Program-made: the position numbers and the translations under genes
In this document: piece after piece, positions 1 to 64,000 of the stretch
Position numbering within the stretch: the first letter of the stretch is position 1
Layout of the letters: the number at the start of each line of letters is the position of its first letter
The notes under the pieces: model-generated
Seen by the model: only the letters and a program-made list of their open reading frames with translations
Told to the model about the DNA's origin: nothing
Databases searched by the model: none
Origin: Parundibacterium terreum
GTDB lineage: Bacteria > Pseudomonadota > Gammaproteobacteria > Burkholderiales > Burkholderiaceae_D
DNA: 64,000 nt
Direction: 5' to 3'
Assembly: GCF_014636315.1 (NCBI RefSeq)
Contig: NZ_BMED01000006.1
Location: forward strand, 310,001-374,000

Positions 1-1310
1 GCATCGGTCCTGGCGTATATCCAGTCGGATAAGGCCATGAAATGCTCAAACGGGCTCTCGCCCAGTATCACCGGCAAGGTATGCGCGAAACGGCCGGAAT
101 TGGCAACCAGATCCCAGTAGCGGGCAAAACGCACCAGCCTCTGCATGCTGGCGAAGCTGATCGTATCATTGGCCAGTATCGTATACGGCGGATGCGGGTC
201 GAATATCAGGCCATGCTCTTGCGTATGACGGATGATGGGGGTGCCGCGCAGACGTTTCAGTATGCCGAACTGGATTTCGTGCGGTTTCAGCGCATACAGC
301 CGGTTGAAGCCCAGTGCAAAGCTTTCTACAGTCTCTCCCGGCAGGCCGGCGATCAGGTCCACATGCAGGTGCGCCTCGGAGTGTTCGCATAGCCAGCGTA
401 TGTTTTCGGCGGCCTTGTCATTGTTCTGCTTGCGGCTGATCAGCGCCTGTACTTCGGGATTGAAAGTCTGTATGCCCAGCTCAAATTGCAAAGTGCCCGG
501 CGGAAACTTCTTGATTCCATCCTTCAAGGCATCCGGCAAATGATCCGGCACTACCTCGAAGTGGGCGAATACCGGGTCTTCCGGATTGGCTTCCAGCTTG
601 TCCAGGAAGAATTGCATGATCTTCAGGCTGGTTTTGATATTCAGGTTGAAGGTGCGGTCGACAAACTTGAACAGCCGCGCGCCGCGTGCGTGCAAGCTCT
701 CCATCTCGGCCAGGAACAGGTCGATATCAAAAGGCCACGCAGTCTTGTCCAGTGCCGACAGGCAAAATTCGCATTTGAACGGGCAGCCGCGCGATGCCTC
801 CACATACAGCGTGCGGTTCTTGATGTCATCGTCGCTATATAGATCATACGGCAGCTTGATCTGCGCCATCGGTGGCTGCACGCCGGCGTGGACCTTCATC
901 AGCGGCTTGGGCCCTTGCAGGACCTGCTTGCAGATATCCGGGAAGGTAACGTCGCCCCAGCCGGTAATGACATAGTCGGCCAGTTTGACGATGTGCTGTT
1001 CATTGGTTTCATACGACACTTCCGGTCCGCCCAGCACGATGACGACTTCCGGTGCGACCTGTTTCAGTACGGCAACTAGCTTGGTGGTTTCTTCTATATT
1101 CCAGATATACACGCCAAAGCCTATGATCAGCTTTTCTCCAGCTTGCTGGTGTGACAACAGTTTTTCAACCATATCGGTCGTCTTGGCACCGATGACGAAC
1201 TCCTGCAGCCTGGTTTGCTCCTGTAAATCACCCATGTTGGCAAGCAGATAACGTAAACCCAGCGAGGCGTGGGCATAGCGGGCATTCAGAGTGGACAGCA
1301 GGATGGTCAT
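1..1310 (-). CDS. B12-binding radical SAM protein, C-terminus cut by window edge
   Basis: The reading frame starts with ATG at 1310 and runs off the left edge, so at least 436 residues are visible and the C-terminus is missing. The first 140 residues look like a cobalamin-binding Rossmann domain (MTILLSTLNARYAHASLG at the start, VIVLGGPEVSYE near residue 95). The radical SAM cluster motif CPFKCEFC follows, with cysteines at about 176, 180 and 183. This layout is that of the B12-dependent radical SAM superfamily; many bacterial members of this length carry a DUF4080 tail, which I cannot see here. Substrate is unknown. No clear ribosome-binding site is visible before the ATG. Confidence 0.88.
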   Translation of the reverse strand, partial: MTILLSTLNARYAHASLGLRYLLANMGDLQEQTRLQEFVIGAKTTDMVEKLLSHQQAGEKLIIGFGVYIWNIEETTKLVAVLKQVAPEVVIVLGGPEVSYETNEQHIVKLADYVITGWGDVTFPDICKQVLQGPKPLMKVHAGVQPPMAQIKLPYDLYSDDDIKNRTLYVEASRGCPFKCEFCLSALDKTAWPFDIDLFLAEMESLHARGARLFKFVDRTFNLNIKTSLKIMQFFLDKLEANPEDPVFAHFEVVPDHLPDALKDGIKKFPPGTLQFELGIQTFNPEVQALISRKQNNDKAAENIRWLCEHSEAHLHVDLIAGLPGETVESFALGFNRLYALKPHEIQFGILKRLRGTPIIRHTQEHGLIFDPHPPYTILANDTISFASMQRLVRFARYWDLVANSGRFAHTLPVILGESPFEHFMALSDWIYARTD

Positions 1311-1451
1311 GGGATACAGGGGTAGCGGGCGCCAGATAGCGTAAAGCCGTATTGTACGCGTTCGGCCCTCGCTACCCCCGAAAACCGGCTTTTCGATGCC
1401 TGAACCATCACCTTGCCAAATTACTCCAGTCCGCTTTTTCTGTCGTTTGAT

Positions 1452-1523
1452 CCCGCGTTTCTGCATTTCGTCGCAAGTCGCTCGCGGCTTGCGAAGGCTT
1501 TGACTACAGTACAACCATCGACG
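1452..1523 (+). promoter_or_regulatory. Conserved 72-bp block upstream of TAKRMT lipoprotein
   Basis: This block aligns without gaps over 72 positions with 9039-9110, which lies in the same place relative to the paralogous gene at 9175. Shared stretches include GCGGCTTGCG, a TTTCrTCGCA-like segment and AGTAC followed by CATCG. Conservation of non-coding sequence ahead of two paralogues suggests a promoter or a regulator site carried along with the duplicated gene. In this copy TCGCAAG and CTTGCGA form a 7-bp inverted repeat. No promoter hexamers can be assigned with confidence. Confidence 0.5.
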
Positions 1524-1610
1524 AAAGACAAACAGCCGATAAACGAAAAAAAGCAGTAAAAAGAAAAACACACAGACAACCCCAAACAATAAATCGAAAG
1601 AGGAAATAAA

Positions 1611-1994
1611 ATGAAAACAGCAAACACTTTCAAATCCAGCGTGATCGTCGCAACTGCCCTGGTAGCTGCAGTATTCGTCAGCGGTTGCGCCTTCCACGCA
1701 GGCACACAACAAGTTGCCGGCAGCGATGTGCAAACAGTGACCATGACTGCCAAACGCATGACGACAGATGAGAAAATCGCTTTCGACACAGCAGCAGCAA
1801 CTGCACAAACAGTCGTGGTCGCCGCCAAGCGTATGACAGAAGATGAAAAAATCGCCTTCGATACAGCAACCGCCGGTACACAGACTGTAGTGATCGCCGC
1901 CAAACGCCTGACAGCAGAACAAAAACTGGCCATGCTGCAGCAAGACCTGCGCATCCAGGCCAGCGCTGTACAACGCAATCAGCCTGCAGCTTGA
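1611..1994 (+). CDS. Putative lipoprotein with three TAKRMT-type repeats
   Basis: This 127-residue protein has a short basic start, a hydrophobic segment and a lipobox (VSGC, Cys about 26), so it is probably an outer-membrane or periplasmic lipoprotein. The mature part is three imperfect repeats of about 22-24 residues, each built as QTV-x3-AKR[ML]T-x2-[EQ]K; the first two also share IAFDTA. A good ribosome-binding site (AAAGAGGAA) precedes the ATG. A paralogue with two repeats lies at 9175-9513. I do not recognise the family and assign no function. It stands alone, flanked by non-coding DNA on both sides. Confidence 0.75.
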   Translation: MKTANTFKSSVIVATALVAAVFVSGCAFHAGTQQVAGSDVQTVTMTAKRMTTDEKIAFDTAAATAQTVVVAAKRMTEDEKIAFDTATAGTQTVVIAAKRLTAEQKLAMLQQDLRIQASAVQRNQPAA

Positions 1995-2332
1995 TCGCAG
2001 GTTGATTGTAGAGGTAGGGAAAAAGAGAAAACAGCCTGGCACCCGCTAAACGAAATCAGGCAGGGCTTCGGCAAGGAAGTAAAAAGAAGTAAGACTTAAC
2101 AAGCAGTAGCAAGCTTCAGCAAGACCAAGTAAACAGCCGCGTTGCAGCCATTCTTAAAGTCATTCCGGGGTACCGGAGACGCCGACTAAGCATACGGCGA
2201 TCAGGCAAGACCGCCATCCAGCGCCTCCCGGCGCATCAATCCCAGATTCGAGATTCTAAACTCAGCTGCCACAAGCTCGGGCCGCTTCAGCATATTCCTC
2301 AAGACCGGATTAAGACCAGGTTGTGGACAATC
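1995..2332. other. Intergenic region, nothing clear seen
   Basis: This 338-bp stretch separates the TAKRMT lipoprotein and the HDOD gene, which end facing each other. I see no convincing open frame, tRNA or strong terminator hairpin. It does not obviously match the region after the paralogue at 9514-9828. Confidence 0.5.
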
Positions 2333-3472
2333 TCATGACGTCAATTGTGTTTTTCCAGTCCCGGCCTGCTCATACAGGTTGATATCGTTCAGGCTGTCAA
2401 AGCAGGCAACCGCCTGTTGATCCAGGCCTATCCTGAGATTTTCATCATTGGATTTCAACTGGTTATTATTGACCAGCACCCGCATCTTGGCCAGCAGGTC
2501 AGCGGTATGCAATAGATGTCCCAGCGGGGTCCAGTTCGGCGCCTTGCTGCCGCCAGCCTGCTGCTGCAAAGCTTGCACGACTTCAGGCGGGAAACCCCAG
2601 CGCTGCGCGATGCGGTAAGACAGCGTTGCAGCTACCGAGGTGAAGGCCAGCGCAAAACTGCGCGAATACTTGAAGCGCGGTTCTTCGCACACCTGGTCCA
2701 GCAGGCGGAAGGCAATGATCAGGCCCACGTTTTTCATCAAGCCCGTCAGGAAGGCCTGGAAAGGATCCTGATTGCCGGCCAGATGGTGGCAGACGATCGC
2801 GCATTTTTCCGACTGGTTCCAGATATGCGGCGCAGCCCGGCGCGTGTACTGGCCCGAATTCATGTTGATGATGGGACGGAACGCAACCTTGGCGATCAGC
2901 AGGCGCAGGCCGTCTTCGCCCAGGATCATGATGGCCTTGTCCAGGCTGTTGATACGGTCGGCCGGATTGTACAGCGAGCTGTTGACGGCATTGATCAGTT
3001 CGCCGACCAACACCACATCCTTGACGATATGCTGGGCCAGCTCGCCGGCCGATACACTCTTGTTGCGCAGGCTGTTCAGCAATTGCGGTATCACGGTAGG
3101 CACGCGCGGCACGACCACTGCATCGTTCAGGTCCGACGCCAGCAGCGCATACAGCGCCTGCAATATCTTTTGCTCGGTTTCCATGCTGCTGCCTTCGCCG
3201 GGATGGCCCATCAGCCAGTCGAAGAACATCGCATCTATTGCCACGCGGGGTTTCCAGGCAACAAAGATTTCTTGTTCTGCGGCAAGCAGTTTGGTTTCCG
3301 GCACGCTGACCGCGGTTGCGGCGACGGCAGTTTGTGCTGCTTCTGCTGCGGGCAGGGGTTTGGGAATGGCTTCGGCTTCCGCTTTCAGGTCTGCATTGTT
3401 GTCGCCGTGTGTAGGCGCGGCTTCCGGCTGTGTAAACCAGCGTTTCAGCAAATTATTCAGTGCTTTGCGCAC
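2333..3472 (-). CDS. HDOD domain signalling protein
   Basis: The protein has 379 residues and starts with GTG at 3472, preceded by GGGAG. An Ala/Pro-rich, low-complexity stretch fills about residues 15-70. From about residue 115 onward it shows the HDOD fold signature: VPRVPTVIPQLLNSLRNKSV, then VVLVGELINAVNSSLYNPA and the INSLDKAIMILGEDGLR helix. HDOD proteins are HD-related helical domains found in bacterial signalling and regulation, usually without the metal-binding HD pair, and no classical HD dyad stands out here. A second HDOD gene lies at 13063-13899. The partner is unknown. Confidence 0.85.
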   Translation of the reverse strand: MRKALNNLLKRWFTQPEAAPTHGDNNADLKAEAEAIPKPLPAAEAAQTAVAATAVSVPETKLLAAEQEIFVAWKPRVAIDAMFFDWLMGHPGEGSSMETEQKILQALYALLASDLNDAVVVPRVPTVIPQLLNSLRNKSVSAGELAQHIVKDVVLVGELINAVNSSLYNPADRINSLDKAIMILGEDGLRLLIAKVAFRPIINMNSGQYTRRAAPHIWNQSEKCAIVCHHLAGNQDPFQAFLTGLMKNVGLIIAFRLLDQVCEEPRFKYSRSFALAFTSVAATLSYRIAQRWGFPPEVVQALQQQAGGSKAPNWTPLGHLLHTADLLAKMRVLVNNNQLKSNDENLRIGLDQQAVACFDSLNDINLYEQAGTGKTQLTS

Positions 3473-3645
3473 AAGATCTCCCGGCTTCTGATGTTGGAGC
3501 TAATGAAATGAGCTAAAGAAATCTGCCAAAAAATTGCCGTAAGACGGCCGCAGTTTTTCACTCTTGTTTTTGTCCATATCAGTCTGACAGAATTCCTGCC
3601 AAATAGCCATGCAGCAAGCCCCGGCGAGAGCGTGATTAAGCGTGA

Positions 3646-4635
3646 TTACAACGCGGGCGGCTTGAACACTGAGGTACTTAAAATGCCGTAAGCCATCCAT
3701 ACCGCCACAGCGCTATAAGCCAGGCGCGGCAGCCAGTCGGCGACTTGCTGCTGGAAATGATCGATTGCTTCACTCTCGCCCTTGCTATGGCGGGCCAGCA
3801 TTTCAGGCAGGCTGCCGCTGGCTTCGCCGGTCTGGATAAATCCGACGATGTGGCGCTCGCCCGCATACCGTATGCCGGCAACCGCCTGCGCCAGCGTATC
3901 GCCTCGCTGCATCGCCGGCAGCAGTTTTTCATAGTCGGCGCGGATGACATAATTGCTCACTGCATCGCTGGCCTTGGGCAAGGCTTCAAACATGGGCAGG
4001 CCGGCTTCCAGCAGCATGCCGAGATTTTCAAAGAAGTCGCGCGCATTGCGTCGCAGGTGCATCGTGCCGAATACAGGCAGGCCCAGCAACAGGCTATCCA
4101 TGCTCAGGCGCAAAGCCGTAGCGCCGCTGTGCTGCCGCCAGCCGCGTACCTGCAGATACAGAAAATACAGCAAACCAATGACGATCAAGGGTTGCAGGCA
4201 AAGCCGCAGATAAGCGAAGCTGCTCAGCATGCCGCTAATCAGCCTCGGTAGCGGTTGCACAAATAGTGCCAGGATCAGCATCAGGGCCGGCAGGTTCATG
4301 CGTGACTTCACGGCTTTTTCCAGCTTCAGCTTGTAGGCATAGGTATCCGCCAGCCGCTTGTAGACCGGTGCCGGGCTGCCCGCCGCAAAAGCCGCGTGCA
4401 GCAGGTTGACTTCCATAGGCGTAAACAAACCGGAACTGTCGCCGGCGCTGGCAGGGTTCATGCCGCGCGCCATCAGCTTGCGTGCCAGGGCCAGCCTTGG
4501 CTGCGCCGCCGGTGCTAGTTTGAGCAGGCTATAGGCCTTGTCGGCCGGCAGTCCGGCCTTTTCCATGGCGGCCAGGTGGGTGAAGATATCAGCGCGGATG
4601 GCCAGGCTCAGCGGCCTTTGTGATGGGGTTTGCAT
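3646..4635 (-). CDS. Orphan type II secretion F-like membrane protein
   Basis: The 329 residues resemble the GspF/PilC family of inner-membrane platform proteins. There are two half-domains: the first ends around residue 95, the second carries LRRNARDFFENLGMLLEAGL near residue 200 and GFIQTGEASGSLPEML near 270. Membrane segments lie at about 115-135, 148-166 and 305-325. It is somewhat shorter than typical GspF (about 400). No secretin, ATPase or pilin gene is adjacent, so it may serve a remote secretion or pilus system or be an orphan. The start at 4635 has only a weak ribosome-binding site. Confidence 0.82.
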   Translation of the reverse strand: MQTPSQRPLSLAIRADIFTHLAAMEKAGLPADKAYSLLKLAPAAQPRLALARKLMARGMNPASAGDSSGLFTPMEVNLLHAAFAAGSPAPVYKRLADTYAYKLKLEKAVKSRMNLPALMLILALFVQPLPRLISGMLSSFAYLRLCLQPLIVIGLLYFLYLQVRGWRQHSGATALRLSMDSLLLGLPVFGTMHLRRNARDFFENLGMLLEAGLPMFEALPKASDAVSNYVIRADYEKLLPAMQRGDTLAQAVAGIRYAGERHIVGFIQTGEASGSLPEMLARHSKGESEAIDHFQQQVADWLPRLAYSAVAVWMAYGILSTSVFKPPAL

Positions 4636-4664
4636 GCGGCTTGTTTATGCTTGTTTATGCCTGT

Positions 4665-5252
4665 TCAGTTGATGCCGCTCTGTTCCAGCTCGGCCTGCAA
4701 TCTGGCCATCTCGCGCATGACGATTTGCGGAAACTCGGGAGTTTCCCAAGCCCGGTAATTTTGCTGCGCAAAGGCCAGCGCATTCTGGTAATACAGATAG
4801 GCATTCAGGCGGTTGCGCACATAATTATTCTGCGTGCGTATCACCTTGCCCGGCGTGCCCATCACGATGGAATTATCCGGTATCACCGTGCCCTCTTTCA
4901 GGAAGCTATGACCGGCGATGATGCAGTTATCGCCGATCACGCAGCCGTCCATGATAGTGGAGTTGATGCCTATCAGGCAGTTGTCGCCTATGGTGCAACC
5001 GTGTATCGTGCAGTGATGGGTAATCGAGCAATGGCTGCCTATGATGGTGGGTGTCTGGTCGCCTATATGCAGCATCACGAAATCCTGGATATTGGTATAG
5101 GCACCGATCACGATTTCCTTGTGCTCCGCGCGCGCCACCACATTGATCCATATCGATGCATGCTCATGCACGCTCACCTTTCCGTAGAGATGGGCGGTCT
5201 CATGTATGTAGGCAGCATTGTGTACGCTGACGTCGGGTCCTAGCACAGCCAT
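4665..5252 (-). CDS. Hexapeptide-repeat protein, gamma-carbonic anhydrase/PaaY type
   Basis: I place the start at the ATG at 5252, behind GGAGAC; a longer in-frame extension to 5318 has no signal and would overlap the upstream promoter. The 195 residues form a left-handed beta-helix: IVIGAYTNIQDF, IIGSHCSITHHC, TIGDNCLIGINSTIMDG and VIGDNCIIAGHSF. The histidines in ITHHCTIHGC fit the metal ligands of gamma-class carbonic anhydrases, and GTPGKVIR is the typical end of the helix. A longer C-terminal helix suggests a PaaY/CaiE-like relative. Substrate not determined. The DAO gene is divergent. Confidence 0.85.
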   Translation of the reverse strand: MAVLGPDVSVHNAAYIHETAHLYGKVSVHEHASIWINVVARAEHKEIVIGAYTNIQDFVMLHIGDQTPTIIGSHCSITHHCTIHGCTIGDNCLIGINSTIMDGCVIGDNCIIAGHSFLKEGTVIPDNSIVMGTPGKVIRTQNNYVRNRLNAYLYYQNALAFAQQNYRAWETPEFPQIVMREMARLQAELEQSGIN

Positions 5253-5332
5253 ATTTGTCTCCTTGCCGGTGTTGATCTGGTTTTTATACTTGCCCTGAAG
5301 ATTGTACAAGCTTTGCATAAAGGAAATCCGGC

Positions 5333-6499
5333 ATGCAGGAAAAACAGGTAATCATCGTCGGCGGCGGTGTCATAGGCAGCGCGATTGCCTATTTCCTGGC
5401 CGTGCATCCGCGCTTCAAGGGAAGTATCACGGTGATCGAGCGGGATGCCTCGTATGCGCAGGCATCGTCGGCCTTGTCCGCCAGTTCGATACGCCAGCAA
5501 TTTTCAACGCCGGTCAATATTGCGATGTCGCAGTTCGGCATCTCTTTTTTACGTGAGTTGCCGCAGCATCTCGGCGTAGATGGACAGGTGCCGGACCTGG
5601 GGCTGAGCGAGCAAGGCTATCTGTATCTGGCCACTGTATCCGGCCAGCAGGTCTTGCGCGACAACCATGCAATACAGAGGCAGCACGGTGTTGACGCGGC
5701 CTTGCTGGAGCCGCACGCATTGCAGGCCAGGTTTCCATGGCTGGATACGGCCGATCTGGCGCTCGCTTCGCTGGGCCTGTCCGGCGAGGGCTGGTTTGAC
5801 GGTTATGGCTTGCTGATGGCTTTTCGCCACAAGGCACGCAGCCTGGGCGTGCGCTATATCAGCGCGCACGCCGCGACATTTATCCACAGCGGCAATCGGG
5901 TGCAGGGAATCAGGCTGGAAGACGGTTCCGAGCTGCGCTGCGACTGGGCGGTGAACGCCGCCGGCGCCTGGGCCCGGCCCTTGCTGGCGGATACCGGCTT
6001 TGACATGCCCGTGCATGGGCGCAGGCGTTGCGTATTTGTGTTTTCCAGCCCGGCGCAAACGCCAGCTTGCCCGCTGGTCATTGATCCGTCCGGGTTATGG
6101 TTCCGCCCCGAAGGCGCTTACTGGATTTGCGGTATGCCGCCGGCGCAAGACGATGATGATGTAGCACTGGACGTTGATTACCGTGAGTTCGACCAGGCCT
6201 GGCCACTGCTGGCGCAGCGTGTACCCGGCTTTGACGCCTTGCGGCTGCAGCGGGCCTGGGCCGGCTACTATGAATACAATAGTTTTGACCAGAATGCGAT
6301 TCTGGGGCCGCATCCGTTGCTACCCAACCTGCTGCTGGCCAACGGTTTCAGCGGCCACGGCCTGCAGCATTCCCCAGCAGTGGGGCGGGGTTTGGCGGAG
6401 TGGATAGCCGACGGCAGCTATGCCAGCCTGGATTTGTCGCCGCTGTCGGTCCAGCGCCTGCTGGATGGCCGCCCCTTGTTGGAGAGAAACATCATTTAG
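5333..6499 (+). CDS. FAD-dependent amine/amino-acid oxidoreductase (DAO family)
   Basis: This 388-residue protein opens with the dinucleotide-binding motif VIIVGGGVIGSAIAYFLA and ends with the DAO-family signature NGFSGHGLQHSPAVG near residue 345. VNAAGAWARPL around residue 208 is the usual second FAD contact. The family oxidises glycine-, sarcosine- or proline-like amines; the closest general resemblance is to FOXRED1/sarcosine-oxidase-beta types. Substrate cannot be read from sequence. It has AAGGAA as ribosome-binding site and is transcribed divergently from the hexapeptide protein. Confidence 0.88.
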   Translation: MQEKQVIIVGGGVIGSAIAYFLAVHPRFKGSITVIERDASYAQASSALSASSIRQQFSTPVNIAMSQFGISFLRELPQHLGVDGQVPDLGLSEQGYLYLATVSGQQVLRDNHAIQRQHGVDAALLEPHALQARFPWLDTADLALASLGLSGEGWFDGYGLLMAFRHKARSLGVRYISAHAATFIHSGNRVQGIRLEDGSELRCDWAVNAAGAWARPLLADTGFDMPVHGRRRCVFVFSSPAQTPACPLVIDPSGLWFRPEGAYWICGMPPAQDDDDVALDVDYREFDQAWPLLAQRVPGFDALRLQRAWAGYYEYNSFDQNAILGPHPLLPNLLLANGFSGHGLQHSPAVGRGLAEWIADGSYASLDLSPLSVQRLLDGRPLLERNII

Positions 6500-6631
6500 C
6501 CCCTATCTTGGCCTAACAGTGTCTTAAAAACCGTCTAAAGATGCCAATTGGAAACAAGTTGTAACAATAAGCAAACATCTGCTTTGCATGGCTGGGGCAG
6601 AGAACTAATATGAGAACTTCTGACCTGGGTT

Positions 6632-7273
6632 TTGTATGTGATGAGCCTGACGCTTGTTCCTGCTGCCACGAATACCTCTGCTGCACCTGCCGCATCTTCC
6701 GTTGTCGCCGGGCAACTGGCGACCGGTACGGCTGCGGCTGCCCAGCAGGCCAATAAAACCGCTGACAGCGCCAAGGCCGGTTCGGGATCAGACAGCAGTG
6801 CCAAGGTGAAATCCGCCGGAGGGACTGTCAAGCTCAGCGATGAAGCACAGGCCCAGCTCCGCAAGCTGCAGGCACGCGATACCCAGGTCAGGAACCATGA
6901 ACAGGCGCATCTTGCCGCCGCAGGCGGCCTCGCCACCAGCGGCGCTTCGTACACCTATGAAAAAGGGCCGGACGGCGTCAGCTATGCGATAGGCGGCGAG
7001 GTGCATATCGATGTCTCGCCAGGACGCACGCCGCAGGATACGATAGCCCGCGCGCAAATCATACAGGCAGCGGCGCTGGCCCCGGCCGATCCTTCCGGGC
7101 CGGATCTCGCGGTGGCGGCGCAGGCCAGGCAGATGGAGCAGCAAGCGCAGGTAGAATTGCAGCAGCAACAGGCGCAAAAGCAGCAGACCAAGCTGGCCGG
7201 CGTCTATGCGTCGATCAGCAATACCGGCCAGGCGTCCACTTCCAGCCCAGCCAAGGTGGACAGCTACGCCTGA
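6632..7273 (+). CDS. SprA-related putative metalloprotease with HEQAH motif
   Basis: The protein has 213 residues. The first 75 are Ala/Ser/Thr/Lys-rich and probably disordered. A compact conserved core follows (about 85-150): LRKLQARDTQVRNHEQAHL, then GGLATSGASYTYEKGPDG and YAIGGEVHIDVSPG. HEQAH fits the HExxH zinc-protease consensus, and the core matches what is known as the SprA-related/putative metalloprotease family. The tail is Gln-rich. There is no signal peptide. The start could also be the ATG at 6641. Proteolytic activity is inferred, not shown. Confidence 0.72.
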   Translation: MYVMSLTLVPAATNTSAAPAASSVVAGQLATGTAAAAQQANKTADSAKAGSGSDSSAKVKSAGGTVKLSDEAQAQLRKLQARDTQVRNHEQAHLAAAGGLATSGASYTYEKGPDGVSYAIGGEVHIDVSPGRTPQDTIARAQIIQAAALAPADPSGPDLAVAAQARQMEQQAQVELQQQQAQKQQTKLAGVYASISNTGQASTSSPAKVDSYA

Positions 7274-7289
7274 GTGGCTCTATTTTGCG

Positions 7290-8786
7290 CTATTTGGTTT
7301 TGCAGGCCGCGCCTGGCTTCGCTATCCCTTTCCTGGGCATATTGCTCGCATAGTGCAGCCCTCCGCTTAAATCCAGATCCGCATCGCAGTAGCCGGCATC
7401 GTTCAAGCTGCGATGCAGCGTACGCAGCAAAGTACCTTCGGCATCATCCTGGCCCAGATGCCAGAACATGGCCCCTGCCAGCCCCTGCTGCTTCAGGTAT
7501 TTGCTTTTGTAGCGGAAAGATTCTTCATCGTCATAGCTGACGAAAATCTTCTTGTCGGCGTTATACAGCCAGGGCACCTTGCCCTCGCTGCTGAAATAAC
7601 GCTGGTAGCCCAGCCCGGACGCAAGCAATTTCCGTATATCGTCATAGCCCGCCGAGCGCGGATCGCCGCGCTGCACGCAGGCGTCACAGCCTGTCAGCAA
7701 TGTAGTATCGCCGTGATAGTCGTCACCGGCCGGTGTCGCGTGCGGCTGGTACAGGCCATGATTTTCACTGCCGACTGCGAAGTAGGCGCGGCCATAAAAA
7801 GGCAGGCCCAGCACAATTTTCCTGGCGGGCACACCGGCTTGCAGGTATTGCTGCACCGCTGCGTCTACCGTCAATGCAAACGGTGACGGGAAGCGGCTTT
7901 GCAATTCTGCCGGCGGTAATGCCGGGTCGAACTGCAACTGGCGCAGGGGATTATCGTATTTGGCTTCGCGGCTATCGCCGAACAAATGTGCATTATGGTC
8001 GGTCTGCTTTTGCCATGCGCCGTTCAGGTCGTAGCTCATCAGGTTCAGGTAATCGACTTGCGCGGCGATTTGTTTCAACTGCAGGTAATAGCGCGACAGG
8101 TTGAAGGCGCCGCCGGCACCGGCTATCGTCAATTGGTATTTTTGCCTGCGCTGGCGGTTTTCTGTATTCAATTGCCGGCGTATCTCAGTGAGCAGCGCGA
8201 CGAAGTTATCTGCATCTTCCTTGCGCGGATATTCCCAGTCTATATCGATGCCGTCGAAGCCATAGCGTTTCATGAACGCAATGCAGGAGCTTGCCATCTG
8301 CCTGCGTCTGGCTGCTGTTGACGCCGCATCGCGGTACCTGACGGCGGTAGCGCTGTCGTCATTGGTATAAGCCCAGCCACCCAGCGAAAACAGGATGCGC
8401 AGATCTGGATTATATTTTTTCAGCGTAGCCAGCTTGCTGAAGACTTCAGCCGCCTTGGCCGGGTCTGTGCCATTCTCCAGCGCGCATTCGCCCGCTTCAT
8501 TCAGGTTCTGGAAAGAATAATTAATATGCGTCAACATCCGTGCCTTTTCCGGTGTGATGCGAGAAATCGCAAAGGGAACGGCAGGAACGGCGGGACCGGC
8601 ATTCTCGGTATAGTGGTTGATCTGTTCTTTTTCCAGCAGGTAGTAGCCTATCACTACATGCCGCGGCCTGACTGCATCTGCAGCCTGGGCCGCCAGCGCC
8701 GCGCCCACAAGTGCGATGCAGGCCAAACCCTTGCCCACTTGCTGCCCTGCTGTATTTTTGCCTGCCGTCATATAGTCTGCGGTCAT
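7290..8786 (-). CDS. Secreted glycoside hydrolase family 18 chitinase
   Basis: A signal peptide (ending near AAQAAD) leads into a complete GH18 barrel. SLGGW near residue 140 and FDGIDIDWEYP near 180-190 give the DxxDxDxE catalytic motif with the acid/base Glu. LMSYDLNG near 265 and GLPFYGRAYF near 345 are further GH18 markers, and MFWHLGQDDAEGTLL closes the barrel. No chitin-binding domain is visible. I chose the ATG at 8786 (498 residues); a TTG at 8798 and an ATG at 8771 are alternatives. It likely cleaves chitin or related beta-1,4-GlcNAc polymers outside the cytoplasm. Confidence 0.9.
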   Translation of the reverse strand: MTADYMTAGKNTAGQQVGKGLACIALVGAALAAQAADAVRPRHVVIGYYLLEKEQINHYTENAGPAVPAVPFAISRITPEKARMLTHINYSFQNLNEAGECALENGTDPAKAAEVFSKLATLKKYNPDLRILFSLGGWAYTNDDSATAVRYRDAASTAARRRQMASSCIAFMKRYGFDGIDIDWEYPRKEDADNFVALLTEIRRQLNTENRQRRQKYQLTIAGAGGAFNLSRYYLQLKQIAAQVDYLNLMSYDLNGAWQKQTDHNAHLFGDSREAKYDNPLRQLQFDPALPPAELQSRFPSPFALTVDAAVQQYLQAGVPARKIVLGLPFYGRAYFAVGSENHGLYQPHATPAGDDYHGDTTLLTGCDACVQRGDPRSAGYDDIRKLLASGLGYQRYFSSEGKVPWLYNADKKIFVSYDDEESFRYKSKYLKQQGLAGAMFWHLGQDDAEGTLLRTLHRSLNDAGYCDADLDLSGGLHYASNMPRKGIAKPGAACKTK

Positions 8787-9038
8787 TTTGTCTGTCAATG
8801 CCTATTGGAGTCCAGCGCAAAAGCATGCTGGCAACAGAGTGCGCGGTCAACAGGTTTTTTCCTGGGCGATGCAAAGGTTGGCAGCGCTGATACCAGTGGG
8901 AATTATCCCGGCCGAATGCGCCGGGCTCGCCTGCAAAACGCCAGTGTGAGCCCGGCAGGAGGGCATACCACAACAGAGTTTTCACTCTGCTGGTATTGCT
9001 CGCCGCTGCCGCCTGGCGCGTCAATTTTTGCCTTCATC

Positions 9039-9110
9039 CCCGCATTTTTGCGTTTCATCGCATCCCGCTGGCGGCTTGCGCAGCGATTGCCTAAAGTACC
9101 AACATCGCAG
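9039..9110 (+). promoter_or_regulatory. Conserved 72-bp block upstream of second TAKRMT protein
   Basis: This is the counterpart of 1452-1523, about 65 bp before the start codon of the paralogue at 9175. The shared core GCGGCTTGCG and the following AGTAC..CATCG element are both present. The 7-bp inverted repeat of the first copy is only partly kept. The rest of the 8787-9174 intergenic region shows no gene. Confidence 0.5.
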
Positions 9111-9174
9111 CACAGGTAGCAGATAGCAAGCATGCGGTACCCATACAGGTAACATCCACCGAAAGGATACAGAA

Positions 9175-9513
9175 ATGAAAACCGAAAGCAAATTTCAAGT
9201 ATTTACCGTACTGACAGGCGCGCTGGTTGGTGCCGTTTTTGTCGCAGGCAGCGCTTTTCACAATGCGGCAGGTGTACAAGCTCAGGCAGAACAAATTCCT
9301 ACCGTGACCATCACTGCCAAACGCATGACAAACGAAGAAAAACACGCCTATGACATGGAACAGCTTCAGCAGCAGGCGAGTGTGGAACAGACTGTCTTTA
9401 TCACAGCCAAGCGCCTGACTGCAGAACAGAAACAGGCGATGCTGGAAGAAGAACTGCGCCTGCAAAGCACTATCGCGAAAGAGGCTATGCGTACTGCGCA
9501 AAAAGCAGGCTGA
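9175..9513 (+). CDS. Secreted TAKRMT-repeat protein, paralogue of 1611-1994
   Basis: This 112-residue protein shares with the protein at 1611-1994 its MKT start, the export signal (AVFVAGSAFHNA against AVFVSGCAFHA) and the repeat core TVTITAKRMT-x2-EK; it has two repeats where the other has three. The lipobox cysteine is replaced by serine, so this copy should be released by signal peptidase I, or stay anchored, and not lipidated. The last repeat, QTVFITAKRLTAEQKQAML, matches the last repeat of the paralogue best. A GAAAGGA ribosome-binding site precedes the ATG. Function unknown. Confidence 0.72.
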   Translation: MKTESKFQVFTVLTGALVGAVFVAGSAFHNAAGVQAQAEQIPTVTITAKRMTNEEKHAYDMEQLQQQASVEQTVFITAKRLTAEQKQAMLEEELRLQSTIAKEAMRTAQKAG

Positions 9514-9828
9514 ACGCAAGCACCGATATTGCAACTTCGCAGGCAAGTCCTTATACCGTACACGATCATTAATGCCGTATCCTGAAGTTTAAAAAATCCG
9601 TCAGACTTCTTCATCAAGCCAGGCGCTACGCGCTGCAAAAGCCGATTCACGAGATCGACTGAAGATGGAGAAGCAGATCAGGCAGGCAGCATCCGATTGC
9701 CATGAACACAGCTGAGTCCAACTCGGCAAACTCCCCCCTCTGAATTCCCTGGTTCTGCCGGGCCATCAGCGACATCTGTTACTATTCTGCTGGCCTTCTT
9801 CGCTGCTCTTTTATCTGGAGTTTTATCC
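9514..9828. other. Intergenic region, nothing clear seen
   Basis: The 315 bp between the TAKRMT paralogue and the membrane-protein gene contain no convincing coding frame, RNA gene or strong hairpin. Confidence 0.5.
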
Positions 9829-10368
9829 ATGGTCGTGTCCTCTCTGTTACCGGTGGTGCTGGTGCCCTTGCTTGGGTGGCGGCTGTATTCGCGTTACCGC
9901 AAACTGGTCGGCAAGCAGACGCCGCGCGTAGGGAAACTATGGGCGTCTATGCTGCTGTTTCCGCTGCTCTTCATCCTGATCGGTGTCGGCGCACTGAGGG
10001 ATACGCTGTCATTTGAGTGTCTGCTGGGCGGTGGCGTCATAGGGGTAGCGCTGGCCTATTGGGGCTTAAAGCTGACCAGATATGAAAATGGCCCGGAGGG
10101 CCTTGCCTATACGCCCAATTTCTACATGGGTATCGCCTTGATGAGCTTGTTTGTCGGCCGCCTGGCTTACCGTTTCATGCAGATTTACAGTGCGGGCGGC
10201 ATACCGGATGCGCATACGAACGGTTACGGTATCAATCCGGGCACTACCTTGGTATTGGGTATCGTTTTTTGCTACTACCCCATCTATTCAGCGGGCATAC
10301 TGCGCTGGCGCAATAACAACCTTAGCAAGCTCAGCAAGCTTGCCACGCTGGAGGCGCAGAGTGAATAA
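9829..10368 (+). CDS. Multi-pass membrane protein, possibly DUF1453/CcdC-like
   Basis: The 179 residues contain about four or five hydrophobic helices (about 4-18, 38-58, 65-82, 100-118 and 135-155) joined by short charged loops, with a polar tail. The start RLYSRYRKLVGKQ after the first helix recalls the DUF1453/CcdC family, but I am not certain. It overlaps or abuts slyX, so the two are probably co-transcribed. TGGAG lies ahead of the ATG. Confidence 0.65.
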   Translation: MVVSSLLPVVLVPLLGWRLYSRYRKLVGKQTPRVGKLWASMLLFPLLFILIGVGALRDTLSFECLLGGGVIGVALAYWGLKLTRYENGPEGLAYTPNFYMGIALMSLFVGRLAYRFMQIYSAGGIPDAHTNGYGINPGTTLVLGIVFCYYPIYSAGILRWRNNNLSKLSKLATLEAQSE

Positions 10369-10381
10369 AGAAGAGAACAAG

Positions 10382-10597
10382 ATGGAAGAAGATCGACTGG
10401 TCAATATAGAGAGCAAAGTTGCCTTGCAGGAAGACCTGATGGAAAGCCTGAACCAGACCGTTTACCGGCAGCAAAAGAAAATCGACGAGCTGGAGGCCTT
10501 GTGCACGGCACTGGCCGGGCGCCTGAAGGATATGGCGGCGCTGGCGGCCAGCTCTGCCGGACAGCGCATTGTCGATGAAAGGCCGCCGCACTATTGA
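10382..10597 (+). CDS. slyX: SlyX family protein
   Basis: The 71-residue product is a short coiled coil, with VNIESKVALQEDLMESLN as the conserved front and PPHY at the end, as in SlyX of enterobacteria (72 residues). ATG at 10382 is preceded by GAAGAG and gives the family length. A GTG at 10361 has a stronger GGAGG signal, would add seven residues and would overlap the upstream gene by 8 bp; I cannot exclude it. SlyX has no established biochemical role. Confidence 0.85.
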   Translation: MEEDRLVNIESKVALQEDLMESLNQTVYRQQKKIDELEALCTALAGRLKDMAALAASSAGQRIVDERPPHY

Positions 10598-10789
10598 GCG
10601 CTGCAGAATGTGTAGCGCAATATTCCTTTTCTACAATCTTGTCTTTCCCCTATCCCCGATCTGTAGCATAGTGTGAACTCCTGCACGGCGTGTTTGCATC
10701 TTCAGCATGCCATCGCCCGCGCACCCGCTCATTGAAGAAAAATCAGCACAGGTATTTTCGGCCAATATTTTTTGGAAGGGAATGAATTG

Positions 10790-12997
10790 ATGTTGTCACA
10801 AGAACAGAGGCCTTTGCCCAGCCTGAGCTGGCAACTGACCCTGCAGATCGTCGGACTGGTGCTGCTGCTGGCGGCTATTGTCGTACCGTTGTTCTACTTC
10901 CTGCATGAACGGCCGATGATCAATGCACTCGCCGAAGCCACGCAGATAGCAGCGATACAGAGGGTGGAGAGCAAGCTGGATTCGCAGTTTCGGCCGGTAG
11001 AGCGCATCTTGCTGCAAAGCCTGGCCTGGGGACGTGCCGGCATGTTCAACGAAAAAGACGCAGAGCCGTTCAACCGGCTGATGATGCCCATGCTGCGCAA
11101 TGTTCCCTTCATGTCTTCGGTGGTCACGGCCAACCAGTCGGGCGAGGAAATCCTGCTGATTAAGACACCGGAAGGCTGGAAAAACCGCCTGAGCCGCGTT
11201 GACGAATGGGGAAAGCGGCAGCAATGGCTGGAGTGGAAAAAAGACCTGCCTCCCACTAGCGAATGGACGGAGCGCGATTATGATCCGCGCAGGCGGCCCT
11301 GGTATCAGGGTGCAGCGGCGGAAAAATCCGACGAAGCCATACACTGGTCTGCCCCGTATATGCTGGTGTCCACCGGCGAAGCGGCGATATCGGTGTCGGC
11401 GCGCTGGCGCGCACCTAATTCTGAGCTTACCCATGTGCTTGATTTTGACGTAACGCTGGCCGATATCTCGCGGCTGACCCGTACTATACAAATCGGGCAA
11501 TCCGGCTACGTCAGCCTGCTGACTGAAGACGGCAGGGTGATAGGCTTGCCGCGCCTGCCGGAATTTGGCAGCGAAGCGGCATTGCGTTCGACTATCCTGA
11601 AGAAGCCGCAGGAAATCGGTCTGGGGAAAATCCAGGCGGCGCTGGATATCTGGAAAAACCAGGGCGGCGGATCGCAAAGCCTGCATTTCGACGACGATAA
11701 CGGGGTTAGCTGGATAGGTTCGGTGCGGCCCTTGCAGGTTGGCGAACAGACGCTGGCCATCGTTGCGATTGCGCCGGCCGCCGATTTTTCTTCCATTTCC
11801 ACGCGCCTGGTGCTCTCTGCCTTGCTGGGTTTGCTGGCCGTGGTCGTGATCAGTTACCTTGCCGCGCGGCATATTGTGAAGCGCGTCAGGCAACCCTTGC
11901 AGCAACTGGCGCAAGAGAGCACGCGCCTGGGCGGCATGCAGCTGGACGAGCCGGTCAGCGTGGATGCGCGCTTCAGCGAGATCGTGGAGCTGACCGATGC
12001 GCAAGAGCGCATGCGCCTGCTATTGCTGGAAGCCAGGAATACCCTGGAAGAAGCCAATCATGACCTAGAAGATAAAATCATTTTGCGCACCCAGGAGCTG
12101 GAAACAGCCAATGAAGAAATGACGCAATTGCTGCTGCGCCTGCGCCAGACCCAGGCGCAACTGGTGCAAAGCGAGAAACTGTCCGCTCTCGGTGCGCTGG
12201 TGGCCGGTGTATCGCATGAGCTGAATACACCCATAGGCAATTGCGTGCTGATCGCCAGCACGGTGGAGACGCAGCAGATAGAGTTTGAAGAGCAGTTGAA
12301 AACCGGCCTGCGCCGCAGCGTACTCAGCAATTTCCTGAACGCGCTCCGCGACGGCAACCAGATTTTGCAGCGCAATCTGAAGCGCGCCGCAGAGCTGGTG
12401 CACAGCTTCAAGCAGATTGCAGTGGATCAGAGCAGCGACCAGCGCCGTGAGTTTGATCTGAAGGAAATCGTGCACGAGACCCAGCTGAGCTTGATGCCCA
12501 CGCTGAAAAAAGCCGGCTGCCACTTTATTAATGCCTTGCCGGACGGCGTGATGATGGACAGCTACCCCGGCCCGCTGATACAGATCATCACCAACCTGAG
12601 CACCAACGCGGTGACGCATGGTTTCGAGCATGCAGCAGGAGGAGAGATCCAGGTCAGCCTGGTGGGCGCTGATGAAGCAGGAGAGACACAGGGATGCACT
12701 GGCACTGATACAGACAGCTATGCCGATGAAAATGTGCACCTGCTGTTCCGCGACAATGGTCAGGGCATACCCGAGGCCAATCTGCCGCGCATCTTTGACC
12801 CTTTCTTTACCACCAGGCTGGGGCATGGCGGTAGCGGGCTGGGCTTGAATATCGTCTACAACTTGGTGACGCGCGTGCTGGGCGGCAGCATACGGGTGCA
12901 TAGCGAAGAAGGACGCGGCACCTGTTTTGAAATCATATTGCCGCGCAAGGCGCCGCAAAAACGGCCGGTGGATGAGGAGTTTGAAATCAGTAATTAA
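10790..12997 (+). CDS. Orphan sensor histidine kinase with periplasmic Cache-type sensor
   Basis: ATG at 10790 follows GGAAGGG with 9-bp spacing and gives 735 residues. Membrane helices at about 14-38 and 340-358 enclose a 300-residue periplasmic region typical of dCache sensors (DPRRRPWYQGA near 165, GQSGYVSLLTEDGRVIG near 236). A HAMP-like linker and a long coiled coil (about 405-465) lead to the HisKA motif VAGVSHELNTPIGN, with the phospho-acceptor His at about 476. N-, G1- and G2-box motifs (DNGQGIPEANLPRIFDPFFT, GGSGLGLNIVY) show an intact ATPase. No response regulator is adjacent. Confidence 0.9.
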   Translation: MLSQEQRPLPSLSWQLTLQIVGLVLLLAAIVVPLFYFLHERPMINALAEATQIAAIQRVESKLDSQFRPVERILLQSLAWGRAGMFNEKDAEPFNRLMMPMLRNVPFMSSVVTANQSGEEILLIKTPEGWKNRLSRVDEWGKRQQWLEWKKDLPPTSEWTERDYDPRRRPWYQGAAAEKSDEAIHWSAPYMLVSTGEAAISVSARWRAPNSELTHVLDFDVTLADISRLTRTIQIGQSGYVSLLTEDGRVIGLPRLPEFGSEAALRSTILKKPQEIGLGKIQAALDIWKNQGGGSQSLHFDDDNGVSWIGSVRPLQVGEQTLAIVAIAPAADFSSISTRLVLSALLGLLAVVVISYLAARHIVKRVRQPLQQLAQESTRLGGMQLDEPVSVDARFSEIVELTDAQERMRLLLLEARNTLEEANHDLEDKIILRTQELETANEEMTQLLLRLRQTQAQLVQSEKLSALGALVAGVSHELNTPIGNCVLIASTVETQQIEFEEQLKTGLRRSVLSNFLNALRDGNQILQRNLKRAAELVHSFKQIAVDQSSDQRREFDLKEIVHETQLSLMPTLKKAGCHFINALPDGVMMDSYPGPLIQIITNLSTNAVTHGFEHAAGGEIQVSLVGADEAGETQGCTGTDTDSYADENVHLLFRDNGQGIPEANLPRIFDPFFTTRLGHGGSGLGLNIVYNLVTRVLGGSIRVHSEEGRGTCFEIILPRKAPQKRPVDEEFEISN

Positions 12998-13062
12998 TCA
13001 CCAGCAAATCAGCAGCCAGCCGGTAGCAAGCTACAGTGCTATCCCGCCATGCAGGGAATGAA

Positions 13063-13899
13063 TCAGCCCAGCAAGGCGGCGGTCAGCGAGCGCACTTCTT
13101 CGGCTGATTCGGCGAGTATGCTGGCCAGCGTGCCGTCGCCGATTGCAAAGTCGATCTCGGATGCGTCCTGCTGGCTACTGGCTTCAGAACGCAGATCCAG
13201 CGGCGATGCCACCTTGGCCAGGTCATTGGCCAGGATCAGCGTATCGCCCAGGGTCTCCGGCGGCATCACGCGCAGGCCGTACCACAGCGATTCTACGGCG
13301 GCCGTCACCGGCTTGGGTATCATCAGCTTGGCCAGTACCGCGCGGCCTATGCTGGCCTCGAATGTGGCGGCAGCCTCTTCCAGTTCCCCATCCAGCAAGC
13401 CGGGAAAATGGTCGGCGCGCGACAGCAGGTAAAAGCCGCTGACTTCATGCACGACGCCGGCAAACATCGCGGTATCCGGATCCACATGGCTGACCCGGCG
13501 CGCAATCACATGCGCCAGCGCTGCCACATGGGCGGTGTGTTCCCATAATTTCTGCGCCTTTGCACTGAGCGTGGGGTCAATGATCATGCCGCTGATCTGG
13601 CGTACTACCACCGACGCCACGATGGAATGCAGGGTGCGAAAACCCAGTAGCGGAATCGCGGTACGCACATTGGTGACAGTGCCGCCAAAGCGGTTGTAAG
13701 CGACGGAATTGGCAACCGATACCACGCGGGCTGCGAGCAGCGGTTCGGTCAGGATCAGCTTGCTGGCTGTCTCCAGACTGCAATCGGGATCGTCTATGAC
13801 TTTCTGGATCTTGAGGGAGGCGGCAACATTCGTCGGAAAAATCAATTCTCCGCGCTGGGCTTGTTCCGCTATGCTTCTGAAGGCTTCGACTCTGTTCAT
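13063..13899 (-). CDS. HDOD domain protein
   Basis: Nearly the whole 278-residue protein is one HDOD domain: FPTNVAASLKIQKVIDDPDC, LTEPLLAARVVSVANSVAY, NVRTAIPLLGFRTLHSIVAS and then the C-terminal helices with AMFAGVVHEVSGFYLLSRA. HDOD proteins usually act as signalling scaffolds linked to motility, biofilm or stress. A perfect TATAAT lies 8 bp before the ATG on the coding strand, but there is no good -35 box. No clear Shine-Dalgarno sequence is seen. No functional neighbour. Confidence 0.88.
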   Translation of the reverse strand: MNRVEAFRSIAEQAQRGELIFPTNVAASLKIQKVIDDPDCSLETASKLILTEPLLAARVVSVANSVAYNRFGGTVTNVRTAIPLLGFRTLHSIVASVVVRQISGMIIDPTLSAKAQKLWEHTAHVAALAHVIARRVSHVDPDTAMFAGVVHEVSGFYLLSRADHFPGLLDGELEEAAATFEASIGRAVLAKLMIPKPVTAAVESLWYGLRVMPPETLGDTLILANDLAKVASPLDLRSEASSQQDASEIDFAIGDGTLASILAESAEEVRSLTAALLG

Positions 13900-13946
13900 G
13901 CAAAAAATTATACTCTTGCAAGGCGGAAGTGGCTAAAGGAACAACA

Positions 13947-13974
13947 GGGGCCGGCTGAAAATAATGCCGGCCCC
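13947..13974. terminator. GC-rich hairpin after lipoprotein gene
   Basis: GGGGCCGGC pairs with GCCGGCCCC across a 10-base A/T-rich loop. It lies 60 bp past the stop codon of the minus-strand lipoprotein gene. A clear T-run is missing on either side, so termination is plausible but weak. Confidence 0.45.
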
Positions 13975-14036
13975 CAGGAAAAACAACAAGATTTATTGAT
14001 GTGCGGTAATTATGCAGTAATTGAACTGTAATTGAA

Positions 14037-14498
14037 TTAGCTGGCTTTCAACTGCGAGGCTTTTTCTGCCCTGGCTTTAGCCCATTCGTTCTCAGGATCG
14101 CAGCCGCCCAGTGTCTCCTGGTCCGCTACCACCAGGTCCCAGTTGGCGCTCATTGCAGACGGGCGCTTTGCCGCCAGATAATAGCGGGTGCAGGGTTCCA
14201 CATTAAAGGTAAAGGCTTGCTGGCCGACATCGCGTGCGCCGGGTCCGCGTGCCGCCGTGACCACCAGCGTATGCAGGCCGGGGCCAATCCAGCGCGGATT
14301 TTGCAGCGAAAAATCGCCATCGACGGAAATCACCCTGACACCATAGGTATTGAACTGTATGCGCGAGCTGGCTTGCAGCCTGCCGTCCAGCTGGGACAAA
14401 GGCGCGGTACCGCAGGCGGACAGCAGCAGACTCGCTGCGATGGCCAAAACAGGTGTTGCGCGATGGATGATATTATTTTTGTTGAATAAAGCTCGCAT
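14037..14498 (-). CDS. Small lipoprotein of unknown function
   Basis: The start at 14498 is chosen because GGAGG sits 5 bp upstream; the longer frame to 14615 runs through AT-rich promoter-like DNA. The 153-residue product has a signal sequence with lipobox LLSAC (Cys about 29) and a mature beta-rich domain that contains GPGLHTLVVTAARGPG and FNVEPCTRYYLAAKR. This pattern, a short lipoprotein domain ending in a Tyr/Ala segment followed by charged residues, is seen in many uncharacterised proteobacterial lipoproteins. No function assigned. Confidence 0.75.
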   Translation of the reverse strand: MRALFNKNNIIHRATPVLAIAASLLLSACGTAPLSQLDGRLQASSRIQFNTYGVRVISVDGDFSLQNPRWIGPGLHTLVVTAARGPGARDVGQQAFTFNVEPCTRYYLAAKRPSAMSANWDLVVADQETLGGCDPENEWAKARAEKASQLKAS

Positions 14499-14680
14499 CA
14501 TTTCCTCCGTTAAAGAAATTGTTCGCTGAATCTTTACTTGATTATAGGAAGTGTATTGAGAAAAGTCGGTGACATAATGTATGAAATGTAACATAAAAAT
14601 TACAATTTTGATCACTTTTTGAGTAACCCATTTATTGTAAAAATAATATTGCCAGAATTGAGTTGAAGGCGGGAAAAGAG

Positions 14681-15160
14681 ATGGATGAAACCGAAGGCCA
14701 GATCTATAGCTTATACCTGCGCATGCTGGACGGCTGGAACCGGCGCGATGCAGCGCTGATGGCCGCGCAGTTTGCCGACGACGGCAACACGATAGGCTTT
14801 GACGGCAGCCAGATGCAGGGCCGAGCCGACATACAGGCGACGCTGCAGCAGATTTTTACCCAGCATGCGACGCCGCCCTTTGTCCACAAGTTGAAGGAAA
14901 TCCGCTTCCTGACGGCCGACGTAGCGCTGCTGCGCGCCATTGTCGGCATGGTACCGCCAGGTAAATCAGCGCTGGAACCGGCATTGAATGCAGTGCAGAC
15001 TATCATCGCAAAGTCGCACAACAATAGCTGGCAGATCAGTCAGCTGCAAAACACGCCCGCCGCATTGCATGGCCGCCCGGAACTGGTACAGCAAATGACA
15101 GAGGAACTGGCTGCAGAGCTAAATGCTGGAACAAGCGCAGAACAGCCGCGTAGCAGCTAA
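14681..15160 (+). CDS. SgcJ/EcaC-like SnoaL-fold protein
   Basis: The product has 159 residues from ATG 14681 (an in-frame TTG at 14663 is less likely). YLRMLDGWNRRDAALMAAQF, ADDGNTIGFDGSQMQGR and IVGMVPPGK follow the SgcJ/EcaC branch of the NTF2/SnoaL fold. Members bind small molecules, but no catalytic residues are defined. It is followed 33 bp later by the phosphoesterase gene on the same strand, so co-transcription is possible. Confidence 0.75.
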   Translation: MDETEGQIYSLYLRMLDGWNRRDAALMAAQFADDGNTIGFDGSQMQGRADIQATLQQIFTQHATPPFVHKLKEIRFLTADVALLRAIVGMVPPGKSALEPALNAVQTIIAKSHNNSWQISQLQNTPAALHGRPELVQQMTEELAAELNAGTSAEQPRSS

Positions 15161-15193
15161 AATAGCTTATCGAAGACCCTTAAGTTCCAGATC

Positions 15194-15940
15194 ATGCGCA
15201 TCGCCCTCCTGTCCGATATCCATGGCAACCTGCCCGCTCTGCAGGCGGTATTGCATGACATTGCGCGGCGCGATGTGGATCGTATCGTCAATCTCGGCGA
15301 CAGCCTGTCCGGACCTTTGTTTCCCAGGGAAACGGCAGAGTTCCTGATGCAGCAGGACTGGCCGCAACTGGCCGGCAACCATGAAAGACAGATCCTGGAA
15401 TTCGATCCGCAGCGTGGCGGCGAGTCGGACCGCTATGCGCTGTCTACGCTGACGCCGGATATCCTGGCCTGGCTGAAAACCCTGCCGGGAACGTTGTGGC
15501 TGGATGAAGAGGTTTTTCTGTGCCACGGCACACCGGCCACCGACCTCGTATATTTCCTGGAAACGGTAGAGGCCGCCGCAGTCAGGTTGGCGTCGCCGGA
15601 AGAAGTGGATGCCAGGCTGGGAGGCATCGCAGCGAAAGTAGTCGCCTGTGGCCATACCCATATCCCGCGTGCCGTGCGCTCCAGCAATGGCACGCTGATC
15701 GTCAATCCCGGCAGCGTCGGTTTGCAAGCCTACGACGACGACCATCCGCACTATCACCTGATGCAGAACGCCTCCACCGATGCGCGCTATGCGATCATAG
15801 AAGATCGTCAGGGCACGTGGAGTGCCGCCTTGCATAGCGTGCCCTACGACTATCAGATAGCCGCGGAAGCGGCCTTGCGCAATGGCAGGCCGGACTGGCA
15901 GCATGCCTTATTGACTGGTTACGTATTGCCTGCGGTGTGA
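15194..15940 (+). CDS. Metallophosphoesterase, YfcE/MJ0936-like
   Basis: All five phosphoesterase motifs are present in 248 residues: SDIHGN (about 7-12), GDSLSGP (about 36-42), GNHER (about 60-64), CHGTP (about 113) and CGHTHIP (about 153-159), followed by NPGSVG. These bind two metal ions. The family hydrolyses phosphodiesters or phosphomonoesters. In E. coli YfcE-like proteins the natural substrate is not settled, and it is not predictable here. The ATG lacks a strong ribosome-binding site. Confidence 0.88.
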   Translation: MRIALLSDIHGNLPALQAVLHDIARRDVDRIVNLGDSLSGPLFPRETAEFLMQQDWPQLAGNHERQILEFDPQRGGESDRYALSTLTPDILAWLKTLPGTLWLDEEVFLCHGTPATDLVYFLETVEAAAVRLASPEEVDARLGGIAAKVVACGHTHIPRAVRSSNGTLIVNPGSVGLQAYDDDHPHYHLMQNASTDARYAIIEDRQGTWSAALHSVPYDYQIAAEAALRNGRPDWQHALLTGYVLPAV

Positions 15941-15966
15941 TTGCACCCGGATAGTCTGTAAATCGC

Positions 15967-17115
15967 TCACGCAGAAATCAAGCGCAGGTTGAACGCCCTC
16001 TCCACCAGCCACACGGCGGCAACCAGCGCGATTGCGGCCGATCCCGCGCTGAAAACCAGTCTGCGGTAGGCCCAGGTCTTGCGCAGCGCAAAGGACAGCG
16101 GCAGGAAGACGGCAACGATGGTCAGCTGCCCTATTTCCACACCCAGGTTGAAACCGAGCAGCGCCAGCAACAGCGCCGAATGCGGCAGGCCCAGGTCGCT
16201 CAATACGCTGGCAAAGCCGAAACCGTGTATCAGGCCGAAAGCAAAGGCGACCACCCAGCGCTTGCCTTGGAATAACGGAAAAAGATTATTCAGCGCGGCC
16301 AGGATCACCGACACCGCAATCGCGGATTCCACCCAGCGCGATGGCAGCGCAATGTATTGCAGTGCGGCCAGCGTCAGCGTTATCGAGTGCGCCAGCGTAA
16401 AAGCAGTGACTATCTTCAGCACCTCCAGTGCGGAAGCCTTGAAACTGGTTCCGGCTTCCCATTGTTGATTGCGCGGTACCAGCACGGCAGGCAGCAATAG
16501 CGACAGAAGGAACAGGATGTGGTCAAAACCTATCCAGATGTGCCAGACACCGTGTTTGACATAGTCGGTGAATTGCTGCAGCTTGTCGGTATCGGCCAGC
16601 CTGAATTCCTGCCTGGAGCTATCCGGACTGAAGATCGCGGTAGAGACCATACCCTGCTGGTTCACCAGCTTCAACAGGCCCTTGTGCTGCGGGTCTACAT
16701 CAAATAGCAGGCTGTATTCCACTGTCAGCGTGCTGATGTCTACGCATGCCGCATCAAACATTAGCACGGTATACGCGCCGTCGGTATGGTCGTCCAGCAT
16801 TTGCTTGCCGGGTGTGATGTCGCAAGCATGGCCTCCGCTTTGCAGTTTCAGCCGTGACAGCGCGTACGCTGCGATATCGGCGTGCTTGCTGCGTACCTCT
16901 TCCCAGCTCAGCTCGCCGTTGCCATCGCTGTCCAGGCCGATGGCAAAATCCAGGTCGCGCAAGGCGATATCCCATTGCCCGTGCACTGTATTGTTGTCTA
17001 CGGTCAGGCTCAAATAGCTGTCGCTGGGCTTGTGCGCGCAGGCATTCCCCGCATACAGGCTTGCTGCGAGGCAGAGAAAAGCGAGTAGGGATCGTACGAA
17101 AGCTTTCAACATCAT
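15967..17115 (-). CDS. HupE/UreJ-like membrane protein with EF-hand
   Basis: A signal peptide ends near residue 27. The exported N-terminal domain contains a canonical EF-hand loop, DSDGNGELSWEE, at about 62-73. From about residue 190, six membrane helices carry the HupE_UreJ_2 signature (WIGFDHILFLLSLLLPAVL, LAHSITLTLAAL, LIHGFGFASVLSD). HupE/UreJ relatives are candidate nickel or cobalt permeases, but this branch is uncharacterised. It overlaps the preceding TPR gene by 4 bp and is last in a four-gene operon from 20137. Confidence 0.82.
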   Translation of the reverse strand: MMLKAFVRSLLAFLCLAASLYAGNACAHKPSDSYLSLTVDNNTVHGQWDIALRDLDFAIGLDSDGNGELSWEEVRSKHADIAAYALSRLKLQSGGHACDITPGKQMLDDHTDGAYTVLMFDAACVDISTLTVEYSLLFDVDPQHKGLLKLVNQQGMVSTAIFSPDSSRQEFRLADTDKLQQFTDYVKHGVWHIWIGFDHILFLLSLLLPAVLVPRNQQWEAGTSFKASALEVLKIVTAFTLAHSITLTLAALQYIALPSRWVESAIAVSVILAALNNLFPLFQGKRWVVAFAFGLIHGFGFASVLSDLGLPHSALLLALLGFNLGVEIGQLTIVAVFLPLSFALRKTWAYRRLVFSAGSAAIALVAAVWLVERAFNLRLISA

Positions 17116-18296
17116 GCAGCTCCACCTTGGACAAGTCCGCTCAGCCGGGAAACCAGCGGCGTCAGCGCTGCATCTTGCAGACCGGTTTGCCTGATCCAGG
17201 CCAGCACCGGCGCCGCAGCCCTAATATCCCCAGCTGCAACGGCCGCTTCCAGGTAGATGCGCACATCAGCCGCTTCTTTTTGTACTTCCCAGTTCAGTTG
17301 CGCCAGCTTCAGGGCCGCCGCTGCATTGCCCTTCAGTTGCAGTTCATAGCGCGCCTGCTCGCGCTGATGCACGGTATCGCCGCGCATCATTGCGGCGGCA
17401 AAGCGCTGGCCCAGCGCTTCCCGTTGTGTACTGGCCTCTGCCGCATTGACAGCCTGCAGCGCCAGCGCATAGCGCAGCAGCAGTGCATCCACGCGGGTTT
17501 TATCCTTTAGCAGCGGTATCACCTCTGCTGCCCGTTTACGATCCAGCAGAAAATCGGCATACGAGCCCAGTAGATAACTGTCTGGAGGCAGCAGTTGCAT
17601 TGCTTGCCGGTACCACTGTTCTGCCGCGGCCGTATCGCTGCGGCGTACCGCCATCTCGGCCAGCAAGGTCATGACCCAGACGCTGACGCCGGGATCGGTA
17701 TTGCCATTTTTCTTGTACGCATCCACCAGCATTGCATAACTTTTGTCGGCGTCGCCATTCAGGCTGCCTATATTGCTGAGGCAGGTAGCGGTGATCAGTT
17801 CCGGTGCCAGTGCATACAGGTGCATACAGCTATTTTTCGCCTGAGCATACTGCCCCTGTACCTGCTGCACGGTGGCGCGCGTCAGCCAGGCTTGCGCATT
17901 GTCCCTGTCCTGTTTCAGCACCGCATTCAGATCCGCCAGTGCGGCCGGAAACTGGTGTGTGCTTTGCAGCAGCGTAGCGCGCAAGACCAGCACCGGCACC
18001 GGCGGCTGGGGCAGGTTCCACCAAGGTTTCAGCACCGCCTGTGCATAACCGAGGTAGCGCGGATCGCCGTCATTGCGGGCTTCATTGATGTATTTTTGCG
18101 CCAGTTCGCTGGCGGCTGCCAGATCGTCCGGCTTTTGCGCCAATTGCTTGCGCAGGCGCTGAAAATCCTTTTGTGCAGGATCATTGCGGCTGGGCAGGCG
18201 TTCCACGATTTGTTTGTCGTCTGCGGGGATGTAGGGACGGGCGTGCGCAGTGGCAGCCATTGCCAGCAGCACTACCGATATGATTTTCAACAGCAT
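17112..18296 (-). CDS. Exported TPR-repeat protein
   Basis: The start at 18296 follows AGAGGGGAAACC and gives a 394-residue protein with a signal peptide (cut after AHARP region). The rest is alpha-helical with TPR-like pairs such as ALADLNAVLKQDRDNAQAWLTRA and AAAEQWYRQAMQLLPPDSY. A scaffold role in the periplasm is inferred. It lies between the small lipoprotein and the HupE-like gene and overlaps the latter by 4 bp, so their translation is probably coupled. Confidence 0.8.
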   Translation of the reverse strand: MLLKIISVVLLAMAATAHARPYIPADDKQIVERLPSRNDPAQKDFQRLRKQLAQKPDDLAAASELAQKYINEARNDGDPRYLGYAQAVLKPWWNLPQPPVPVLVLRATLLQSTHQFPAALADLNAVLKQDRDNAQAWLTRATVQQVQGQYAQAKNSCMHLYALAPELITATCLSNIGSLNGDADKSYAMLVDAYKKNGNTDPGVSVWVMTLLAEMAVRRSDTAAAEQWYRQAMQLLPPDSYLLGSYADFLLDRKRAAEVIPLLKDKTRVDALLLRYALALQAVNAAEASTQREALGQRFAAAMMRGDTVHQREQARYELQLKGNAAAALKLAQLNWEVQKEAADVRIYLEAAVAAGDIRAAAPVLAWIRQTGLQDAALTPLVSRLSGLVQGGAA

Positions 18297-18324
18297 GGTT
18301 TCCCCTCTTTCATCTGGCCGTCCA

Positions 18325-18357
18325 GGCAGGTACTCCCAAAGCAAGGGAATACCTGCC
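18325..18357 (-). promoter_or_regulatory. Intra-operon hairpin between lipoprotein and TPR genes
   Basis: GGCAGGTA pairs with TACCTGCC, and CTCCC/GGGA extend the stem around a short A-rich loop. It sits just upstream of the TPR start. No T-run follows, so it is more likely an mRNA-processing or attenuating element than a full terminator. Confidence 0.4.
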
Positions 18358-18372
18358 GTTCTTGCCTGCCTA

Positions 18373-18627
18373 TCAGATAGGTGCGACAGGCTCGGTATTG
18401 TCCGGCGTGGTGACCGTCACCGTATCTACCGATTGCGGCTCCGTCGTATCCGGGCTGCTGCCTACCAGGCTGGCGACCGCGCTATAGAAGGCATCCAGCA
18501 TGCTGACCGGTGTCGTATCCGGCGGTGTTGTCGCTGAACCGCTGGAACTGCTGCCGCCGCAACCTGCCAGCGCCAGTAACAGCATGGATGTGGAAAGCGC
18601 CATTTGGGTTTTTCTGAGTTTCATCAT
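18373..18627 (-). CDS. Small Ser/Thr/Pro-rich lipoprotein
   Basis: The 84-residue product has lipobox LAGC (Cys about 23), then GGSSSSGSATTPPDTTPV and an acidic, Thr-rich tail, and ends in EPVAPI. A ribosome-binding site (GGGAG) precedes the double ATG. The protein seems too small for a catalytic domain and could act as an outer-membrane tether for its operon partners. Not recognised outside the DUF4331-type context. Confidence 0.7.
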   Translation of the reverse strand: MMKLRKTQMALSTSMLLLALAGCGGSSSSGSATTPPDTTPVSMLDAFYSAVASLVGSSPDTTEPQSVDTVTVTTPDNTEPVAPI

Positions 18628-18637
18628 GGTCTCCCGC

Positions 18638-20137
18638 TTAGTGTTTCAGTGAGCCTGGCAACGGTGTTTTCAGGTAAGGAAAACTATTGTCAAAGAAAGT
18701 GGAGTCGAGGTAGGCGCCGTCAGTGAAGTCTATGCTGCCGGACGGTGCATCGGCCGGGACGCAGCCTATGCTGAGTATGCACAGGCGTCCCATCACCACA
18801 CGCAAGGCAATATCCACCACGTCGTCACCGGGGCGGCGGCCGTTAGGGAAACCGGCACTGTCACCACCTATCACGCCCAGGCGGTTTTGTGTGGCCGATA
18901 CTGCGGTGCTGGTATTCAGGCGCAGCATTTCCGATGGCACCACGTTGGCCGGTTGGTTCACGCCTTTCACACCGGTCAGAAAGGCGGCGACCAGGTCATT
19001 GCGCGGGAAGTTGGTCGGGGCCTTGACGCCGGCGCCGCCGAACAGGATCTGCACCAGTGCGGGCAAGGTAGGATTGGTGACATAGTTCAGGAACTGCGCA
19101 TCGCCGCTGGGTTTGCTATGATTGAACTGGTCTTTATCCTTCAGGCCTATCACCACTTCATTCACCAGCGGCATGCCCAGGCGCGATACCTGGGTCCAGG
19201 CGCCGCCTTCTTTCGATGCGGTGCCGGTATTCGGGGTCGGGTTCATCAGGCGGCCCTGCCTGACGCTGGCGGTAGTCCAGCCGCCGATCACGGTTTCCGT
19301 GCCATTGGTCAGGCAGGCGGTGGGGACTTCCAGCTCTATGGACGTGACATTTTTATTCGCCAGATCATCGTGCCCTGCCTTCTCTGCATTCGGGTCGAAA
19401 GCGGTGGCTGGCGCCTGGATATTGATCAGGTCAAAGGTTTCACCGAGGTTGACCACAAACGGATCCTTGCGCTGGCCGACGAACACCTTGCCCGGCGTAG
19501 AGCAGCCCGGGATAGTAATTGCATATACATGCTTGGCTGCATAGCCCGCATAGTCGGGTATCGACTTATTACCTATGTTGTCCACGGGCTTGTCGAAGCT
19601 GGTGCCGCCGCCGCTGGCATTGGTCACCGGTGTACGCACGCCGGTGCGCCTATCACCCTTTACCATCGTGATGGTATAGGTCTCGCGCACATTCAGCCCG
19701 GCAGGGTTTACGCCGTCTATCGCACCGCCATTGATGACCAAGGGAATCGAGACCTGCTTGCCGCCGATTGCCAGCTGGGTATCCTTGTTCTGGTTGTTGA
19801 AGCGGAACTGGAAGGTCAGGTCTTCCTTGCCGTCGCCGTTGTTGTCGATATGGATTTCATACAGCGCATCCGGGTCCATCTCATAGTAATTGGGACCGTC
19901 GCCCGGGCCTTGCAGAGGAATATAGTCGGCAATGATGGTGGTGTATGCGCTGCGGCCGGTTTCATAGCTGCGGAACATATAGAAGTCGGCACCATCGACT
20001 TTCGGCTGGCGCGTGATGAAGGGGGCTTCCCTATGGCTGGATGCCTGTGCCGGCAAGCTCGCCAGTGTGCTTGCCGTGCTCGCCACAATGGCGCTGAGCA
20101 ATAGTCTCGTGGATAATGCAGTGCTGAAAGGTTTCAT
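18638..20137 (-). CDS. Exported DUF4331 family protein
   Basis: This 499-residue protein has a signal peptide (to about residue 32) and the DUF4331 start ASSHREAPFI, then DGADFYMFRSYE and YEIHIDNNGDGKEDLTFQF, a Ca-binding-like loop. GNKSIPDYAGYAAKHVYAI and VFVGQRKDPFVVNLGETFD follow. Asp/Asn-rich loops suggest metal binding on a beta-propeller-like fold, but no activity is known for the family. It is the first gene of the operon with the small lipoprotein, TPR and HupE-like genes. GAGGAG precedes the ATG. Confidence 0.85.
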   Translation of the reverse strand: MKPFSTALSTRLLLSAIVASTASTLASLPAQASSHREAPFITRQPKVDGADFYMFRSYETGRSAYTTIIADYIPLQGPGDGPNYYEMDPDALYEIHIDNNGDGKEDLTFQFRFNNQNKDTQLAIGGKQVSIPLVINGGAIDGVNPAGLNVRETYTITMVKGDRRTGVRTPVTNASGGGTSFDKPVDNIGNKSIPDYAGYAAKHVYAITIPGCSTPGKVFVGQRKDPFVVNLGETFDLINIQAPATAFDPNAEKAGHDDLANKNVTSIELEVPTACLTNGTETVIGGWTTASVRQGRLMNPTPNTGTASKEGGAWTQVSRLGMPLVNEVVIGLKDKDQFNHSKPSGDAQFLNYVTNPTLPALVQILFGGAGVKAPTNFPRNDLVAAFLTGVKGVNQPANVVPSEMLRLNTSTAVSATQNRLGVIGGDSAGFPNGRRPGDDVVDIALRVVMGRLCILSIGCVPADAPSGSIDFTDGAYLDSTFFDNSFPYLKTPLPGSLKH

Positions 20138-20277
20138 GGTCGACTCCTCGAAGGATGGGAAAGCGGATACAGTCTCTTATAATTTGATCTGCATACGGTT
20201 TACGTGAGGAGTACGACGACGGATTCAATTTTGTAAAACTTTGTTGGCTTTGTTAAGTTTGTGGTTCCCAAATGAAA

Positions 20278-20297
20278 CACGGGGCTACCGCCCCGTG
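20278..20297 (-). terminator. Terminator after DUF2855 gene
   Basis: CACGGGGC and GCCCCGTG form a perfect 8-bp stem with a 4-base loop, followed on the minus strand by TTTCATTT. It lies 18 bp past the stop codon at 20315. Confidence 0.7.
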
Positions 20298-20314
20298 CCC
20301 TGCATTTCGCTAGC

Positions 20315-21427
20315 TCAAGCGAGGCTATCGAGGCGTATCACGCGCCCTTGTTGCGCATCCACTTTACCGTCATGCAAATTGCGGATCAGGGTTTGCGCTG
20401 CAGAAAAACCGTCTTCTTCCACCACCTTCATCCACAGATGACCAGGGTCGCTGATGTGCGAAATGAAGCTGGACTGTGCCGCATTGAAGCGCTGGTTCAC
20501 CAGATCCGGCCCCCAGTCCGCATTGCGCTTGCGGATTTGTATAGGCGCAAAATAGAAGGCCGGCTTGGGGCCGGGCAAATCGGCGTCGCTGGGTACATCG
20601 GTATTTTGCGCGGACCCGGCGAAGCAGTCATATACCAGTGCATCGCCATAGTGATGATGGATGCGGGCACGCAAATCTACGTCGCCTGAGAAGTCCACAT
20701 ACATCGTCGGTTTGTCGGTGGGCTGTTGCGCCAGCTCTTCGTAACAGACGGTCTGGTGATAGCAGCCCAGGCCTTCGACAAAGCTGCGGTTGCGCACGGA
20801 TGTCAGCGCCACCAGTTCCACCTGTGGATAATCTTTCAGGCAAAAGGCCGTTCCATATGCCGTCTTGCTGGATGCACTGGAAATCACCAGCCTTTGCGCG
20901 CCGAAGAAGGCGTTGTCCTGCAGGAAGTCCGCCAGCATGAAGGAGGTAATAAACAAGGGACGCACCAGCATCTGGTAGTTTTCCAGCTTTTCTGCATACA
21001 CCGGGTCTGCACTGCAGCGGGTGTACTGGTTATATGCGGATACCAGCGGCTTGCGGTGTTCGGATGCATCGTAGAAGCCGCGCTTGCTGACCCGCTCAGC
21101 CTGCATGCGGATATGGCTGGCGATAGGGAAGTAGCCGTAGAAGCGCTCCCCGATATCCACGCCCTCGGCGGCGGATGCCACCACATCGGCGAATCCCCAT
21201 ACCGGCATATGGCCCCAGCCCTGTATGCCGGTAGGGAAAAATTGCCAGTACTGCATAGAGTCGCCAAAGGCGGCGTAGGTGATATTGTTGGTGGTAATCG
21301 CGCAACGCTGTATCTTCAGCAGTACTTCGCCTTCGGCAACATGCGTATCCTGCTCGCTGTGCACGATACGGCTTTTGTCCAGCGAACTCTTGTCTGTCAA
21401 TAACTGTGTCAGGGTATAGCTGCTCAT
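20315..21427 (-). CDS. DUF2855 family protein (MDR-like)
   Basis: The 370 residues match the DUF2855 family, which is distantly related to quinone-oxidoreductase/medium-chain dehydrogenases: QRCAITTNNITYAAFGDSM near residue 40, GWGHMPVWGFADV near 70, LVISSASSKTAYG near 185. The usual GxGxxG of MDR enzymes is replaced by the SSASSKTA segment. Reaction unknown. A TetR-type regulator is divergently transcribed 114 bp away, which suggests local control. GGAGGAGACACC precedes the ATG. Confidence 0.82.
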   Translation of the reverse strand: MSSYTLTQLLTDKSSLDKSRIVHSEQDTHVAEGEVLLKIQRCAITTNNITYAAFGDSMQYWQFFPTGIQGWGHMPVWGFADVVASAAEGVDIGERFYGYFPIASHIRMQAERVSKRGFYDASEHRKPLVSAYNQYTRCSADPVYAEKLENYQMLVRPLFITSFMLADFLQDNAFFGAQRLVISSASSKTAYGTAFCLKDYPQVELVALTSVRNRSFVEGLGCYHQTVCYEELAQQPTDKPTMYVDFSGDVDLRARIHHHYGDALVYDCFAGSAQNTDVPSDADLPGPKPAFYFAPIQIRKRNADWGPDLVNQRFNAAQSSFISHISDPGHLWMKVVEEDGFSAAQTLIRNLHDGKVDAQQGRVIRLDSLA

Positions 21428-21491
21428 GGTGTCTCCTCCGGATTTATTCTTGATGGATAATGAGTTCTACTGTAAGCGCATACGCCGCCGC

Positions 21492-21509
21492 CGTGGTTCG
21501 GAAACAACG
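21492..21509. promoter_or_regulatory. Candidate TetR operator between DUF2855 and TetR genes
   Basis: CGTGGTT and AACAACG form an imperfect inverted repeat (6 of 7 positions) with a 4-base centre in the 114-bp divergent intergenic region. TetR-type regulators commonly bind such sites in their own promoter. Assigned on position and symmetry only. Confidence 0.3.
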
Positions 21510-21541
21510 TGCGGCTGCAGTGAGATTTTTTTGGAGGCCAA

Positions 21542-22216
21542 TTGGCAAAAAGTAGCGCAGCAGCCACGGACAAACCGAAGGCAGAAGGAGCCAGCAAGCC
21601 GCTGAAGCGGCCTTCGCAGGCCAGGGCAAAATTCACGATACAGGCGATTTATGATGCCTTTGTTCGGATTTGGCAGCAGCAGGGCTGGGCCGGCGTGACT
21701 ACCCGTGCGCTGGCGCTGGAGACCGGTATTGCGGTCGGCACCTTGTATGACTATTTTCCCAACAAGCAGGCGGTCTTGTCGGGCTACGTCAGGCATTGCG
21801 TAGAGCAATTGCTGGATTGTCTGCAGCGCCAGGTGGTGGAAGCCGAGGGCTTGGACTGGAAGCAGCGGGTACAGCGGCTGGTAGCGTTGACCTGTGGCGC
21901 AGAGCAAGCCGGGCTCGCCTATTTTGATCACGACATGCTGATGCTGGAGGGGCAGATAGCCGAAGCCAAGCATCATAGCCGCGTGTATCAGGAGCTGATG
22001 CAAAAATGGCAGGCAGCCTTTGCCGCATGTCCGGATATGCCGCAGCAACCGGCGGAGGAGACGGTGCAGGCACTGCTGCTGGCGGCGTGGGGAGGCAGGC
22101 GCTATCTATTGTTGGTACAGCCGGCAGGCATGGATTTGCAGGGCTGGTCTGCCGAGATGGCGCGCTTGTTCTACGAGGTATTGGACAAGGCCAAAGGGAA
22201 ACCCGGCAATGCCTGA
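21542..22216 (+). CDS. TetR family regulator
   Basis: The start is TTG at 21542 behind a strong GGAGG. The product has 224 residues. After a basic, low-complexity N-terminus (1-25) the helix-turn-helix is clear: GVTTRALALETGIAVGTLYDYFPN at about 50-75, a canonical TetR core with YDYF recognition helix. The C-terminal helical domain (80-215) is the ligand-binding part. It probably represses the divergent DUF2855 gene and itself. Confidence 0.88.
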   Translation: MAKSSAAATDKPKAEGASKPLKRPSQARAKFTIQAIYDAFVRIWQQQGWAGVTTRALALETGIAVGTLYDYFPNKQAVLSGYVRHCVEQLLDCLQRQVVEAEGLDWKQRVQRLVALTCGAEQAGLAYFDHDMLMLEGQIAEAKHHSRVYQELMQKWQAAFAACPDMPQQPAEETVQALLLAAWGGRRYLLLVQPAGMDLQGWSAEMARLFYEVLDKAKGKPGNA

Positions 22217-22242
22217 ACAGGCATTGCCGCAGGTGTAGAGGC

Positions 22243-23919
22243 TCAGGCTTTTTCGAACTTCAGCGTGCGCATCAGTTTGCCGGCATTGGCGATGATGGAT
22301 GCCGCAGGCTTTGCCGTGATGCCGCCGGATGGCCTGCTGTCGTAAGTCTGTGCAGCGGGAGCCGGTACATAGCTGTGATCCAGCTTGAATGCGGAGACGG
22401 TTTGCGCCAGATTGGCCGCCTGTTCTTCCATGCTTTCAGCAGCAGCGGCCGCTTGCTCAACCAGCGCCGCATTTTGCTGCGTCATCTCATCCATCTGCGT
22501 GATCGCGTTATTCACTTCCTCTATGCCCGAGCTTTGCTCCTGGCCGGCCGCAGTGATTTCGGCCATGATTTCCGCCACCCGCTTCACTGAGCTGACGATA
22601 TCGTCCATGGTCTTGCCGGCCGCATCCACCAGCTTGCCACCGGAATTGACGGTCTCTACCGAGTCGCCGATCAGGGTCTTGATTTCTTTTGCTGCACTGG
22701 CTGAACGTTGCGCCAGGTTGCGCACTTCGGAGGCTACCACGGCAAAGCCGCGTCCCTGCTCGCCGGCGCGCGCCGCTTCCACTGCGGCGTTCAGCGCCAG
22801 GATATTGGTCTGGAAGGCGATGCCGTCAATCACGCCGATGATATCGACAATCTTGCGCGAGCTTTCACGGATGGAGCTCATGGTTTCCACGACCTGTCCT
22901 ACTTCCTTGCCGCCTTTCAGCGCATGGTTGCTGGCGGCCACTACCAGTTGATTGGCCTGCCTTGCATTGTCGGCATTATGCTTGACGGTCGCGGTGATTT
23001 CTTCCATCGAACTGGCGGTCTCTTCCAGTGCGCCGGCTTGAGTCTCAGTGCGTGAAGACAGATCCGCATTGCCGACCGAAATCTCTCCCGAAGCAGTAGC
23101 AATCGCATCGGTACCTATGCGCACCTCGCTGACGATGCGGTGCAGGCTGTCGTTCATGTCTTTCAGTGCATTCAGCAATTCGCTGATCTCATCCTGGCCG
23201 GTGATTTCTTCGCGGAAGGTCAGTTCTCCGGAAGCCACGCGTTTGGCAATCGTCAGCGCATCGCGCAAAGGGGTCGTGATGCTGCGCGTCAGGAACAGAG
23301 AAAATGCCGCACCGATGACCAGCGCCACCGCACCGATGCCGAACAGGGAAAAACTCAGCTTCTTGCCTGCCGCCTCGGTGCGCGCAGACAATTCTTGCGA
23401 TGCATCATTCTGCAGTGCGACCAGCTTGTTCAGTTCGACCAGGGTTTTTTGATACAACGGCTCGATCTGGGTAGAGATGACCTTGACTGCCTCGTCATTA
23501 TTGAAAGCAGTAATCAGGCGCAGGGTTTCCTTGAATGGCGCATCGATCTGCGCTTCCAGGTTGCTGATATCGGTGACGACTTTTTTCTCGGCGTCGGTGA
23601 GGCCGCTGGCCAGCAGTTTGTCGCGTGCAGTCTGGAACACCTGGCGCTGTGCCTTGGCGATCGCCTGCTGCTTGTTCATCTCGCTGATTTCGTTTTGCAG
23701 GCCGATATTGCGTATCGCAATGCCGCCTTCCAGCAGGCTGCTTTTCATTGCTGCGGCCTGGGCATTCTTGGTGTTGGCAGCTTCCAGTCCCGCGATCATC
23801 TGTTTGCGGTTATTGGCGCTGAACACGCTGTCGGCCGCCAATACGATGATCAGCATTGCCAATATCACGCCAAAGCCGATAGCCAGCCTGACCCCTATAC
23901 GCAGGTTGCGTAGATCCAT
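22243..23919 (-). CDS. Methyl-accepting chemotaxis protein
   Basis: This is a standard 558-residue chemoreceptor. A first membrane helix (about 10-32), a four-helix periplasmic ligand domain (about 33-190, with [13 protein letters not shown]), a second helix (190-212), a HAMP domain and the cytoplasmic signalling hairpin follow in order. The hairpin tip [18 protein letters not shown] lies near residue 400. Ligand unknown. No che genes adjoin it. GGGAG precedes the start. Confidence 0.93.
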
Positions 23920-24267
23920 AGCATTTCTCCCCGTGGTGCGATATAAATTAAGCTAATGTTTGCCTTGTAGTAATTTTTGAATATTTTTGGCTAACATACA
24001 CGATGCATACAAGCAACTACCGTACCAGAGTTTTTGCAATACAAAATATCGAATGCCCGGCAAATTTCGAAGAAACGACGGCGTATCTCTTATTTCATCA
24101 GCATCATTCCATCCAGTAGCTGAACGCAAATTCACGTTCCTGGTGCATTCATAGTAGAGCAAAATTGCTTGTGTGCATAACCCTCAATGTTGCTATTATT
24201 CTTTCCATAACAAAATATTTGCAGTCTGTTGTATGCGGAAAACATCCTATTTATAAGGCTGGGAAAC
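23920..24267. other. AT-rich divergent intergenic region
   Basis: This 348-bp AT-rich stretch lies between the divergent chemoreceptor and glycine-rich-tail genes and must hold both promoters. I found no sigma-28 chemotaxis promoter match and no confident sigma-70 pair. No RNA gene is seen. Confidence 0.4.
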
Positions 24268-24990
24268 ATGCCACTCTTCTTGCTGATCGTGATCGCCGTG
24301 CTGGGTATCTTCCTGTTTGTTTTTTGGTCACGCTGGCGCAGCGCGGCCCGCGCCGACTACATCCGTACTTATATGTTTCCACCGGGTTTGCTGGACACGC
24401 TGATCAAGCTCAGGCCGGAGCTATCGCTGAAGGACAGGCAACTGGTCGCGCGTGCGCTGCGCCAGTATTTTCTGGTGTACCTGAAGAGCGGCTACCAGCA
24501 CATCTCCATGCCCTCGCAGGTGGTGGATGATCTGTGGCACGAGTTTATTTTGTATACCAAGAATTACGAGCTGTTTTGCCGCAAGGCCTTCGGCCGCTTC
24601 ATGCATCACACCCCGGCCGCCGTGCTGGGCCAGAGCCGGCGCAATAATGACGGACTCAGGCGCACCTGGTGGTTTGCCTGCCTGGAAGAAAACATCAATC
24701 CGCGCAAGGCCACGCGCCTGCCCTTGTTATTCGCATTGGATGGTAAATGGAATCTGGCAGACGGCTTCCGCTACGAGCCGGATTGCAGCGCGCTGAGAAA
24801 AAACGGCGACGGTACGGTGTACTGCGGCGGCGATTTTTCAGGCAGCTCCAGCGACAGCTCGTCCGATAGCGGAAGTTATGATTTCAGCGGCGATAGCGGC
24901 AGCGGTTTCGACAGCTCCGGCAGCAGTTCGGATGGGGGCTCGGATAGCGGGTCAGGCTGCAGCGGTGGGTGTAGCGGCGGCGGGGATTGA
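24268..24990 (+). CDS. Membrane-anchored GRDP-like protein with Ser/Gly/Asp tail
   Basis: Starting at 24268 (240 residues) gives one N-terminal membrane helix (MPLFLLIVIAVLGIFLF). A soluble domain follows with VVDDLWHEFILYTKNYELF and FGRFMHHTPAA, a WH..Y..H pattern found in glycine-rich-domain-protein-like families (DUF1399 type). About residues 190-240 are almost only Ser, Gly and Asp, ending in a Cys/Gly cluster (CSGGCSGGGD). That tail may bind metal or mediate surface contact. Function unknown; the next gene starts directly at its stop codon. Confidence 0.72.
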   Translation: MPLFLLIVIAVLGIFLFVFWSRWRSAARADYIRTYMFPPGLLDTLIKLRPELSLKDRQLVARALRQYFLVYLKSGYQHISMPSQVVDDLWHEFILYTKNYELFCRKAFGRFMHHTPAAVLGQSRRNNDGLRRTWWFACLEENINPRKATRLPLLFALDGKWNLADGFRYEPDCSALRKNGDGTVYCGGDFSGSSSDSSSDSGSYDFSGDSGSGFDSSGSSSDGGSDSGSGCSGGCSGGGD

Positions 24991-25476
24991 GTGAAAATAA
25001 AATCAGTCATGAAATCTAAATTTCTTCTCATTTTACCCTGCATACTCGTGCCAATGATAGTGCGCGCTGCTCAGATCCCCGTATCGGAAGAGGTGCAAAT
25101 TGAGCCGGTGGCTTCATTCACTACGTTCGAGTTGTGGAATTCAAAAATTCCGACCAATAGCAGCTTTGGCTTGGTGGCGGTTAACTACAGGATGATTGAT
25201 TCAGAAACCCCAATTGTCCGAGGAAAATGGCGTGAGTGTGGTCTTGTTATGATTGGGACCGGGGACCTTGCAACTCGGCCTGTTGCTTTCCGAATATGGA
25301 CAAAGCAAGCATGCGACTTATCGATGCAAGACCCAAAAGAATCAGAATCGGCGGGTGAAATTCGGATTAACTTCTTCGTCAACGCCGGGGTTTTGTTACC
25401 AGTTAAGGTATCAAGTGAGCTTGTTGTTACTGTATCAGAAAGAAAAATTGGGCGAATACGGGCTGAAGGGGAATAG
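24991..25476 (+). CDS. Exported hypothetical protein
   Basis: The frame begins with GTG directly after the stop of the previous gene; ATG at 25009 (MKSKFLLILPCILVPM) is an alternative start. It has a signal peptide ending at about VRAAQ and a 130-residue mature part rich in beta strands, with two cysteines (GKWRECGL and KQACDL). Base composition is more AT-rich than in the neighbours. I do not recognise a family. It may form a pair with the GRDP-like protein. Confidence 0.6.
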   Translation: MKIKSVMKSKFLLILPCILVPMIVRAAQIPVSEEVQIEPVASFTTFELWNSKIPTNSSFGLVAVNYRMIDSETPIVRGKWRECGLVMIGTGDLATRPVAFRIWTKQACDLSMQDPKESESAGEIRINFFVNAGVLLPVKVSSELVVTVSERKIGRIRAEGE

Positions 25477-25495
25477 CGATAGCGGAAGAATAGAT

Positions 25496-25540
25496 GTACT
25501 CGTAAATACAGCCTGTCTTGCGCAGGCTTGATACGAGTAC
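25496..25540 (+). terminator. Two-part hairpin after exported hypothetical gene
   Basis: GTACTCGTA/TACGAGTAC form an outer 9-bp stem and AGCCTG/CAGGCT an inner 6-bp stem. It starts 20 bp after the stop codon at 25476. There is no T-run after it, so it may be an mRNA 3' end element. Confidence 0.5.
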
Positions 25541-25643
25541 CGTCAATCAGCCTGAAAGCACGTCGCTCTGGCGTTGAAATACCATTTCAATTATCGCGAG
25601 CCATTTCCTGCCCGGCAAAGGGCAAGCATCCATCAAGGCCTTG

Positions 25644-26018
25644 TTATTCGGCACCCACCCACTGCGGCGCGGGATCATAGTAAAACTTTTCCTTCACTAT
25701 CTTCTCCCCTTCCCAAGTCTGGTAAGCCAGCTCATCCAGCCGGAAGCGGCGATTATCATGGGTCGTGAAATCGAATATCCAGTGGATCACCGCATGGTCG
25801 CCGGCGATGAAGAAAGGCTCCACCGTTTGCGCTTTTATCGACTTGAATTTGCGTAGTACCTGATGCTCGTGTTCCAGCAGTTGGGGCAGGCCCGTTCTGG
25901 GCGGCTGGTTGTTTTCTTGCATGCTGGCATTGTCGGCATAGAATTCCTGCATTGCCTGTACGGTCTGGTCGCTAACGACGAGTTCTATTAACCGTTCTAC
26001 ATTTTGCTTGCTTGGCAT
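25644..26018 (-). CDS. NTF2/SnoaL-like small protein
   Basis: The 124 residues show the typical NTF2-like layout: helix with AMQEFYADNASMQEN, then strands with FIAGDHAVIHWIFDF and FRLDELAYQTWEGEKIVKEK. Members of this fold act as small-molecule-binding or isomerase-like proteins; no catalytic residues can be named. It is followed by the sugar uptake cluster but is separated from it by 150 bp. Confidence 0.78.
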   Translation of the reverse strand: MPSKQNVERLIELVVSDQTVQAMQEFYADNASMQENNQPPRTGLPQLLEHEHQVLRKFKSIKAQTVEPFFIAGDHAVIHWIFDFTTHDNRRFRLDELAYQTWEGEKIVKEKFYYDPAPQWVGAE

Positions 26019-26168
26019 CGTGTGCTCCGTTGTTATAGCAGGGCCGGGATGGCTGCTGGTATAAAGAGCTTAGGCAGGATGAGCTTGGATGTCGCGCAGG
26101 AAAGGACGATGTGCAGCATAAACGGATGATTATTTCATCGTCCGTTCATGCTGTTTAAGGAGGGATGC

Positions 26169-27278
26169 TTAGATGATGCGCTCGCCGGTAGCCGGGTCGA
26201 ACAAGGCTGCCTTGGACAGATTGAACGACAGGGCCATGGTCTGGCCGGGCTGCACCGCTTCACGCGGGTGGGCGCGGCAGGTAACTGCGCCGCCGTTCAG
26301 CTTGGTCGTCAGCAGCGTATCCGGACCGGTTGGCTCTACCAGGTCGATCAGGCAGGACAGTTCCTGGCCGTTGTCGCCATGCGCGCTGCCGACGTCGGTG
26401 ATCTGTTCCGGACGTACGCCCAGGGTCAGCTCACGGCCGGCGAAGGCGCGCAGTTTATCGGCAGCGAACGGCAGTTTCAGGCGCATTGCCTTGCCGGCGT
26501 TTTCTATAGGCATATAAACGTCGTCGCCTTCGATGGCAAGCTTGCAGTTGATGAAGTTCATCGACGGCGAGCCTATAAATCCTGCTACGAACAGGTTGGC
26601 CGGATTGTCGTAGATATCTTGCGGGGTACCCAGTTGCTGTACTACGCCGTCTTTCATCACCGCGATCAGGTCACCCATCGTCATCGCTTCGATCTGGTCG
26701 TGCGTAACATAGACGATGGTGGATTTCAGGCGCTGGTGCAGCAGCTTGATCTCGGCGCGCATTTCCACGCGTAATTTGGCATCCAGGTTGGACAGCGGTT
26801 CATCGAACAGGAACAGCGAAGGCTTGCGCGAGATCGCGCGGCCCATCGCTACCCGCTGGCGCTGGCCGCCGGACAATTGTGCCGGACGGCGATCCAGCAG
26901 ATGCGTGATCTGCAGGGTTTCGGCAACGCGGGCAACGATCTCTTCCTGTTCCTGTTTCGGCACCTTTTTCACACCCAGTCCGAAGGCGATGTTTTCGCGC
27001 ACTGTCATTGATGGATACAGCGCATAGGACTGGAACACCATCGCGATGTCGCGATCTTTCGGCGGCAAGTCATTGACGACCTTGTCGCCGATCAGGATTT
27101 CGCCGGAAGTGACATCTTCCAGGCCGGCGATCATGTTCAGTAGCGTGGATTTGCCGGAGCCGGAGCCGCCGACCAGGATCAGGAACTGGCCATCCTTGAT
27201 TTCGATGTCGATGCCCTTCAGCACTTCGACGCCATTCGGATAGACCTTGCGGATATTGCGTATCGTTAAATTAGACAT
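26169..27278 (-). CDS. Sugar ABC transporter ATPase (UgpC/MalK/GtsD type)
   Basis: The 369 residues are a MalK-type ATPase: Walker A GGSGSGKST near 37, signature LSGGQRQRVAMGRAI near 135, Walker B SLFLFDEPLSNLDA near 153, and the H-loop YVTHDQIEAM near 190. A C-terminal TOBE/regulatory domain (about 240-369) is present. It energises import by the two permeases directly upstream. The 9-bp gap to the permease gene shows a single operon. AAGGAA precedes the ATG. Confidence 0.92.
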   Translation of the reverse strand: MSNLTIRNIRKVYPNGVEVLKGIDIEIKDGQFLILVGGSGSGKSTLLNMIAGLEDVTSGEILIGDKVVNDLPPKDRDIAMVFQSYALYPSMTVRENIAFGLGVKKVPKQEQEEIVARVAETLQITHLLDRRPAQLSGGQRQRVAMGRAISRKPSLFLFDEPLSNLDAKLRVEMRAEIKLLHQRLKSTIVYVTHDQIEAMTMGDLIAVMKDGVVQQLGTPQDIYDNPANLFVAGFIGSPSMNFINCKLAIEGDDVYMPIENAGKAMRLKLPFAADKLRAFAGRELTLGVRPEQITDVGSAHGDNGQELSCLIDLVEPTGPDTLLTTKLNGGAVTCRAHPREAVQPGQTMALSFNLSKAALFDPATGERII

Positions 27279-27287
27279 TCTTATTCC

Positions 27288-28151
27288 TTAACCTTTAACT
27301 GCGCCTGCGGTCAAGCCACGCACGAAATAGCGGCCGGCGACCAGGTAGACGATGAGAGTCGGGATTGCCGCAATAATGGCGGCAGCCATGTCGACGTTAT
27401 ATTCCTTTACACCGGTCGTGGTATTGACCAGGTTGTTCAAGCCTACCGTGATCGGCTGCGAATCGCCGCTGGCGAATACGATACCGAACAGGAAGTCATT
27501 CCAGATCTGCGTGAACTGCCAGATGATGCACACGACGAAGATAGGGCCGGAGATAGGCAGCACGATCTTGCGGAAGATCAGGAAGAAACCGGCGCCGTCA
27601 ATGCGGGCCGCCTTGATCAGTTCTTCCGGCACGCCTATATAGTAGTTACGGAAAAACAGCGTGGTAAATGCCGTACCGTATACCACGTGCACAAACACCA
27701 GACCGAAGGTGGTATTGGCCAGGCCGAAGTCACCCAGCAAGCGCGCCATAGGCAGGATCACCACTTGGAAAGGGATGAAGCAGCCCACCAGCAAGGCGGT
27801 AAACAGCATTTCCGAACCGCGGAAGCGCCAGTGCGCAAACACATAGCCGTTGAACGCGCCGAGGAAGGTGGAAATCAGCACCGCCGGGATCACCATCTTC
27901 AGCGAATTGACGAAGAAAGGCTGCAAGCCGTTACAGGTGACGCCGGTACAGGCGCTGGACCAGGCCTTGGCCCAGGAATCGGTATTCAAGCCATTCGGCA
28001 AGGACAGCAAGTTGCCGGAACGGATTTCATCCAGGGTCTTGAACGAGGTGGACACCATCACGTACAGCGGTGCGATGTAATACAGTGCAAACAGGATCAG
28101 CAGCACATACAGGACGATGCGTCCCGGGGTCAGTTTTTTAGTGGTTTGCAT
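27288..28151 (-). CDS. Carbohydrate ABC transporter permease (GtsC/MalG type)
   Basis: This 287-residue inner-membrane protein has six helices and the EAA loop EELIKAARIDGAG near residue 190, which contacts the ATPase. It is a MalG-type permease; the start shares one base with the stop of the upstream permease (TAATG), so translation is coupled. Substrate from context: glucose, mannose or a related sugar. Confidence 0.9.
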   Translation of the reverse strand: MQTTKKLTPGRIVLYVLLILFALYYIAPLYVMVSTSFKTLDEIRSGNLLSLPNGLNTDSWAKAWSSACTGVTCNGLQPFFVNSLKMVIPAVLISTFLGAFNGYVFAHWRFRGSEMLFTALLVGCFIPFQVVILPMARLLGDFGLANTTFGLVFVHVVYGTAFTTLFFRNYYIGVPEELIKAARIDGAGFFLIFRKIVLPISGPIFVVCIIWQFTQIWNDFLFGIVFASGDSQPITVGLNNLVNTTTGVKEYNVDMAAAIIAAIPTLIVYLVAGRYFVRGLTAGAVKG

Positions 28152-29035
28152 TATCTCATCGCCTTTGCGCTGCGCGCTTCGAGATACATCAGCGGTACCA
28201 GCACCGCGACGATGGTGGCCAGCATCATCATTGCCGATGCAGAACCGAGGCCGAGCTGGCCGCGCGTGAAGGAGAACTGGTACATGAAGATCGCCGGTAC
28301 TGAAGAAGAATTGCCGGGGCCGCCTGCAGTCAGCGCAATGATCAGATCGAAGCTCTTGATTGCGATATGCGACAGGATCAGCAGCACGCTGAAAAATACC
28401 GGACGCATGGCGGGGATGATGATGCGGCGATAGATGGTCGGCAGCGATGCGCCATCCACTTGTGCCGCCTTGATGATTTCGTCATCGATGCCGCGCAGGC
28501 CGGCCAGGAACAGCGCCATCACAAAGCCGGAAGACTGCCAAACCGCGGCGATCACGACGGTGTAGATCGCCATGTCGGAATCGACCAGCCAGTCAAACGT
28601 GAACGAGGACCAGCCCCAGTCGTGCATCAGCTTTTCCAGGCCCAGGCTGGGATTGAGCATCCACTTCCAGGCGGTGCCGGTAACGATGAAGGACAGCGCC
28701 ATGGGATACAGGTAGACAGCGCGCAGCGCGCCTTCAGCGCGGATTTTCTGGTCCAGCAGGATGGCCATGAACAGGCCTACCACAACACTGACCAGGATGA
28801 ACAGGGAGCCGAAAATGCCGAGGTTGGTCAGTGAAGTCCACCAGCGTTCATTGTCGAATAATTCTTGGTATTGGGCCAGGCCCGCGAAATCGAAATTCGG
28901 CATCAGCCGCGATTCGGTCAGGGAAATATAGCCGGTCAAAAAGATGAAACCGTAGACGAATAACAGACTGGCGATGAGCGTGGGGCCCAGCACCAATTGT
29001 GGTATCCATCGATCAAAGTGCTTGCGTAGTGACAT
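28151..29035 (-). CDS. Carbohydrate ABC transporter permease (GtsB/MalF type)
   Basis: The 294 residues have six membrane helices and an EAA loop, DDEIIKAAQVDGAS, near residue 195. It pairs with the following permease to form the channel. It lies 160 bp downstream of the binding-protein gene, with a strong hairpin in between (29114-29149) that may lower its expression relative to the binding protein. Confidence 0.9.
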   Translation of the reverse strand: MSLRKHFDRWIPQLVLGPTLIASLLFVYGFIFLTGYISLTESRLMPNFDFAGLAQYQELFDNERWWTSLTNLGIFGSLFILVSVVVGLFMAILLDQKIRAEGALRAVYLYPMALSFIVTGTAWKWMLNPSLGLEKLMHDWGWSSFTFDWLVDSDMAIYTVVIAAVWQSSGFVMALFLAGLRGIDDEIIKAAQVDGASLPTIYRRIIIPAMRPVFFSVLLILSHIAIKSFDLIIALTAGGPGNSSSVPAIFMYQFSFTRGQLGLGSASAMMMLATIVAVLVPLMYLEARSAKAMR

Positions 29036-29113
29036 AGGACGGCTTAGGAGAGTGAAAAGCGGGAGGTACCGAGGATGTTTCTTTTTTGCATTACTAGTTT
29101 AAGCCGCTAAACA

Positions 29114-29149
29114 AATGCATCGGACTGCCGGGCGGCGGTCCGATGCATT
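29114..29149 (-). promoter_or_regulatory. Strong hairpin between binding-protein and permease genes
   Basis: AATGCATCGGAC and GTCCGATGCATT form a perfect 12-bp stem around a 12-base GC-rich loop. There is no T-run after it. Such hairpins downstream of abundant binding-protein genes (for example malE) stabilise the upstream mRNA and reduce downstream expression; that role is inferred. Confidence 0.55.
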
Positions 29150-29194
29150 ATTTACTGCATATTGCTTACGGATGCAGAGTGTACCTCAGAATGT

Positions 29195-30436
29195 TTACTT
29201 CGTTTTTGCCGCTTTTGCCAGTGCTGCAACTGCGTCTTTGGAGCTCATGTTGGAGTTCATGAACTTGGCGATGACGTCTGTTACAGCGCCTTGCGTTGCT
29301 GTTGCCAATGCCATGCCGTGTGCGAAGGAAGGTACCAGGCCGCCGTTTTTGTTGGTCGAATCCATGTCATCCATGGATTTGATTGCGCATTCGTCGAACT
29401 TGGCACGGGAAACGCCGGAACGTACAGGGATGGAACCCTTGTTCAGGTTGAAGATGGACTGGAACTTAGGATCCATGATCGCGTTTGCCAAAGCGATCTG
29501 GCCTTTTTTCGCATCAGCATCTTTTTGCGTGAACATTGCGAAGGAATCGACGTTGAACGTGTATGCCTTGTCAGTGCCAGGAGCAGCTACGCACAGGTAG
29601 TCTTTGCCTGGAACTTTGCCGGCATTGGAGAACTCGCCCTTGGCCCAGTCACCCATGAACTGGAAGCCGGCTTTGCCGTTGATGACCATGGCTGTTGCCA
29701 GGTTCCAGTCGCGGCCTGCTGCGTCTTTGTCGATGTAAGTCTTGACCTTGCCCAGTGTATCAAACACTTTCAGCATGGTTGGGCTGGTCAGTTCTTTTTG
29801 ATCCAGTTTCAGGATGGCTTTTTTGTAGAACTCTGTACCGCCTACGCCCAGTGCCACTGTTTCAAACACGGTTGCGTCCTGCCATGGCTGGCCGCCGTGA
29901 GCGATTGCGATGCCGCCGGACTTCTTGATTTTTTCCGCTGCGTCAAAGAAAGCGTCCCAAGTGGTTGGTGTGCCAACGACGCCGGCTTTTTTCAGTACTT
30001 CAGGATTGACCCACATCCAGTTCACGCGATGGACGTTAACCGGTGCCGCCACATAGTGGCCTTTGTATTTCATGATGTCTGCAACAACTTTAGGCAGGAC
30101 GCTGTCCCATTTGCCTGCATTGGCTGCATCGTCGATATTGGCCAACACGCCTTCATGACCCCATTCCTGGATGGAAGGGCCCTTGATTTGCGCAGCGGTA
30201 GGAGGATTGCCGGAAATGACGCGTGCTTTCAGTGCAGTTGCCGCGTTTTCACCGGCGCCGCCTGCAACAGCGAAATCTTTCCAGCCGAAGCCGGCTTCTT
30301 TGACCATCAATTGCAATTGGCCTACGGACTTGGCTTCACCGCCGGAAGTCCAGTAGTGCAACACTTCAACGTCGGTTGCAAAAGCGCTGCCGGCGCATGC
30401 CAGGGCAGTCATCATGACGAGTTGTTTCAGTTTCAT
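29195..30436 (-). CDS. Sugar-binding protein of ABC transporter (GtsA-like)
   Basis: The start at 30436 is set by AAGGA at 8 bp and by the signal peptide (residues 1-20); the frame continues upstream without support. The 413-residue protein is a group 1 solute-binding protein: DVEVLHYWTSGGEAKSV, GNPPTAAQIKGP, WMWVNPEVLKKAG and WQDATVFETVALG are typical of glucose/mannose binders of the Gts type. It should deliver sugar to the two permeases downstream. Binding specificity is inferred from context, chiefly the glucokinases. Confidence 0.9.
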   Translation of the reverse strand: MKLKQLVMMTALACAGSAFATDVEVLHYWTSGGEAKSVGQLQLMVKEAGFGWKDFAVAGGAGENAATALKARVISGNPPTAAQIKGPSIQEWGHEGVLANIDDAANAGKWDSVLPKVVADIMKYKGHYVAAPVNVHRVNWMWVNPEVLKKAGVVGTPTTWDAFFDAAEKIKKSGGIAIAHGGQPWQDATVFETVALGVGGTEFYKKAILKLDQKELTSPTMLKVFDTLGKVKTYIDKDAAGRDWNLATAMVINGKAGFQFMGDWAKGEFSNAGKVPGKDYLCVAAPGTDKAYTFNVDSFAMFTQKDADAKKGQIALANAIMDPKFQSIFNLNKGSIPVRSGVSRAKFDECAIKSMDDMDSTNKNGGLVPSFAHGMALATATQGAVTDVIAKFMNSNMSSKDAVAALAKAAKTK

Positions 30437-30695
30437 CTCCAAATTCCTTATTATGGATCCAACGTGTTGTGAGGTTCCGGCTGCGGCACATTTTGGCCGA
30501 AACACATGGGGTGCGCCTGTGCCGACGCTATTCCTACTTCCGGCCACATGCAGTCTGGCCGCCTTCATCACTAAACAAAACAGGTAAAACCGCTGGCGCC
30601 GGGATTTTCATGCATGGTAGAGCAGAAAATGAGCAGCAAATGCATGGCCCGGACGTCAAATGCGCCACCCGGTGAGGGGCAGCGCAGTGGATTTA

Positions 30696-31955
30696 TTAGA
30701 ACCAGGTTTCCAGCTGGATACCGTAAGAAGCACCGCTGGTATTGTTGTTGTAGACCGGTCCGGAATTGTTGGATGCATTGACTGCGGCAGTTGCTGCATC
30801 GTTCCATTTGCCGTAAGTCACATAAGCACGCAATTCAGGACGTGACCACAAGCCAGGACCGGCCGAGATGGTCGGTGCAAAAGTGATCTTGGTCAGGCGC
30901 TGTGCAGGGCCGCCGGTAGCGGAAGTAACACGGTCTGTACCCAATTCCATTTGCAGCTTGAAGTTCTTGGTCAGTGCGTACACAGGACGGGCACCGATGG
31001 AAGTCCAGGTGCTGGAACCGCCTGCATCGGATTTGTCGCGCTGTACCAGGGCAACGAATTCCATACCGAAGTTTTCTGTAGGCTGTACCCATACGTCGTC
31101 AAATATACGCAGACGTGTCACGTCGGAACCCAGCAGAGTGCTGCCGGATGCGCCGATACGGTCATTGCCTACGCCGATACCTGTACCAGGGCCTACGCCG
31201 TACTGGATACCGAAGGTGTTGGCACCGCCGAATACTTTATCTTGCTTGTGGAATACAGACAACTGCCAGCCGTTGTGCTTTTTACCGGCAATTGTGTCGT
31301 TGCCTTGTGCAGTGATGACGGAAGCGGCGAAGTCCATGGAACCGCCTGCATTGACCGGAACATCCTGGTAAATGAAGTTTTGACGGGTTGCTGCTGTCGT
31401 GCTGACAACTTTGGTGACTGGGTCAGTCGATGTCGCGTCGTTGTCTTTGAAGAATGCGTAGCCTAACTTGCCCGGCCCCAGTTTGTATTGGTCGATACCG
31501 CCGCCGGTACCGTTGAAGTTAATGTATTGCAAATCCAGCATATGGATATCTGGACGGAAGTAGTAACGCTTACCGATCCAGGCAGTACCGCCATTCAGGA
31601 AATCCAGGCCGCGCGCTTCTACATAGGCTTTTGCCAGTTCCAGCTTGGAACCGCCGAAATCAGAATTTGGGCTGTATGCATCTGCCCAGACTGTTGCCAG
31701 GTAGCTTACGCCGTCAACCTTGGCGATTTCTTTTGTGTAGCCGCCTTCAAAGTAAGAGTCGCACTCATTACCCAGACGATATTTCATGGTGTTGCCGCCC
31801 AGGCCGAAGCAGCTTTGCGGGCCGTGGGTGGAGCTGCTGCCTGCGCCTGCACGGAGGTAGCCGTGGAAGCCTTCTTCGTCACCGGCGTAAGCCGATCCAC
31901 ATGCGAGTGCCAGGGTGATTGCTGCAGGTAAAGCTTTCAGGATGATGCGATTCAT
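30696..31955 (-). CDS. LamB-family maltoporin-type outer membrane porin
   Basis: The 419 residues begin with a signal peptide (cut after AYA) and the LamB start EGFHGYLRAGAGSSSTHG, then KYRLGNECDSYFEGGYTK, the most conserved part of the family. The C-terminus ends in YGIQLETWF, with the terminal Phe required for barrel assembly. It should be an 18-strand sugar channel feeding the ABC importer. It is separated from the binding-protein gene by 260 bp. GAGGAG precedes the start. Confidence 0.9.
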   Translation of the reverse strand: MNRIILKALPAAITLALACGSAYAGDEEGFHGYLRAGAGSSSTHGPQSCFGLGGNTMKYRLGNECDSYFEGGYTKEIAKVDGVSYLATVWADAYSPNSDFGGSKLELAKAYVEARGLDFLNGGTAWIGKRYYFRPDIHMLDLQYINFNGTGGGIDQYKLGPGKLGYAFFKDNDATSTDPVTKVVSTTAATRQNFIYQDVPVNAGGSMDFAASVITAQGNDTIAGKKHNGWQLSVFHKQDKVFGGANTFGIQYGVGPGTGIGVGNDRIGASGSTLLGSDVTRLRIFDDVWVQPTENFGMEFVALVQRDKSDAGGSSTWTSIGARPVYALTKNFKLQMELGTDRVTSATGGPAQRLTKITFAPTISAGPGLWSRPELRAYVTYGKWNDAATAAVNASNNSGPVYNNNTSGASYGIQLETWF

Positions 31956-32041
31956 GGGTGTGTCTCCTCGGTCGTTTTGTCTTTTGCGAGTAAAAGGCCG
32001 ATGTTGAGCTTTTACCGTCCAGAAATCATTCTGGCAACTGA

Positions 32042-32070
32042 ATGGTAACTATACTACGTAAAAATTTCAA
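32042..32070 (-). promoter_or_regulatory. Candidate lamB promoter
   Basis: On the minus strand TTGAAA (32070-32065) and TACCAT (32047-32042) are 17 bp apart, in the region between porin and glucokinase genes. The -10 match is moderate. Confidence 0.35.
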
Positions 32071-32082
32071 CACATTATGTTG
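32068..32082. promoter_or_regulatory. Candidate operator in glk-lamB divergent region
   Basis: CAACA and TGTTG flank a 5-bp centre and overlap the proposed -35 box of the porin promoter. A regulator of the RpiR/HexR type (encoded at 33381) is a logical candidate, but the site does not clearly match the published HexR consensus. Confidence 0.3.
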
Positions 32083-32149
32083 TATTCCTACGAATTTTCG
32101 CATTATCATGAGCCCATTGGCCGAATTCGGCGTTTCTCCATGATCCTCA

Positions 32150-33214
32150 ATGCCTACAGATAACAATAAAGTTTCGAATTCTCTTCGTCACACATCGTCG
32201 TCGATCAATGCATCATCAACTGGCTTTCCACGTCTTTTGGCAGACATCGGAGGCACTAATGCACGCTTCGCGCTGGAGACCGCTGCGGACAGGATAGAGG
32301 CGGTAGCGGTACTACCATGCGAGGATTACCCGAATGTAGAAGACGCCATGCAAGCCTATCTGGCGACTCCGGCGATTCGTGCTCTGAGCCCCGACGGCGT
32401 GCGTTATTGCGCACTGGCGATCGCCAATCCAGTCACCGGCGACCAGGTGCAGATGACCAATCACCACTGGCAGTTTTCGATAGAAGCGGTACGCCAGAAG
32501 CTGGGTTTTGAGTTGTTTCTTGTAGTTAATGACTTCACCGCGCTGGCGATGTCGCTGCCGCATCTGGCGGTGGATCAAAAACAACAGGTCGGCGGCGGCA
32601 GTGCAAAAAACGAGCATGTAATCGGTCTGGTGGGCGCCGGTACCGGCCTTGGCGTTTCAGGACTGATTCCGTCCAACGGCCACTGGACTCCGTTGCAGAG
32701 CGAGGGTGGGCATGTGACCTTTTCGCCGGCGGACGAGACAGAAATCGGCATCTTGCGCTTTGCCTGGGGCGAGTTCGGCCATGTGTCGGCAGAGCGCCTG
32801 CTGTCCGGAGACGGGCTGGAACTGATCTACCGCGCACTGGCCGACATGCAGGGGCTCAGCGTTCCCGGCCTGCCGGCACCGGAAATTTCCCGCCTGGCGC
32901 TGGCCGGGGAAAATGCCTTGTGCGAAGAAGCGATAGACCGCTTTTGTGCGATCCTCGGTACCGTCGCCGGCAATCTGGCCGTCACGCTGGGCTCGCTGGG
33001 CGGCATTTATATCGGCGGCGGCATCGTACCGCGGCTGGGGCAGCGTTTCCTGGCTTCGCCTTTCCGCGAGCGTTTTGAACAGAAAGGCCGCTTCGTCAGC
33101 TACCTGGCGCAAATTCCAACTTACGTGATCACGGCAGAATATCCGGCGTTCCTGGGTGTATCGGCGATTTTGTCGGAAAATATCGCGGCAGCGGCGAGCA
33201 GCGAAAAGCTTTGA
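32150..33214 (+). CDS. glk: Glucokinase
   Basis: The 354-residue protein has a 27-residue Ser/Asn-rich lead, then the intact phosphate motif [16 protein letters not shown]. The catalytic Asp is in [11 protein letters not shown] near residue 130, and the second phosphate motif is [12 protein letters not shown] near 165. [10 protein letters not shown] and [11 protein letters not shown] give the sugar-contact Glu and His. It converts glucose to glucose 6-phosphate in the cytosol. It is followed by a second, fused copy at 33381. The ribosome-binding site is weak. Confidence 0.92.
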
Positions 33215-33380
33215 AAGATGGCATGACGTAATATCATCACAAACGAAGTAAATCCGAATTAGAATCCAAGGTTGCCGATCATTTAACCAACATCAGTAAG
33301 CCGGGCTTCGTTCAAGCATCATCACCGCCAAGCGGCAAGCCGGGCGGATGTTGCGGGTCCGGTACAGAGAGGGCTTGCTC

Positions 33381-35291
33381 ATGAAGACAGACCAGAAAAC
33401 AGACGCCGATCGCTTCAGCGACGGCGCACGCCTGCTGGCCGATATCGGTAGTGTCAACGCACGCTTCGTGCTGGAGACCCGGCCCGGCGTTTTCGAAGCG
33501 GCAGCCGTACTGCCCTGCGAAAATTACGAATCCCTGCAAGATGCAATCCAGGCTTACATGAGTAGTCCGGCGGCCAGGGCCGCGGGTTCTTCACGCGTGT
33601 ATCACGCAGCCATAGCGATCGGTAATCCCATCGATGACGATGTCATCAAGATGATGAACCACCACTGGTCTTTTTCCATCGAAGCAATGCGCATAGCGCT
33701 GGGCCTGGACACCCTGCTGGTGGTAAATGACTTTACCGCACTGGCGATGGCGCTGCCGCATCTGCGTCCGGACCAGCGCCAGCAGGTCGGCGCAGGCACG
33801 GCGCGCGACAGCGGTGTGATCGGCTTGCTCGGCCCGGGTTCCGGCCTGGGGGTGTCCGGTATGATACCGGCCGGCGACCGTTGGATTGCCCTGGGTAGTG
33901 AGGGCGGTCACGTCAGCTTCAGCCCTTGCGATCAGCGTGAAATGGATGTGCTGGCTTTTGCCTGGCGCGAGATGTCGCGCGTCTCGCACGTGTCGGCAGA
34001 ACGCATGGCTTCTGGGCGCGGGCTGGAATTGATCTACCGCGCGCTGGCCGAACGCGCCGGCAACACCGAAGAACCCTCCCTGCCGGCCGCTGAAGTAACC
34101 AGCCGTGCGCTGAACGGTAGTTGTGCGGTTGCAGTGGAAGCGGTGGAATGCTTTTGCGCGATACTGGGCTCCATTGCAGGTAACCTGGCAATGACCCTGG
34201 GCGCGCTGGGCGGCATCTACATCGGCGGCGGCATCGTGCCGCGCCTGGGCCCCTTGCTGGCAAAGTCGCAGTTCCGTGCTCGCTTTGAAGAAAAAGGCCG
34301 GCTGGCCGGCTACCTGTCGCAAATACCTACTTATGTGATCACTGCAGAGCAGCCGACCTTTCTTGGCATCTCGGCCATCCTGGCGCAAAAACTGAAGCTG
34401 GCCAATGCCGGCGCGCCGGTGCTGGAAAAGATACGCCAGGCGCGCGAGCGCATGAGCCAGTCGGAAGGCAAGGTAGCCGACTGGGTACTGAAGGAGCCGA
34501 ATGCAATGCTGACCCTGCCCATCGCCGAGATCGCACAGCGCATTGGTGTCAGCCAGCCGACGGTGATGCGTTTTTGCCGCTCGATCGGGGTGCAGGGCCT
34601 GGCCGATTTCAAGCTGAAGCTGGCTTCCGGCATGACAGGAGGGGCCATCACGGTCGCCCATGCGCATGTGGAAATGTCGGATTCCGATGCGGAACTGGCG
34701 CGCAAGGTGCTTGGCAATAATGCCTCGGCAGCGCTGGCCCTGCGCGACATGCTGGACGTCAAGGCACTGACTGCCAGCATAGACATGCTGCGCAGCGCGC
34801 ACAGGGTGGAATTGCTGAGCGTAGGCAGCGCCCGCGTAGTGGCCGAAGACATGCAGCAGAAATTGCTGCACCTGGGCATAGTCAGCAGCTATTTCCCCGA
34901 CCCGCAGGCGCAAGAGATGAGCGCCGCAATGCTGACCCCGAACGATGTCGTACTGGTGGTGTCGCGCTCCGGCGTGCGGCCCGAGCTACTGAAGTCGGTC
35001 AAGATCGCACGTGCCTGCGGCGCCCGCATCCTGGCCATCACCAACAGCAATTCACCATTGGCCAAATTGGCCGATGTATTGCTGACGCTGAACCATGCCG
35101 AGGGCAATCTGAATTTTGTCCCTATGATAGTGCGCTTGCTGCAACTGATGCTGCTGGATATTCTATCGGTTGGCCTGGCGCGGCGCGACTCGGCACAACA
35201 GGCGCAAAGTCCGCAGATGGGCGAGGAAGATGGACAGCATCACGGTCCGCGCACCAATGCAAAGTTCAAGTTCAGCGGCCACCTGGAATAA
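33381..35291 (+). CDS. Glucokinase-RpiR/SIS fusion regulator
   Basis: ATG at 33381 follows AGAGAGGG; an upstream ATG at 33348 is an alternative. Residues 1-345 are a glucokinase domain that closely follows the preceding gene product. From about residue 350 an RpiR-type helix-turn-helix (IAEIAQRIGVSQPTVMRFCR) and from about 460 a SIS sugar-phosphate domain (LLSVGSARVVAEDMQQKLLH, VSRSGVRPELLKSVK) follow. This architecture is typical of Burkholderiales glk/hexR fusions. Here the phosphate loop reads DIGSVNARF, not DIGGTNARF, while the catalytic Asp in [11 protein letters not shown] is kept. The kinase half may be weakened. Confidence 0.9.
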   Translation: MKTDQKTDADRFSDGARLLADIGSVNARFVLETRPGVFEAAAVLPCENYESLQDAIQAYMSSPAARAAGSSRVYHAAIAIGNPIDDDVIKMMNHHWSFSIEAMRIALGLDTLLVVNDFTALAMALPHLRPDQRQQVGAGTARDSGVIGLLGPGSGLGVSGMIPAGDRWIALGSEGGHVSFSPCDQREMDVLAFAWREMSRVSHVSAERMASGRGLELIYRALAERAGNTEEPSLPAAEVTSRALNGSCAVAVEAVECFCAILGSIAGNLAMTLGALGGIYIGGGIVPRLGPLLAKSQFRARFEEKGRLAGYLSQIPTYVITAEQPTFLGISAILAQKLKLANAGAPVLEKIRQARERMSQSEGKVADWVLKEPNAMLTLPIAEIAQRIGVSQPTVMRFCRSIGVQGLADFKLKLASGMTGGAITVAHAHVEMSDSDAELARKVLGNNASAALALRDMLDVKALTASIDMLRSAHRVELLSVGSARVVAEDMQQKLLHLGIVSSYFPDPQAQEMSAAMLTPNDVVLVVSRSGVRPELLKSVKIARACGARILAITNSNSPLAKLADVLLTLNHAEGNLNFVPMIVRLLQLMLLDILSVGLARRDSAQQAQSPQMGEEDGQHHGPRTNAKFKFSGHLE

Positions 35292-35337
35292 ATTTTCCGG
35301 CGCCGCTGATGGTTCCCGGCTGTTTTGACGATGCGTT

Positions 35338-36258
35338 TTAGGAAGACAGCGCGCAGGTTTCAAACAAACGTCTTATCAGGGCCAGATCCGGCGGTGCCGC
35401 TCCTGCCGCGGTACAAGCTGCTGCGCCTGCGGCTACTGCAAAGCGCAGATGCTCGCCATCGTCATAGCCGGTATTGGACATCAGGCTGAACAGCAAGCCG
35501 CCTATGCTGGCGTCCCCTGCGCCTACCGTATCCACTACCTGGATGGCCGGCGGTAAAGCCTGCCATACCTGATCACCGCGGTATAACGCAGCACCCTGCG
35601 CTCCACGGGTAAACAGGAAGATCGCGCGTGGATTCCATTGCCGCATCGTGGAAAATGCCGCAGCAATATCGTCGCTGCGGAATAAGCCCTGCAGGTCTTC
35701 ATCCGATACCTTGATCACGTCGGCCAGCTCTGTCATGCGGCGCAAGGTGGGATCGTAATCCTTATCCATCAGGGCGCGGAAATTGGGATCGTAGCTGATT
35801 GCGACACCGGCCTGTTTCAATTCTTCTGCCAGCGCGACCAGCTTGCCGGCCAACGGCTGGCGCGCCAGGCTGATGCCGCCGAAATGCACCCATTGCGCAT
35901 GCTGCTGCCATTGTGCAGGCAACTGGCTCTGGTCAAAGTGCAGGTCGGCGCTGTCATCGCCGACGAAAAAATATTTGGGCGGATCAAGCTGGTACACCAT
36001 CGCCAGCAGCGGCGATTTGGCAACGCGCTGCAGGAAGCGCGGGTCCAGCCCGGCGGCATCGTTGGCCGCCGCCAGCGCATCGCCGAACACGTCCTGGCTG
36101 ACGGCGCCGGCAAAGGCGCTCTGCACGCCCAGGCCGGCCAGTACGCGCGCCACATTCCAGGTGGAGCCGCCGACCTGCGCCTTCCAGCTATCGGCGCCGG
36201 TATGCAGCATGTCGGTCAGCGCTTCACCGGCGGCGACAAAACGCGGCAAGCCGCTCAT
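35338..36258 (-). CDS. PfkB-family sugar kinase, fructokinase-like
   Basis: The 306 residues are a ribokinase-fold kinase. VAAGEALTDML opens the fold, VGGSTWNVARVLAGLG is the first PfkB signature, and VDTVGAGDASIGGLL near residue 240 contains the catalytic Asp. Fructokinase or a related hexose kinase is the likely role. It overlaps the upstream AGE-epimerase gene by 4 bp (ATGA), so the two are coupled: the epimerase product is likely the kinase substrate. GGGAG precedes the start. Confidence 0.87.
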   Translation of the reverse strand: MSGLPRFVAAGEALTDMLHTGADSWKAQVGGSTWNVARVLAGLGVQSAFAGAVSQDVFGDALAAANDAAGLDPRFLQRVAKSPLLAMVYQLDPPKYFFVGDDSADLHFDQSQLPAQWQQHAQWVHFGGISLARQPLAGKLVALAEELKQAGVAISYDPNFRALMDKDYDPTLRRMTELADVIKVSDEDLQGLFRSDDIAAAFSTMRQWNPRAIFLFTRGAQGAALYRGDQVWQALPPAIQVVDTVGAGDASIGGLLFSLMSNTGYDDGEHLRFAVAAGAAACTAAGAAPPDLALIRRLFETCALSS

Positions 36259-37487
36259 GCCCTGCTCCCGGACTTGTCTGCGCGGTCCAGCACTGTCAAT
36301 ACTTCGTAACAGGCGCCCATCGTGTGGTAGTCCACCTTGCCGGCCGGGCTCTTTTCCGCGCTGTATTTTTTATTGTCGGCACTGAGTATGCGGTACCACG
36401 CGCCATGCTGATGATCGACAAAATGGCGCCAGCTATAGTGCCAGATATTATCGTAGTGCTGCCAGTAGACGTCGTCGCCGGTGCGCTGCGCCAGCACAGC
36501 CGCTGCCGCCAGGCTTTCCGCCTGCACCCAGAAATATTTGTCGGCGTCGCAGATTTCGTTTTGCGGGCCGAAGCCGTAAAAGATGCCGCCGTGCTCATCA
36601 TCCCAGGCTTTACCCAGCGCCGTATCGAATAATTGCGCCGCGCGCGGCGCCAGCCAGTCGGCTGGTCCGGCCAGTGCATCTGCATGGCGCTCCATGATCA
36701 GCAGCAGCTTGGCCCATTCGGTGAAATGTCCCGGCTGGTAACCCCAGGGGCGGAAGATATTGGTCTTGTCATGCAGATTGTATTCCCAGTCCACCGACCA
36801 GTCGGCCTGGTAGTGTTCCCAGATCATGCCGCCGGCCAGCGCTGCTTGGCGCACGGTGATATTGTGGGCCAGGGTTTCTGCGCGATGCAGATACTGTTTC
36901 TCGCCGGTGGCCTCATAGGCTGCCAGCAAGGCTTCGCAGGCATGCATATTGGCGTTCTGGCCGCGGTAGGAGTCCAGCACAGACCAGTCGGCGCTGGCTT
37001 CATCGGCATACAGGCCGTGCTCTGGCTGCCAGAAGCGCTGCTCCATCAAGGCGAAGGTTTCCGCCACATGTTCACGCGCCTCGGGTACACCAGCCGTCAG
37101 CGCATGCGAGTAAGCGAGCAATACAAAGGCCAAACCGTAGCAGTGGTTGTTGCCGTCGGTGACGGTCTTTTTTCCATCCTGCCAGGACAATTGCCATGCA
37201 TAGCCGCCGCTATTGCTATCGCGATGCACATTGCGCAAAAAGTCCAGGCCGTGCCGCAAGGCGTTCAAATAGTCGGCGTTGCCGAACTGGCGGTAAGCCA
37301 TTGCGTAGTTGAAAACGAAGCGCGTGCTGCTGACCAGATGGCGCGTGCTTGTGTCGTATACGCTGCCGTCATCCATGAAGAAATGATAGAAGCCGCCGCT
37401 AGGATCGATACAGCGTGGATGGTAGAAGCGCATGGTGTGCGAGATGTGCGACAACAGCATGTCGCGCGAACGGAAATCGGGAATCAT
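36255..37487 (-). CDS. AGE-family sugar epimerase/isomerase
   Basis: The start at 37487 gives 410 residues, the usual length for the (alpha/alpha)6 barrel of N-acylglucosamine 2-epimerase/mannose isomerase relatives; the upstream extension overlaps the AraC gene and lacks support. Active-site regions are visible: STRFVFNYA (Arg), GNNHCYGLAFVLLAY, QNANMHACEALLAAYEAT and VDYHTMGACYEVL (His). With a kinase right after it, mannose to fructose conversion (YihS-like) is the best guess. N-acetylglucosamine epimerisation is the alternative. Confidence 0.85.
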   Translation of the reverse strand: MIPDFRSRDMLLSHISHTMRFYHPRCIDPSGGFYHFFMDDGSVYDTSTRHLVSSTRFVFNYAMAYRQFGNADYLNALRHGLDFLRNVHRDSNSGGYAWQLSWQDGKKTVTDGNNHCYGLAFVLLAYSHALTAGVPEAREHVAETFALMEQRFWQPEHGLYADEASADWSVLDSYRGQNANMHACEALLAAYEATGEKQYLHRAETLAHNITVRQAALAGGMIWEHYQADWSVDWEYNLHDKTNIFRPWGYQPGHFTEWAKLLLIMERHADALAGPADWLAPRAAQLFDTALGKAWDDEHGGIFYGFGPQNEICDADKYFWVQAESLAAAAVLAQRTGDDVYWQHYDNIWHYSWRHFVDHQHGAWYRILSADNKKYSAEKSPAGKVDYHTMGACYEVLTVLDRADKSGSRA

Positions 37488-37614
37488 GTAGTCTCTGATG
37501 TAGTTATGGCAGGCAGATAGCTGATAGATAGTGGTGCTGACCGTGAAATCTGGAAAGCAGATACGGCACAGCGGAATGTAGCACAGCGCGCATGGTAGCG
37601 CTACCGCGCACCGG

Positions 37615-38466
37615 CTATTTGACTGAAATCCGCCGCTGAAGTTCACCTGGTGCCAGGCCCAGCAACTGCCGCATGCTGCGCGCCATATGGCTCTGGTGTG
37701 TAAACCCGGCTTGCAGCGCAACCTGGCTCAGCGGCTGGCCGCCTTGTATCAGCTCCGCAGCAAATTCCACGCGCCGCCGCATCACGTAGCGATGCGCGGC
37801 AATACCGGTTGCAGTTTTGAACCGCATTTTAAAATGGGAGACACTGAGGCCCGCGATTGCAGCAAGTTCAGCCAGCGACAAGTCCGTATCCAGATTGTTT
37901 TCTATGTGGACCAGCACGCGCTGCAGTCCAGGTGCGGGAAGCTGGCGCAATTTGCCCGCTTGCGCTGCAGCATTGTCTACTCGCTCCGGCACGGACGAAC
38001 CCAGCAGATGCGCTGCCAGCGCGGTACCCAGGCTCTCCAGGTAGATGGCGGCGGCGGCCGTGGCTGTGCGATGTTGTGCCTGCAGCGCCCAAGCCAGGTG
38101 TTCTATGCTTTTATCGCGCAATTGCAATTGCGGCCTGATACCGCGCACAGACAAGTCGATGTCCATACGCGCTGCAGTCGCCGCAACCAGGTCCTGAGAC
38201 AGGCTGATCGTCAATATAGAACACGGAGCCTCATCTTCCCATTCACCGGTGCAACCGGCCGGCACCACATCGATGTCGCCAGGCATTTGCAATCGCCGCT
38301 GCAACGGTCCGCCGGCCAGTCTGCAAGCCGCCCGGACAGGTTTGCCGACATGGATGGCCAGCAAGTGGCGGGTTTGCGGCGCCAGGCTGACTTTGCATGC
38401 AGGCATGTGTTGCAAGGAAATGCCCACATTTCTTTTTGCGCTATTTGCGGCGGTCGTCGTAAGCAT
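37615..38466 (-). CDS. AraC family regulator
   Basis: The 283-residue protein has an N-terminal sensing domain and the two C-terminal AraC helix-turn-helices (about 183-280): LSLAELAAIAGLSVSHFKMRF and LSQVALQAGFTHQSHMAR. It sits upstream of the AGE-kinase pair on the same strand, with 127 bp between it and the AGE start, and may regulate that pair. The ATG at 38466 follows GAAGG. Confidence 0.88.
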   Translation of the reverse strand: MLTTTAANSAKRNVGISLQHMPACKVSLAPQTRHLLAIHVGKPVRAACRLAGGPLQRRLQMPGDIDVVPAGCTGEWEDEAPCSILTISLSQDLVAATAARMDIDLSVRGIRPQLQLRDKSIEHLAWALQAQHRTATAAAAIYLESLGTALAAHLLGSSVPERVDNAAAQAGKLRQLPAPGLQRVLVHIENNLDTDLSLAELAAIAGLSVSHFKMRFKTATGIAAHRYVMRRRVEFAAELIQGGQPLSQVALQAGFTHQSHMARSMRQLLGLAPGELQRRISVK

Positions 38467-38683
38467 CAGAATTCGCCTTCATAAGAATACGGCCTTGCTT
38501 GCCGGAATGTCGTCCATCCTCAAGTCTACGCCGATGACTGCATCATTGCAGGCGCTGTGTTTATTTACGGAAAATGCAATAAAAAGTGCAATAAAACTGC
38601 GCAGTATTGCGCGCGATGAGGCGCATCTGTGTTGGCTTGGCATATAATTTAACACTGTCAAGATCAGGGTTTTACAGACCAGC

Positions 38684-39346
38684 ATGGATAATAAAAAAAT
38701 ACCCTCTACAGACACGGAACAGGCCAGGGAAGTCCGGGATGCCTATCATCACGGCTCGCTGCGCGAATCCCTGATTGCCGCAGCCGACGATATCCTGAGT
38801 GAACGCGGCGTGGCAGGATTTACGCTGCGCGAGGCGGCGCGCCGTGCCGGCGTGTCCGTCGCGGCACCGGCCCACCATTTCGGCAGCGCCGCCGGCCTGC
38901 TCAGCGAGGTCGCCATCCTGGGTTTTGCAGAACTAGCCCGCTATCTGAAGGAGGCGGGAGGTGCGTTGACAGGAGCCGCCCGCATGCGCGCGCTGGGCAA
39001 GGCGTATGTGTGTTTTGCACTGGCTTATCCGGGCCGCTTCCACTTAATGTTCAGGCATGATCTGTTGCTAGCAGAAGAGGCAAGGCTGGAAATCGCCGGC
39101 CAGGCGGCGCTGGCCGAGGTGGAGCAGGCGGTGCGCCTGTACCTGGGCATGGCGGCCGATCAGCCGCTGGACAAGGCTGCCCGTACCATTAAGCTGTTGG
39201 CATGGTCCACCGTGCACGGTTTTGCCCATCTGGCGCTGGACGGCAAATTTGATAATCTGGCCATGATGGATGCAGGCATGGGGGATTTCCTCGAAGACAT
39301 CCTGCCCGCGGTCTTGCTGGCGCAATGGCCGGATAACAAGGCCTAG
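38684..39346 (+). CDS. TetR/AcrR family regulator
   Basis: The 220 residues carry a TetR helix-turn-helix at about 22-75 (YHHGSLRESLIAAADDIL, FTLREAARRAGVSVAAPAHH) with the HHFGS recognition helix. The C-terminal domain, LGKAYVCFALAYPGRFHLMF, is of the WHG type common in regulators of xenobiotic or fatty-acid genes. No clear target; it neither overlaps nor faces an obvious operon. Confidence 0.86.
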   Translation: MDNKKIPSTDTEQAREVRDAYHHGSLRESLIAAADDILSERGVAGFTLREAARRAGVSVAAPAHHFGSAAGLLSEVAILGFAELARYLKEAGGALTGAARMRALGKAYVCFALAYPGRFHLMFRHDLLLAEEARLEIAGQAALAEVEQAVRLYLGMAADQPLDKAARTIKLLAWSTVHGFAHLALDGKFDNLAMMDAGMGDFLEDILPAVLLAQWPDNKA

Positions 39347-39378
39347 CGTTTTCAGACTACCTGTATTTCTTCCTTCTC

Positions 39379-40395
39379 TTATGCCGGCATATTCTTGCGT
39401 TGCCTGAACTGTTGCCGGTAATCTGCAGGCGACAGGCCGGTCTCGCGCTTGAACAGGCGGCGGAAAGAACCGGGGTCGGCGTAACCTATGCGTTCAGACA
39501 CGGTATCCAGGCTCAGCGTCGAAGTTTCTAGCAAGCGTTTGGCAAGGTCGATTTTCAGCAGCTGTGAATAGGCGGTGGGCGTACTATCCAGCGCCTGATG
39601 AAAATGCCGTATCACCGTGCGTTCACTGACCGCAAGATGAGCGGCCAGGTCGCGCAGACTGAAGGGCAGGTCTTGCCGCTTGCTCATCCATTTCTGCGCG
39701 CGCAGCACCAGGCTATTGCTATGCGACTGGCTGTCCTGCTGGGTCATGCTGATGTAGGGCATCTGCGACGTGCGGTTGGCGTCGATCAGCATGCTCTTCG
39801 CACAAACCGCGGCTATATCCTGGCCGGCATAGCGCTGCACCAGGTGCAGGCTCATGTTCAGGTAGCTGGTGCCGGCGCCGCTGCATAGCATGCGCTCGTA
39901 TTCAGTCAACACATCGGCCAACCGCAGTTCCACCTGTGGATAACGGGCGCGAAACGCGCGTTCCAGCCACCAGGTCGTGGTTGCGTGGCCGCCATCCAGC
40001 AGTTCTGCTTCGGCCAATAAAAAACTGGCGCTGCAATTGGCTGCCAGCAGGCTGCCTTGCCGGTATCTTTGCTGCAGCAAAGGGTATAGCGGCTGCAATT
40101 GCTGCAGATTGGCCAGCAATCCCGCCACGCCTTTGTCGATATAAATGCCGGGCAGCATCACGACATCTGTGTCGCCAGCTTCGTTTTCTATGGCGCCATC
40201 CGCCGCAATCTGTATGCCAGAAGGCGTTTTGACAGGATTACCATCGAGCGAGCGTATGCTCCATGTAAATAGCGGGCCGGTACGGTCGCGGTTTTTTGCC
40301 GCCCAGATCGCATTGGCCGCGGCAAAAATGTCCAGCGGCCCGGTCACGGCGGAGGCCAGGCAGTCCGGGTAAATCCACACTTCGATATTGCACAT
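39379..40395 (-). CDS. GlxA-type AraC regulator with DJ-1/PfpI domain
   Basis: The 338 residues combine an N-terminal DJ-1/PfpI-like domain (WIYPDCLASAVTGPLDIFAA; nucleophile-like Cys in LAANCSASFLLAEAEL) and a C-terminal AraC DNA-binding domain (FSLRDLAAHLAVSERTVIRHF, ERIGYADPGSFRRLFKRETG). GlxA-type proteins regulate catabolic genes and respond to small metabolites. It is transcribed away from the two thioesterase genes, which are its divergent neighbours and possible targets. Confidence 0.9.
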   Translation of the reverse strand: MCNIEVWIYPDCLASAVTGPLDIFAAANAIWAAKNRDRTGPLFTWSIRSLDGNPVKTPSGIQIAADGAIENEAGDTDVVMLPGIYIDKGVAGLLANLQQLQPLYPLLQQRYRQGSLLAANCSASFLLAEAELLDGGHATTTWWLERAFRARYPQVELRLADVLTEYERMLCSGAGTSYLNMSLHLVQRYAGQDIAAVCAKSMLIDANRTSQMPYISMTQQDSQSHSNSLVLRAQKWMSKRQDLPFSLRDLAAHLAVSERTVIRHFHQALDSTPTAYSQLLKIDLAKRLLETSTLSLDTVSERIGYADPGSFRRLFKRETGLSPADYRQQFRQRKNMPA

Positions 40396-40506
40396 AGGCT
40401 ATTTCCGCAGGCTTGTCAGTTTTGGCTTCAATTGAGTCAATACTGACACTATCCTGCCTTCGCCGCAATACCTACAATGGTCTTCATTTGCAACGAGGCA
40501 AGCATC

Positions 40507-40923
40507 ATGGTCAAAGACAAATTTTCAGCAGACGCTTATAACGAGGTAGGCAAAAACTTTTTGCCTGGGCACCTGGGGATAGTGATCAAGAAGATCGCAC
40601 AACGCGAAGTGCAGGCGGAACTGGCGGTGGTCCCGCATCTGATGGCGCCTAACGGTTTCCTGCACGCAGGCAGCGTAGTGACGCTGGCGGATACCTGCTG
40701 CGGCTATGGCTGCGTGGCACATCTGCCGGAAGGCGCCAGCGGTTTTACGACGATAGAACTGAAATCCAATCATCTGGGTACCGCGCTGGAAGGCGTGATC
40801 CAGTGCGAAGCCAAGGCTGTGCATCTGGGTAAATCCACGCAAGTCTGGGATGCGGTGGTCAGCCAGAACGGCAAGACGCTGGCGCTGTTCCGCTGCACGC
40901 AGATGGTCTTATTTCCTAAATAA
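40507..40923 (+). CDS. PaaI-family thioesterase
   Basis: Starting at ATG 40507 (GAGG at -15) gives a 138-residue hotdog-fold protein. LHAGSVVTLADTCCG and FTTIELKSNHLGTAL are the diagnostic hotdog helix and strand. PaaI-type enzymes release CoA from phenylacetyl- or other acyl-CoA thioesters. The following gene encodes a second thioesterase 15 bp downstream. Substrate not known. Confidence 0.86.
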   Translation: MVKDKFSADAYNEVGKNFLPGHLGIVIKKIAQREVQAELAVVPHLMAPNGFLHAGSVVTLADTCCGYGCVAHLPEGASGFTTIELKSNHLGTALEGVIQCEAKAVHLGKSTQVWDAVVSQNGKTLALFRCTQMVLFPK

Positions 40924-40938
40924 ACGAAGAGGTTGATG

Positions 40939-41481
40939 ATGGCTGAAGGATTGGAAGGAAACGGCAGCGTGCTGGAGCAGTGGCTGGCGCGCGAGGCCGA
41001 AGTAAGGGCTAACATCGCCGGCTATGGCGTGTCTACAATGGAGCAGATGAAGTCGCGGAGCGGCTTTGAGTTCCTGCGTGCGATCATCAGCGGCGAGTTG
41101 CCGGCCGCGCCGATTGCCCAAACGCTGGGATTTCTGGCTGTGGACGGTGAACCCGGCCGTATCGTGTTCCAGGGTACGCCGGGCAAGGAACACTACAATC
41201 CTCTCGGCAGCGTGCACGGCGGCTACTTCTGCACCTTGCTGGATTCGGCGGTGGGTTGCGCAGTGCAATCGGTATTGCCCAAGGGCGTGGGCTACACCAC
41301 CTTGGAGATCAAGGTGAATATGATACGCGCGATGACCGATAAGACAGGTCCGGTGCGGGCCGAAGGCAAGGTCATCCAGGTCGGCAGCCGGGTCGGCACG
41401 GCAGAAGGGCGCATCATCGATGCGAACGGCAAGCTGTATGCGCATGCGACCACCACCTGCCTGATTTTCCCCTTGCCTTAA
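40939..41481 (+). CDS. PaaI-family thioesterase, second copy
   Basis: ATG at 40939 follows AAGAGG; 40936 is possible. The 180-residue product adds a 60-residue N-terminal helical part, with FEFLRAIISGELPAAPIAQT, to the hotdog core (GSVHGGYFCTLLDSAVG, GYTTLEIKVNMIRAM). It shares the fold but little sequence with its neighbour. The two likely act on acyl-CoA of different chain or aryl type. Confidence 0.87.
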   Translation: MAEGLEGNGSVLEQWLAREAEVRANIAGYGVSTMEQMKSRSGFEFLRAIISGELPAAPIAQTLGFLAVDGEPGRIVFQGTPGKEHYNPLGSVHGGYFCTLLDSAVGCAVQSVLPKGVGYTTLEIKVNMIRAMTDKTGPVRAEGKVIQVGSRVGTAEGRIIDANGKLYAHATTTCLIFPLP

Positions 41482-42212
41482 TCAGCCTTAATGACGGTCA
41501 ACTGGTGTGCCAGCTCCCGCGCCGCCTGCCAGCGGCGGGCCGGCGCGGGGTGGCTGCGGCTGTCGAAATTTGGCGATGCACTGGCACGCGCCAGCTTCTT
41601 GAAATAATTCGCCAGCCCATGTGCCGGCCAGCCGGCGCGCCAGGCCAGTTGCATGCCCTCGCGGTCGGCCTCCACTTCCTGCGCCAGGTTGAAAGCGGCC
41701 AGCTTGCGCATCAATGCATTGTCATTGTCCACCGCCTGTTCCAGTTCTTCGAACGGCCTTTGCTGCCAGGATGGGTCTATTCTTAGGGCTTCCTGATATT
41801 CCTTCAGATTGTGCTGCTGTATCGCGTGCTGCATTTCGTGGCTGATCAGCATGGCCAGTTCTGCATCGTCCAGATGCAAATCAGTGGCGAAGCGCTGCCC
41901 TATCAGTATCTTGCCGCCCGCCATGCAAAACGCATTTTCTTCCGGGTCCGACGTGGTGTGAATATCCCAGGTCCAGCCCGCCGTCTGTGGATAATCGGCA
42001 GCGGCACGCTGTATCAGGCGCTGCGCCAGTTGCCTCACTCTTTGCAGAAAAGCGGCGTCGCCATCCAGTGCTGATCTGGCATCCAATGCGGCAATGCGTT
42101 CGCGGTACATGCGTTCGGCACCTGCCACTACCTGCCCCTGCGTCAGTGCGCAGGCGGCATAGGCAGCACAGGCAGCAAGCAAAGCAAGACAAAACAAGAG
42201 TGCGCGCAGCAT
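41478..42212 (-). CDS. M48-family metalloprotease
   Basis: The 244 residues begin with a signal peptide or lipobox-like start (LALLAACAAYA). HEMQH at about 125-129 is the HExxH zinc site; the third ligand is the Glu in EVEADREG at about 181. FCMAGGKILIGQRF before it is typical of M48 enzymes (BepA/LoiP-like group). Periplasmic protein quality control is plausible. The 3' end overlaps the thioesterase gene end by 4 bp (convergent). Confidence 0.86.
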   Translation of the reverse strand: MLRALLFCLALLAACAAYAACALTQGQVVAGAERMYRERIAALDARSALDGDAAFLQRVRQLAQRLIQRAAADYPQTAGWTWDIHTTSDPEENAFCMAGGKILIGQRFATDLHLDDAELAMLISHEMQHAIQQHNLKEYQEALRIDPSWQQRPFEELEQAVDNDNALMRKLAAFNLAQEVEADREGMQLAWRAGWPAHGLANYFKKLARASASPNFDSRSHPAPARRWQAARELAHQLTVIKAD

Positions 42213-42432
42213 AGTGAAAGGAGGATTGGGCGTAGTAGCAAATGGTAACAGGCTTGTGCAGGTCTTTAGCAGTGCCGGGCATTTGAAAACCAGGGGTTTG
42301 CAGTCAAGGAACTGCTTGTGGATTTATCGCTTAAAGATTTGCAATCAAAATACGTTCGTGGTTCAGCGGAGCGTTGATTATCGCAATTACTTTCAGGCGC
42401 TCCTTATTCAGGATGTCAACACAGGAGCAAAT

Positions 42433-42813
42433 ATGCAAACCGAAAGCATTTACCGCCGCCGCGGTCTGGAGTTACTGGAACAACTGCATGGCGGGCATGC
42501 CGGGGCCGCGATGGTCGCCGAGATGCAGGATGTCTGCCCTGCCTTTGCCGACATGACGATAGATTGGGCGATAGGCGCGATCATGGACAGGCCGGGCCTG
42601 GATTTGCTGACGCGCGAGCTGGTGCTGATTGCCTCCTGCGTGACGATGGGCCATGCGATGCCGCAGTTGCGCGCGCATGCGCAAGCCGCGCTGAAGCTGG
42701 GCGCGAGCCAGGAACAGATCGTGGAAACCGTATTGCAACTGACTTTTTATGCAGGCGGCCCGGCAGTCAGGAATTCGCTGGTGGTATTGAAGGAAGTGTT
42801 CCAGCAGGCCTAG
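42433..42813 (+). CDS. Carboxymuconolactone-decarboxylase-like protein
   Basis: ATG at 42433 with AGGAG upstream gives 126 residues, the normal size of this all-helical family. LTRELVLIASCVTMGHAMPQ and HAQAALKLGASQEQIVETVL form the family core, with a Cys and a nearby His. Some members decarboxylate gamma-carboxymuconolactone; others act as peroxidases of the AhpD type, which need CxxC, absent here. Enzyme role not certain. Confidence 0.82.
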   Translation: MQTESIYRRRGLELLEQLHGGHAGAAMVAEMQDVCPAFADMTIDWAIGAIMDRPGLDLLTRELVLIASCVTMGHAMPQLRAHAQAALKLGASQEQIVETVLQLTFYAGGPAVRNSLVVLKEVFQQA

Positions 42814-42828
42814 CTCAGAATGAAAAAA

Positions 42829-42851
42829 GCCGGCTTGCGCAACAAGCCGGC
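42829..42851. terminator. Bidirectional terminator between convergent genes
   Basis: GCCGGCTTG and CAAGCCGGC form a perfect 9-bp stem with a 5-base loop. An A-run before and a T-rich stretch after it support termination in both directions between the CMD gene and the ligase gene. Confidence 0.8.
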
Positions 42852-42875
42852 CTCGTCTGTTTTGATTACCCAAGA

Positions 42876-44540
42876 TTAGGGGTTGTTGGCCGCTTCTTTT
42901 TCCTGCAGCGCACGCCACATTACCTTGCCGGTGCCGGACTTGGGCAGCGTGTCGACAAATTCGACGATGCGCGGGGTTTTGTAGGCGGCCATTTTTTCAT
43001 GCGACCAGGCGATGATGTCTTCCGCGCTGACATCGCTGCCCGGCTTTTTAACTACGATCGCCTTCACCGTCTCGCCGCGATAGGCATCGCGCGAAGCGAT
43101 GATGCAGCATTCCTGTATGCCTGGATGCTGGTACATCATTGATTCCACTTCCGCCGGCCATACCTTGTAGCCGCTGGCATTGATCATGCGCTTCAACCTG
43201 TCGGTAAAGAAGAAGAAACCTTCTTCATCCATATAGCCGAGATCGCCGCTGCGGAAGAAGCGTTTGCCATCCAGCTCGGCAAAAGATTCGGCAGTTTTTT
43301 GCGGGTCGTTCCAATAGCCCTGGAATACCTGCGGGCCATTGATCCAGATTTCCCCGGTTTCGCCCTGCTTTACCTCCTGCAGCGTCGTCGGATCGACCAC
43401 GCGTGAATCGGTACTGAAGTAAGGCATGCCCAGGCATTGCTGCTTCATGCGCTGCGGCGGATTCAGGTGCGAAGGCGCCATGGTTTCCGACAGGCCGTAG
43501 CCTTCCATATAGGTCTGGCCGGTCAGTGCCAGCAGCTTTTGCGCGATCGCGGCCGGCATTGCAGCGCCGCCGCCGGATACCCGGCTCAGCTTGGAGATAT
43601 CGTATTCGGCCAGGCGCGGATTGGACAGGAAATCGATCATCATGGCCGGCACCAGCGTCCACGCTGTGACGTGATAGCGGGTAATCAACTGGCCGGCCAC
43701 ATCCCTGTCCCAGCGCGGCAGGATCACCAGCGCGCCGCCGCAGTAGATGGCGCCGTTCATCACCGACTGCATGCCGGTTACATGGAAGAAAGGCAGCACC
43801 GCCAGCGACACCATGTCCGGATTGATGGAGCCCGACCATACCGGGCTGCCGACCACGTTAAACATCACCGATGCGTGGGTGTGGATACAGCCCTTGGGTT
43901 TGCCGGTCGTGCCTGAGGTATACGGCATGCAAGCCAGGTCGGCAGGGCCTGCCAGATGAGGCCCCGGAACATGCCCGGCGGCGATCACGTCTTTCCACGC
44001 GATCACGCCCGCCTGCTCAGGCACCTGGCGCGGCGCGGCGACAAAATCGGGCACGGTAAGGTCGGTAGAGGCAGGCAGGAAGTCGGAATAGGTCGCTACC
44101 ACTGCATGCTGCAGGCAAGTCTTGCCGACCAGCGGCAGCATGCGCGGGAAAATCTCTTGCGAAGCGACGGCCACCTTGGCGCCGCTGTCATTGATGTAAT
44201 GTTCCAGCTCATCGGTCATCAGCATGGGATTGACCGGCACCACCATCGCATCGGCGCGCATGATCGCATAATAGGCAATGACAAACTGCGGGCAGTTCTG
44301 CATGTCCAGCAATACGCGGTCGCCGCGCTGCACGCCGCATACCTGCTGCAGATAACCGGCCAGCGCCAGCACTTCGGCATGGAACTCCGCATAGCTCAGT
44401 GTCTTGTCGTAGAAAATGATGGCGGGCTTGCTGGGGTAGCGCTTGGCCGAGATTTCCAGGTTGGTATAGACGCTTGTTTCAGGTGGAGTGAGGAAATGCG
44501 GCAGGCCTACCGGCCAATGGGCGTAGTGCAGGGTATTCAT
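42876..44540 (-). CDS. Long-chain fatty-acid (or aryl) CoA ligase
   Basis: The start at 44540 (MNTLHYAHWPVG) gives 554 residues. Adenylate-forming motifs are complete: PYTSGTTGKPKGCIHTH (P-loop-like), GYGLSETMAPSH, FRSGDLGYMDEEGFFFFTDR and the hinge KRMINASGYKVWPAEVE. The catalytic Lys is in LPKSGTGKVMWR near the C-terminus. It activates a carboxylic acid to its CoA thioester with ATP. Acyl chain specificity is unknown. Two thioesterase genes lie 1.4-2.4 kb away. Confidence 0.9.
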   Translation of the reverse strand: MNTLHYAHWPVGLPHFLTPPETSVYTNLEISAKRYPSKPAIIFYDKTLSYAEFHAEVLALAGYLQQVCGVQRGDRVLLDMQNCPQFVIAYYAIMRADAMVVPVNPMLMTDELEHYINDSGAKVAVASQEIFPRMLPLVGKTCLQHAVVATYSDFLPASTDLTVPDFVAAPRQVPEQAGVIAWKDVIAAGHVPGPHLAGPADLACMPYTSGTTGKPKGCIHTHASVMFNVVGSPVWSGSINPDMVSLAVLPFFHVTGMQSVMNGAIYCGGALVILPRWDRDVAGQLITRYHVTAWTLVPAMMIDFLSNPRLAEYDISKLSRVSGGGAAMPAAIAQKLLALTGQTYMEGYGLSETMAPSHLNPPQRMKQQCLGMPYFSTDSRVVDPTTLQEVKQGETGEIWINGPQVFQGYWNDPQKTAESFAELDGKRFFRSGDLGYMDEEGFFFFTDRLKRMINASGYKVWPAEVESMMYQHPGIQECCIIASRDAYRGETVKAIVVKKPGSDVSAEDIIAWSHEKMAAYKTPRIVEFVDTLPKSGTGKVMWRALQEKEAANNP

Positions 44541-44678
44541 GTCTCGTGTCTCTCTTTTATCCTGGTGGAAATGTATTTTTGTAGGAGTAGAGTGCCACAT
44601 CTAAAAGATTTTTGCACGGTCGTTCACAAATTTGCAACGCAAAATGGCAGGCTGTTGCCCTGGCGCCGGGAGAGTGGA

Positions 44679-45797
44679 CTACATCTCCAGGCTCAGCGTT
44701 ACGGAGCCGTATTTGTGTGAATTGGCCTGGGTCTTGAATTCCTTGCTGTTGATATAGTGCGCGTAGGCGATCTTGCCGCCGCGCCATTGCCATGCAAAGC
44801 CCAGCGCGGCATCGCCCACCAGGTATTTCTTTTGCACAGAGGGGCTGGAAGAGAAGGTGTTGCCATCAAGAAAAATATCCCTGGCGACCAGCCTGCCGTC
44901 CAGCGCCAGGAAAGCATGCACACCGGTCGTCGCATACCGGCTGCCGTCGCCTTCCACCGGCGCATTGCTATCGCCGCCCGGGCGTATCGGTGCCGAGCCA
45001 AAGTCATCCGGCAAGCCGGTGCCAAGCCGGAACTCCATACCGGCATTCAGATAGGTGCGGACATTGCCGACGCTGGCGCCGAAGTGGGAAATCGCGTCGA
45101 AGTGTATAGGGCTGGCCGGATCGGGCTTGGACAGCTTGTATTTGCGCTCAGCCACCAGTTGCAGGCCCAGCTCATTGTGCAGCTGGTTGTCCCAGCCGTA
45201 GAAACGTCCCAGTCCGCGCAAGTCGTGCACGAAATCCTGCGTCTGCTTTGCCAGTGCCGCCGGCCCGACCACGCCTATGTTCACTTCGACCGTATCCATG
45301 CGGTCCATCTCCACATCCAGTTTTTCGGTCAGCTTGTTCTTGGGCGGAGGCACGCTTTTCCGGGCGTTGTAGCCCAGGCCCAGGTAGAGCCAGCCGGCAT
45401 ACGGCCTGTCATTCGGAATCACGTCACGGCGCAGCCGGTCTTGCGGCGTGTACATCGCCTGCCCCAGTGTGACCACCATGTTGCGGGAGGTAAAATCGCC
45501 AGGATGTACGCTGGTGAACAGCGAGTTCATGCCCTTGACCCACTGCGGCAGGCAATCCGCCTCGGTATAGCTGCGCAGGTTGGCCGATACCCAGGATAGC
45601 TTGACGCCATTGGTGTAATCCCGGTCGGTGCCGGTGAACATGTCATTCTCGAAGTAGAGATTGATGACGGAAGGATAGGAAATGAATTCATTCACCCCCT
45701 GTTTGATACCTGCGCACTGCGATTCTATGTTTGCTGTCTGGGCCCACGCGCTTTGCGCACCCAGCGCTATTGCTAGCGGGAGTAGGATTTTAATCAA
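44679..45797 (-). CDS. Outer-membrane lipid A deacylase LpxR-like protein
   Basis: The frame starts with TTG at 45797; the signal peptide MIKILLPLAIALGAQSAWA fits this start. The mature part matches LpxR: INLYFENDMFTGTDRDYTNG near residues 45-64 carries the conserved Asn-Asp and Thr-Asp, and NDRPYAGWLYLGLGYN near 128 is typical. LpxR removes the 3'-acyloxyacyl group of lipid A in other bacteria. Beta-barrel strands continue to the aromatic C-terminus. It follows DUF2721 by 9 bp. Confidence 0.85.
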   Translation of the reverse strand: MIKILLPLAIALGAQSAWAQTANIESQCAGIKQGVNEFISYPSVINLYFENDMFTGTDRDYTNGVKLSWVSANLRSYTEADCLPQWVKGMNSLFTSVHPGDFTSRNMVVTLGQAMYTPQDRLRRDVIPNDRPYAGWLYLGLGYNARKSVPPPKNKLTEKLDVEMDRMDTVEVNIGVVGPAALAKQTQDFVHDLRGLGRFYGWDNQLHNELGLQLVAERKYKLSKPDPASPIHFDAISHFGASVGNVRTYLNAGMEFRLGTGLPDDFGSAPIRPGGDSNAPVEGDGSRYATTGVHAFLALDGRLVARDIFLDGNTFSSSPSVQKKYLVGDAALGFAWQWRGGKIAYAHYINSKEFKTQANSHKYGSVTLSLEM

Positions 45798-45806
45798 TGC
45801 CTGCCT

Positions 45807-46262
45807 TTAATCTCTGATGCCGTGCTGCCGCTGCCTGGTAAGCGTCTTGGTGGCGACAAATATCTCGCGTAAGAAAAACATAAAACTGCCGATCAGCACC
45901 AGGATGCCCGCGACGAACAGCGAAGCGATCAGCTTATCCAATTGCACATCCAGCGCGTCTCCGGTAAACAGCGCGGCAATCACCAGGCAGATCAGCAATG
46001 CGCAGGTGGTGCTGAGCGTAATGGCCCGGTTGATCAGGTGCGCCCTCTCATACAGCTCGCTCAATTCTTCGCGCAGCGCGGGTTTTTGCGTGGTCTGGCC
46101 TTTCGCCTGCAGGATGTCTTCCAGTATCCGCGAGCGGTCTATGATGCGGCCCAGACGGTTGGTAAGCACCACCAGCGTGGTGCCGACGCCGCTCAACAGG
46201 AAGACCGGTGCAATCGAAAGCTGGATGATATGCCCAACATCGCCTAGTTGTAAATTGATCAT
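45807..46262 (-). CDS. DUF2721 membrane protein
   Basis: The 151-residue protein has an N-terminal helix with IAPVFLLSGVGTTLVVLTNR, the family signature RLGRIIDRSRILED, and two later membrane helices (about 75-98 and 106-128). The start codon lies within the stop of the LysR gene (ATGA overlap), so translation is coupled. DUF2721 has no known role. It stands between a LysR regulator and LpxR, all on one strand. Confidence 0.83.
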   Translation of the reverse strand: MINLQLGDVGHIIQLSIAPVFLLSGVGTTLVVLTNRLGRIIDRSRILEDILQAKGQTTQKPALREELSELYERAHLINRAITLSTTCALLICLVIAALFTGDALDVQLDKLIASLFVAGILVLIGSFMFFLREIFVATKTLTRQRQHGIRD

Positions 46263-47218
46263 GATGTTTTTTTTGTACTTTTTTTGGCGCCGGCCTTTTC
46301 GCAACTGCCAAAATCATCCCAGCAGGGCGTGTCGCCGAATTGTTCTATCAGGTAGTCGACAAAGGTCCTGACTTTGGCCGACAAATGCTGGCGGCTCGCA
46401 TACACGGCCTGCACCATGCTGGCCGGCGGCACATAATCCGGCATCAGGTGTACCAGCTTCTGGTCGCGGATGTCGTTGCCGACGATGAAGCTGGGCTGCA
46501 GCACCAGGCCCATGCCGCCCACGGCGGCTTCGCGCAGCAGGTCGCCGTTATTCGCATTGATGCTGCTGCTCAGCTTGACGGTATGCGTCTTGCCGGCTTT
46601 GACAAAGGTCCATACGTCGGGATTGTTGGCATAGCTATAGCGCAGGCAGATATGGTTTTGTCTTTCTATGTCCTGCGGCACCAGCGGCGTGCCGTATTTT
46701 TCCAGGTAGGCCGGCGACGCGCACAGCACCAGGCGGGCGGGTGCGATCTTGCGCGCCACCAGGCTGGAATCTTCAATACGCCCTATCCGTATACCAAGGT
46801 CATAGCCTTCGTCGACCAGATTGACTACGCGGTCGGACAGGGAAATATCCAGCTTCACATCCGGGTAGCGCTCCATGTATTCCGGCAGGATGCGGCCCAG
46901 GTGGTTGACCGCAAATGACATCGGCACAGTCATGCGCAGGGTGCCGGTGGGATTGGCCGCGCTCATGCCGGCTTCCAGCACCGCATTGTCGATATCCAGC
47001 AAAACCTGGTTGCAGCGTTCCAGGTAATTGCTGCCGACTTCGGTCAGGCTCAGCCGGCGCGTACTGCGGTTGAACAGGCGCGCGCCTATATAGGCTTCGA
47101 GGTCGGCGATATAGCGCGTGACCGAAGGATTCGAGGTGTCCAGCGACCTGGCGGCACCGGAAAAACTGCCGGATTCGGCAACCTTGACGAACATGCGCAT
47201 GGCTTGAAACAGGTCCAT
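46259..47218 (-). CDS. LysR family regulator
   Basis: The 319 residues open with the winged helix MDLFQAMRMFVKVAESGSFS and AARSLDTSNPSVTRYIADLE, followed by the effector domain (90-300) of the CrgA/DsdC-like subgroup common in Betaproteobacteria. A strong ribosome-binding site, GAGAGGG, precedes the ATG. The DoxX-DODA genes are divergent from it and are its likely targets, as in many LysR-DoxX-dioxygenase clusters. The C-terminus is Lys/Thr/Ser-rich. Confidence 0.9.
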   Translation of the reverse strand: MDLFQAMRMFVKVAESGSFSGAARSLDTSNPSVTRYIADLEAYIGARLFNRSTRRLSLTEVGSNYLERCNQVLLDIDNAVLEAGMSAANPTGTLRMTVPMSFAVNHLGRILPEYMERYPDVKLDISLSDRVVNLVDEGYDLGIRIGRIEDSSLVARKIAPARLVLCASPAYLEKYGTPLVPQDIERQNHICLRYSYANNPDVWTFVKAGKTHTVKLSSSINANNGDLLREAAVGGMGLVLQPSFIVGNDIRDQKLVHLMPDYVPPASMVQAVYASRQHLSAKVRTFVDYLIEQFGDTPCWDDFGSCEKAGAKKSTKKTS

Positions 47219-47366
47219 TTGAGCCCTCTCCCATTATTCTAAAAACCGGAATAATTATTTTCTCACATCCCCATTTTTCTATCAAACTGAAGAATATATG
47301 CTGTGTTCACGGTCTGCATTCAGACGTTTCAGGCTAAGCCAAGAGCACGTAAATACTAGACAAACA

Positions 47367-47636
47367 CTAGAACTCATTTCATAAATAGGAGCGAGTGCGA
47401 ACGAGTCCATTTGGGATGCAGTGCGAGGCGCGTCGCGACGCAAAGACTGGCCGTCTTTGCTAGCGGCGCAACGCTGCAATGCGCCCAAATGGGCCGTTCC
47501 CAGAGGGTTTGCCTTAAAAGTGGCGCTGGCTGCGTTGCGCTCGTTGTCAATAGCTCGCTATTGACGCCTCGCACGCCTTGCCAGCACCGCTTTTAAGGCA
47601 AACGCATCTCACTCCTATTTATGAAATGAGTTCTAG
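47367..47636. repeat. 270-bp MITE-like element with terminal inverted repeats
   Basis: CTAGAACTCATTTCATAAAT at the left end is repeated in inverted form at the right end; 25 terminal bases match exactly, then one mismatch and one indel in the next 9. Inside lies a second hairpin pair (about 47505-47530 and 47577-47602) around GCCTTAAAAG/CTTTTAAGGC. No protein is encoded. It ends 21 bp before the DoxX start, so it supplies the 5' region of that gene. Confidence 0.75.
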
Positions 47637-47657
47637 ATAAATACCGGAGATATCATC

Positions 47658-48074
47658 ATGAACGACAGAAACACCAACATCGCTGCCAGCTTGCTGCGCG
47701 TCAGCTTCGGCGTCATCCTGCTTGCGCACGCATTGCTGAAGGTACTAGTGTTTACCCTGCCCGGCACGGTCGCATTCTTCGCCAGCCAGGGATTTCCCGG
47801 CTGGATGGCCTACCCTGTCGTTGCGGTAGAATTTTTTGGCGGAGCGGCACTGCTGCTGGGTTTTCAGACGCGCCTGGTCGCACTGGCGACCTTGCCGGTG
47901 ATGCTGGGTGCGCTGACGGTACACATGGGCAATGGCTGGGTGTTCAATGCGCCTAACGGCGGCTGGGAATATCCTGCCTTGCTGGCGGTTTTGGCAGTCG
48001 TCGTGGCCTTGCAATCCAATGCAGGTGTTACATTGAGTAAAGCTGGAATTAGTACCGGGGCAAAGGCACACTAA
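47658..48074 (+). CDS. DoxX family membrane protein
   Basis: The 138-residue protein has four membrane helices and the DoxX features LLRVSFGVILLAHALLKV and VAVEFFGGAALLLGFQTR. DoxX-type proteins are often co-operonic with quinol or aromatic-ring oxygenases and linked to quinone or thiol stress. The dioxygenase gene follows at 48249. Start context is AAATACCGGAG. Confidence 0.88.
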   Translation: MNDRNTNIAASLLRVSFGVILLAHALLKVLVFTLPGTVAFFASQGFPGWMAYPVVAVEFFGGAALLLGFQTRLVALATLPVMLGALTVHMGNGWVFNAPNGGWEYPALLAVLAVVVALQSNAGVTLSKAGISTGAKAH

Positions 48075-48248
48075 GCACACTAGGCCGCGCTTGCAGAATG
48101 CAGTGCCGCCCCCAAGTGCTTGTAAGATAGCTTAAGCAGGGAATCGGCAGGAAAGCTGCGCCTTGCTGCTGAATTTTGATTGTGGACAAGCTTGCTTATC
48201 CACAGTATCGGTACCCCGAAGTAAGATTAAAGAAAGAACCATAAAACC

Positions 48249-49034
48249 ATGTCCACTATGTCCACTACACGACGCATGCCGGCCATTTTTTTCGGACACG
48301 GCAGCCCGATGAATGCGCTGGAAGACAATCGCTATACCAAGGTGTGGGAAGATTTCGGCAAGAATTTCCCGCGCCCGAAAGCCATACTGGCAGTGTCTGC
48401 GCACTGGACCACCCGCGGCACCGGAGTGACTGCCAGCCAGGCGCCGGTCACCATCCATGACTTCGGCGGTTTTCCACAGGCCTTGTTCGACGTGCGCTAC
48501 CCCGCTCCCGGCGATCCTGCGCTGGCCAGGCGCGTGGCAGAAATCTTGTCGCCTTTGCCGGTGGCGATGGACCAGCAATGGGGGCTGGATCATGGTACCT
48601 GGTCGGTGCTGGTAAAGACCTATCCCGACGCCGATATCCCGGTGATACAGCTCAGCATCGATGTCGAAAAACCACCCGCCTATCATTTTGCGCTGGGGCA
48701 GAAACTGCAGGCATTGCGGGATGAAGGCGTGATGATCATAGGCAGTGGCAATGTGGTGCATAACCTGCGCCGTCTTGACCGCGATACCGCCGGCCACGGC
48801 TGGGCCATACGTTTCAATAATGCGATACGTCAGGCCTTGCAGGAAGGCGATATGCAGACCGTGATCAACTACCAGGCCTTTGGCCAGGATGCCGCCTTAT
48901 CGGTACCCACGTCCGAACATTTCCTGCCTTTGCTGTATGTGCTGGGAACCAGGACAGAACAGGACAAGCTGGAGATTCCTGTGGATGGAATCGAGCTGGG
49001 CGCGATTAGTATGCTGTCGGTGGTCGTTTCTTGA
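48249..49034 (+). CDS. Extradiol ring-opening dioxygenase, DODA/YgiD type
   Basis: The 261 residues match the class III extradiol family. Zinc/iron ligands are visible: FFGHGSPMNAL (His about 17), AVSAHWTT (His about 54) and IGSGNVVHNLR (His about 173). LDHGTWSVL near 118 provides the catalytic His. YgiD of E. coli is a 4,5-DOPA dioxygenase. It would cleave a catechol-like ring. It is probably co-transcribed with DoxX and controlled by the divergent LysR. Confidence 0.88.
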   Translation: MSTMSTTRRMPAIFFGHGSPMNALEDNRYTKVWEDFGKNFPRPKAILAVSAHWTTRGTGVTASQAPVTIHDFGGFPQALFDVRYPAPGDPALARRVAEILSPLPVAMDQQWGLDHGTWSVLVKTYPDADIPVIQLSIDVEKPPAYHFALGQKLQALRDEGVMIIGSGNVVHNLRRLDRDTAGHGWAIRFNNAIRQALQEGDMQTVINYQAFGQDAALSVPTSEHFLPLLYVLGTRTEQDKLEIPVDGIELGAISMLSVVVS

Positions 49035-49085
49035 TAGAGAAACGATTAGAATTATTTTGTGCAAGAATTGCACTTCGTGGGTATA

Positions 49086-49382
49086 GGCCGGGGGTGGCCC
49101 GGCGGCCACTCACTTTTCTTTGCTTCGCCAAAGAAAAGTAAGCAAAAGAAAGGCGACCGCAGACTTGCCCTACGGGTGATGGCGCGGCGCCATCACATTT
49201 TGTGCGTCACAAAAAATGGGAAATGAACGAAACTCGCTTCCCTTGCAGGGCGCATATCCGCTTGCAAGCGGATACCGTTCCGCAGGCACGGAGCAGTGCT
49301 CCGTGAAACCCCTGCTACACCTCAGACAACGTTCATTTCTGATCCATTTTCTGCGAAGCACAAAATGCAGCGTCCCCAGCGG
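49086..49382 (+). repeat. 297-bp palindrome-rich dispersed repeat, copy 1
   Basis: This block closely matches 52429-52725 over its full length, with small indels in the first 120 bp and near identity afterwards. It is built from successive hairpins: CTTTTCTTTG/CAAAGAAAAG, GTGATGGCGC/GCGCCATCAC, ATCCGCTTGCAAGCGGAT, and CACGGAGCA/TGCTCCGTG. It lies between convergent genes (dioxygenase and histidine kinase) and could also terminate transcription. No protein-coding gene is assigned here. Confidence 0.85.
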
Positions 49383-49458
49383 AAGTAGGTCAACAGCAAC
49401 GGCAATCAAGCCGTATGTTTTTGGAGTTTACGGGTTTCGGCTTGCGACTTGGTTTTTC

Positions 49459-50808
49459 TCAGGCAGCTTTTTCCATCAGGGTCAGCCTGACTTCCAGGCC
49501 GCCTTCTTGCAGGTTCACCAGTTGCAGTGAGCCGCCGTGCTGTTGCGCGATGTTCTGTGCGATGGTCAGTCCCAGGCCGGTGCCGCCGGTGTCGCGTGAG
49601 CGTGAGGTTTCCACGCGATAGAAGGGTTCGAATACCTTATTCAACTGGTCCGGCGGGATGCCATGGCCACCGTCGCGCACGCAAATCTGTATCAGCCGCT
49701 TGCCGGCATCGTTCACCGCTTCCGTGCTGACCTTTGCGTATTGCCCGTATTTGACGGCATTGTCGATCAGGTTGATCAGGCAGCGGCGCAGAGCGACCGG
49801 CCTGGCCATTACGGTAATGCCGGGCTTGCCGTCGAAACTGACCTCTTGTCCGGCATCTACTGCATCGGCGCAAACGCTGTCTATCAATGAATCAAGGTCC
49901 AGCGGTTTTAGCGGTTCATTGCTGTCCATGCTGCGCGCCAGGTCCAGGCCTTCCTTGACCATGGCCTGCATTGCCGACAGATCGTCGATCAGCTTGTCGC
50001 GCAATTCATTGTCGTTGACCTTCTCAAGCCGCAGGCGCAAGCGGGTCAGCGGGGTTTGCAAATCGTGCGTGATCGCGGCCAACATGTGAGTGCGCTGCTG
50101 GATATGGTGGCGGATACGCGATTGCATGGAGTTGAACGCATGCGTGGCCTGCACGATTTCGACCGCGCCTTTTTCTTCCAGCGCCGGATGATTGATATCG
50201 TTACCCAGATCTTTTGCTGCCTGCGCCAGCTGCTTCAGCGGATGCATGGTCATGCGTGAGATCAGGAAAGCCAGTACACCTATGCTGGTCAGGAACAATG
50301 CCAGCGAAACGACGAAATCCGTACTCAGCGGCGGCACCGGGCTGCGCGGCGGCAAGACCGTCAGGCGCACGGTTGTACCGTCATGCAAGATGAGGCCAAG
50401 CGCTTCACACGGCCCGCGCACGCCCCTGGCTTCCGGCGACAGCGGCGCAGGGCAGTTCTCAGGATTCATGGGCAGGAACTGCACCTTGAATTTATTGCTG
50501 AGCCGTTCTTTCAGTGCATAGGCAAACGGCGTATGCATTTCATCATCGGAAGTCGCGGCCGGCAGCTTGCTGAGCTGCAGGCCCAGGCGTGGAGCCGTTT
50601 CCAGGAAAGCTTCGCGGTTATCCGCGGGCAGCGCATCCAGCGCCAGCAGCAATTGCTCGGCCCTTTCCACGGAATGGGATTCGCGATATTGCGCTATCGT
50701 CTTTTGACGTTCGCCAAAAGCCAGCCACCAGGTCAGCGCAGTGGAACTCACCACGCCTAGCAGCAAGATGGCGAATACCCGGCCTGACATGGAGCTGAGG
50801 ATTTTCAT
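49459..50808 (-). CDS. EnvZ-type sensor histidine kinase
   Basis: The 449-residue kinase has membrane helices at about 8-30 and 163-185 that enclose a 130-residue periplasmic sensor, then a HAMP domain (about 185-238). The phospho-acceptor is in LAAITHDLQTPLTRLR, His about 248. N-box RRCLINLIDNAVKYG, G1 DGGHGIPPDQL and G2 GGTGLGLTIAQ are all intact. Its gene starts 2 bp after the response regulator stop, so they form a pair. Signal unknown. Confidence 0.92.
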   Translation of the reverse strand: MKILSSMSGRVFAILLLGVVSSTALTWWLAFGERQKTIAQYRESHSVERAEQLLLALDALPADNREAFLETAPRLGLQLSKLPAATSDDEMHTPFAYALKERLSNKFKVQFLPMNPENCPAPLSPEARGVRGPCEALGLILHDGTTVRLTVLPPRSPVPPLSTDFVVSLALFLTSIGVLAFLISRMTMHPLKQLAQAAKDLGNDINHPALEEKGAVEIVQATHAFNSMQSRIRHHIQQRTHMLAAITHDLQTPLTRLRLRLEKVNDNELRDKLIDDLSAMQAMVKEGLDLARSMDSNEPLKPLDLDSLIDSVCADAVDAGQEVSFDGKPGITVMARPVALRRCLINLIDNAVKYGQYAKVSTEAVNDAGKRLIQICVRDGGHGIPPDQLNKVFEPFYRVETSRSRDTGGTGLGLTIAQNIAQQHGGSLQLVNLQEGGLEVRLTLMEKAA

Positions 50809-50810
50809 GA

Positions 50811-51545
50811 TTAATTTTCAGCAGTGACGGCGACGGACAACACATAACCGCCATTCCTGACAGTCTTGATGATTTGCGGCGAGCGCGCATCTTCCCGCAA
50901 TTTCTGGCGCAGGCGGCTGATCTGGATGTCGATGGAGCGGTCAAACGGATCGGCGTCGCGGCCATGCGTCATGTTCAGCAACTGGTCGCGGTTCAAGATA
51001 CGGTTCGGGTGATCAAGGAAGATGCCCAGCATGCGGAATTCTGCGCCGGACAGCGCAATGACCATGCCCTCGGGGCTGATCAGGTGGCGCGCGGTCAGGT
51101 CCAGCGTCCATTCTGCAAATTTCAGTTTTTGCACTTGTTCGCCGTTGGCGCCCATGCTGGAAGTTTGTGTGCGGCGCAGCACGCTACGCACCCTTGCCAG
51201 CAACTCGCGTGGTTCGAAAGGCTTGGGCAGATAATCGTCGGCGCCCATTTCCAGGCCGAGTATGCGGTCCAGCGGTTCGCCGCGCGCGGTCAGCATGATG
51301 ACCGGCACGGAAGATTTGGCGCGCAGGTTGCGGCACAGTGTCAGGCCGTCGTCGCCGGGCAGGTTCAGGTCCAGCACGACCAGATCGATGTGGTGCTCGT
51401 CCAGCATGGCCCACATGGCAATGCCGTCGGCAGCGGTGACGGTGTCGTAGCCGTTACCGTTCAGGTAATCGGCCAGCAGGCTGCGGATGTCGCGGTCGTC
51501 GTCGACGATTAATACTTTGGTAGGTGTATCCATACTTGCCATCAT
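50811..51545 (-). CDS. OmpR-family response regulator
   Basis: The receiver domain (about 6-125) has VLIVDDDRDIRSLL, the phospho-Asp in LVVLDLNLPGDDG (about residue 59) and VIMLTARGEPLDRI. The winged helix (about 140-240) follows, with HPNRILNRDQLLNMTHGRDA and RSIDIQISRLRQKL. ATG at 51545 is chosen; GTG 51548 and ATG 51530 are alternatives, since no dominant ribosome-binding site is seen. The divergent Spy-like gene at 51860 is a likely target. Confidence 0.92.
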   Translation of the reverse strand: MMASMDTPTKVLIVDDDRDIRSLLADYLNGNGYDTVTAADGIAMWAMLDEHHIDLVVLDLNLPGDDGLTLCRNLRAKSSVPVIMLTARGEPLDRILGLEMGADDYLPKPFEPRELLARVRSVLRRTQTSSMGANGEQVQKLKFAEWTLDLTARHLISPEGMVIALSGAEFRMLGIFLDHPNRILNRDQLLNMTHGRDADPFDRSIDIQISRLRQKLREDARSPQIIKTVRNGGYVLSVAVTAEN

Positions 51546-51859
51546 CACTCATCATTGTTCTTGATGGCTATTATGGAGGCATCCGCCGTAGATAAAAAGC
51601 GTTTTTGTATCCACTTGTTAGGATAAATCGCTTGGGAAACAGTGCGAAACAAAGATTCCCCGCACGTGGTCTGAATTGTTACTTTGCGATACAAAGGCCG
51701 AGAGCAGAGACACTTGCCAGTTACATAAGTAGGCCAACATGCTTCCCATGTGCAAGGCACAGAAAGCCTGCGCCGCAAGGTGCTGCAAGCAGCCAGTATA
51801 TTTAGCCCAGCGTTGCCCACCAGGTGCATGACTTTAATTTATCCACCAAAAGGAAGATC

Positions 51860-52375
51860 ATGAAATCGTTGAAAAACCAGTTTTTTATAGGATTGACCGC
51901 ATTGACGATGGCTGCCGGCGCCTACGCACAAAGCGCTTCCGCCCCGGCCGCATCAACACCGGCAAGGCACGCTCCGAGCGAAGCGGACCGTGCCAAATGG
52001 GCGGCAAAAATGAAGGACCGCATGGCCAAGCACCAGGCTGAACTGCACGACAAGCTGAAACTGACTGCCGCGCAGGAACCAGCCTGGAAAACTTTCATCG
52101 ACGCGACTGCACCAGGCCCCATGCCAGCGCACAAGCCGGAAGACCGCAAGGCTTTCGAAAAGCTGAATACGCCGGACCGCATGGAAAAGGGCCTGCAAAT
52201 GATGAAAGAACATCAGGCGAAGATGGAAGCGCATCTGGCAGCATTGAAGACTTTCTATGCAGTGCTGACGCCTGAGCAGCAAAAGACTTTTGATGACGCG
52301 CATCGTCATATGCGTGGACATCGGGGTGGGTGGGGGCATCATGGCGGTGATGGCAAGCCTTCTGACAAGAAGTAG
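51860..52375 (+). CDS. Spy/CpxP-like LTxxQ periplasmic protein, His-rich tail
   Basis: ATG 51860 follows AAGGAAG and gives 171 residues with a signal peptide (about 1-23, cut at AYA-QS). LTAAQEPAWKTFIDA and LTPEQQKTFDDAHRHM are the two LTxxQ motifs of Spy/CpxP chaperones. The end, MRGHRGGWGHHGGDG, is His/Gly-rich and could bind metal. The two-component genes are divergent; in the E. coli Cpx and related systems such proteins are regulon members. Confidence 0.88.
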   Translation: MKSLKNQFFIGLTALTMAAGAYAQSASAPAASTPARHAPSEADRAKWAAKMKDRMAKHQAELHDKLKLTAAQEPAWKTFIDATAPGPMPAHKPEDRKAFEKLNTPDRMEKGLQMMKEHQAKMEAHLAALKTFYAVLTPEQQKTFDDAHRHMRGHRGGWGHHGGDGKPSDKK

Positions 52376-52428
52376 TAGCTTTGGGTTTTACTTCTTCGAA
52401 GTATGGCTGCTTGTGATTTAAGATCGCT

Positions 52429-52725
52429 GGCCGGGGGTGGCCCGGCGGCCACTTACTTTCTTTGCTTCGCCAAAGAAAGGAAGCAAAGAAAGGCGACCGC
52501 AGACTTGCCCTTCGGGTGATGGCGCGTAGCGCCATCACATTTTGCTGCACTACAAAAAATGGGAAATGAACGAAACTCGCTTCCCTTGCAGGGCGCATAT
52601 CCGCTTGCAAGCGGATACCGTTCCGCAGGCACGGAGCAGTGCTCCGTGAAACCCCTGCTACACCTCAGACAACGTTCATTTCTGATCCATTTTCTGTAAA
52701 GCACAAAATGCTGCGTCCCGAGCGG
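52429..52725 (+). repeat. 297-bp palindrome-rich dispersed repeat, copy 2
   Basis: This is the full-length partner of 49086-49382, located after the Spy-like gene. It keeps the same order of hairpins, and TGATGGCGC/GCGCCATCA has a changed loop (GTA). Together with the inverted partial copy at 52873-53085 it forms a 670-bp imperfect palindrome. Confidence 0.85.
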
Positions 52726-52732
52726 GGGTAAT

Positions 52733-52848
52733 TCAAAAGCGGCGTCAAGAACAACCCCAACCCCTACATCAAGCCAACTTAATTTGAATAGTGAGATTCT
52801 TTTGAAAAAAGAGAATCTGGTTGCCGTTGTTTTTGACTTGGCTTTTGA
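52733..52848. repeat. Nested inverted repeats between repeat copies 2 and 3
   Basis: TCAAAAGC/GCTTTTGA (52733/52841), a 19-bp pair at 52744-52762 and 52819-52837 (16 of 19 match) and AGATTCT/AGAATCT (52794/52812) are nested around one centre near 52790. No gene is present in 52376-53149; it is all repeat or palindrome. Confidence 0.7.
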
Positions 52849-52872
52849 CCTTAAACCGCTCGGAGCCTCGCC

Positions 52873-53085
52873 GATTGTGCGGTACAGAAAATGGATCAGA
52901 AACAGGTGTGTCTGAGCGCAGCGAGTTTCGCCTGTTTCCCATTTTTTGGGCCGAATAATCGGGCACCCCGAAGGAGCGAGGCTTGCGGTCGCCTTTCTTT
53001 GCTTACTTTTTCTTGGGGGCCGCCGAGGTGCGAAGCAAAAAAAGTGAGTAGCATGCCGGGCTACCCCCGGCCAGCAATCTTAAAT
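52873..53085 (-). repeat. Partial, inverted and diverged third copy of the repeat
   Basis: Read on the minus strand, it keeps the order of copies 1 and 2: the GGCCGGGGGT start, the AAGCAAAGAAAGGCGACCGC core, AAAATGGGAAA and TTTCTGATCCATTTTCTG. The central modules differ or are missing. The outer flank ATTTAAGAT(T/C)GCTGG also matches copy 2 in inverted form. Confidence 0.75.
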
Positions 53086-53149
53086 TAAATCTAAGCGTTA
53101 TCGCAGCCAGAAAAGGCGGCGACCACGATAGCTTGATATCAAGCGTAAG

Positions 53150-54421
53150 TTACGCAAACTTGCGCAACGCATCCAATCCCAACCCCGCCCCAATACTCCC
53201 AAACAAATCCCCCTCCACCTTCTTCGCATCCGGCACGATAGCACCGATGCGATCGCGCAGTCCGCGTACGCCGCTGGAGCCGCCGGTGAAGAATACAGTG
53301 TCGACTTCGGCAGCCTTGACGCCGGCGTCGCTCAATACCTTGGCAACAGCCTGTTCGACGCTGGTGATCAGGTGCGAGATCGAAGTCTGGAAGCCGGCCT
53401 GGTCCAGATTCATGCTGCATGCGGTGCCGCTCTTGTTGCGCAGGCGTTCCAGCGGCAGGTCTATCTGGTCCTGGCTGGACAGCAGTATCTTGCCCTCTTC
53501 GGATTTCAGCGCCAGCCAGTGGCCGTCGCGTTGTTCTATCAGGTACAGCAGACGGTCGAAGCGATCGCGCACGTTGGCGTCGCTGATGTCGCGGTACACA
53601 TCCTGCAGTTCGCGCCAGATCTTTTGCGTGTAGTTCAAATTGATTGTGTGCCAGGTTGCCAGGTTGAAGTAATAGCCGGACGGTACATCGGTGTTGCTGC
53701 CCAGGCGGCCGCCGAGGCCCAGCAGCGGCATCACGTGGCCCAGGCTCAGGTATTTGTCGAAGTCGGTGCCGCCTATGTGTACGCCGCCGTTGCCCAGGAT
53801 GTCGTCGCGCCTCTCGGTTTTTTTGGCGCGTTCCGGTGACAGGCGTACCAGCGAAAAATCGGAAGTACCGCCGCCGATGTCGGCGATCAGTACCAGTTCT
53901 TCCTTGTCGATGCGGGATTCATAATCGAAGGCAGCGGCAATCGGTTCGTATTGGAAACTGATGTCGCGAAAGCCTGCTGCGCGGGCGATTTCTTCCAGCG
54001 TTGCTTCGGCTTTCTTGTCTGCCGCAGCGTCGTCGTCGATGAAATACACCGGGCGGCCGAATACTGCCTGCGTGAAGTTCTGGCCGGCGGATTGCTCGGC
54101 GCGCTTTTTCAGTTCGCCGATGAAGTAGGCCAGCAGTTGGCGGAACGGTAAGGCCCGGCCTTGCACTTCGGTCTGGCCGTCGATCAGGCTGGTACCCAGC
54201 AGGCTTTTCATCGAGCGCATCAGGCGGCCTTCGTAGCCGGCCAGATAAGTGCTCAGTGCGGCACGGCCGTAGCTGACGTGGTCGTCCTCGGCATTGAAAA
54301 ATACTACCGAAGGCAAGGTGGTCTTGTCTTCTTCCAGCGCCAGCAACGCAGGTTTGCCGGGCTGGTGCCAGCCTACGGTCGAATTGGAGGTGCCGAAATC
54401 CACTCCACATGCAATTGCCAT
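53150..54421 (-). CDS. yegD: YegD-like Hsp70 family protein
   Basis: The 423 residues contain the actin-like ATPase fold without the peptide-binding domain of DnaK. CGVDFGTSNSTVG is the first phosphate loop, VLIADIGGGTSDFSLVRL near residue 195 the second, and FFTGGSSGVRGLRDRI near 385 the adenosine site. Length and layout fit YegD, a non-canonical Hsp70 of unknown client. GGAAG precedes the ATG. Confidence 0.88.
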   Translation of the reverse strand: MAIACGVDFGTSNSTVGWHQPGKPALLALEEDKTTLPSVVFFNAEDDHVSYGRAALSTYLAGYEGRLMRSMKSLLGTSLIDGQTEVQGRALPFRQLLAYFIGELKKRAEQSAGQNFTQAVFGRPVYFIDDDAAADKKAEATLEEIARAAGFRDISFQYEPIAAAFDYESRIDKEELVLIADIGGGTSDFSLVRLSPERAKKTERRDDILGNGGVHIGGTDFDKYLSLGHVMPLLGLGGRLGSNTDVPSGYYFNLATWHTINLNYTQKIWRELQDVYRDISDANVRDRFDRLLYLIEQRDGHWLALKSEEGKILLSSQDQIDLPLERLRNKSGTACSMNLDQAGFQTSISHLITSVEQAVAKVLSDAGVKAAEVDTVFFTGGSSGVRGLRDRIGAIVPDAKKVEGDLFGSIGAGLGLDALRKFA

Positions 54422-54498
54422 GACGCTTCCTGATTAAAAAGTGGGCAGCGATTATAGAACGAAGCAGGGCGTCTCGTCATTTTTATTATGAAATGCTG

Positions 54499-55812
54499 TT
54501 AATTTGTCACTGAATTAACGGGTTTGTCCGCACGCACCACCAGCAACTGGTCAATACGGTAGTGATCGATATCCACGACCTCGAATTGATAGCCGCCATA
54601 GAACACGCAATCAGTGCGTTTCGGGATTTTTTTCAGCATGGTCATCATGAAGCCGGCGATAGTTTCATAGCTTTCCTGCTCCGGCAATTCATCCAGGCCT
54701 AGCGCGCGGCAGACGTCGTCCACCGAAGTAGCGCCGTCTATCAGCCAGGAATCTGCATCGCGGCGCACGATCTGGTCTTCGCCGAAAGGGTGGACCAGGT
54801 TGCCCATCAGTGTGCTGAGCACATCATTCAGTGTGATCACGCCGACGACGTGTGCGTACTCGTTCAGTATCACTGCGAAATCTTCACGCGTGCCCTTGAA
54901 GTGTTCCAGCATTTCAGACAGTGTCAGCGAATCCGGCACTACCAGCGCAGTGCGCATGGACAACTCCTGCACCTTGGTAAAGGCCTGGTTGGTCAGTACC
55001 CGTTTCAGGATATCCTTGGATTCCACATAGCCGACCACGTTGTCGATATGGCCGTCGCAGACCAGGAACTTGGTATGCGGATGCTCGGCGATTTTCTGGC
55101 GTATCACGACGTCGGTATCCTGCAGCGTGAAATAGACGATGTCGCCGCGCTGTGTCATCGCCGACAATACCGTGCGGTTTTCCAGTTCGAACACATTGCC
55201 GATCAAATGATGTTCGCTTTCCAGCAAGGCGCCGGCTTCGGCTCCCGCATCGACAATCGCATAGATATCGTCGGACGTAATCTTCTCATCGCGCTGCGTA
55301 GAGATATTGAACAGCTTGAAGATCAGGTTGGCCAGGCCGTTGAAGATCCAGATCAGCGGACTCAGCAGGCTGACGCAGCCGTTCATCGGCCCGACGACGG
55401 CCATCGCTATCGATTCCGGCGCGGTCATCGCCAGCCGCTTCGGCATCAGGTCGGCAAACAGCACGAACAGCGAAGTGACCAGCACAAAGGCCACCAGAAA
55501 GCTGGCGCTGTCTACCCAGGGGCGGTCGCCCAGCATTGCATGGAAGGCGCTGGAAAAATAAGGCGACAAGGCTTGCTCGCCGAGGATACCGCCGAGTATC
55601 GATACCGCGTTCAGCGCGATCTGTACTGCAGTAAAAAAGTGGCCGGGCTGCTGCTGTAACTCCAGCACGCGCGCAGCGCGCAGGCTGCCTTCGGCAGCGA
55701 GTACCTGCAGCTTCAATTTACGTGCGGCTGCCAGGGAAATTTCCGACATCGAGAAAAACGCACTGATCGCGATTAATAAAGCGATCACAAGAAAATGGTC
55801 AAATAAGGCCAT
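54499..55812 (-). CDS. CNNM/CorC-type membrane protein (hemolysin family)
   Basis: ATG 55812 has AAGGAA at the right distance; 437 residues. An N-terminal DUF21/CNNM membrane domain (about 1-190; AISAFFSMSEISLAAARK), a CBS pair (about 210-335) and a CorC_HlyC domain (about 350-430) are in order. Relatives move or sense Mg2+ or Co2+; the hemolysin label is historical. A run of ten G lies 56 bp upstream of the start. Confidence 0.9.
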   Translation of the reverse strand: MALFDHFLVIALLIAISAFFSMSEISLAAARKLKLQVLAAEGSLRAARVLELQQQPGHFFTAVQIALNAVSILGGILGEQALSPYFSSAFHAMLGDRPWVDSASFLVAFVLVTSLFVLFADLMPKRLAMTAPESIAMAVVGPMNGCVSLLSPLIWIFNGLANLIFKLFNISTQRDEKITSDDIYAIVDAGAEAGALLESEHHLIGNVFELENRTVLSAMTQRGDIVYFTLQDTDVVIRQKIAEHPHTKFLVCDGHIDNVVGYVESKDILKRVLTNQAFTKVQELSMRTALVVPDSLTLSEMLEHFKGTREDFAVILNEYAHVVGVITLNDVLSTLMGNLVHPFGEDQIVRRDADSWLIDGATSVDDVCRALGLDELPEQESYETIAGFMMTMLKKIPKRTDCVFYGGYQFEVVDIDHYRIDQLLVVRADKPVNSVTN

Positions 55813-56049
55813 GGGCAATTCCTTTCAGCATTCCATGCAAGGCCGCTGTCCGGGCGGTGCGAGGAATGGGGGGGGGGCGAAAACTTTGGGCGGGCGCAAA
55901 TAGAAGCAATCGGCGGCCTGCCCAGGGTTTCTCTTCATAGATATTCTTGCAATCATATACTATGGTAATTCCCCAGCGAGGTGTATTGAACAACAGTTGT
56001 CACATAAATTTTCCTAAATGTAGCGTTCTTCTCTGAAAGTGGCAGCTTC

Positions 56050-57282
56050 ATGCAGCAAAAAACTTCCGCGCCCTCATTGCAACCGAGTGTTAAATTTGTC
56101 CTGATTACGGTGTTCCTGGACATTCTCGGCATAGGTTTGATCATTCCTGTGTTGCCCAGGCTGGTGTCACAATTTGCGCCGCAAGCCGATGCGCAAGCGT
56201 ATTGGTACGGCATCATTGTGGCGATTTACGGTATCGCGCAATTCTTTTGCGCACCGATACTGGGAGCGCTGAGTGACCGCTATGGCCGCCGCCCTATCCT
56301 GCTGCTCTGCGTCTTCGGCCTGGGAGTGAATTTCCTGCTGATGACGGCGGTGACTTCGATCGTCTGGCTGGTGGTGGCGCGCGGCCTGGGTGGCGTGACC
56401 GCCGGCAACCTGTCGGTGGCGAATGCCTATATTGCCGATGTCTCTACGCTGGAAAACCGCAGCCGCGCGCTGGGCAAGATAGGCGCGATGTTCGGCCTGG
56501 GCTTTATCTGCGGCCCCGTGCTCGGTGGCGTACTGGGCGAGATCAATACCCATTATCCGTTTTATCTGGCAGCGCTTGTTTCGCTGACAAATTTTGCTTA
56601 CGGCTGTTTTAGCCTGCCCGAATCGCTGCCCCAGCATATGCGCAAGCCTTTCTCCGCGCAAAAGGCCAATCCTTTCACCGGTTTGATGGGCCTGGCCAAG
56701 CTGGCCAATGTTGGTCCGCTGGTGATCGTGTATGCGCTGTCCATGTTTGCGCAATTCACGCTGCAAACCACCTGGGTCCTGTCAACAGAGCTGCGCTTCG
56801 GCTGGAGCCCGCTGCAGAACGGCTTGTCGCTCTTCGTGGTTGGGGTGTCCAGCGTGCTGATGCAGGGCGTATTCCTGGGCAGGCTGATCAAGCGTATTGG
56901 CGATGCGCGTGCGGTATTGATAGGACTGGCCTCGTCCACCACCGCATTGCTGTTGTATGGGCTGGCGACGCAGGGCTGGATGATGTATGCGCTGATCTTG
57001 TGCAACGTGCTCGGCTTTGCTTCCGGCCCGGCGCTGCAGGCTATTTTTTCCAAGGCGGTAGAGCCGCAGTCGCAAGGTGCAGCGATGGGTTCATTGACAG
57101 CCCTGGCCAGCATCATGAGCGTGGCGGCTACGCTGGCAGGCACCTTTTTATTGGGCCAGGTCAGCCATCAGGCCAAAGGCAGCGTTTTGCTGGGAGCGCC
57201 GTTTTTCATGGCCGCGGTCATGCAGGGGCTGGCGCTGACTATTGCCTACCGCCATTTGCGTGCTGCGCCGGCTGGCGCATAA
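56050..57282 (+). CDS. TetA-family MFS efflux transporter
   Basis: The 410 residues have twelve membrane helices. The MFS motif GALSDRYGRRPILLL lies in the loop after helix 2, and LGIGLIIPVLPRLV and GGVTAGNLSVANAYIADV are hallmarks of the TCR/Tet group. It is a drug:proton antiporter by family; substrate is unknown and no adjacent TetR gene controls it. It converges on dctA across a shared terminator. Confidence 0.88.
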   Translation: MQQKTSAPSLQPSVKFVLITVFLDILGIGLIIPVLPRLVSQFAPQADAQAYWYGIIVAIYGIAQFFCAPILGALSDRYGRRPILLLCVFGLGVNFLLMTAVTSIVWLVVARGLGGVTAGNLSVANAYIADVSTLENRSRALGKIGAMFGLGFICGPVLGGVLGEINTHYPFYLAALVSLTNFAYGCFSLPESLPQHMRKPFSAQKANPFTGLMGLAKLANVGPLVIVYALSMFAQFTLQTTWVLSTELRFGWSPLQNGLSLFVVGVSSVLMQGVFLGRLIKRIGDARAVLIGLASSTTALLLYGLATQGWMMYALILCNVLGFASGPALQAIFSKAVEPQSQGAAMGSLTALASIMSVAATLAGTFLLGQVSHQAKGSVLLGAPFFMAAVMQGLALTIAYRHLRAAPAGA

Positions 57283-57304
57283 CGGAGAGGCGGTACCCAA
57301 ATAA

Positions 57305-57328
57305 AAAAGCAGACCATAGTCTGCTTTT
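57305..57328. terminator. Bidirectional terminator between MFS gene and dctA
   Basis: AAAAGCAGAC and GTCTGCTTTT form a perfect 10-bp stem around CATA. The run of A before and TGTTTT after give a rho-independent signal in both directions for these convergent genes. Confidence 0.88.
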
Positions 57329-57368
57329 GTTTTGCCCGTTCGGATTGCTGATTATTCAGCAATCCGGT

Positions 57369-58685
57369 TTAGCGAGCCATATGGGCAGTGGTGTGATCCA
57401 ACACGGCTTCCGGGTTGTCTGCATCGGGCTCCACTTCCTTGTTCAGGACCTTGCCCAGCCTGACCATGTCCACGTCATTACCCCATTTGCCGACTACGAC
57501 GGTGGCGACGCCATTGCCGATCAGGTTGGTCAGCGCACGTGCTTCGGACATGAAGCGGTCTATGCCCAGGATCAGCGCCAGGCCTTCAACCGGGATGGTG
57601 CCGGTGGAAGACAGCGTCGCCGCCAGAACGATGAAGCCGCTACCGGTAATGCCCGCTGCACCCTTGGAGGCGACCAGCAAGAAGATCAGCAGGGAAATCT
57701 GATGGCCTATCGTCAATGGAGTATTGGTCGCCTGCGCGATGAAGACCGCAGCCATCGTCAGGTAGATTGCGGTGCCATCCAGGTTGAAGGAGTAGCCGGT
57801 AGGAATCACCAGGCCGACCACGGATTTTTTCACGCCCAGGTTTTCCATCTTTGCCATCATTCGCGGCAGTGCGGATTCAGAAGAGGAAGTACCCAATACG
57901 ATCAGCAGCTCTTCCTTGATATAGGACACGAACTTCCAGATGTTAAATCCGTGCCAGTAAGCGATCAGTCCCAGTACGCCGAAGATGAAGATCAGGCAGG
58001 TGATGTAGAAGGTACCCATCAGGTAGCCCAGCGAAAGCAGCGAGGCAACCCCGTATTTGCCGATGGTGAAAGCCATCGCACCGAAAGCGCCGATAGGTGC
58101 TGCTTTCATGATGTAGCCGACGATCACGAACAGTACGTGCGAAGTCTTTTCGATGAAATCAAATACCAGCGTGCCGCGGCCGCCGAAGCGGTGCAGCGCA
58201 AAGCCGAAGAACACGGCAACCACCAGAATCTGCAGGATATCGCCTTTGGCGAAGGCATCAAAGATGGTATTCGGTATCATCGCCATCAGGTATTCGACGA
58301 TGCCGGCCAGTTTGCCGGGGCCCGCATAGGCCAGCGCCTCTTTGGAGTTGAGCTTGGTGAGGTCGACATTCATGCCGGCGCCAGGCTGCAGTACATTGAC
58401 GACGACCAGGCCGATGATCAGTGCGATCGTACTGACGACTTCAAAATACAGCAGCGCCATGCCGCCGGTTTTGCCCACTTTTTTCATGTCTTCCATACCG
58501 GCGATACCGATCACGACAGTACAGAAAATAATTGGGGCGATCATCATCTTGATCAGCTTGATGAAGCCGTCGCCGAGGGGTTTCATCGCAGCGCCGGTTT
58601 GCGGATAAAAATGGCCCAGCAGAACGCCGATGACAATGGCGAGGATGACCTGGAAATAGAGGGATTTATAAAGCGGCTGCTTCAT
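57369..58685 (-). CDS. dctA: C4-dicarboxylate:cation symporter DctA
   Basis: The start at 58685 behind GGAGACTAAG gives 438 residues. [20 protein letters not shown] opens the protein; [12 protein letters not shown] (serine-rich hairpin) and [15 protein letters not shown] near residue 310 are the glutamate/dicarboxylate transporter signature, with [16 protein letters not shown] after it. It imports succinate, fumarate and malate with protons or Na+. No DctBD-type regulators are next to it. Confidence 0.93.
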
Positions 58686-58908
58686 TCTTAGTCTCCGATT
58701 AATAATTATGCACTGAGACTGCGCATCAAAATCAGAGATGCCCACGTATCAGCGATGGGGGTGATGACGGCAGCATGGAAATCGGTTTTTCCAATTTGCG
58801 CTTGGCCGTGATCATCAGCGATTCCCATCATACGGGCAATTGTGGGTTTCCACAGCAGTGCTGCGTGGTGTGTAACTTACTGTATCGCAACGGACCTTGG
58901 CTGTAGCT

Positions 58909-60375
58909 TCAGGCTGCGATGGACGGACGTTTGAGTTTTCTTTCTATCAGCACGGCGATGATCTGGCCCAGCTTGCGCAATGCCTGGTCCAGCTCATTGG
59001 AATAAGGCAGGCCGCAATTGATGCGCAAAAAATGGTCGAAGCGATTGGAATTGGAAAACATCAGGCCCGGCGATACCAGGATATCTTGCTGTAGTGCAGC
59101 ATCAAATACTGCTTGCGAAGAAAGCTGCTGCGGCAGTTCCACCCATAGCGATACGCCGCCGTCCGGTATCGTCAGCCGGGTACCGGCAGGAAAATAGGCA
59201 GCGATTGCCTCGGCGGTGCGCTCCCGCTGTGATTTCAGGGCGCTGCGCAGGCGCCGCAAGTGCCGGTCGTAAGCGCTGGAACCCATGAACTCGGCCACGA
59301 TGATTTGCGCCCATTCTTCGTTATAGCGGGTCTGTGCATACTTCAGCATATTGATGCGCGCATGCCAGCGTCCGCCTACCATCCAGCCCAGCCGCAGGCC
59401 GGGCGCGAGTATCTTGTGCAGCGATGCGCAATAGATCACATTGCCGGTCTTGTCCCAGGATTTGGCCGCCAGCAGCGGCACCTCGCTATTGGCCAGCGCA
59501 CTGTAGGAATCATCTTCGATCAGCGGGATGTGCTGGGCATCGCACAACTGCACCAGCCTTTCCTTGTGCGCGTCCGGCATGATGCTGCCCAGGGGGTTTT
59601 GCAGATGCGGCACTACGACCACCGCCTTGATATTGGGATAGGTCTGCATCGCCAGTTCCAGTGCCTCCAGCGAAATGCCGGTCTGCGGGCTGGTGGGAAT
59701 TTCCAGCGCCTTCATGCCCAGGCTTTCCAGCACCTGCAGCAGGCCATAGAAAGTCGGTGACTCTACTGCGATCACGTCGCCCGCCTGCGCAACCGCGCGC
59801 AAGGCCAGGTTCAATGCTTCTATGCAGCCGTGGGTGACGACGATATCGTCGGCTGCAATTGTCAGGCCATGGGCCATCGCGCGTTTGGCCAGCGTGGACT
59901 TGAAGGCCTGGTTGCCGCGCGGCGGGCAGGCCTTGGTCAGGATGTCCGGGCGCTGCCGCAGCGCGCGCAGCGCCAGGTTTTTTAATTCCTGCTCGGGATA
60001 CAGTTCCGGCGCGCCGGTAGCGCGTGCCAGGTTAACCTTCACCGGCCTCTGCCCTTGCGAAATGATGGCAGACACCCGCTCATGGATGCCGACAAACTGC
60101 GCCGGGTCTATCGCCTGCCCGGCCTTGGGTTCGGCCAGCGGCACCAGCGATACACGCTTCGGCTGCCGCACAAAATAGCCGGAACGCGGCCGCGCTTCCA
60201 GCCAGCCCTCGGTTTCCATATGGCGGCACAGCGTCAGCGCGGTGGACAGGCTGACACCGTGCAACTGCATCAGCTTGCGTACCGAAGGCATGCGGTCGCC
60301 GCTGACCAGGGTGCCGGCTTTGATTGCGGCCACATAGTGCGCCGCCAGTTTGCGATACAGGGTTTGAGTGTCCAT
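58909..60375 (-). CDS. MocR-type GntR/aminotransferase regulator
   Basis: The 488 residues join an N-terminal GntR winged helix (about 1-75; DRMPSVRKLMQLHGVSLSTA) to a fold-type I aminotransferase domain. The PLP lysine is in ASLHKILAPGLRLGW near residue 330; DDSYSALAN near 300 contains the PLP-ring residues. MocR proteins regulate PLP, GABA, taurine or efflux genes. The small gene at 60547 is divergent and a possible target. Confidence 0.9.
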   Translation of the reverse strand: MDTQTLYRKLAAHYVAAIKAGTLVSGDRMPSVRKLMQLHGVSLSTALTLCRHMETEGWLEARPRSGYFVRQPKRVSLVPLAEPKAGQAIDPAQFVGIHERVSAIISQGQRPVKVNLARATGAPELYPEQELKNLALRALRQRPDILTKACPPRGNQAFKSTLAKRAMAHGLTIAADDIVVTHGCIEALNLALRAVAQAGDVIAVESPTFYGLLQVLESLGMKALEIPTSPQTGISLEALELAMQTYPNIKAVVVVPHLQNPLGSIMPDAHKERLVQLCDAQHIPLIEDDSYSALANSEVPLLAAKSWDKTGNVIYCASLHKILAPGLRLGWMVGGRWHARINMLKYAQTRYNEEWAQIIVAEFMGSSAYDRHLRRLRSALKSQRERTAEAIAAYFPAGTRLTIPDGGVSLWVELPQQLSSQAVFDAALQQDILVSPGLMFSNSNRFDHFLRINCGLPYSNELDQALRKLGQIIAVLIERKLKRPSIAA

Positions 60376-60546
60376 GTCTCATCATTCCATTGTTATCCCG
60401 GCCAGGACAGATACAGGCTGGAGGAATTCAGACGATAACAGATATGAAAATTGGCTGCTGATGCGATACAGATAGGTTTTTGCTGTGTCTGTCAGGCACG
60501 GAGAGGCGGGACTAAGCTGTAGATACTGTCACCTAAGGAGAACGCC

Positions 60547-60915
60547 ATGCATGTCAGCAATATCAGCGATACCCGTACCCAGCTTAGCGCCGGCCAGCGC
60601 CTGCACTTTCCGGCGCTTCAGGGGGACCTGATCTATGTGAGTTTTGGCAAGGCCGGTATCTGCAGCGCTCCGGTCTGGATGGAAACCCCGTATTTTGAAT
60701 CGGAGCTGGTGTTGCGGGAGGGGGAGTCTTATACGGTGGGCAATAAAGGCTGGGCCACGGTTTCCGCCTATGAGCACTGCGAACTGATACGGATCTGCCC
60801 CGCCAGCCGCTGGCAAAAATGGGCGGAGGCGGTGCGTACCGGCCTGCAAGCCGGCAGGCTGGCGCTATTGCTGCGGCTAAAGAGAAAGCTAGGTCGCTGG
60901 GTACGCGCTACCTGA
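60547..60915 (+). CDS. Small protein, possibly DUF2917-like
   Basis: The 122-residue product has a beta-rich centre with LSAGQRLHFPALQGDLIYVS and LVLREGESYTVGNKGWATVSAY, a cupin-like or DUF2917-like pattern, and a basic, Leu/Arg-rich tail. AAGGAG precedes the ATG. It is divergent from the MocR gene, and its last 8 bp overlap the end of the next gene on the minus strand. Function unknown. Confidence 0.7.
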   Translation: MHVSNISDTRTQLSAGQRLHFPALQGDLIYVSFGKAGICSAPVWMETPYFESELVLREGESYTVGNKGWATVSAYEHCELIRICPASRWQKWAEAVRTGLQAGRLALLLRLKRKLGRWVRAT

Positions 60916-61071
60916 AGTCGAATTCCCGCATCATGAAGTCTTCCAGCGCGGCGGTATCTTCCGGGCGGGCAGACATCGATACTGTGCGTCCCAGGCGGCG
61001 GGATTCCCAGTTGAAGTCGCCGGTGTAGTAGGTACGGATGATCTGTATCATGCGGCGCACGATGGCCAGGT
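60907..61071 (-). repeat. 165-bp near-identical coding segment, copy A
   Basis: This block matches 61944-62108 in the same orientation at 164 of 165 positions. It covers the last 54 codons and stop of the TPR lipoprotein gene. The only difference is a synonymous third position. Homology drops sharply beyond 61071. Confidence 0.92.
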
Positions 61072-61633
61072 CAATGTCTTCACCCTGCTTTGCATCAACT
61101 TCAATCACTTGGCGCCAGCGCTTACGGGAATTAGGTTCGGAGCCGTTAAATGCAAAAGTCGCTGAGTGCGCGTCCTTGTTCAAAATTTGAAAAATTGAAC
61201 TGGAATTTGCAGCAGTGCTTATCCGCTTGAACGGAGCTATTGTGCGATTACGATCCAAAATAGCTGCGTTTATACCTGCGAGTTGAGCCTGGTTGGCAAC
61301 GATATCTGGATCTTCCGCATTGAGTTTTTTGACTCGTATCGCTAAAGCTTGCCTGCTAAGCGGCTCTGCTTGCTCGAAAAAACCTTGCGCCGCATAGATG
61401 GCGGCAAGTTTGCTTAGGCTGGTTGCCACATCGGGATTATTAGGTGTGTTGTCGCTTTGGGCAAGCTGAAGGGATTTTTTTGCCAGTGCGGTAGCCTGGT
61501 CATATCTCCCGTCTTGATAGAGTGCGGTTGCTTCATCGTTCAATCGTTGCCACTCTGACTTTTGTGCTGCGGGATTTGCGCAGGCGCAGATTAGCAGTGA
61601 CCAGAGCAGACTGTGGATATTTCGTTTTTGCAT
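60908..61633 (-). CDS. TPR lipoprotein sharing C-terminal domain with 61945-62799
   Basis: The 241-residue protein has an export signal with a LICAC lipobox-like end and one to two TPR units (about 28-115; ATALYQDGRYDQATALAKKS, AIYAAQGFFEQAEPLSRQAL). The last 90 residues, from about 150, are the same domain as in the downstream-mapped TonB-like protein: RWRQVIEVDAKQGED and then an identical end. No other similarity links the N-terminal halves. It appears to be a fusion of a TPR lipoprotein to this domain. Function unknown; ribosome-binding site weak. Confidence 0.72.
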   Translation of the reverse strand: MQKRNIHSLLWSLLICACANPAAQKSEWQRLNDEATALYQDGRYDQATALAKKSLQLAQSDNTPNNPDVATSLSKLAAIYAAQGFFEQAEPLSRQALAIRVKKLNAEDPDIVANQAQLAGINAAILDRNRTIAPFKRISTAANSSSIFQILNKDAHSATFAFNGSEPNSRKRWRQVIEVDAKQGEDIDLAIVRRMIQIIRTYYTGDFNWESRRLGRTVSMSARPEDTAALEDFMMREFDFR

Positions 61634-61944
61634 TGTGCGCGCACGATATAAGAAAGCAGGAACATTGTTTATTCATTCTGCTCAAGCAACTGCAAGCTGA
61701 CAGGCAGAAAAGCTTCGCGATTCATTTCGGATCAACGATGTCAGATGAAGGCGTAAAAATATTACGCAACATTGAGGTTGAGTATTGTAAAACGGAAAAT
61801 AGTATTTTTGGCAATAAAATGCCGAAAAAGCTCGTTGAGTTAGTAGCTTTTTGCTATTCCCATAGGAGGCGATAAAGAGGGTATTTAGTGGTTGCAGACC
61901 GGCACCGCCTGCAATGTGGATATCCGACCCTTTGCCGTTGTGAG
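61634..61944. other. AT-rich spacer between the two paralogues
   Basis: The 311 bp are clearly more AT-rich than the genes around them. A short frame 61738-61875 on the plus strand would encode 45 residues (MSDEGVKILRNIEVEYC...), but it has no good ribosome-binding site and I do not call it a gene. Confidence 0.4.
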
Positions 61945-62108
61945 CTACCTGAAGTCGAATTCCCGCATCATAAAGTCTTCCAGCGCGGCGGTATCTTCCG
62001 GGCGGGCAGACATCGATACTGTGCGTCCCAGGCGGCGGGATTCCCAGTTGAAGTCGCCGGTGTAGTAGGTACGGATGATCTGTATCATGCGGCGCACGAT
62101 GGCCAGGT
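61944..62108 (-). repeat. 165-bp near-identical coding segment, copy B
   Basis: This is the partner of 60907-61071 (164 of 165 positions), covering the 3' end of the TonB-like gene. The match starts one base outside the stop codon. Confidence 0.92.
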
Positions 62109-62799
62109 TGACATCGCCACCCAGACCGGCATCGACTTCAACCACCTGGCGCCAGCGATTATTCGCATTCGGTTTCCATCCATTGAAAGCAAAAGTGGCT
62201 TCGCGGGTGCCCTTGCGCAAGATCTGGAATACGCCGCCGGTACCCTCGGTATTGGCCCTTTGCATACTGCGCCTGACGTTCGCTTCCGCCACTTCCTGTG
62301 GCGACATGCCACGGCCGGACTGGGCTGCGGCTTCGTTTTCCTGCCTGGCCTTGTCTTCGACGGCCTGGCGGCGCTGGCGCGCGGCGGCCAGCATGCTCGT
62401 CATGTCAGGCTCATTGGTCGTCACCGACGGCGGCGGTTGCACCGGCGAAGGTGTCGGCGTTTCCCGTGCGATGATAGGGCTAGGCGTGGATTTTCTCGGC
62501 GGTGTGATCGCCTTTGGCGTTTTTGGGGAAGGCTTGGGCTGAGTTTTCTTGGGCTCAGCTTCCTGCGCGATCTTGGCCATGGTCTTTTGATCCAGGATCA
62601 GGACCATAGGCGGTTGCTCCTGACCGCCGCCATTTTTGATTTTTTCGGTGTGGTGTGTCAGGATCAGATACAGCAAAAAGCCGTGCACCAGCAGGGCTAT
62701 CAGTATTCCGAGCAGGTTGCGTGGACGAAAACGGATGTGCAGGTGCGCTTCGCCTTGCTCTACCCATTCGCCGTCAGGTTGCTCAAAATAAAACTTCAT
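61945..62799 (-). CDS. TonB/TolA-like membrane-anchored protein
   Basis: The 284 residues have a cytoplasmic lead (1-30), one membrane helix (about 31-50; LLGILIALLVHGFLLYLIL), a Pro/Lys/Thr-rich periplasmic stretch (about 85-130) and an Ala/Gln/Arg-rich helical region (135-180). The end is the 90-residue domain WRQVVEVDAGLGGDVN to DFMMREFDFR. The layout is that of TonB or TolA, but the C-terminal domain does not match the TonB fold signature and ExbB/D genes are absent. Role unknown. Confidence 0.75.
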   Translation of the reverse strand: MKFYFEQPDGEWVEQGEAHLHIRFRPRNLLGILIALLVHGFLLYLILTHHTEKIKNGGGQEQPPMVLILDQKTMAKIAQEAEPKKTQPKPSPKTPKAITPPRKSTPSPIIARETPTPSPVQPPPSVTTNEPDMTSMLAAARQRRQAVEDKARQENEAAAQSGRGMSPQEVAEANVRRSMQRANTEGTGGVFQILRKGTREATFAFNGWKPNANNRWRQVVEVDAGLGGDVNLAIVRRMIQIIRTYYTGDFNWESRRLGRTVSMSARPEDTAALEDFMMREFDFR

Positions 62800-62926
62800 G
62801 TTTCAGATGCAAGGAGAAAAACCCGTTTACGGCGGCATTTCGCTGGTCGCGGCCCGTTAAAAGGGGCAAGCTTAACCCAAACGGAAGTAAACACATGTAA
62901 CAAATTTTTTCGCCTTAATAATATAG

Positions 62927-63511
62927 TCAGATGTACCCAAACCAGCCCAGCAGCGCCCCGGCAGCCAGCAGCCACAGCAGGTGGATGCGGGTGCGCCAGA
63001 CAATCAGCGCAGCGGCGGCAGCCAGTAGCCACACGGGCCAGTCGGTCGCCGCATTACTGTGCGATGAAGCAAGAATCCAGCCTGTCGCCACCAGCAATCC
63101 TATTACTATAGGCGCCATACCCAGTTTGAAGGCACGCACCGGCCGCATTTCGCGGTTCTTGTGACCCCAGCTCGCTGCGATATACGTCAATGTAGTGCTG
63201 GGAAGCAAGATGCCTACCATTGTAATCATGACGCCCAGCAAGCCGGTCCAGACACCGCCTGCATTCAGGCCTATATTCCAGCCCATTAGTGCAATAAACA
63301 ACACATTGGGGCCAGGGGCCGCCTGTGCAATGGCGATGGATGCATTAAATTGGGGATCGGTCAGCCAATGTTGCTCAATGACAAGATAACGATGCATATC
63401 CGGCACTGTGGAAATGGCGCCGCCTATGGATAACAGCGATAGCATCAGATAGTGCAGGAACAGGTTCAGCCAGTCGCTCCAGCCCAGGCTCAATTGCAAT
63501 ACTGTCGTCAT
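62927..63511 (-). CDS. Chromate transporter, second half-size subunit
   Basis: The 194 residues match one ChrA domain: LSIGGAISTVPDMHRYLV, LTDPQFNASIAIAQAAPGPNVLF and six helices to the end. Half-size chromate transporters work as pairs, and the other half lies directly upstream with a 4-bp overlap. They export chromate; relatives may move other anions. Confidence 0.86.
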   Translation of the reverse strand: MTTVLQLSLGWSDWLNLFLHYLMLSLLSIGGAISTVPDMHRYLVIEQHWLTDPQFNASIAIAQAAPGPNVLFIALMGWNIGLNAGGVWTGLLGVMITMVGILLPSTTLTYIAASWGHKNREMRPVRAFKLGMAPIVIGLLVATGWILASSHSNAATDWPVWLLAAAAALIVWRTRIHLLWLLAAGALLGWFGYI

Positions 63512-64000
63512 CCGCCCAGCCTCTTATAAACCAGGATGCAGGAGATGCCACCCAGGCCGATCAGGATATAGGCCAGCGGCCAGTGCATGATGGCGATGCC
63601 GAGAAAGCACAGCACACTTAATACAGTGCAAATCTTGATGCCGAGCGGATTGGTTTTCAGCGCGCCGTACAGGCGCAGGCCCGTCGCAATGATCAGGCCG
63701 GCCGCGACCGCGCTCATGCCGCGCAAGGCACCGGCCACGCCGGGATGGTCGGCGACATGCGCATATACCAGGGCGAGCAGCAGGATGATAACCAAAGGAA
63801 CTACCAGCATGCCGGCCAGCGCTGCCATGGCACCCGGCAGGCCGAAATAGCGGCTGCCTATCATCATCGACAAATTCACTACATTCGGACCGGGCATGAT
63901 TTGGGCGACCGCCCATTCTTCGACGAATTCTTCCTTGGTCAGCCAGCGCTTTTTCTCTACCAGCTCATGCTGAACAATGGCCAGCACGCCGCCGAAACCT
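63508..64000 (-). CDS. Chromate transporter, first half-size subunit (5' end cut)
   Basis: The frame continues to the right edge of the window, so the N-terminus is missing; GFGGVLAIVQHELVE is visible at the edge. KRWLTKEEFVEEWAVAQIMP and GPNVVNLSMMIGSRYFGLPG are the ChrA domain signature. It overlaps the next subunit by 4 bp (ATGA), so the two are translated together. Confidence 0.85.
   Translation of the reverse strand, partial: GFGGVLAIVQHELVEKKRWLTKEEFVEEWAVAQIMPGPNVVNLSMMIGSRYFGLPGAMAALAGMLVVPLVIILLLALVYAHVADHPGVAGALRGMSAVAAGLIIATGLRLYGALKTNPLGIKICTVLSVLCFLGIAIMHWPLAYILIGLGGISCILVYKRLGG

Follow-up and report, generated by a model that had tools for sequence, protein, structure and literature searches.

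Four genes occupy positions 15967-20137, all on the minus strand, of the window, by which we mean the whole 64,000-nucleotide stretch of Parundibacterium terreum DNA that was analysed. Their order is DUF4331, lipoprotein, TPR protein and HupE/UreJ-2 permease, and start and stop codons were checked. The features are as follows.

20201-20227, minus strand: promoter-like motif of ECF type, TGAATCC-N16-CGTA, matched nowhere else in the window and lying 63 bp upstream of the DUF4331 start
18638-20137, minus strand: DUF4331 gene (499 aa, exported; PF14224, E 1.4e-155, 519 bits)
20033-20041, minus strand: codons S33-S34-H35, predicted mature N-terminus Ser-Ser-His after an AQA signal-peptidase site (A32 80/80, S33 79/80, S34 80/80, H35 80/80)
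18373-18627, minus strand: small lipoprotein gene (84 aa; lipobox LAGC by eye; relatives in 43/80 loci)
17112-18296, minus strand: exported TPR protein gene (394 aa; several TPR Pfam models, best E 1.9e-6)
15967-17115, minus strand: Ang-1 plus HupE/UreJ-2 permease gene (382 aa; PF13795, E 4.4e-50; model pLDDT 93.7)
17032-17034, minus strand: His28 codon, predicted mature N-terminal His, A-C-A then H28 (His in 56/56 relatives, A25 51/56, A27 55/56)
16594-17034, minus strand: Ang-1-like exported beta-sandwich domain, residues 28-174 (Foldseek top entry 9GCE, E 2.6e-6)
16897-16932, minus strand: EF-hand-like loop D62-E73 (D62, D/N64, D/N66 and E73, loop positions 1, 3, 5 and 12, in 56/56)
16519-16542, minus strand: HX5DH motif H192-D198-H199 of the permease domain (each 55/56, the remaining one a gap)

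Gaps of 10 bp and 76 bp separate DUF4331 from the lipoprotein gene and the lipoprotein gene from the TPR gene, and the last two genes overlap by 4 bp (ATGA, 17112-17115). The original prediction had described this overlap and a same-strand run of these four genes, and both are borne out by the codon check, the Pfam matches and the lipobox; by their sequence the genes form an operon. No Pfam family matched the small lipoprotein. TPR relatives are found in 64/80 loci, and H114, C157 and C172 of the TPR protein are invariant (64/64 relatives). Conservation was counted over 56 of 57 HupE relatives (E under 1e-20), 80 of 80 DUF4331 relatives and 64 of 64 TPR relatives, and structure alignments covered 51 of 56 HupE and 48 of 80 DUF4331 relatives.

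The gene set is found across families and phyla, nearly always on a single strand, and because it recurs in this way it is more than chance; neighbourhood surveys ruled out chance adjacency of the four genes. HupE/UreJ-2 lies within 5 kb of DUF4331 in 12/16 survey genomes with a full-length DUF4331. Among the most similar loci (80, mostly from beta- and gammaproteobacteria, with related genomes counted separately, and therefore no random sample), TPR and HupE are both present within 5 kb, on either strand, in 51 of the 68 with sufficient downstream sequence. The proposed co-occurrence within 5 kb is thus a conserved neighbourhood. The converse case, DUF4331 without its partners, which the original prediction had named as counting against it, occurs in part: neither TPR nor HupE is present in 10 of the same 68 loci, and on three Rhodobacterales plasmids DUF4331 adjoins a type II secretion cluster instead. 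In one locus (L057) TPR and HupE lie on the strand opposite to DUF4331. The plasmid survey took in 14 neighbourhoods among 33 DUF4331 plasmid records, one of them without annotation. A protein of the nickel/cobalt transporter family NicO, also with a His after AxA, takes the place of HupE on plasmids of Streptomycetaceae (two) and Nostoc (one). The DUF4331-TPR-permease module occurs in three phyla, and a DUF4331-TPR-receptor arrangement in a fourth. A phage origin is unsupported, as 65 viral stretches matched a peptide pattern, none encoding a relative.

The membrane part of the window permease matches the HupE/UreJ-2 transmembrane domain PF13795 (169.8 bits, cut-off 24.5), under which it is filed; PF04955, the HupE/UreJ nickel permease proper, gave no match in it up to E 1, and is matched by two relatives (L092, L168). 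The H192-D198-H199 motif is called HX5DH in the HupE literature. Residues 28-174 of the predicted model superpose on PDB 9GCE chain residues 1-157 (Z 13.1, rmsd 2.9, 135 aligned, 16% identity), the next PDB neighbours being zinc-binding ZrgA and PA4063 (Z 9.9-11.4), and a PDB sequence search with the permease returned nothing credible. With an exported domain that fits 9GCE in the model and a conserved, predicted mature N-terminal His, the window permease is an "anglerase". The EF-hand proposed earlier stands as a loop, with positions 1, 3, 5 and 12 kept throughout, and falls below the cut-off for Pfam EF-hand_1 (E 0.11). Calcium as the substrate is unsupported: the loop is part of the Ang-1 domain, and its role may be no more than to stabilise that domain.

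DUF4331 matches PF14224 over its full length (1-421 of 421, 519 bits, above the gathering score) and is the sole match to this family in its genome. By predicted cleavage the mature end is SSH in 79/80 and XSH in 80/80 relatives, and His is the third residue, as in an ATCUN site; we take this Ser-Ser-His end to be an ATCUN-type Ni/Cu pattern. SSH also occurs in Streptomycetaceae and Miltoncostaea DUF4331 proteins, and SDH in Nostoc, while in Adhaeribacter an SSHREAP motif has no preceding AxA site and a mature SSH end is not clear. The predicted DUF4331 model is of low confidence (pLDDT 65) and had no PDB structure match at E 0.001, and a PDB sequence search found nothing credible. No DUF4331 papers were found in the open-licence literature searched, where it may be named in supplements.

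A partner TonB receptor is present in 41 of the 47 DUF4331 genomes searched (chosen through 48 of the 80 loci, mostly on longer contigs) vs 36/398 in the phylum, kinship uncorrected. In 26/80 loci it lies no further than about 9 kb from DUF4331, two of these (L053, L076) having only pieces of it; a PDB sequence search with it found no match. The window's genome has one receptor copy, unlinked to the window operon, followed by nikR (NF002815, 186 bits, cut-off 83) and preceded by two perfect boxes of the NikR type, GTATGA-N15-TCATAC. These follow the NikR consensus, with a spacing of 15 where E. coli has 16; the N15 boxes were first noticed by eye at the receptor and scanned for afterwards. Among the 30 of 40 receptor copies covered, perfect boxes were present at 10 loci (mean of shuffles 0.05), in five of which 1 to 1.4 kb separate the box and the receptor frame. 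For eight of the 40 copies, from 7 genomes, nikR is no more than 3.5 kb away (24 of 50 NikR places were covered, chiefly from receptor-bearing genomes). Urease alpha accompanies receptor and nikR in three loci (L164, L165, L167), and in a Variovorax locus (L076) nikR directly follows HupE in the DUF4331 operon. Urease is present in the window's genome, and strong urease matches are missing from 12/48 genomes. DUF4331 genomes are not enriched in nikR (1/16 and 6/47 vs 48/398), and none of the 80 DUF4331 loci has a perfect NikR box. In the window, 10 matches with up to 3 mismatches were found vs 13 expected, none upstream of DUF4331, and the locus that covers the window operon (L001) has no N15 or N16 box at one mismatch or fewer. 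The E. coli-type N16 box was rejected in the window and in L119, where matches were at chance level only.

The promoter-like motif upstream of DUF4331 also precedes the receptor-nikR operon in the window's genome. Genome-wide it has 17 matches vs 2 in a backwards control, of which only 6 lie at sites without a crossing open frame of >150 aa, and many are therefore probably chance; a relaxed motif fitting an ECF-rskA promoter was adopted after inspection of the scan output. Two others of these six sites precede fasciclin and amine-oxidase genes, so the putative regulon would be wider than nickel. The promoter count covered 75 of the 80 loci and the window, 5 being dropped for want of an ATG or enough upstream sequence.

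We propose, with a probability of about two in three, that the operon encodes that half of a TonB-dependent nickel-uptake system which works in the periplasm and inner membrane. Nickel is suggested by the links of the partner receptor to nikR, NikR boxes and the shared motif, and by relatives that lie in urease clusters; the unlinked receptor, nikR and the ECF-like regulon point to this metal. In the hand-over order that we infer, nickel, free or chelated, would cross the outer membrane via the dedicated receptor; its gene lies elsewhere, with nikR, in the window's genome, and a number of relatives have it within the cassette or next to it. The free Ser-Ser-His terminus of DUF4331 would then bind Ni(II) in an ATCUN-type square-planar site, with the lipoprotein and TPR protein as its putative docking partners. 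Both the window operon and the receptor operon could be switched on by an ECF sigma factor paired with an anti-sigma factor of the RskA type, and NikR would repress the receptor operon when nickel is plentiful. The original prediction is partly supported: synteny, the anglerase fold of the permease's exported domain and the links to nickel genes favour its metal-linked periplasmic components that feed a permease.

A more specific, tentative idea, to which we give less than even odds, is that DUF4331 is a nickel protein metallophore: exported, it would grip Ni(II) with its free Ser-Ser-His and pass the metal between the N-terminal-His permease on one side and a TonB receptor or the cell surface on the other, within a DUF4331-TPR-permease module of three phyla whose permeases, HupE/UreJ-2 or NicO, are interchangeable. 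Rhodobacterales DUF4331 may leave the cell via the adjoining type II secretion system.

Several observations speak against the nickel-uptake reading: the preference of the published Ang-1 for copper, the zinc-binding fold neighbours, the RcnA-like NicO proteins, the lack of a NikR box at the window operon, the want of nikR enrichment, the genomes lacking strong urease matches, the wider regulon with its many probable chance matches, the low-confidence DUF4331 model and the Adhaeribacter SSHREAP motif. The same architecture could carry copper, copper with nickel, or zinc, the N-terminal His and SSH hooks capturing the metal and the permease importing it. ATCUN, SSH and N-terminal His sites also favour copper, ZrgA and PA4063 share the permease's fold, and a CsoR-like frame (by eye) and a heavy-metal P-type ATPase (Pfam) lie near one receptor-nikR pair (L162). 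The Ang-1 domain RbAng-1a (PDB 9GCE) is reported to bind copper more tightly than nickel in vitro, at 74 nM vs 220 nM (PMC12537917). We nevertheless consider this cargo unlikely, since the links of the partner receptor are with nikR, NikR boxes and urease, and the permeases in this slot are of the HupE/UreJ-2 and NicO families.

It is less likely still that the cassette detoxifies or exports metal as an envelope-stress module, within an ECF/RskA regulon, including fasciclin and amine oxidase, that answers oxidative or metal stress. The motif is indeed common to those genes, the NicO proteins look like RcnA, an efflux protein, at scores below cut-off, and the receptor-nikR locus of the window's genome adjoins a CusA/CzcA efflux operon. 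However, import is the usual task of TonB receptors and of genes repressed by NikR, and two papers describe the HupE/UreJ proteins as importers of nickel (PMC11247825, PMC4284471). Cobalt as main cargo, for cobalamin, is very unlikely: HupE is linked to cobalt in cyanobacteria (PMC4284471), but the links here are to nikR and urease instead, and Rfam gave no match in window positions 12000-26000 and only tRNA in six loci, so that neither has a cobalamin riboswitch, which counts against cobalt.

If nickel uptake is the correct reading, it would give DUF4331, a widespread exported family, its first testable function and connect it with the recently described anglerases. It would also fill in a route by which nickel passes from the outer membrane into the cytoplasm of bacteria that need this metal, e.g. 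for urease.

The window permease resembles the Ang-1-HupE/UreJ-2 anglerase RbAng-1a in its two-domain build, its N-terminal His after the signal peptide and its immunoglobulin-like beta-sandwich fold, but differs in having 16% identity in the fold alignment and in its neighbours. Those named for anglerases are DUF4198, an indigoidine-synthase-like protein and PfkB, without the DUF4331-TPR-receptor set, and DUF4331 is absent from the main text of that paper (PMC12537917). The partner receptor can be likened by gene context, namely a nikR neighbour and NikR boxes, to the TonB-dependent nickel receptors listed in PMC11247825, FrpB4, Bll6948 and others; unlike these, it is tied by motif and co-occurrence to the DUF4331-TPR-permease operon. 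DUF4198 has been reported as an exported nickel-binding protein with an N-terminal His (PDB 9GCB; PMC12537917), and its gene is divergent to DUF4331 in one locus (L158). Both proteins are exported, have an N-terminal metal site (predicted in DUF4331) and occur near TonB receptors and NikR, but they belong to different Pfam families, and the His is at position 3 in DUF4331 and at position 1 in DUF4198.

The window carries a four-gene operon, and as originally predicted its genes share one strand and the last two overlap by 4 bp, at an ATGA shared by the TPR and HupE genes; the intergenic gaps are short. The features are:

15967-20137, minus strand: four-gene operon (DUF4331, lipoprotein, TPR, HupE/UreJ-2)
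18638-20137, minus strand: DUF4331 gene
18373-18627, minus strand: lipoprotein gene
17112-18296, minus strand: TPR protein gene
15967-17115, minus strand: HupE/UreJ-2 permease gene
20201-20227: ECF-like motif, its sole occurrence in the window

DUF4331 has a single match in the window's genome, and PF13795 has two, the operon permease and a weak one barely above cut-off. The nearest named DUF4331 relatives are from Undibacterium (81-82% identity).

The neighbourhood of DUF4331 is real. DUF4331 matches occur in 22 of 398 survey genomes from the phylum, full-length (E under 1e-100) in 16, and all but four of these 16 (G015, G246, G309 and G323), hence 12, have a same-strand PF13795 gene starting within 5 kb downstream. 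Among the 80 named loci holding the most similar DUF4331 relatives, TPR genes lie nearby in 64, HupE genes in 57 and lipoprotein genes in 43. Where more than 3.5 kb was available downstream (68 loci), TPR and HupE are both found in 51, TPR alone in 6, HupE alone in 1 and neither in 10; in L057 both are present on the strand opposite to DUF4331. The expected conservation within 5 kb therefore held up. DUF4331 does occur without these partners, in those ten loci and in three Rhodobacterales plasmids (among 14 neighbourhoods inspected from 33 plasmid records with DUF4331), but most loci keep both. In the Rhodobacterales plasmids (L157, L196, L197) DUF4331 adjoins a cluster of gsp genes for type II secretion, together with an A24 prepilin peptidase. 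All six TPR-only loci are from Acinetobacter, with the HupE slot occupied by the gene for a TonB receptor plus one more gene of no clear family. One Acinetobacter TPR protein from a locus without HupE (L081:11800-12921) has a His-rich predicted mature start, HPKHHHEE.

DUF4331 itself has a conserved N-terminus. A32, S34, H35, R36, E37 and P39 are invariant across the 80 relatives, S33 is kept in 79, and the Pfam match of the window protein starts at S33. Predicted cleavage past A32 would leave an N-terminal Ser-Ser-His. X-X-His is the pattern of ATCUN sites, which bind Ni(II) and Cu(II). The structure model of DUF4331 is poor (pLDDT 65), and a fold search with it gave no match. A search of the main texts in an open-licence literature collection found no DUF4331 papers.

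The permease model is confident (pLDDT 93.7). Its residues 28-174 place 9GCE, which is the Ang-1 domain from a different HupE/UreJ-2 protein, at the top of the Foldseek list (E 2.6e-6) and first on realignment (Z 13.1, rmsd 2.9, 135 aligned), followed by zinc-binding ZrgA and PA4063 (Z 9.9-11.4); the exported domain is thus predicted to have the Ang-1 fold. The aligned range starts at His28 in the model, directly past A-x-A and conserved in 56/56 relatives, and at residue 1 in the 9GCE chain. The EF-hand anticipated in the exported part corresponds to an EF-hand-like loop (D62-E73), conserved among relatives, as is an HX5DH motif. Domains of this type have been named anglerases (PMC12537917).

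A TonB-dependent receptor is the probable outer-membrane partner. In U. pigrum (L038) its gene lies within the DUF4331 operon, and 26/80 loci have a receptor of the same subfamily no further than about 9 kb from DUF4331, two of them as pieces only. Also near DUF4331 are ECF sigma genes, in 30/80 loci (in three of these at the E 1e-6 level only), and genes for RskA-type anti-sigma factors, in 22/80. Anywhere in the genome, the receptor is present in 41/47 DUF4331 genomes searched versus 36/398 phylum genomes, and in 7/16 survey genomes with full-length DUF4331 (hypergeometric P 1.7e-4, kinship ignored). The window's genome has one copy, away from the operon; this receptor-nikR operon adjoins a CusA/CzcA-type RND efflux operon and a two-component regulator (L119:12926-18545). 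Remnants of the receptor's 3' end adjoining HupE (L076:14735-15571, L153:13358-13882) suggest decay of the gene in some Comamonadaceae; the L076 genome has a full copy elsewhere. In a gammaproteobacterium, a BlaR/BlaI-like pair (by eye) adjoins the receptor (L171:2658-4060), perhaps as another regulator of it.

Upstream of DUF4331, TGMATCY followed by CGTA was found in 50 of 76 promoter regions (spacing 16 bases in 49, 17 in one), versus 0 over 20 rounds of shuffling. The motif also precedes the receptor-nikR operon of the window's genome, which would place both operons in one regulon, and a one-base variant (by eye) precedes that genome's own ECF-rskA pair. That genome has 17 matches (backwards control, 2), and only six lie clear of any open frame >150 aa, the DUF4331 and receptor sites among them. 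Two others of the six (L175, L181) precede a fasciclin and an amine-oxidase gene, so the regulon would extend beyond metal uptake. Separately, a Streptomyces locus (L192) has a fasciclin gene near DUF4331.

The placement of nikR points to nickel. It directly follows the window genome's receptor gene (NF002815, 186 bits, cut-off 83; PF08753, E 1.4e-30), upstream of which are two perfect GTATGA-N15-TCATAC boxes. Perfect boxes occur in 10/30 receptor loci (shuffle mean 0.05), in five of them at a distance of 1 to 1.4 kb from the receptor's reading frame, and nikR lies within 3.5 kb of 8/40 survey receptor copies, spread over 7 genomes. Receptor, nikR and urease alpha cluster in L164, L165 and L167, and the two DUF4331 genomes that contain L041 and L071 have nikR adjoining the receptor. 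The DUF4331 operon of Variovorax (L076) includes nikR itself, placed after HupE, and a box with one mismatch lies upstream of its DUF4331 gene. L158 has, divergent to DUF4331, a gene of the DUF4198 family, which is reported as nickel-binding (PMC12537917). In genome G187, nikR and another HupE/UreJ-2 gene are divergently oriented, in a stretch without DUF4331 (L168:7475-9206). A scan of the window operon found no NikR box, and the frequency of nikR is no higher among DUF4331 genomes (6/47) than across the phylum (48/398). Strong urease matches in 36/48 genomes including the window's (37 at E 0.001), a count made in these genomes alone, make a need for nickel plausible, though by urease not universal. 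The main rival reading, with copper as the cargo, stems from the preference of the known Ang-1 for that metal (reported binding 74 nM for Cu, 220 nM for Ni; PMC12537917). We place nickel uptake first, at roughly two chances in three; the long frames crossed by most motif matches and the distance of five receptor boxes lower this estimate slightly.

The association extends to other phyla. Five proteobacterial plasmids carry DUF4331, TPR and HupE; DUF4331-TPR-permease is found in two Streptomycetaceae plasmids and one Nostoc plasmid, and DUF4331-TPR in Miltoncostaea and, adjoining a TonB receptor (345 bits to that of the window's genome), in two Adhaeribacter plasmids (Bacteroidota). SSH is kept in the Streptomycetaceae and Miltoncostaea DUF4331 proteins, the distant Nostoc protein has SDH, and Adhaeribacter has SSHREAP with no AxA site ahead of it. 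The Streptomycetaceae and Nostoc permeases belong to the NicO family (Pfam, 30-44 bits, cut-off 27.7), each with His-Pro-Leu-Gly-Asn-Phe directly past an AxA site, and therefore one slot is filled by two different nickel/cobalt transporter families. The NicO partners could act in import or efflux, since their nearest NCBIfam model is an efflux model scoring below cut-off.

From the anatomy and linkage, which are directly observed, we infer the remaining steps of nickel uptake: the TonB receptor would import nickel, DUF4331 would hold it, the TPR protein and lipoprotein may organise its hand-over, and Ang-1 and HupE would carry it over the inner membrane. The anglerase permease and the NikR-linked TonB receptor are kinds of component already known; what is new is the conserved membership of DUF4331 and its TPR partner in the system.
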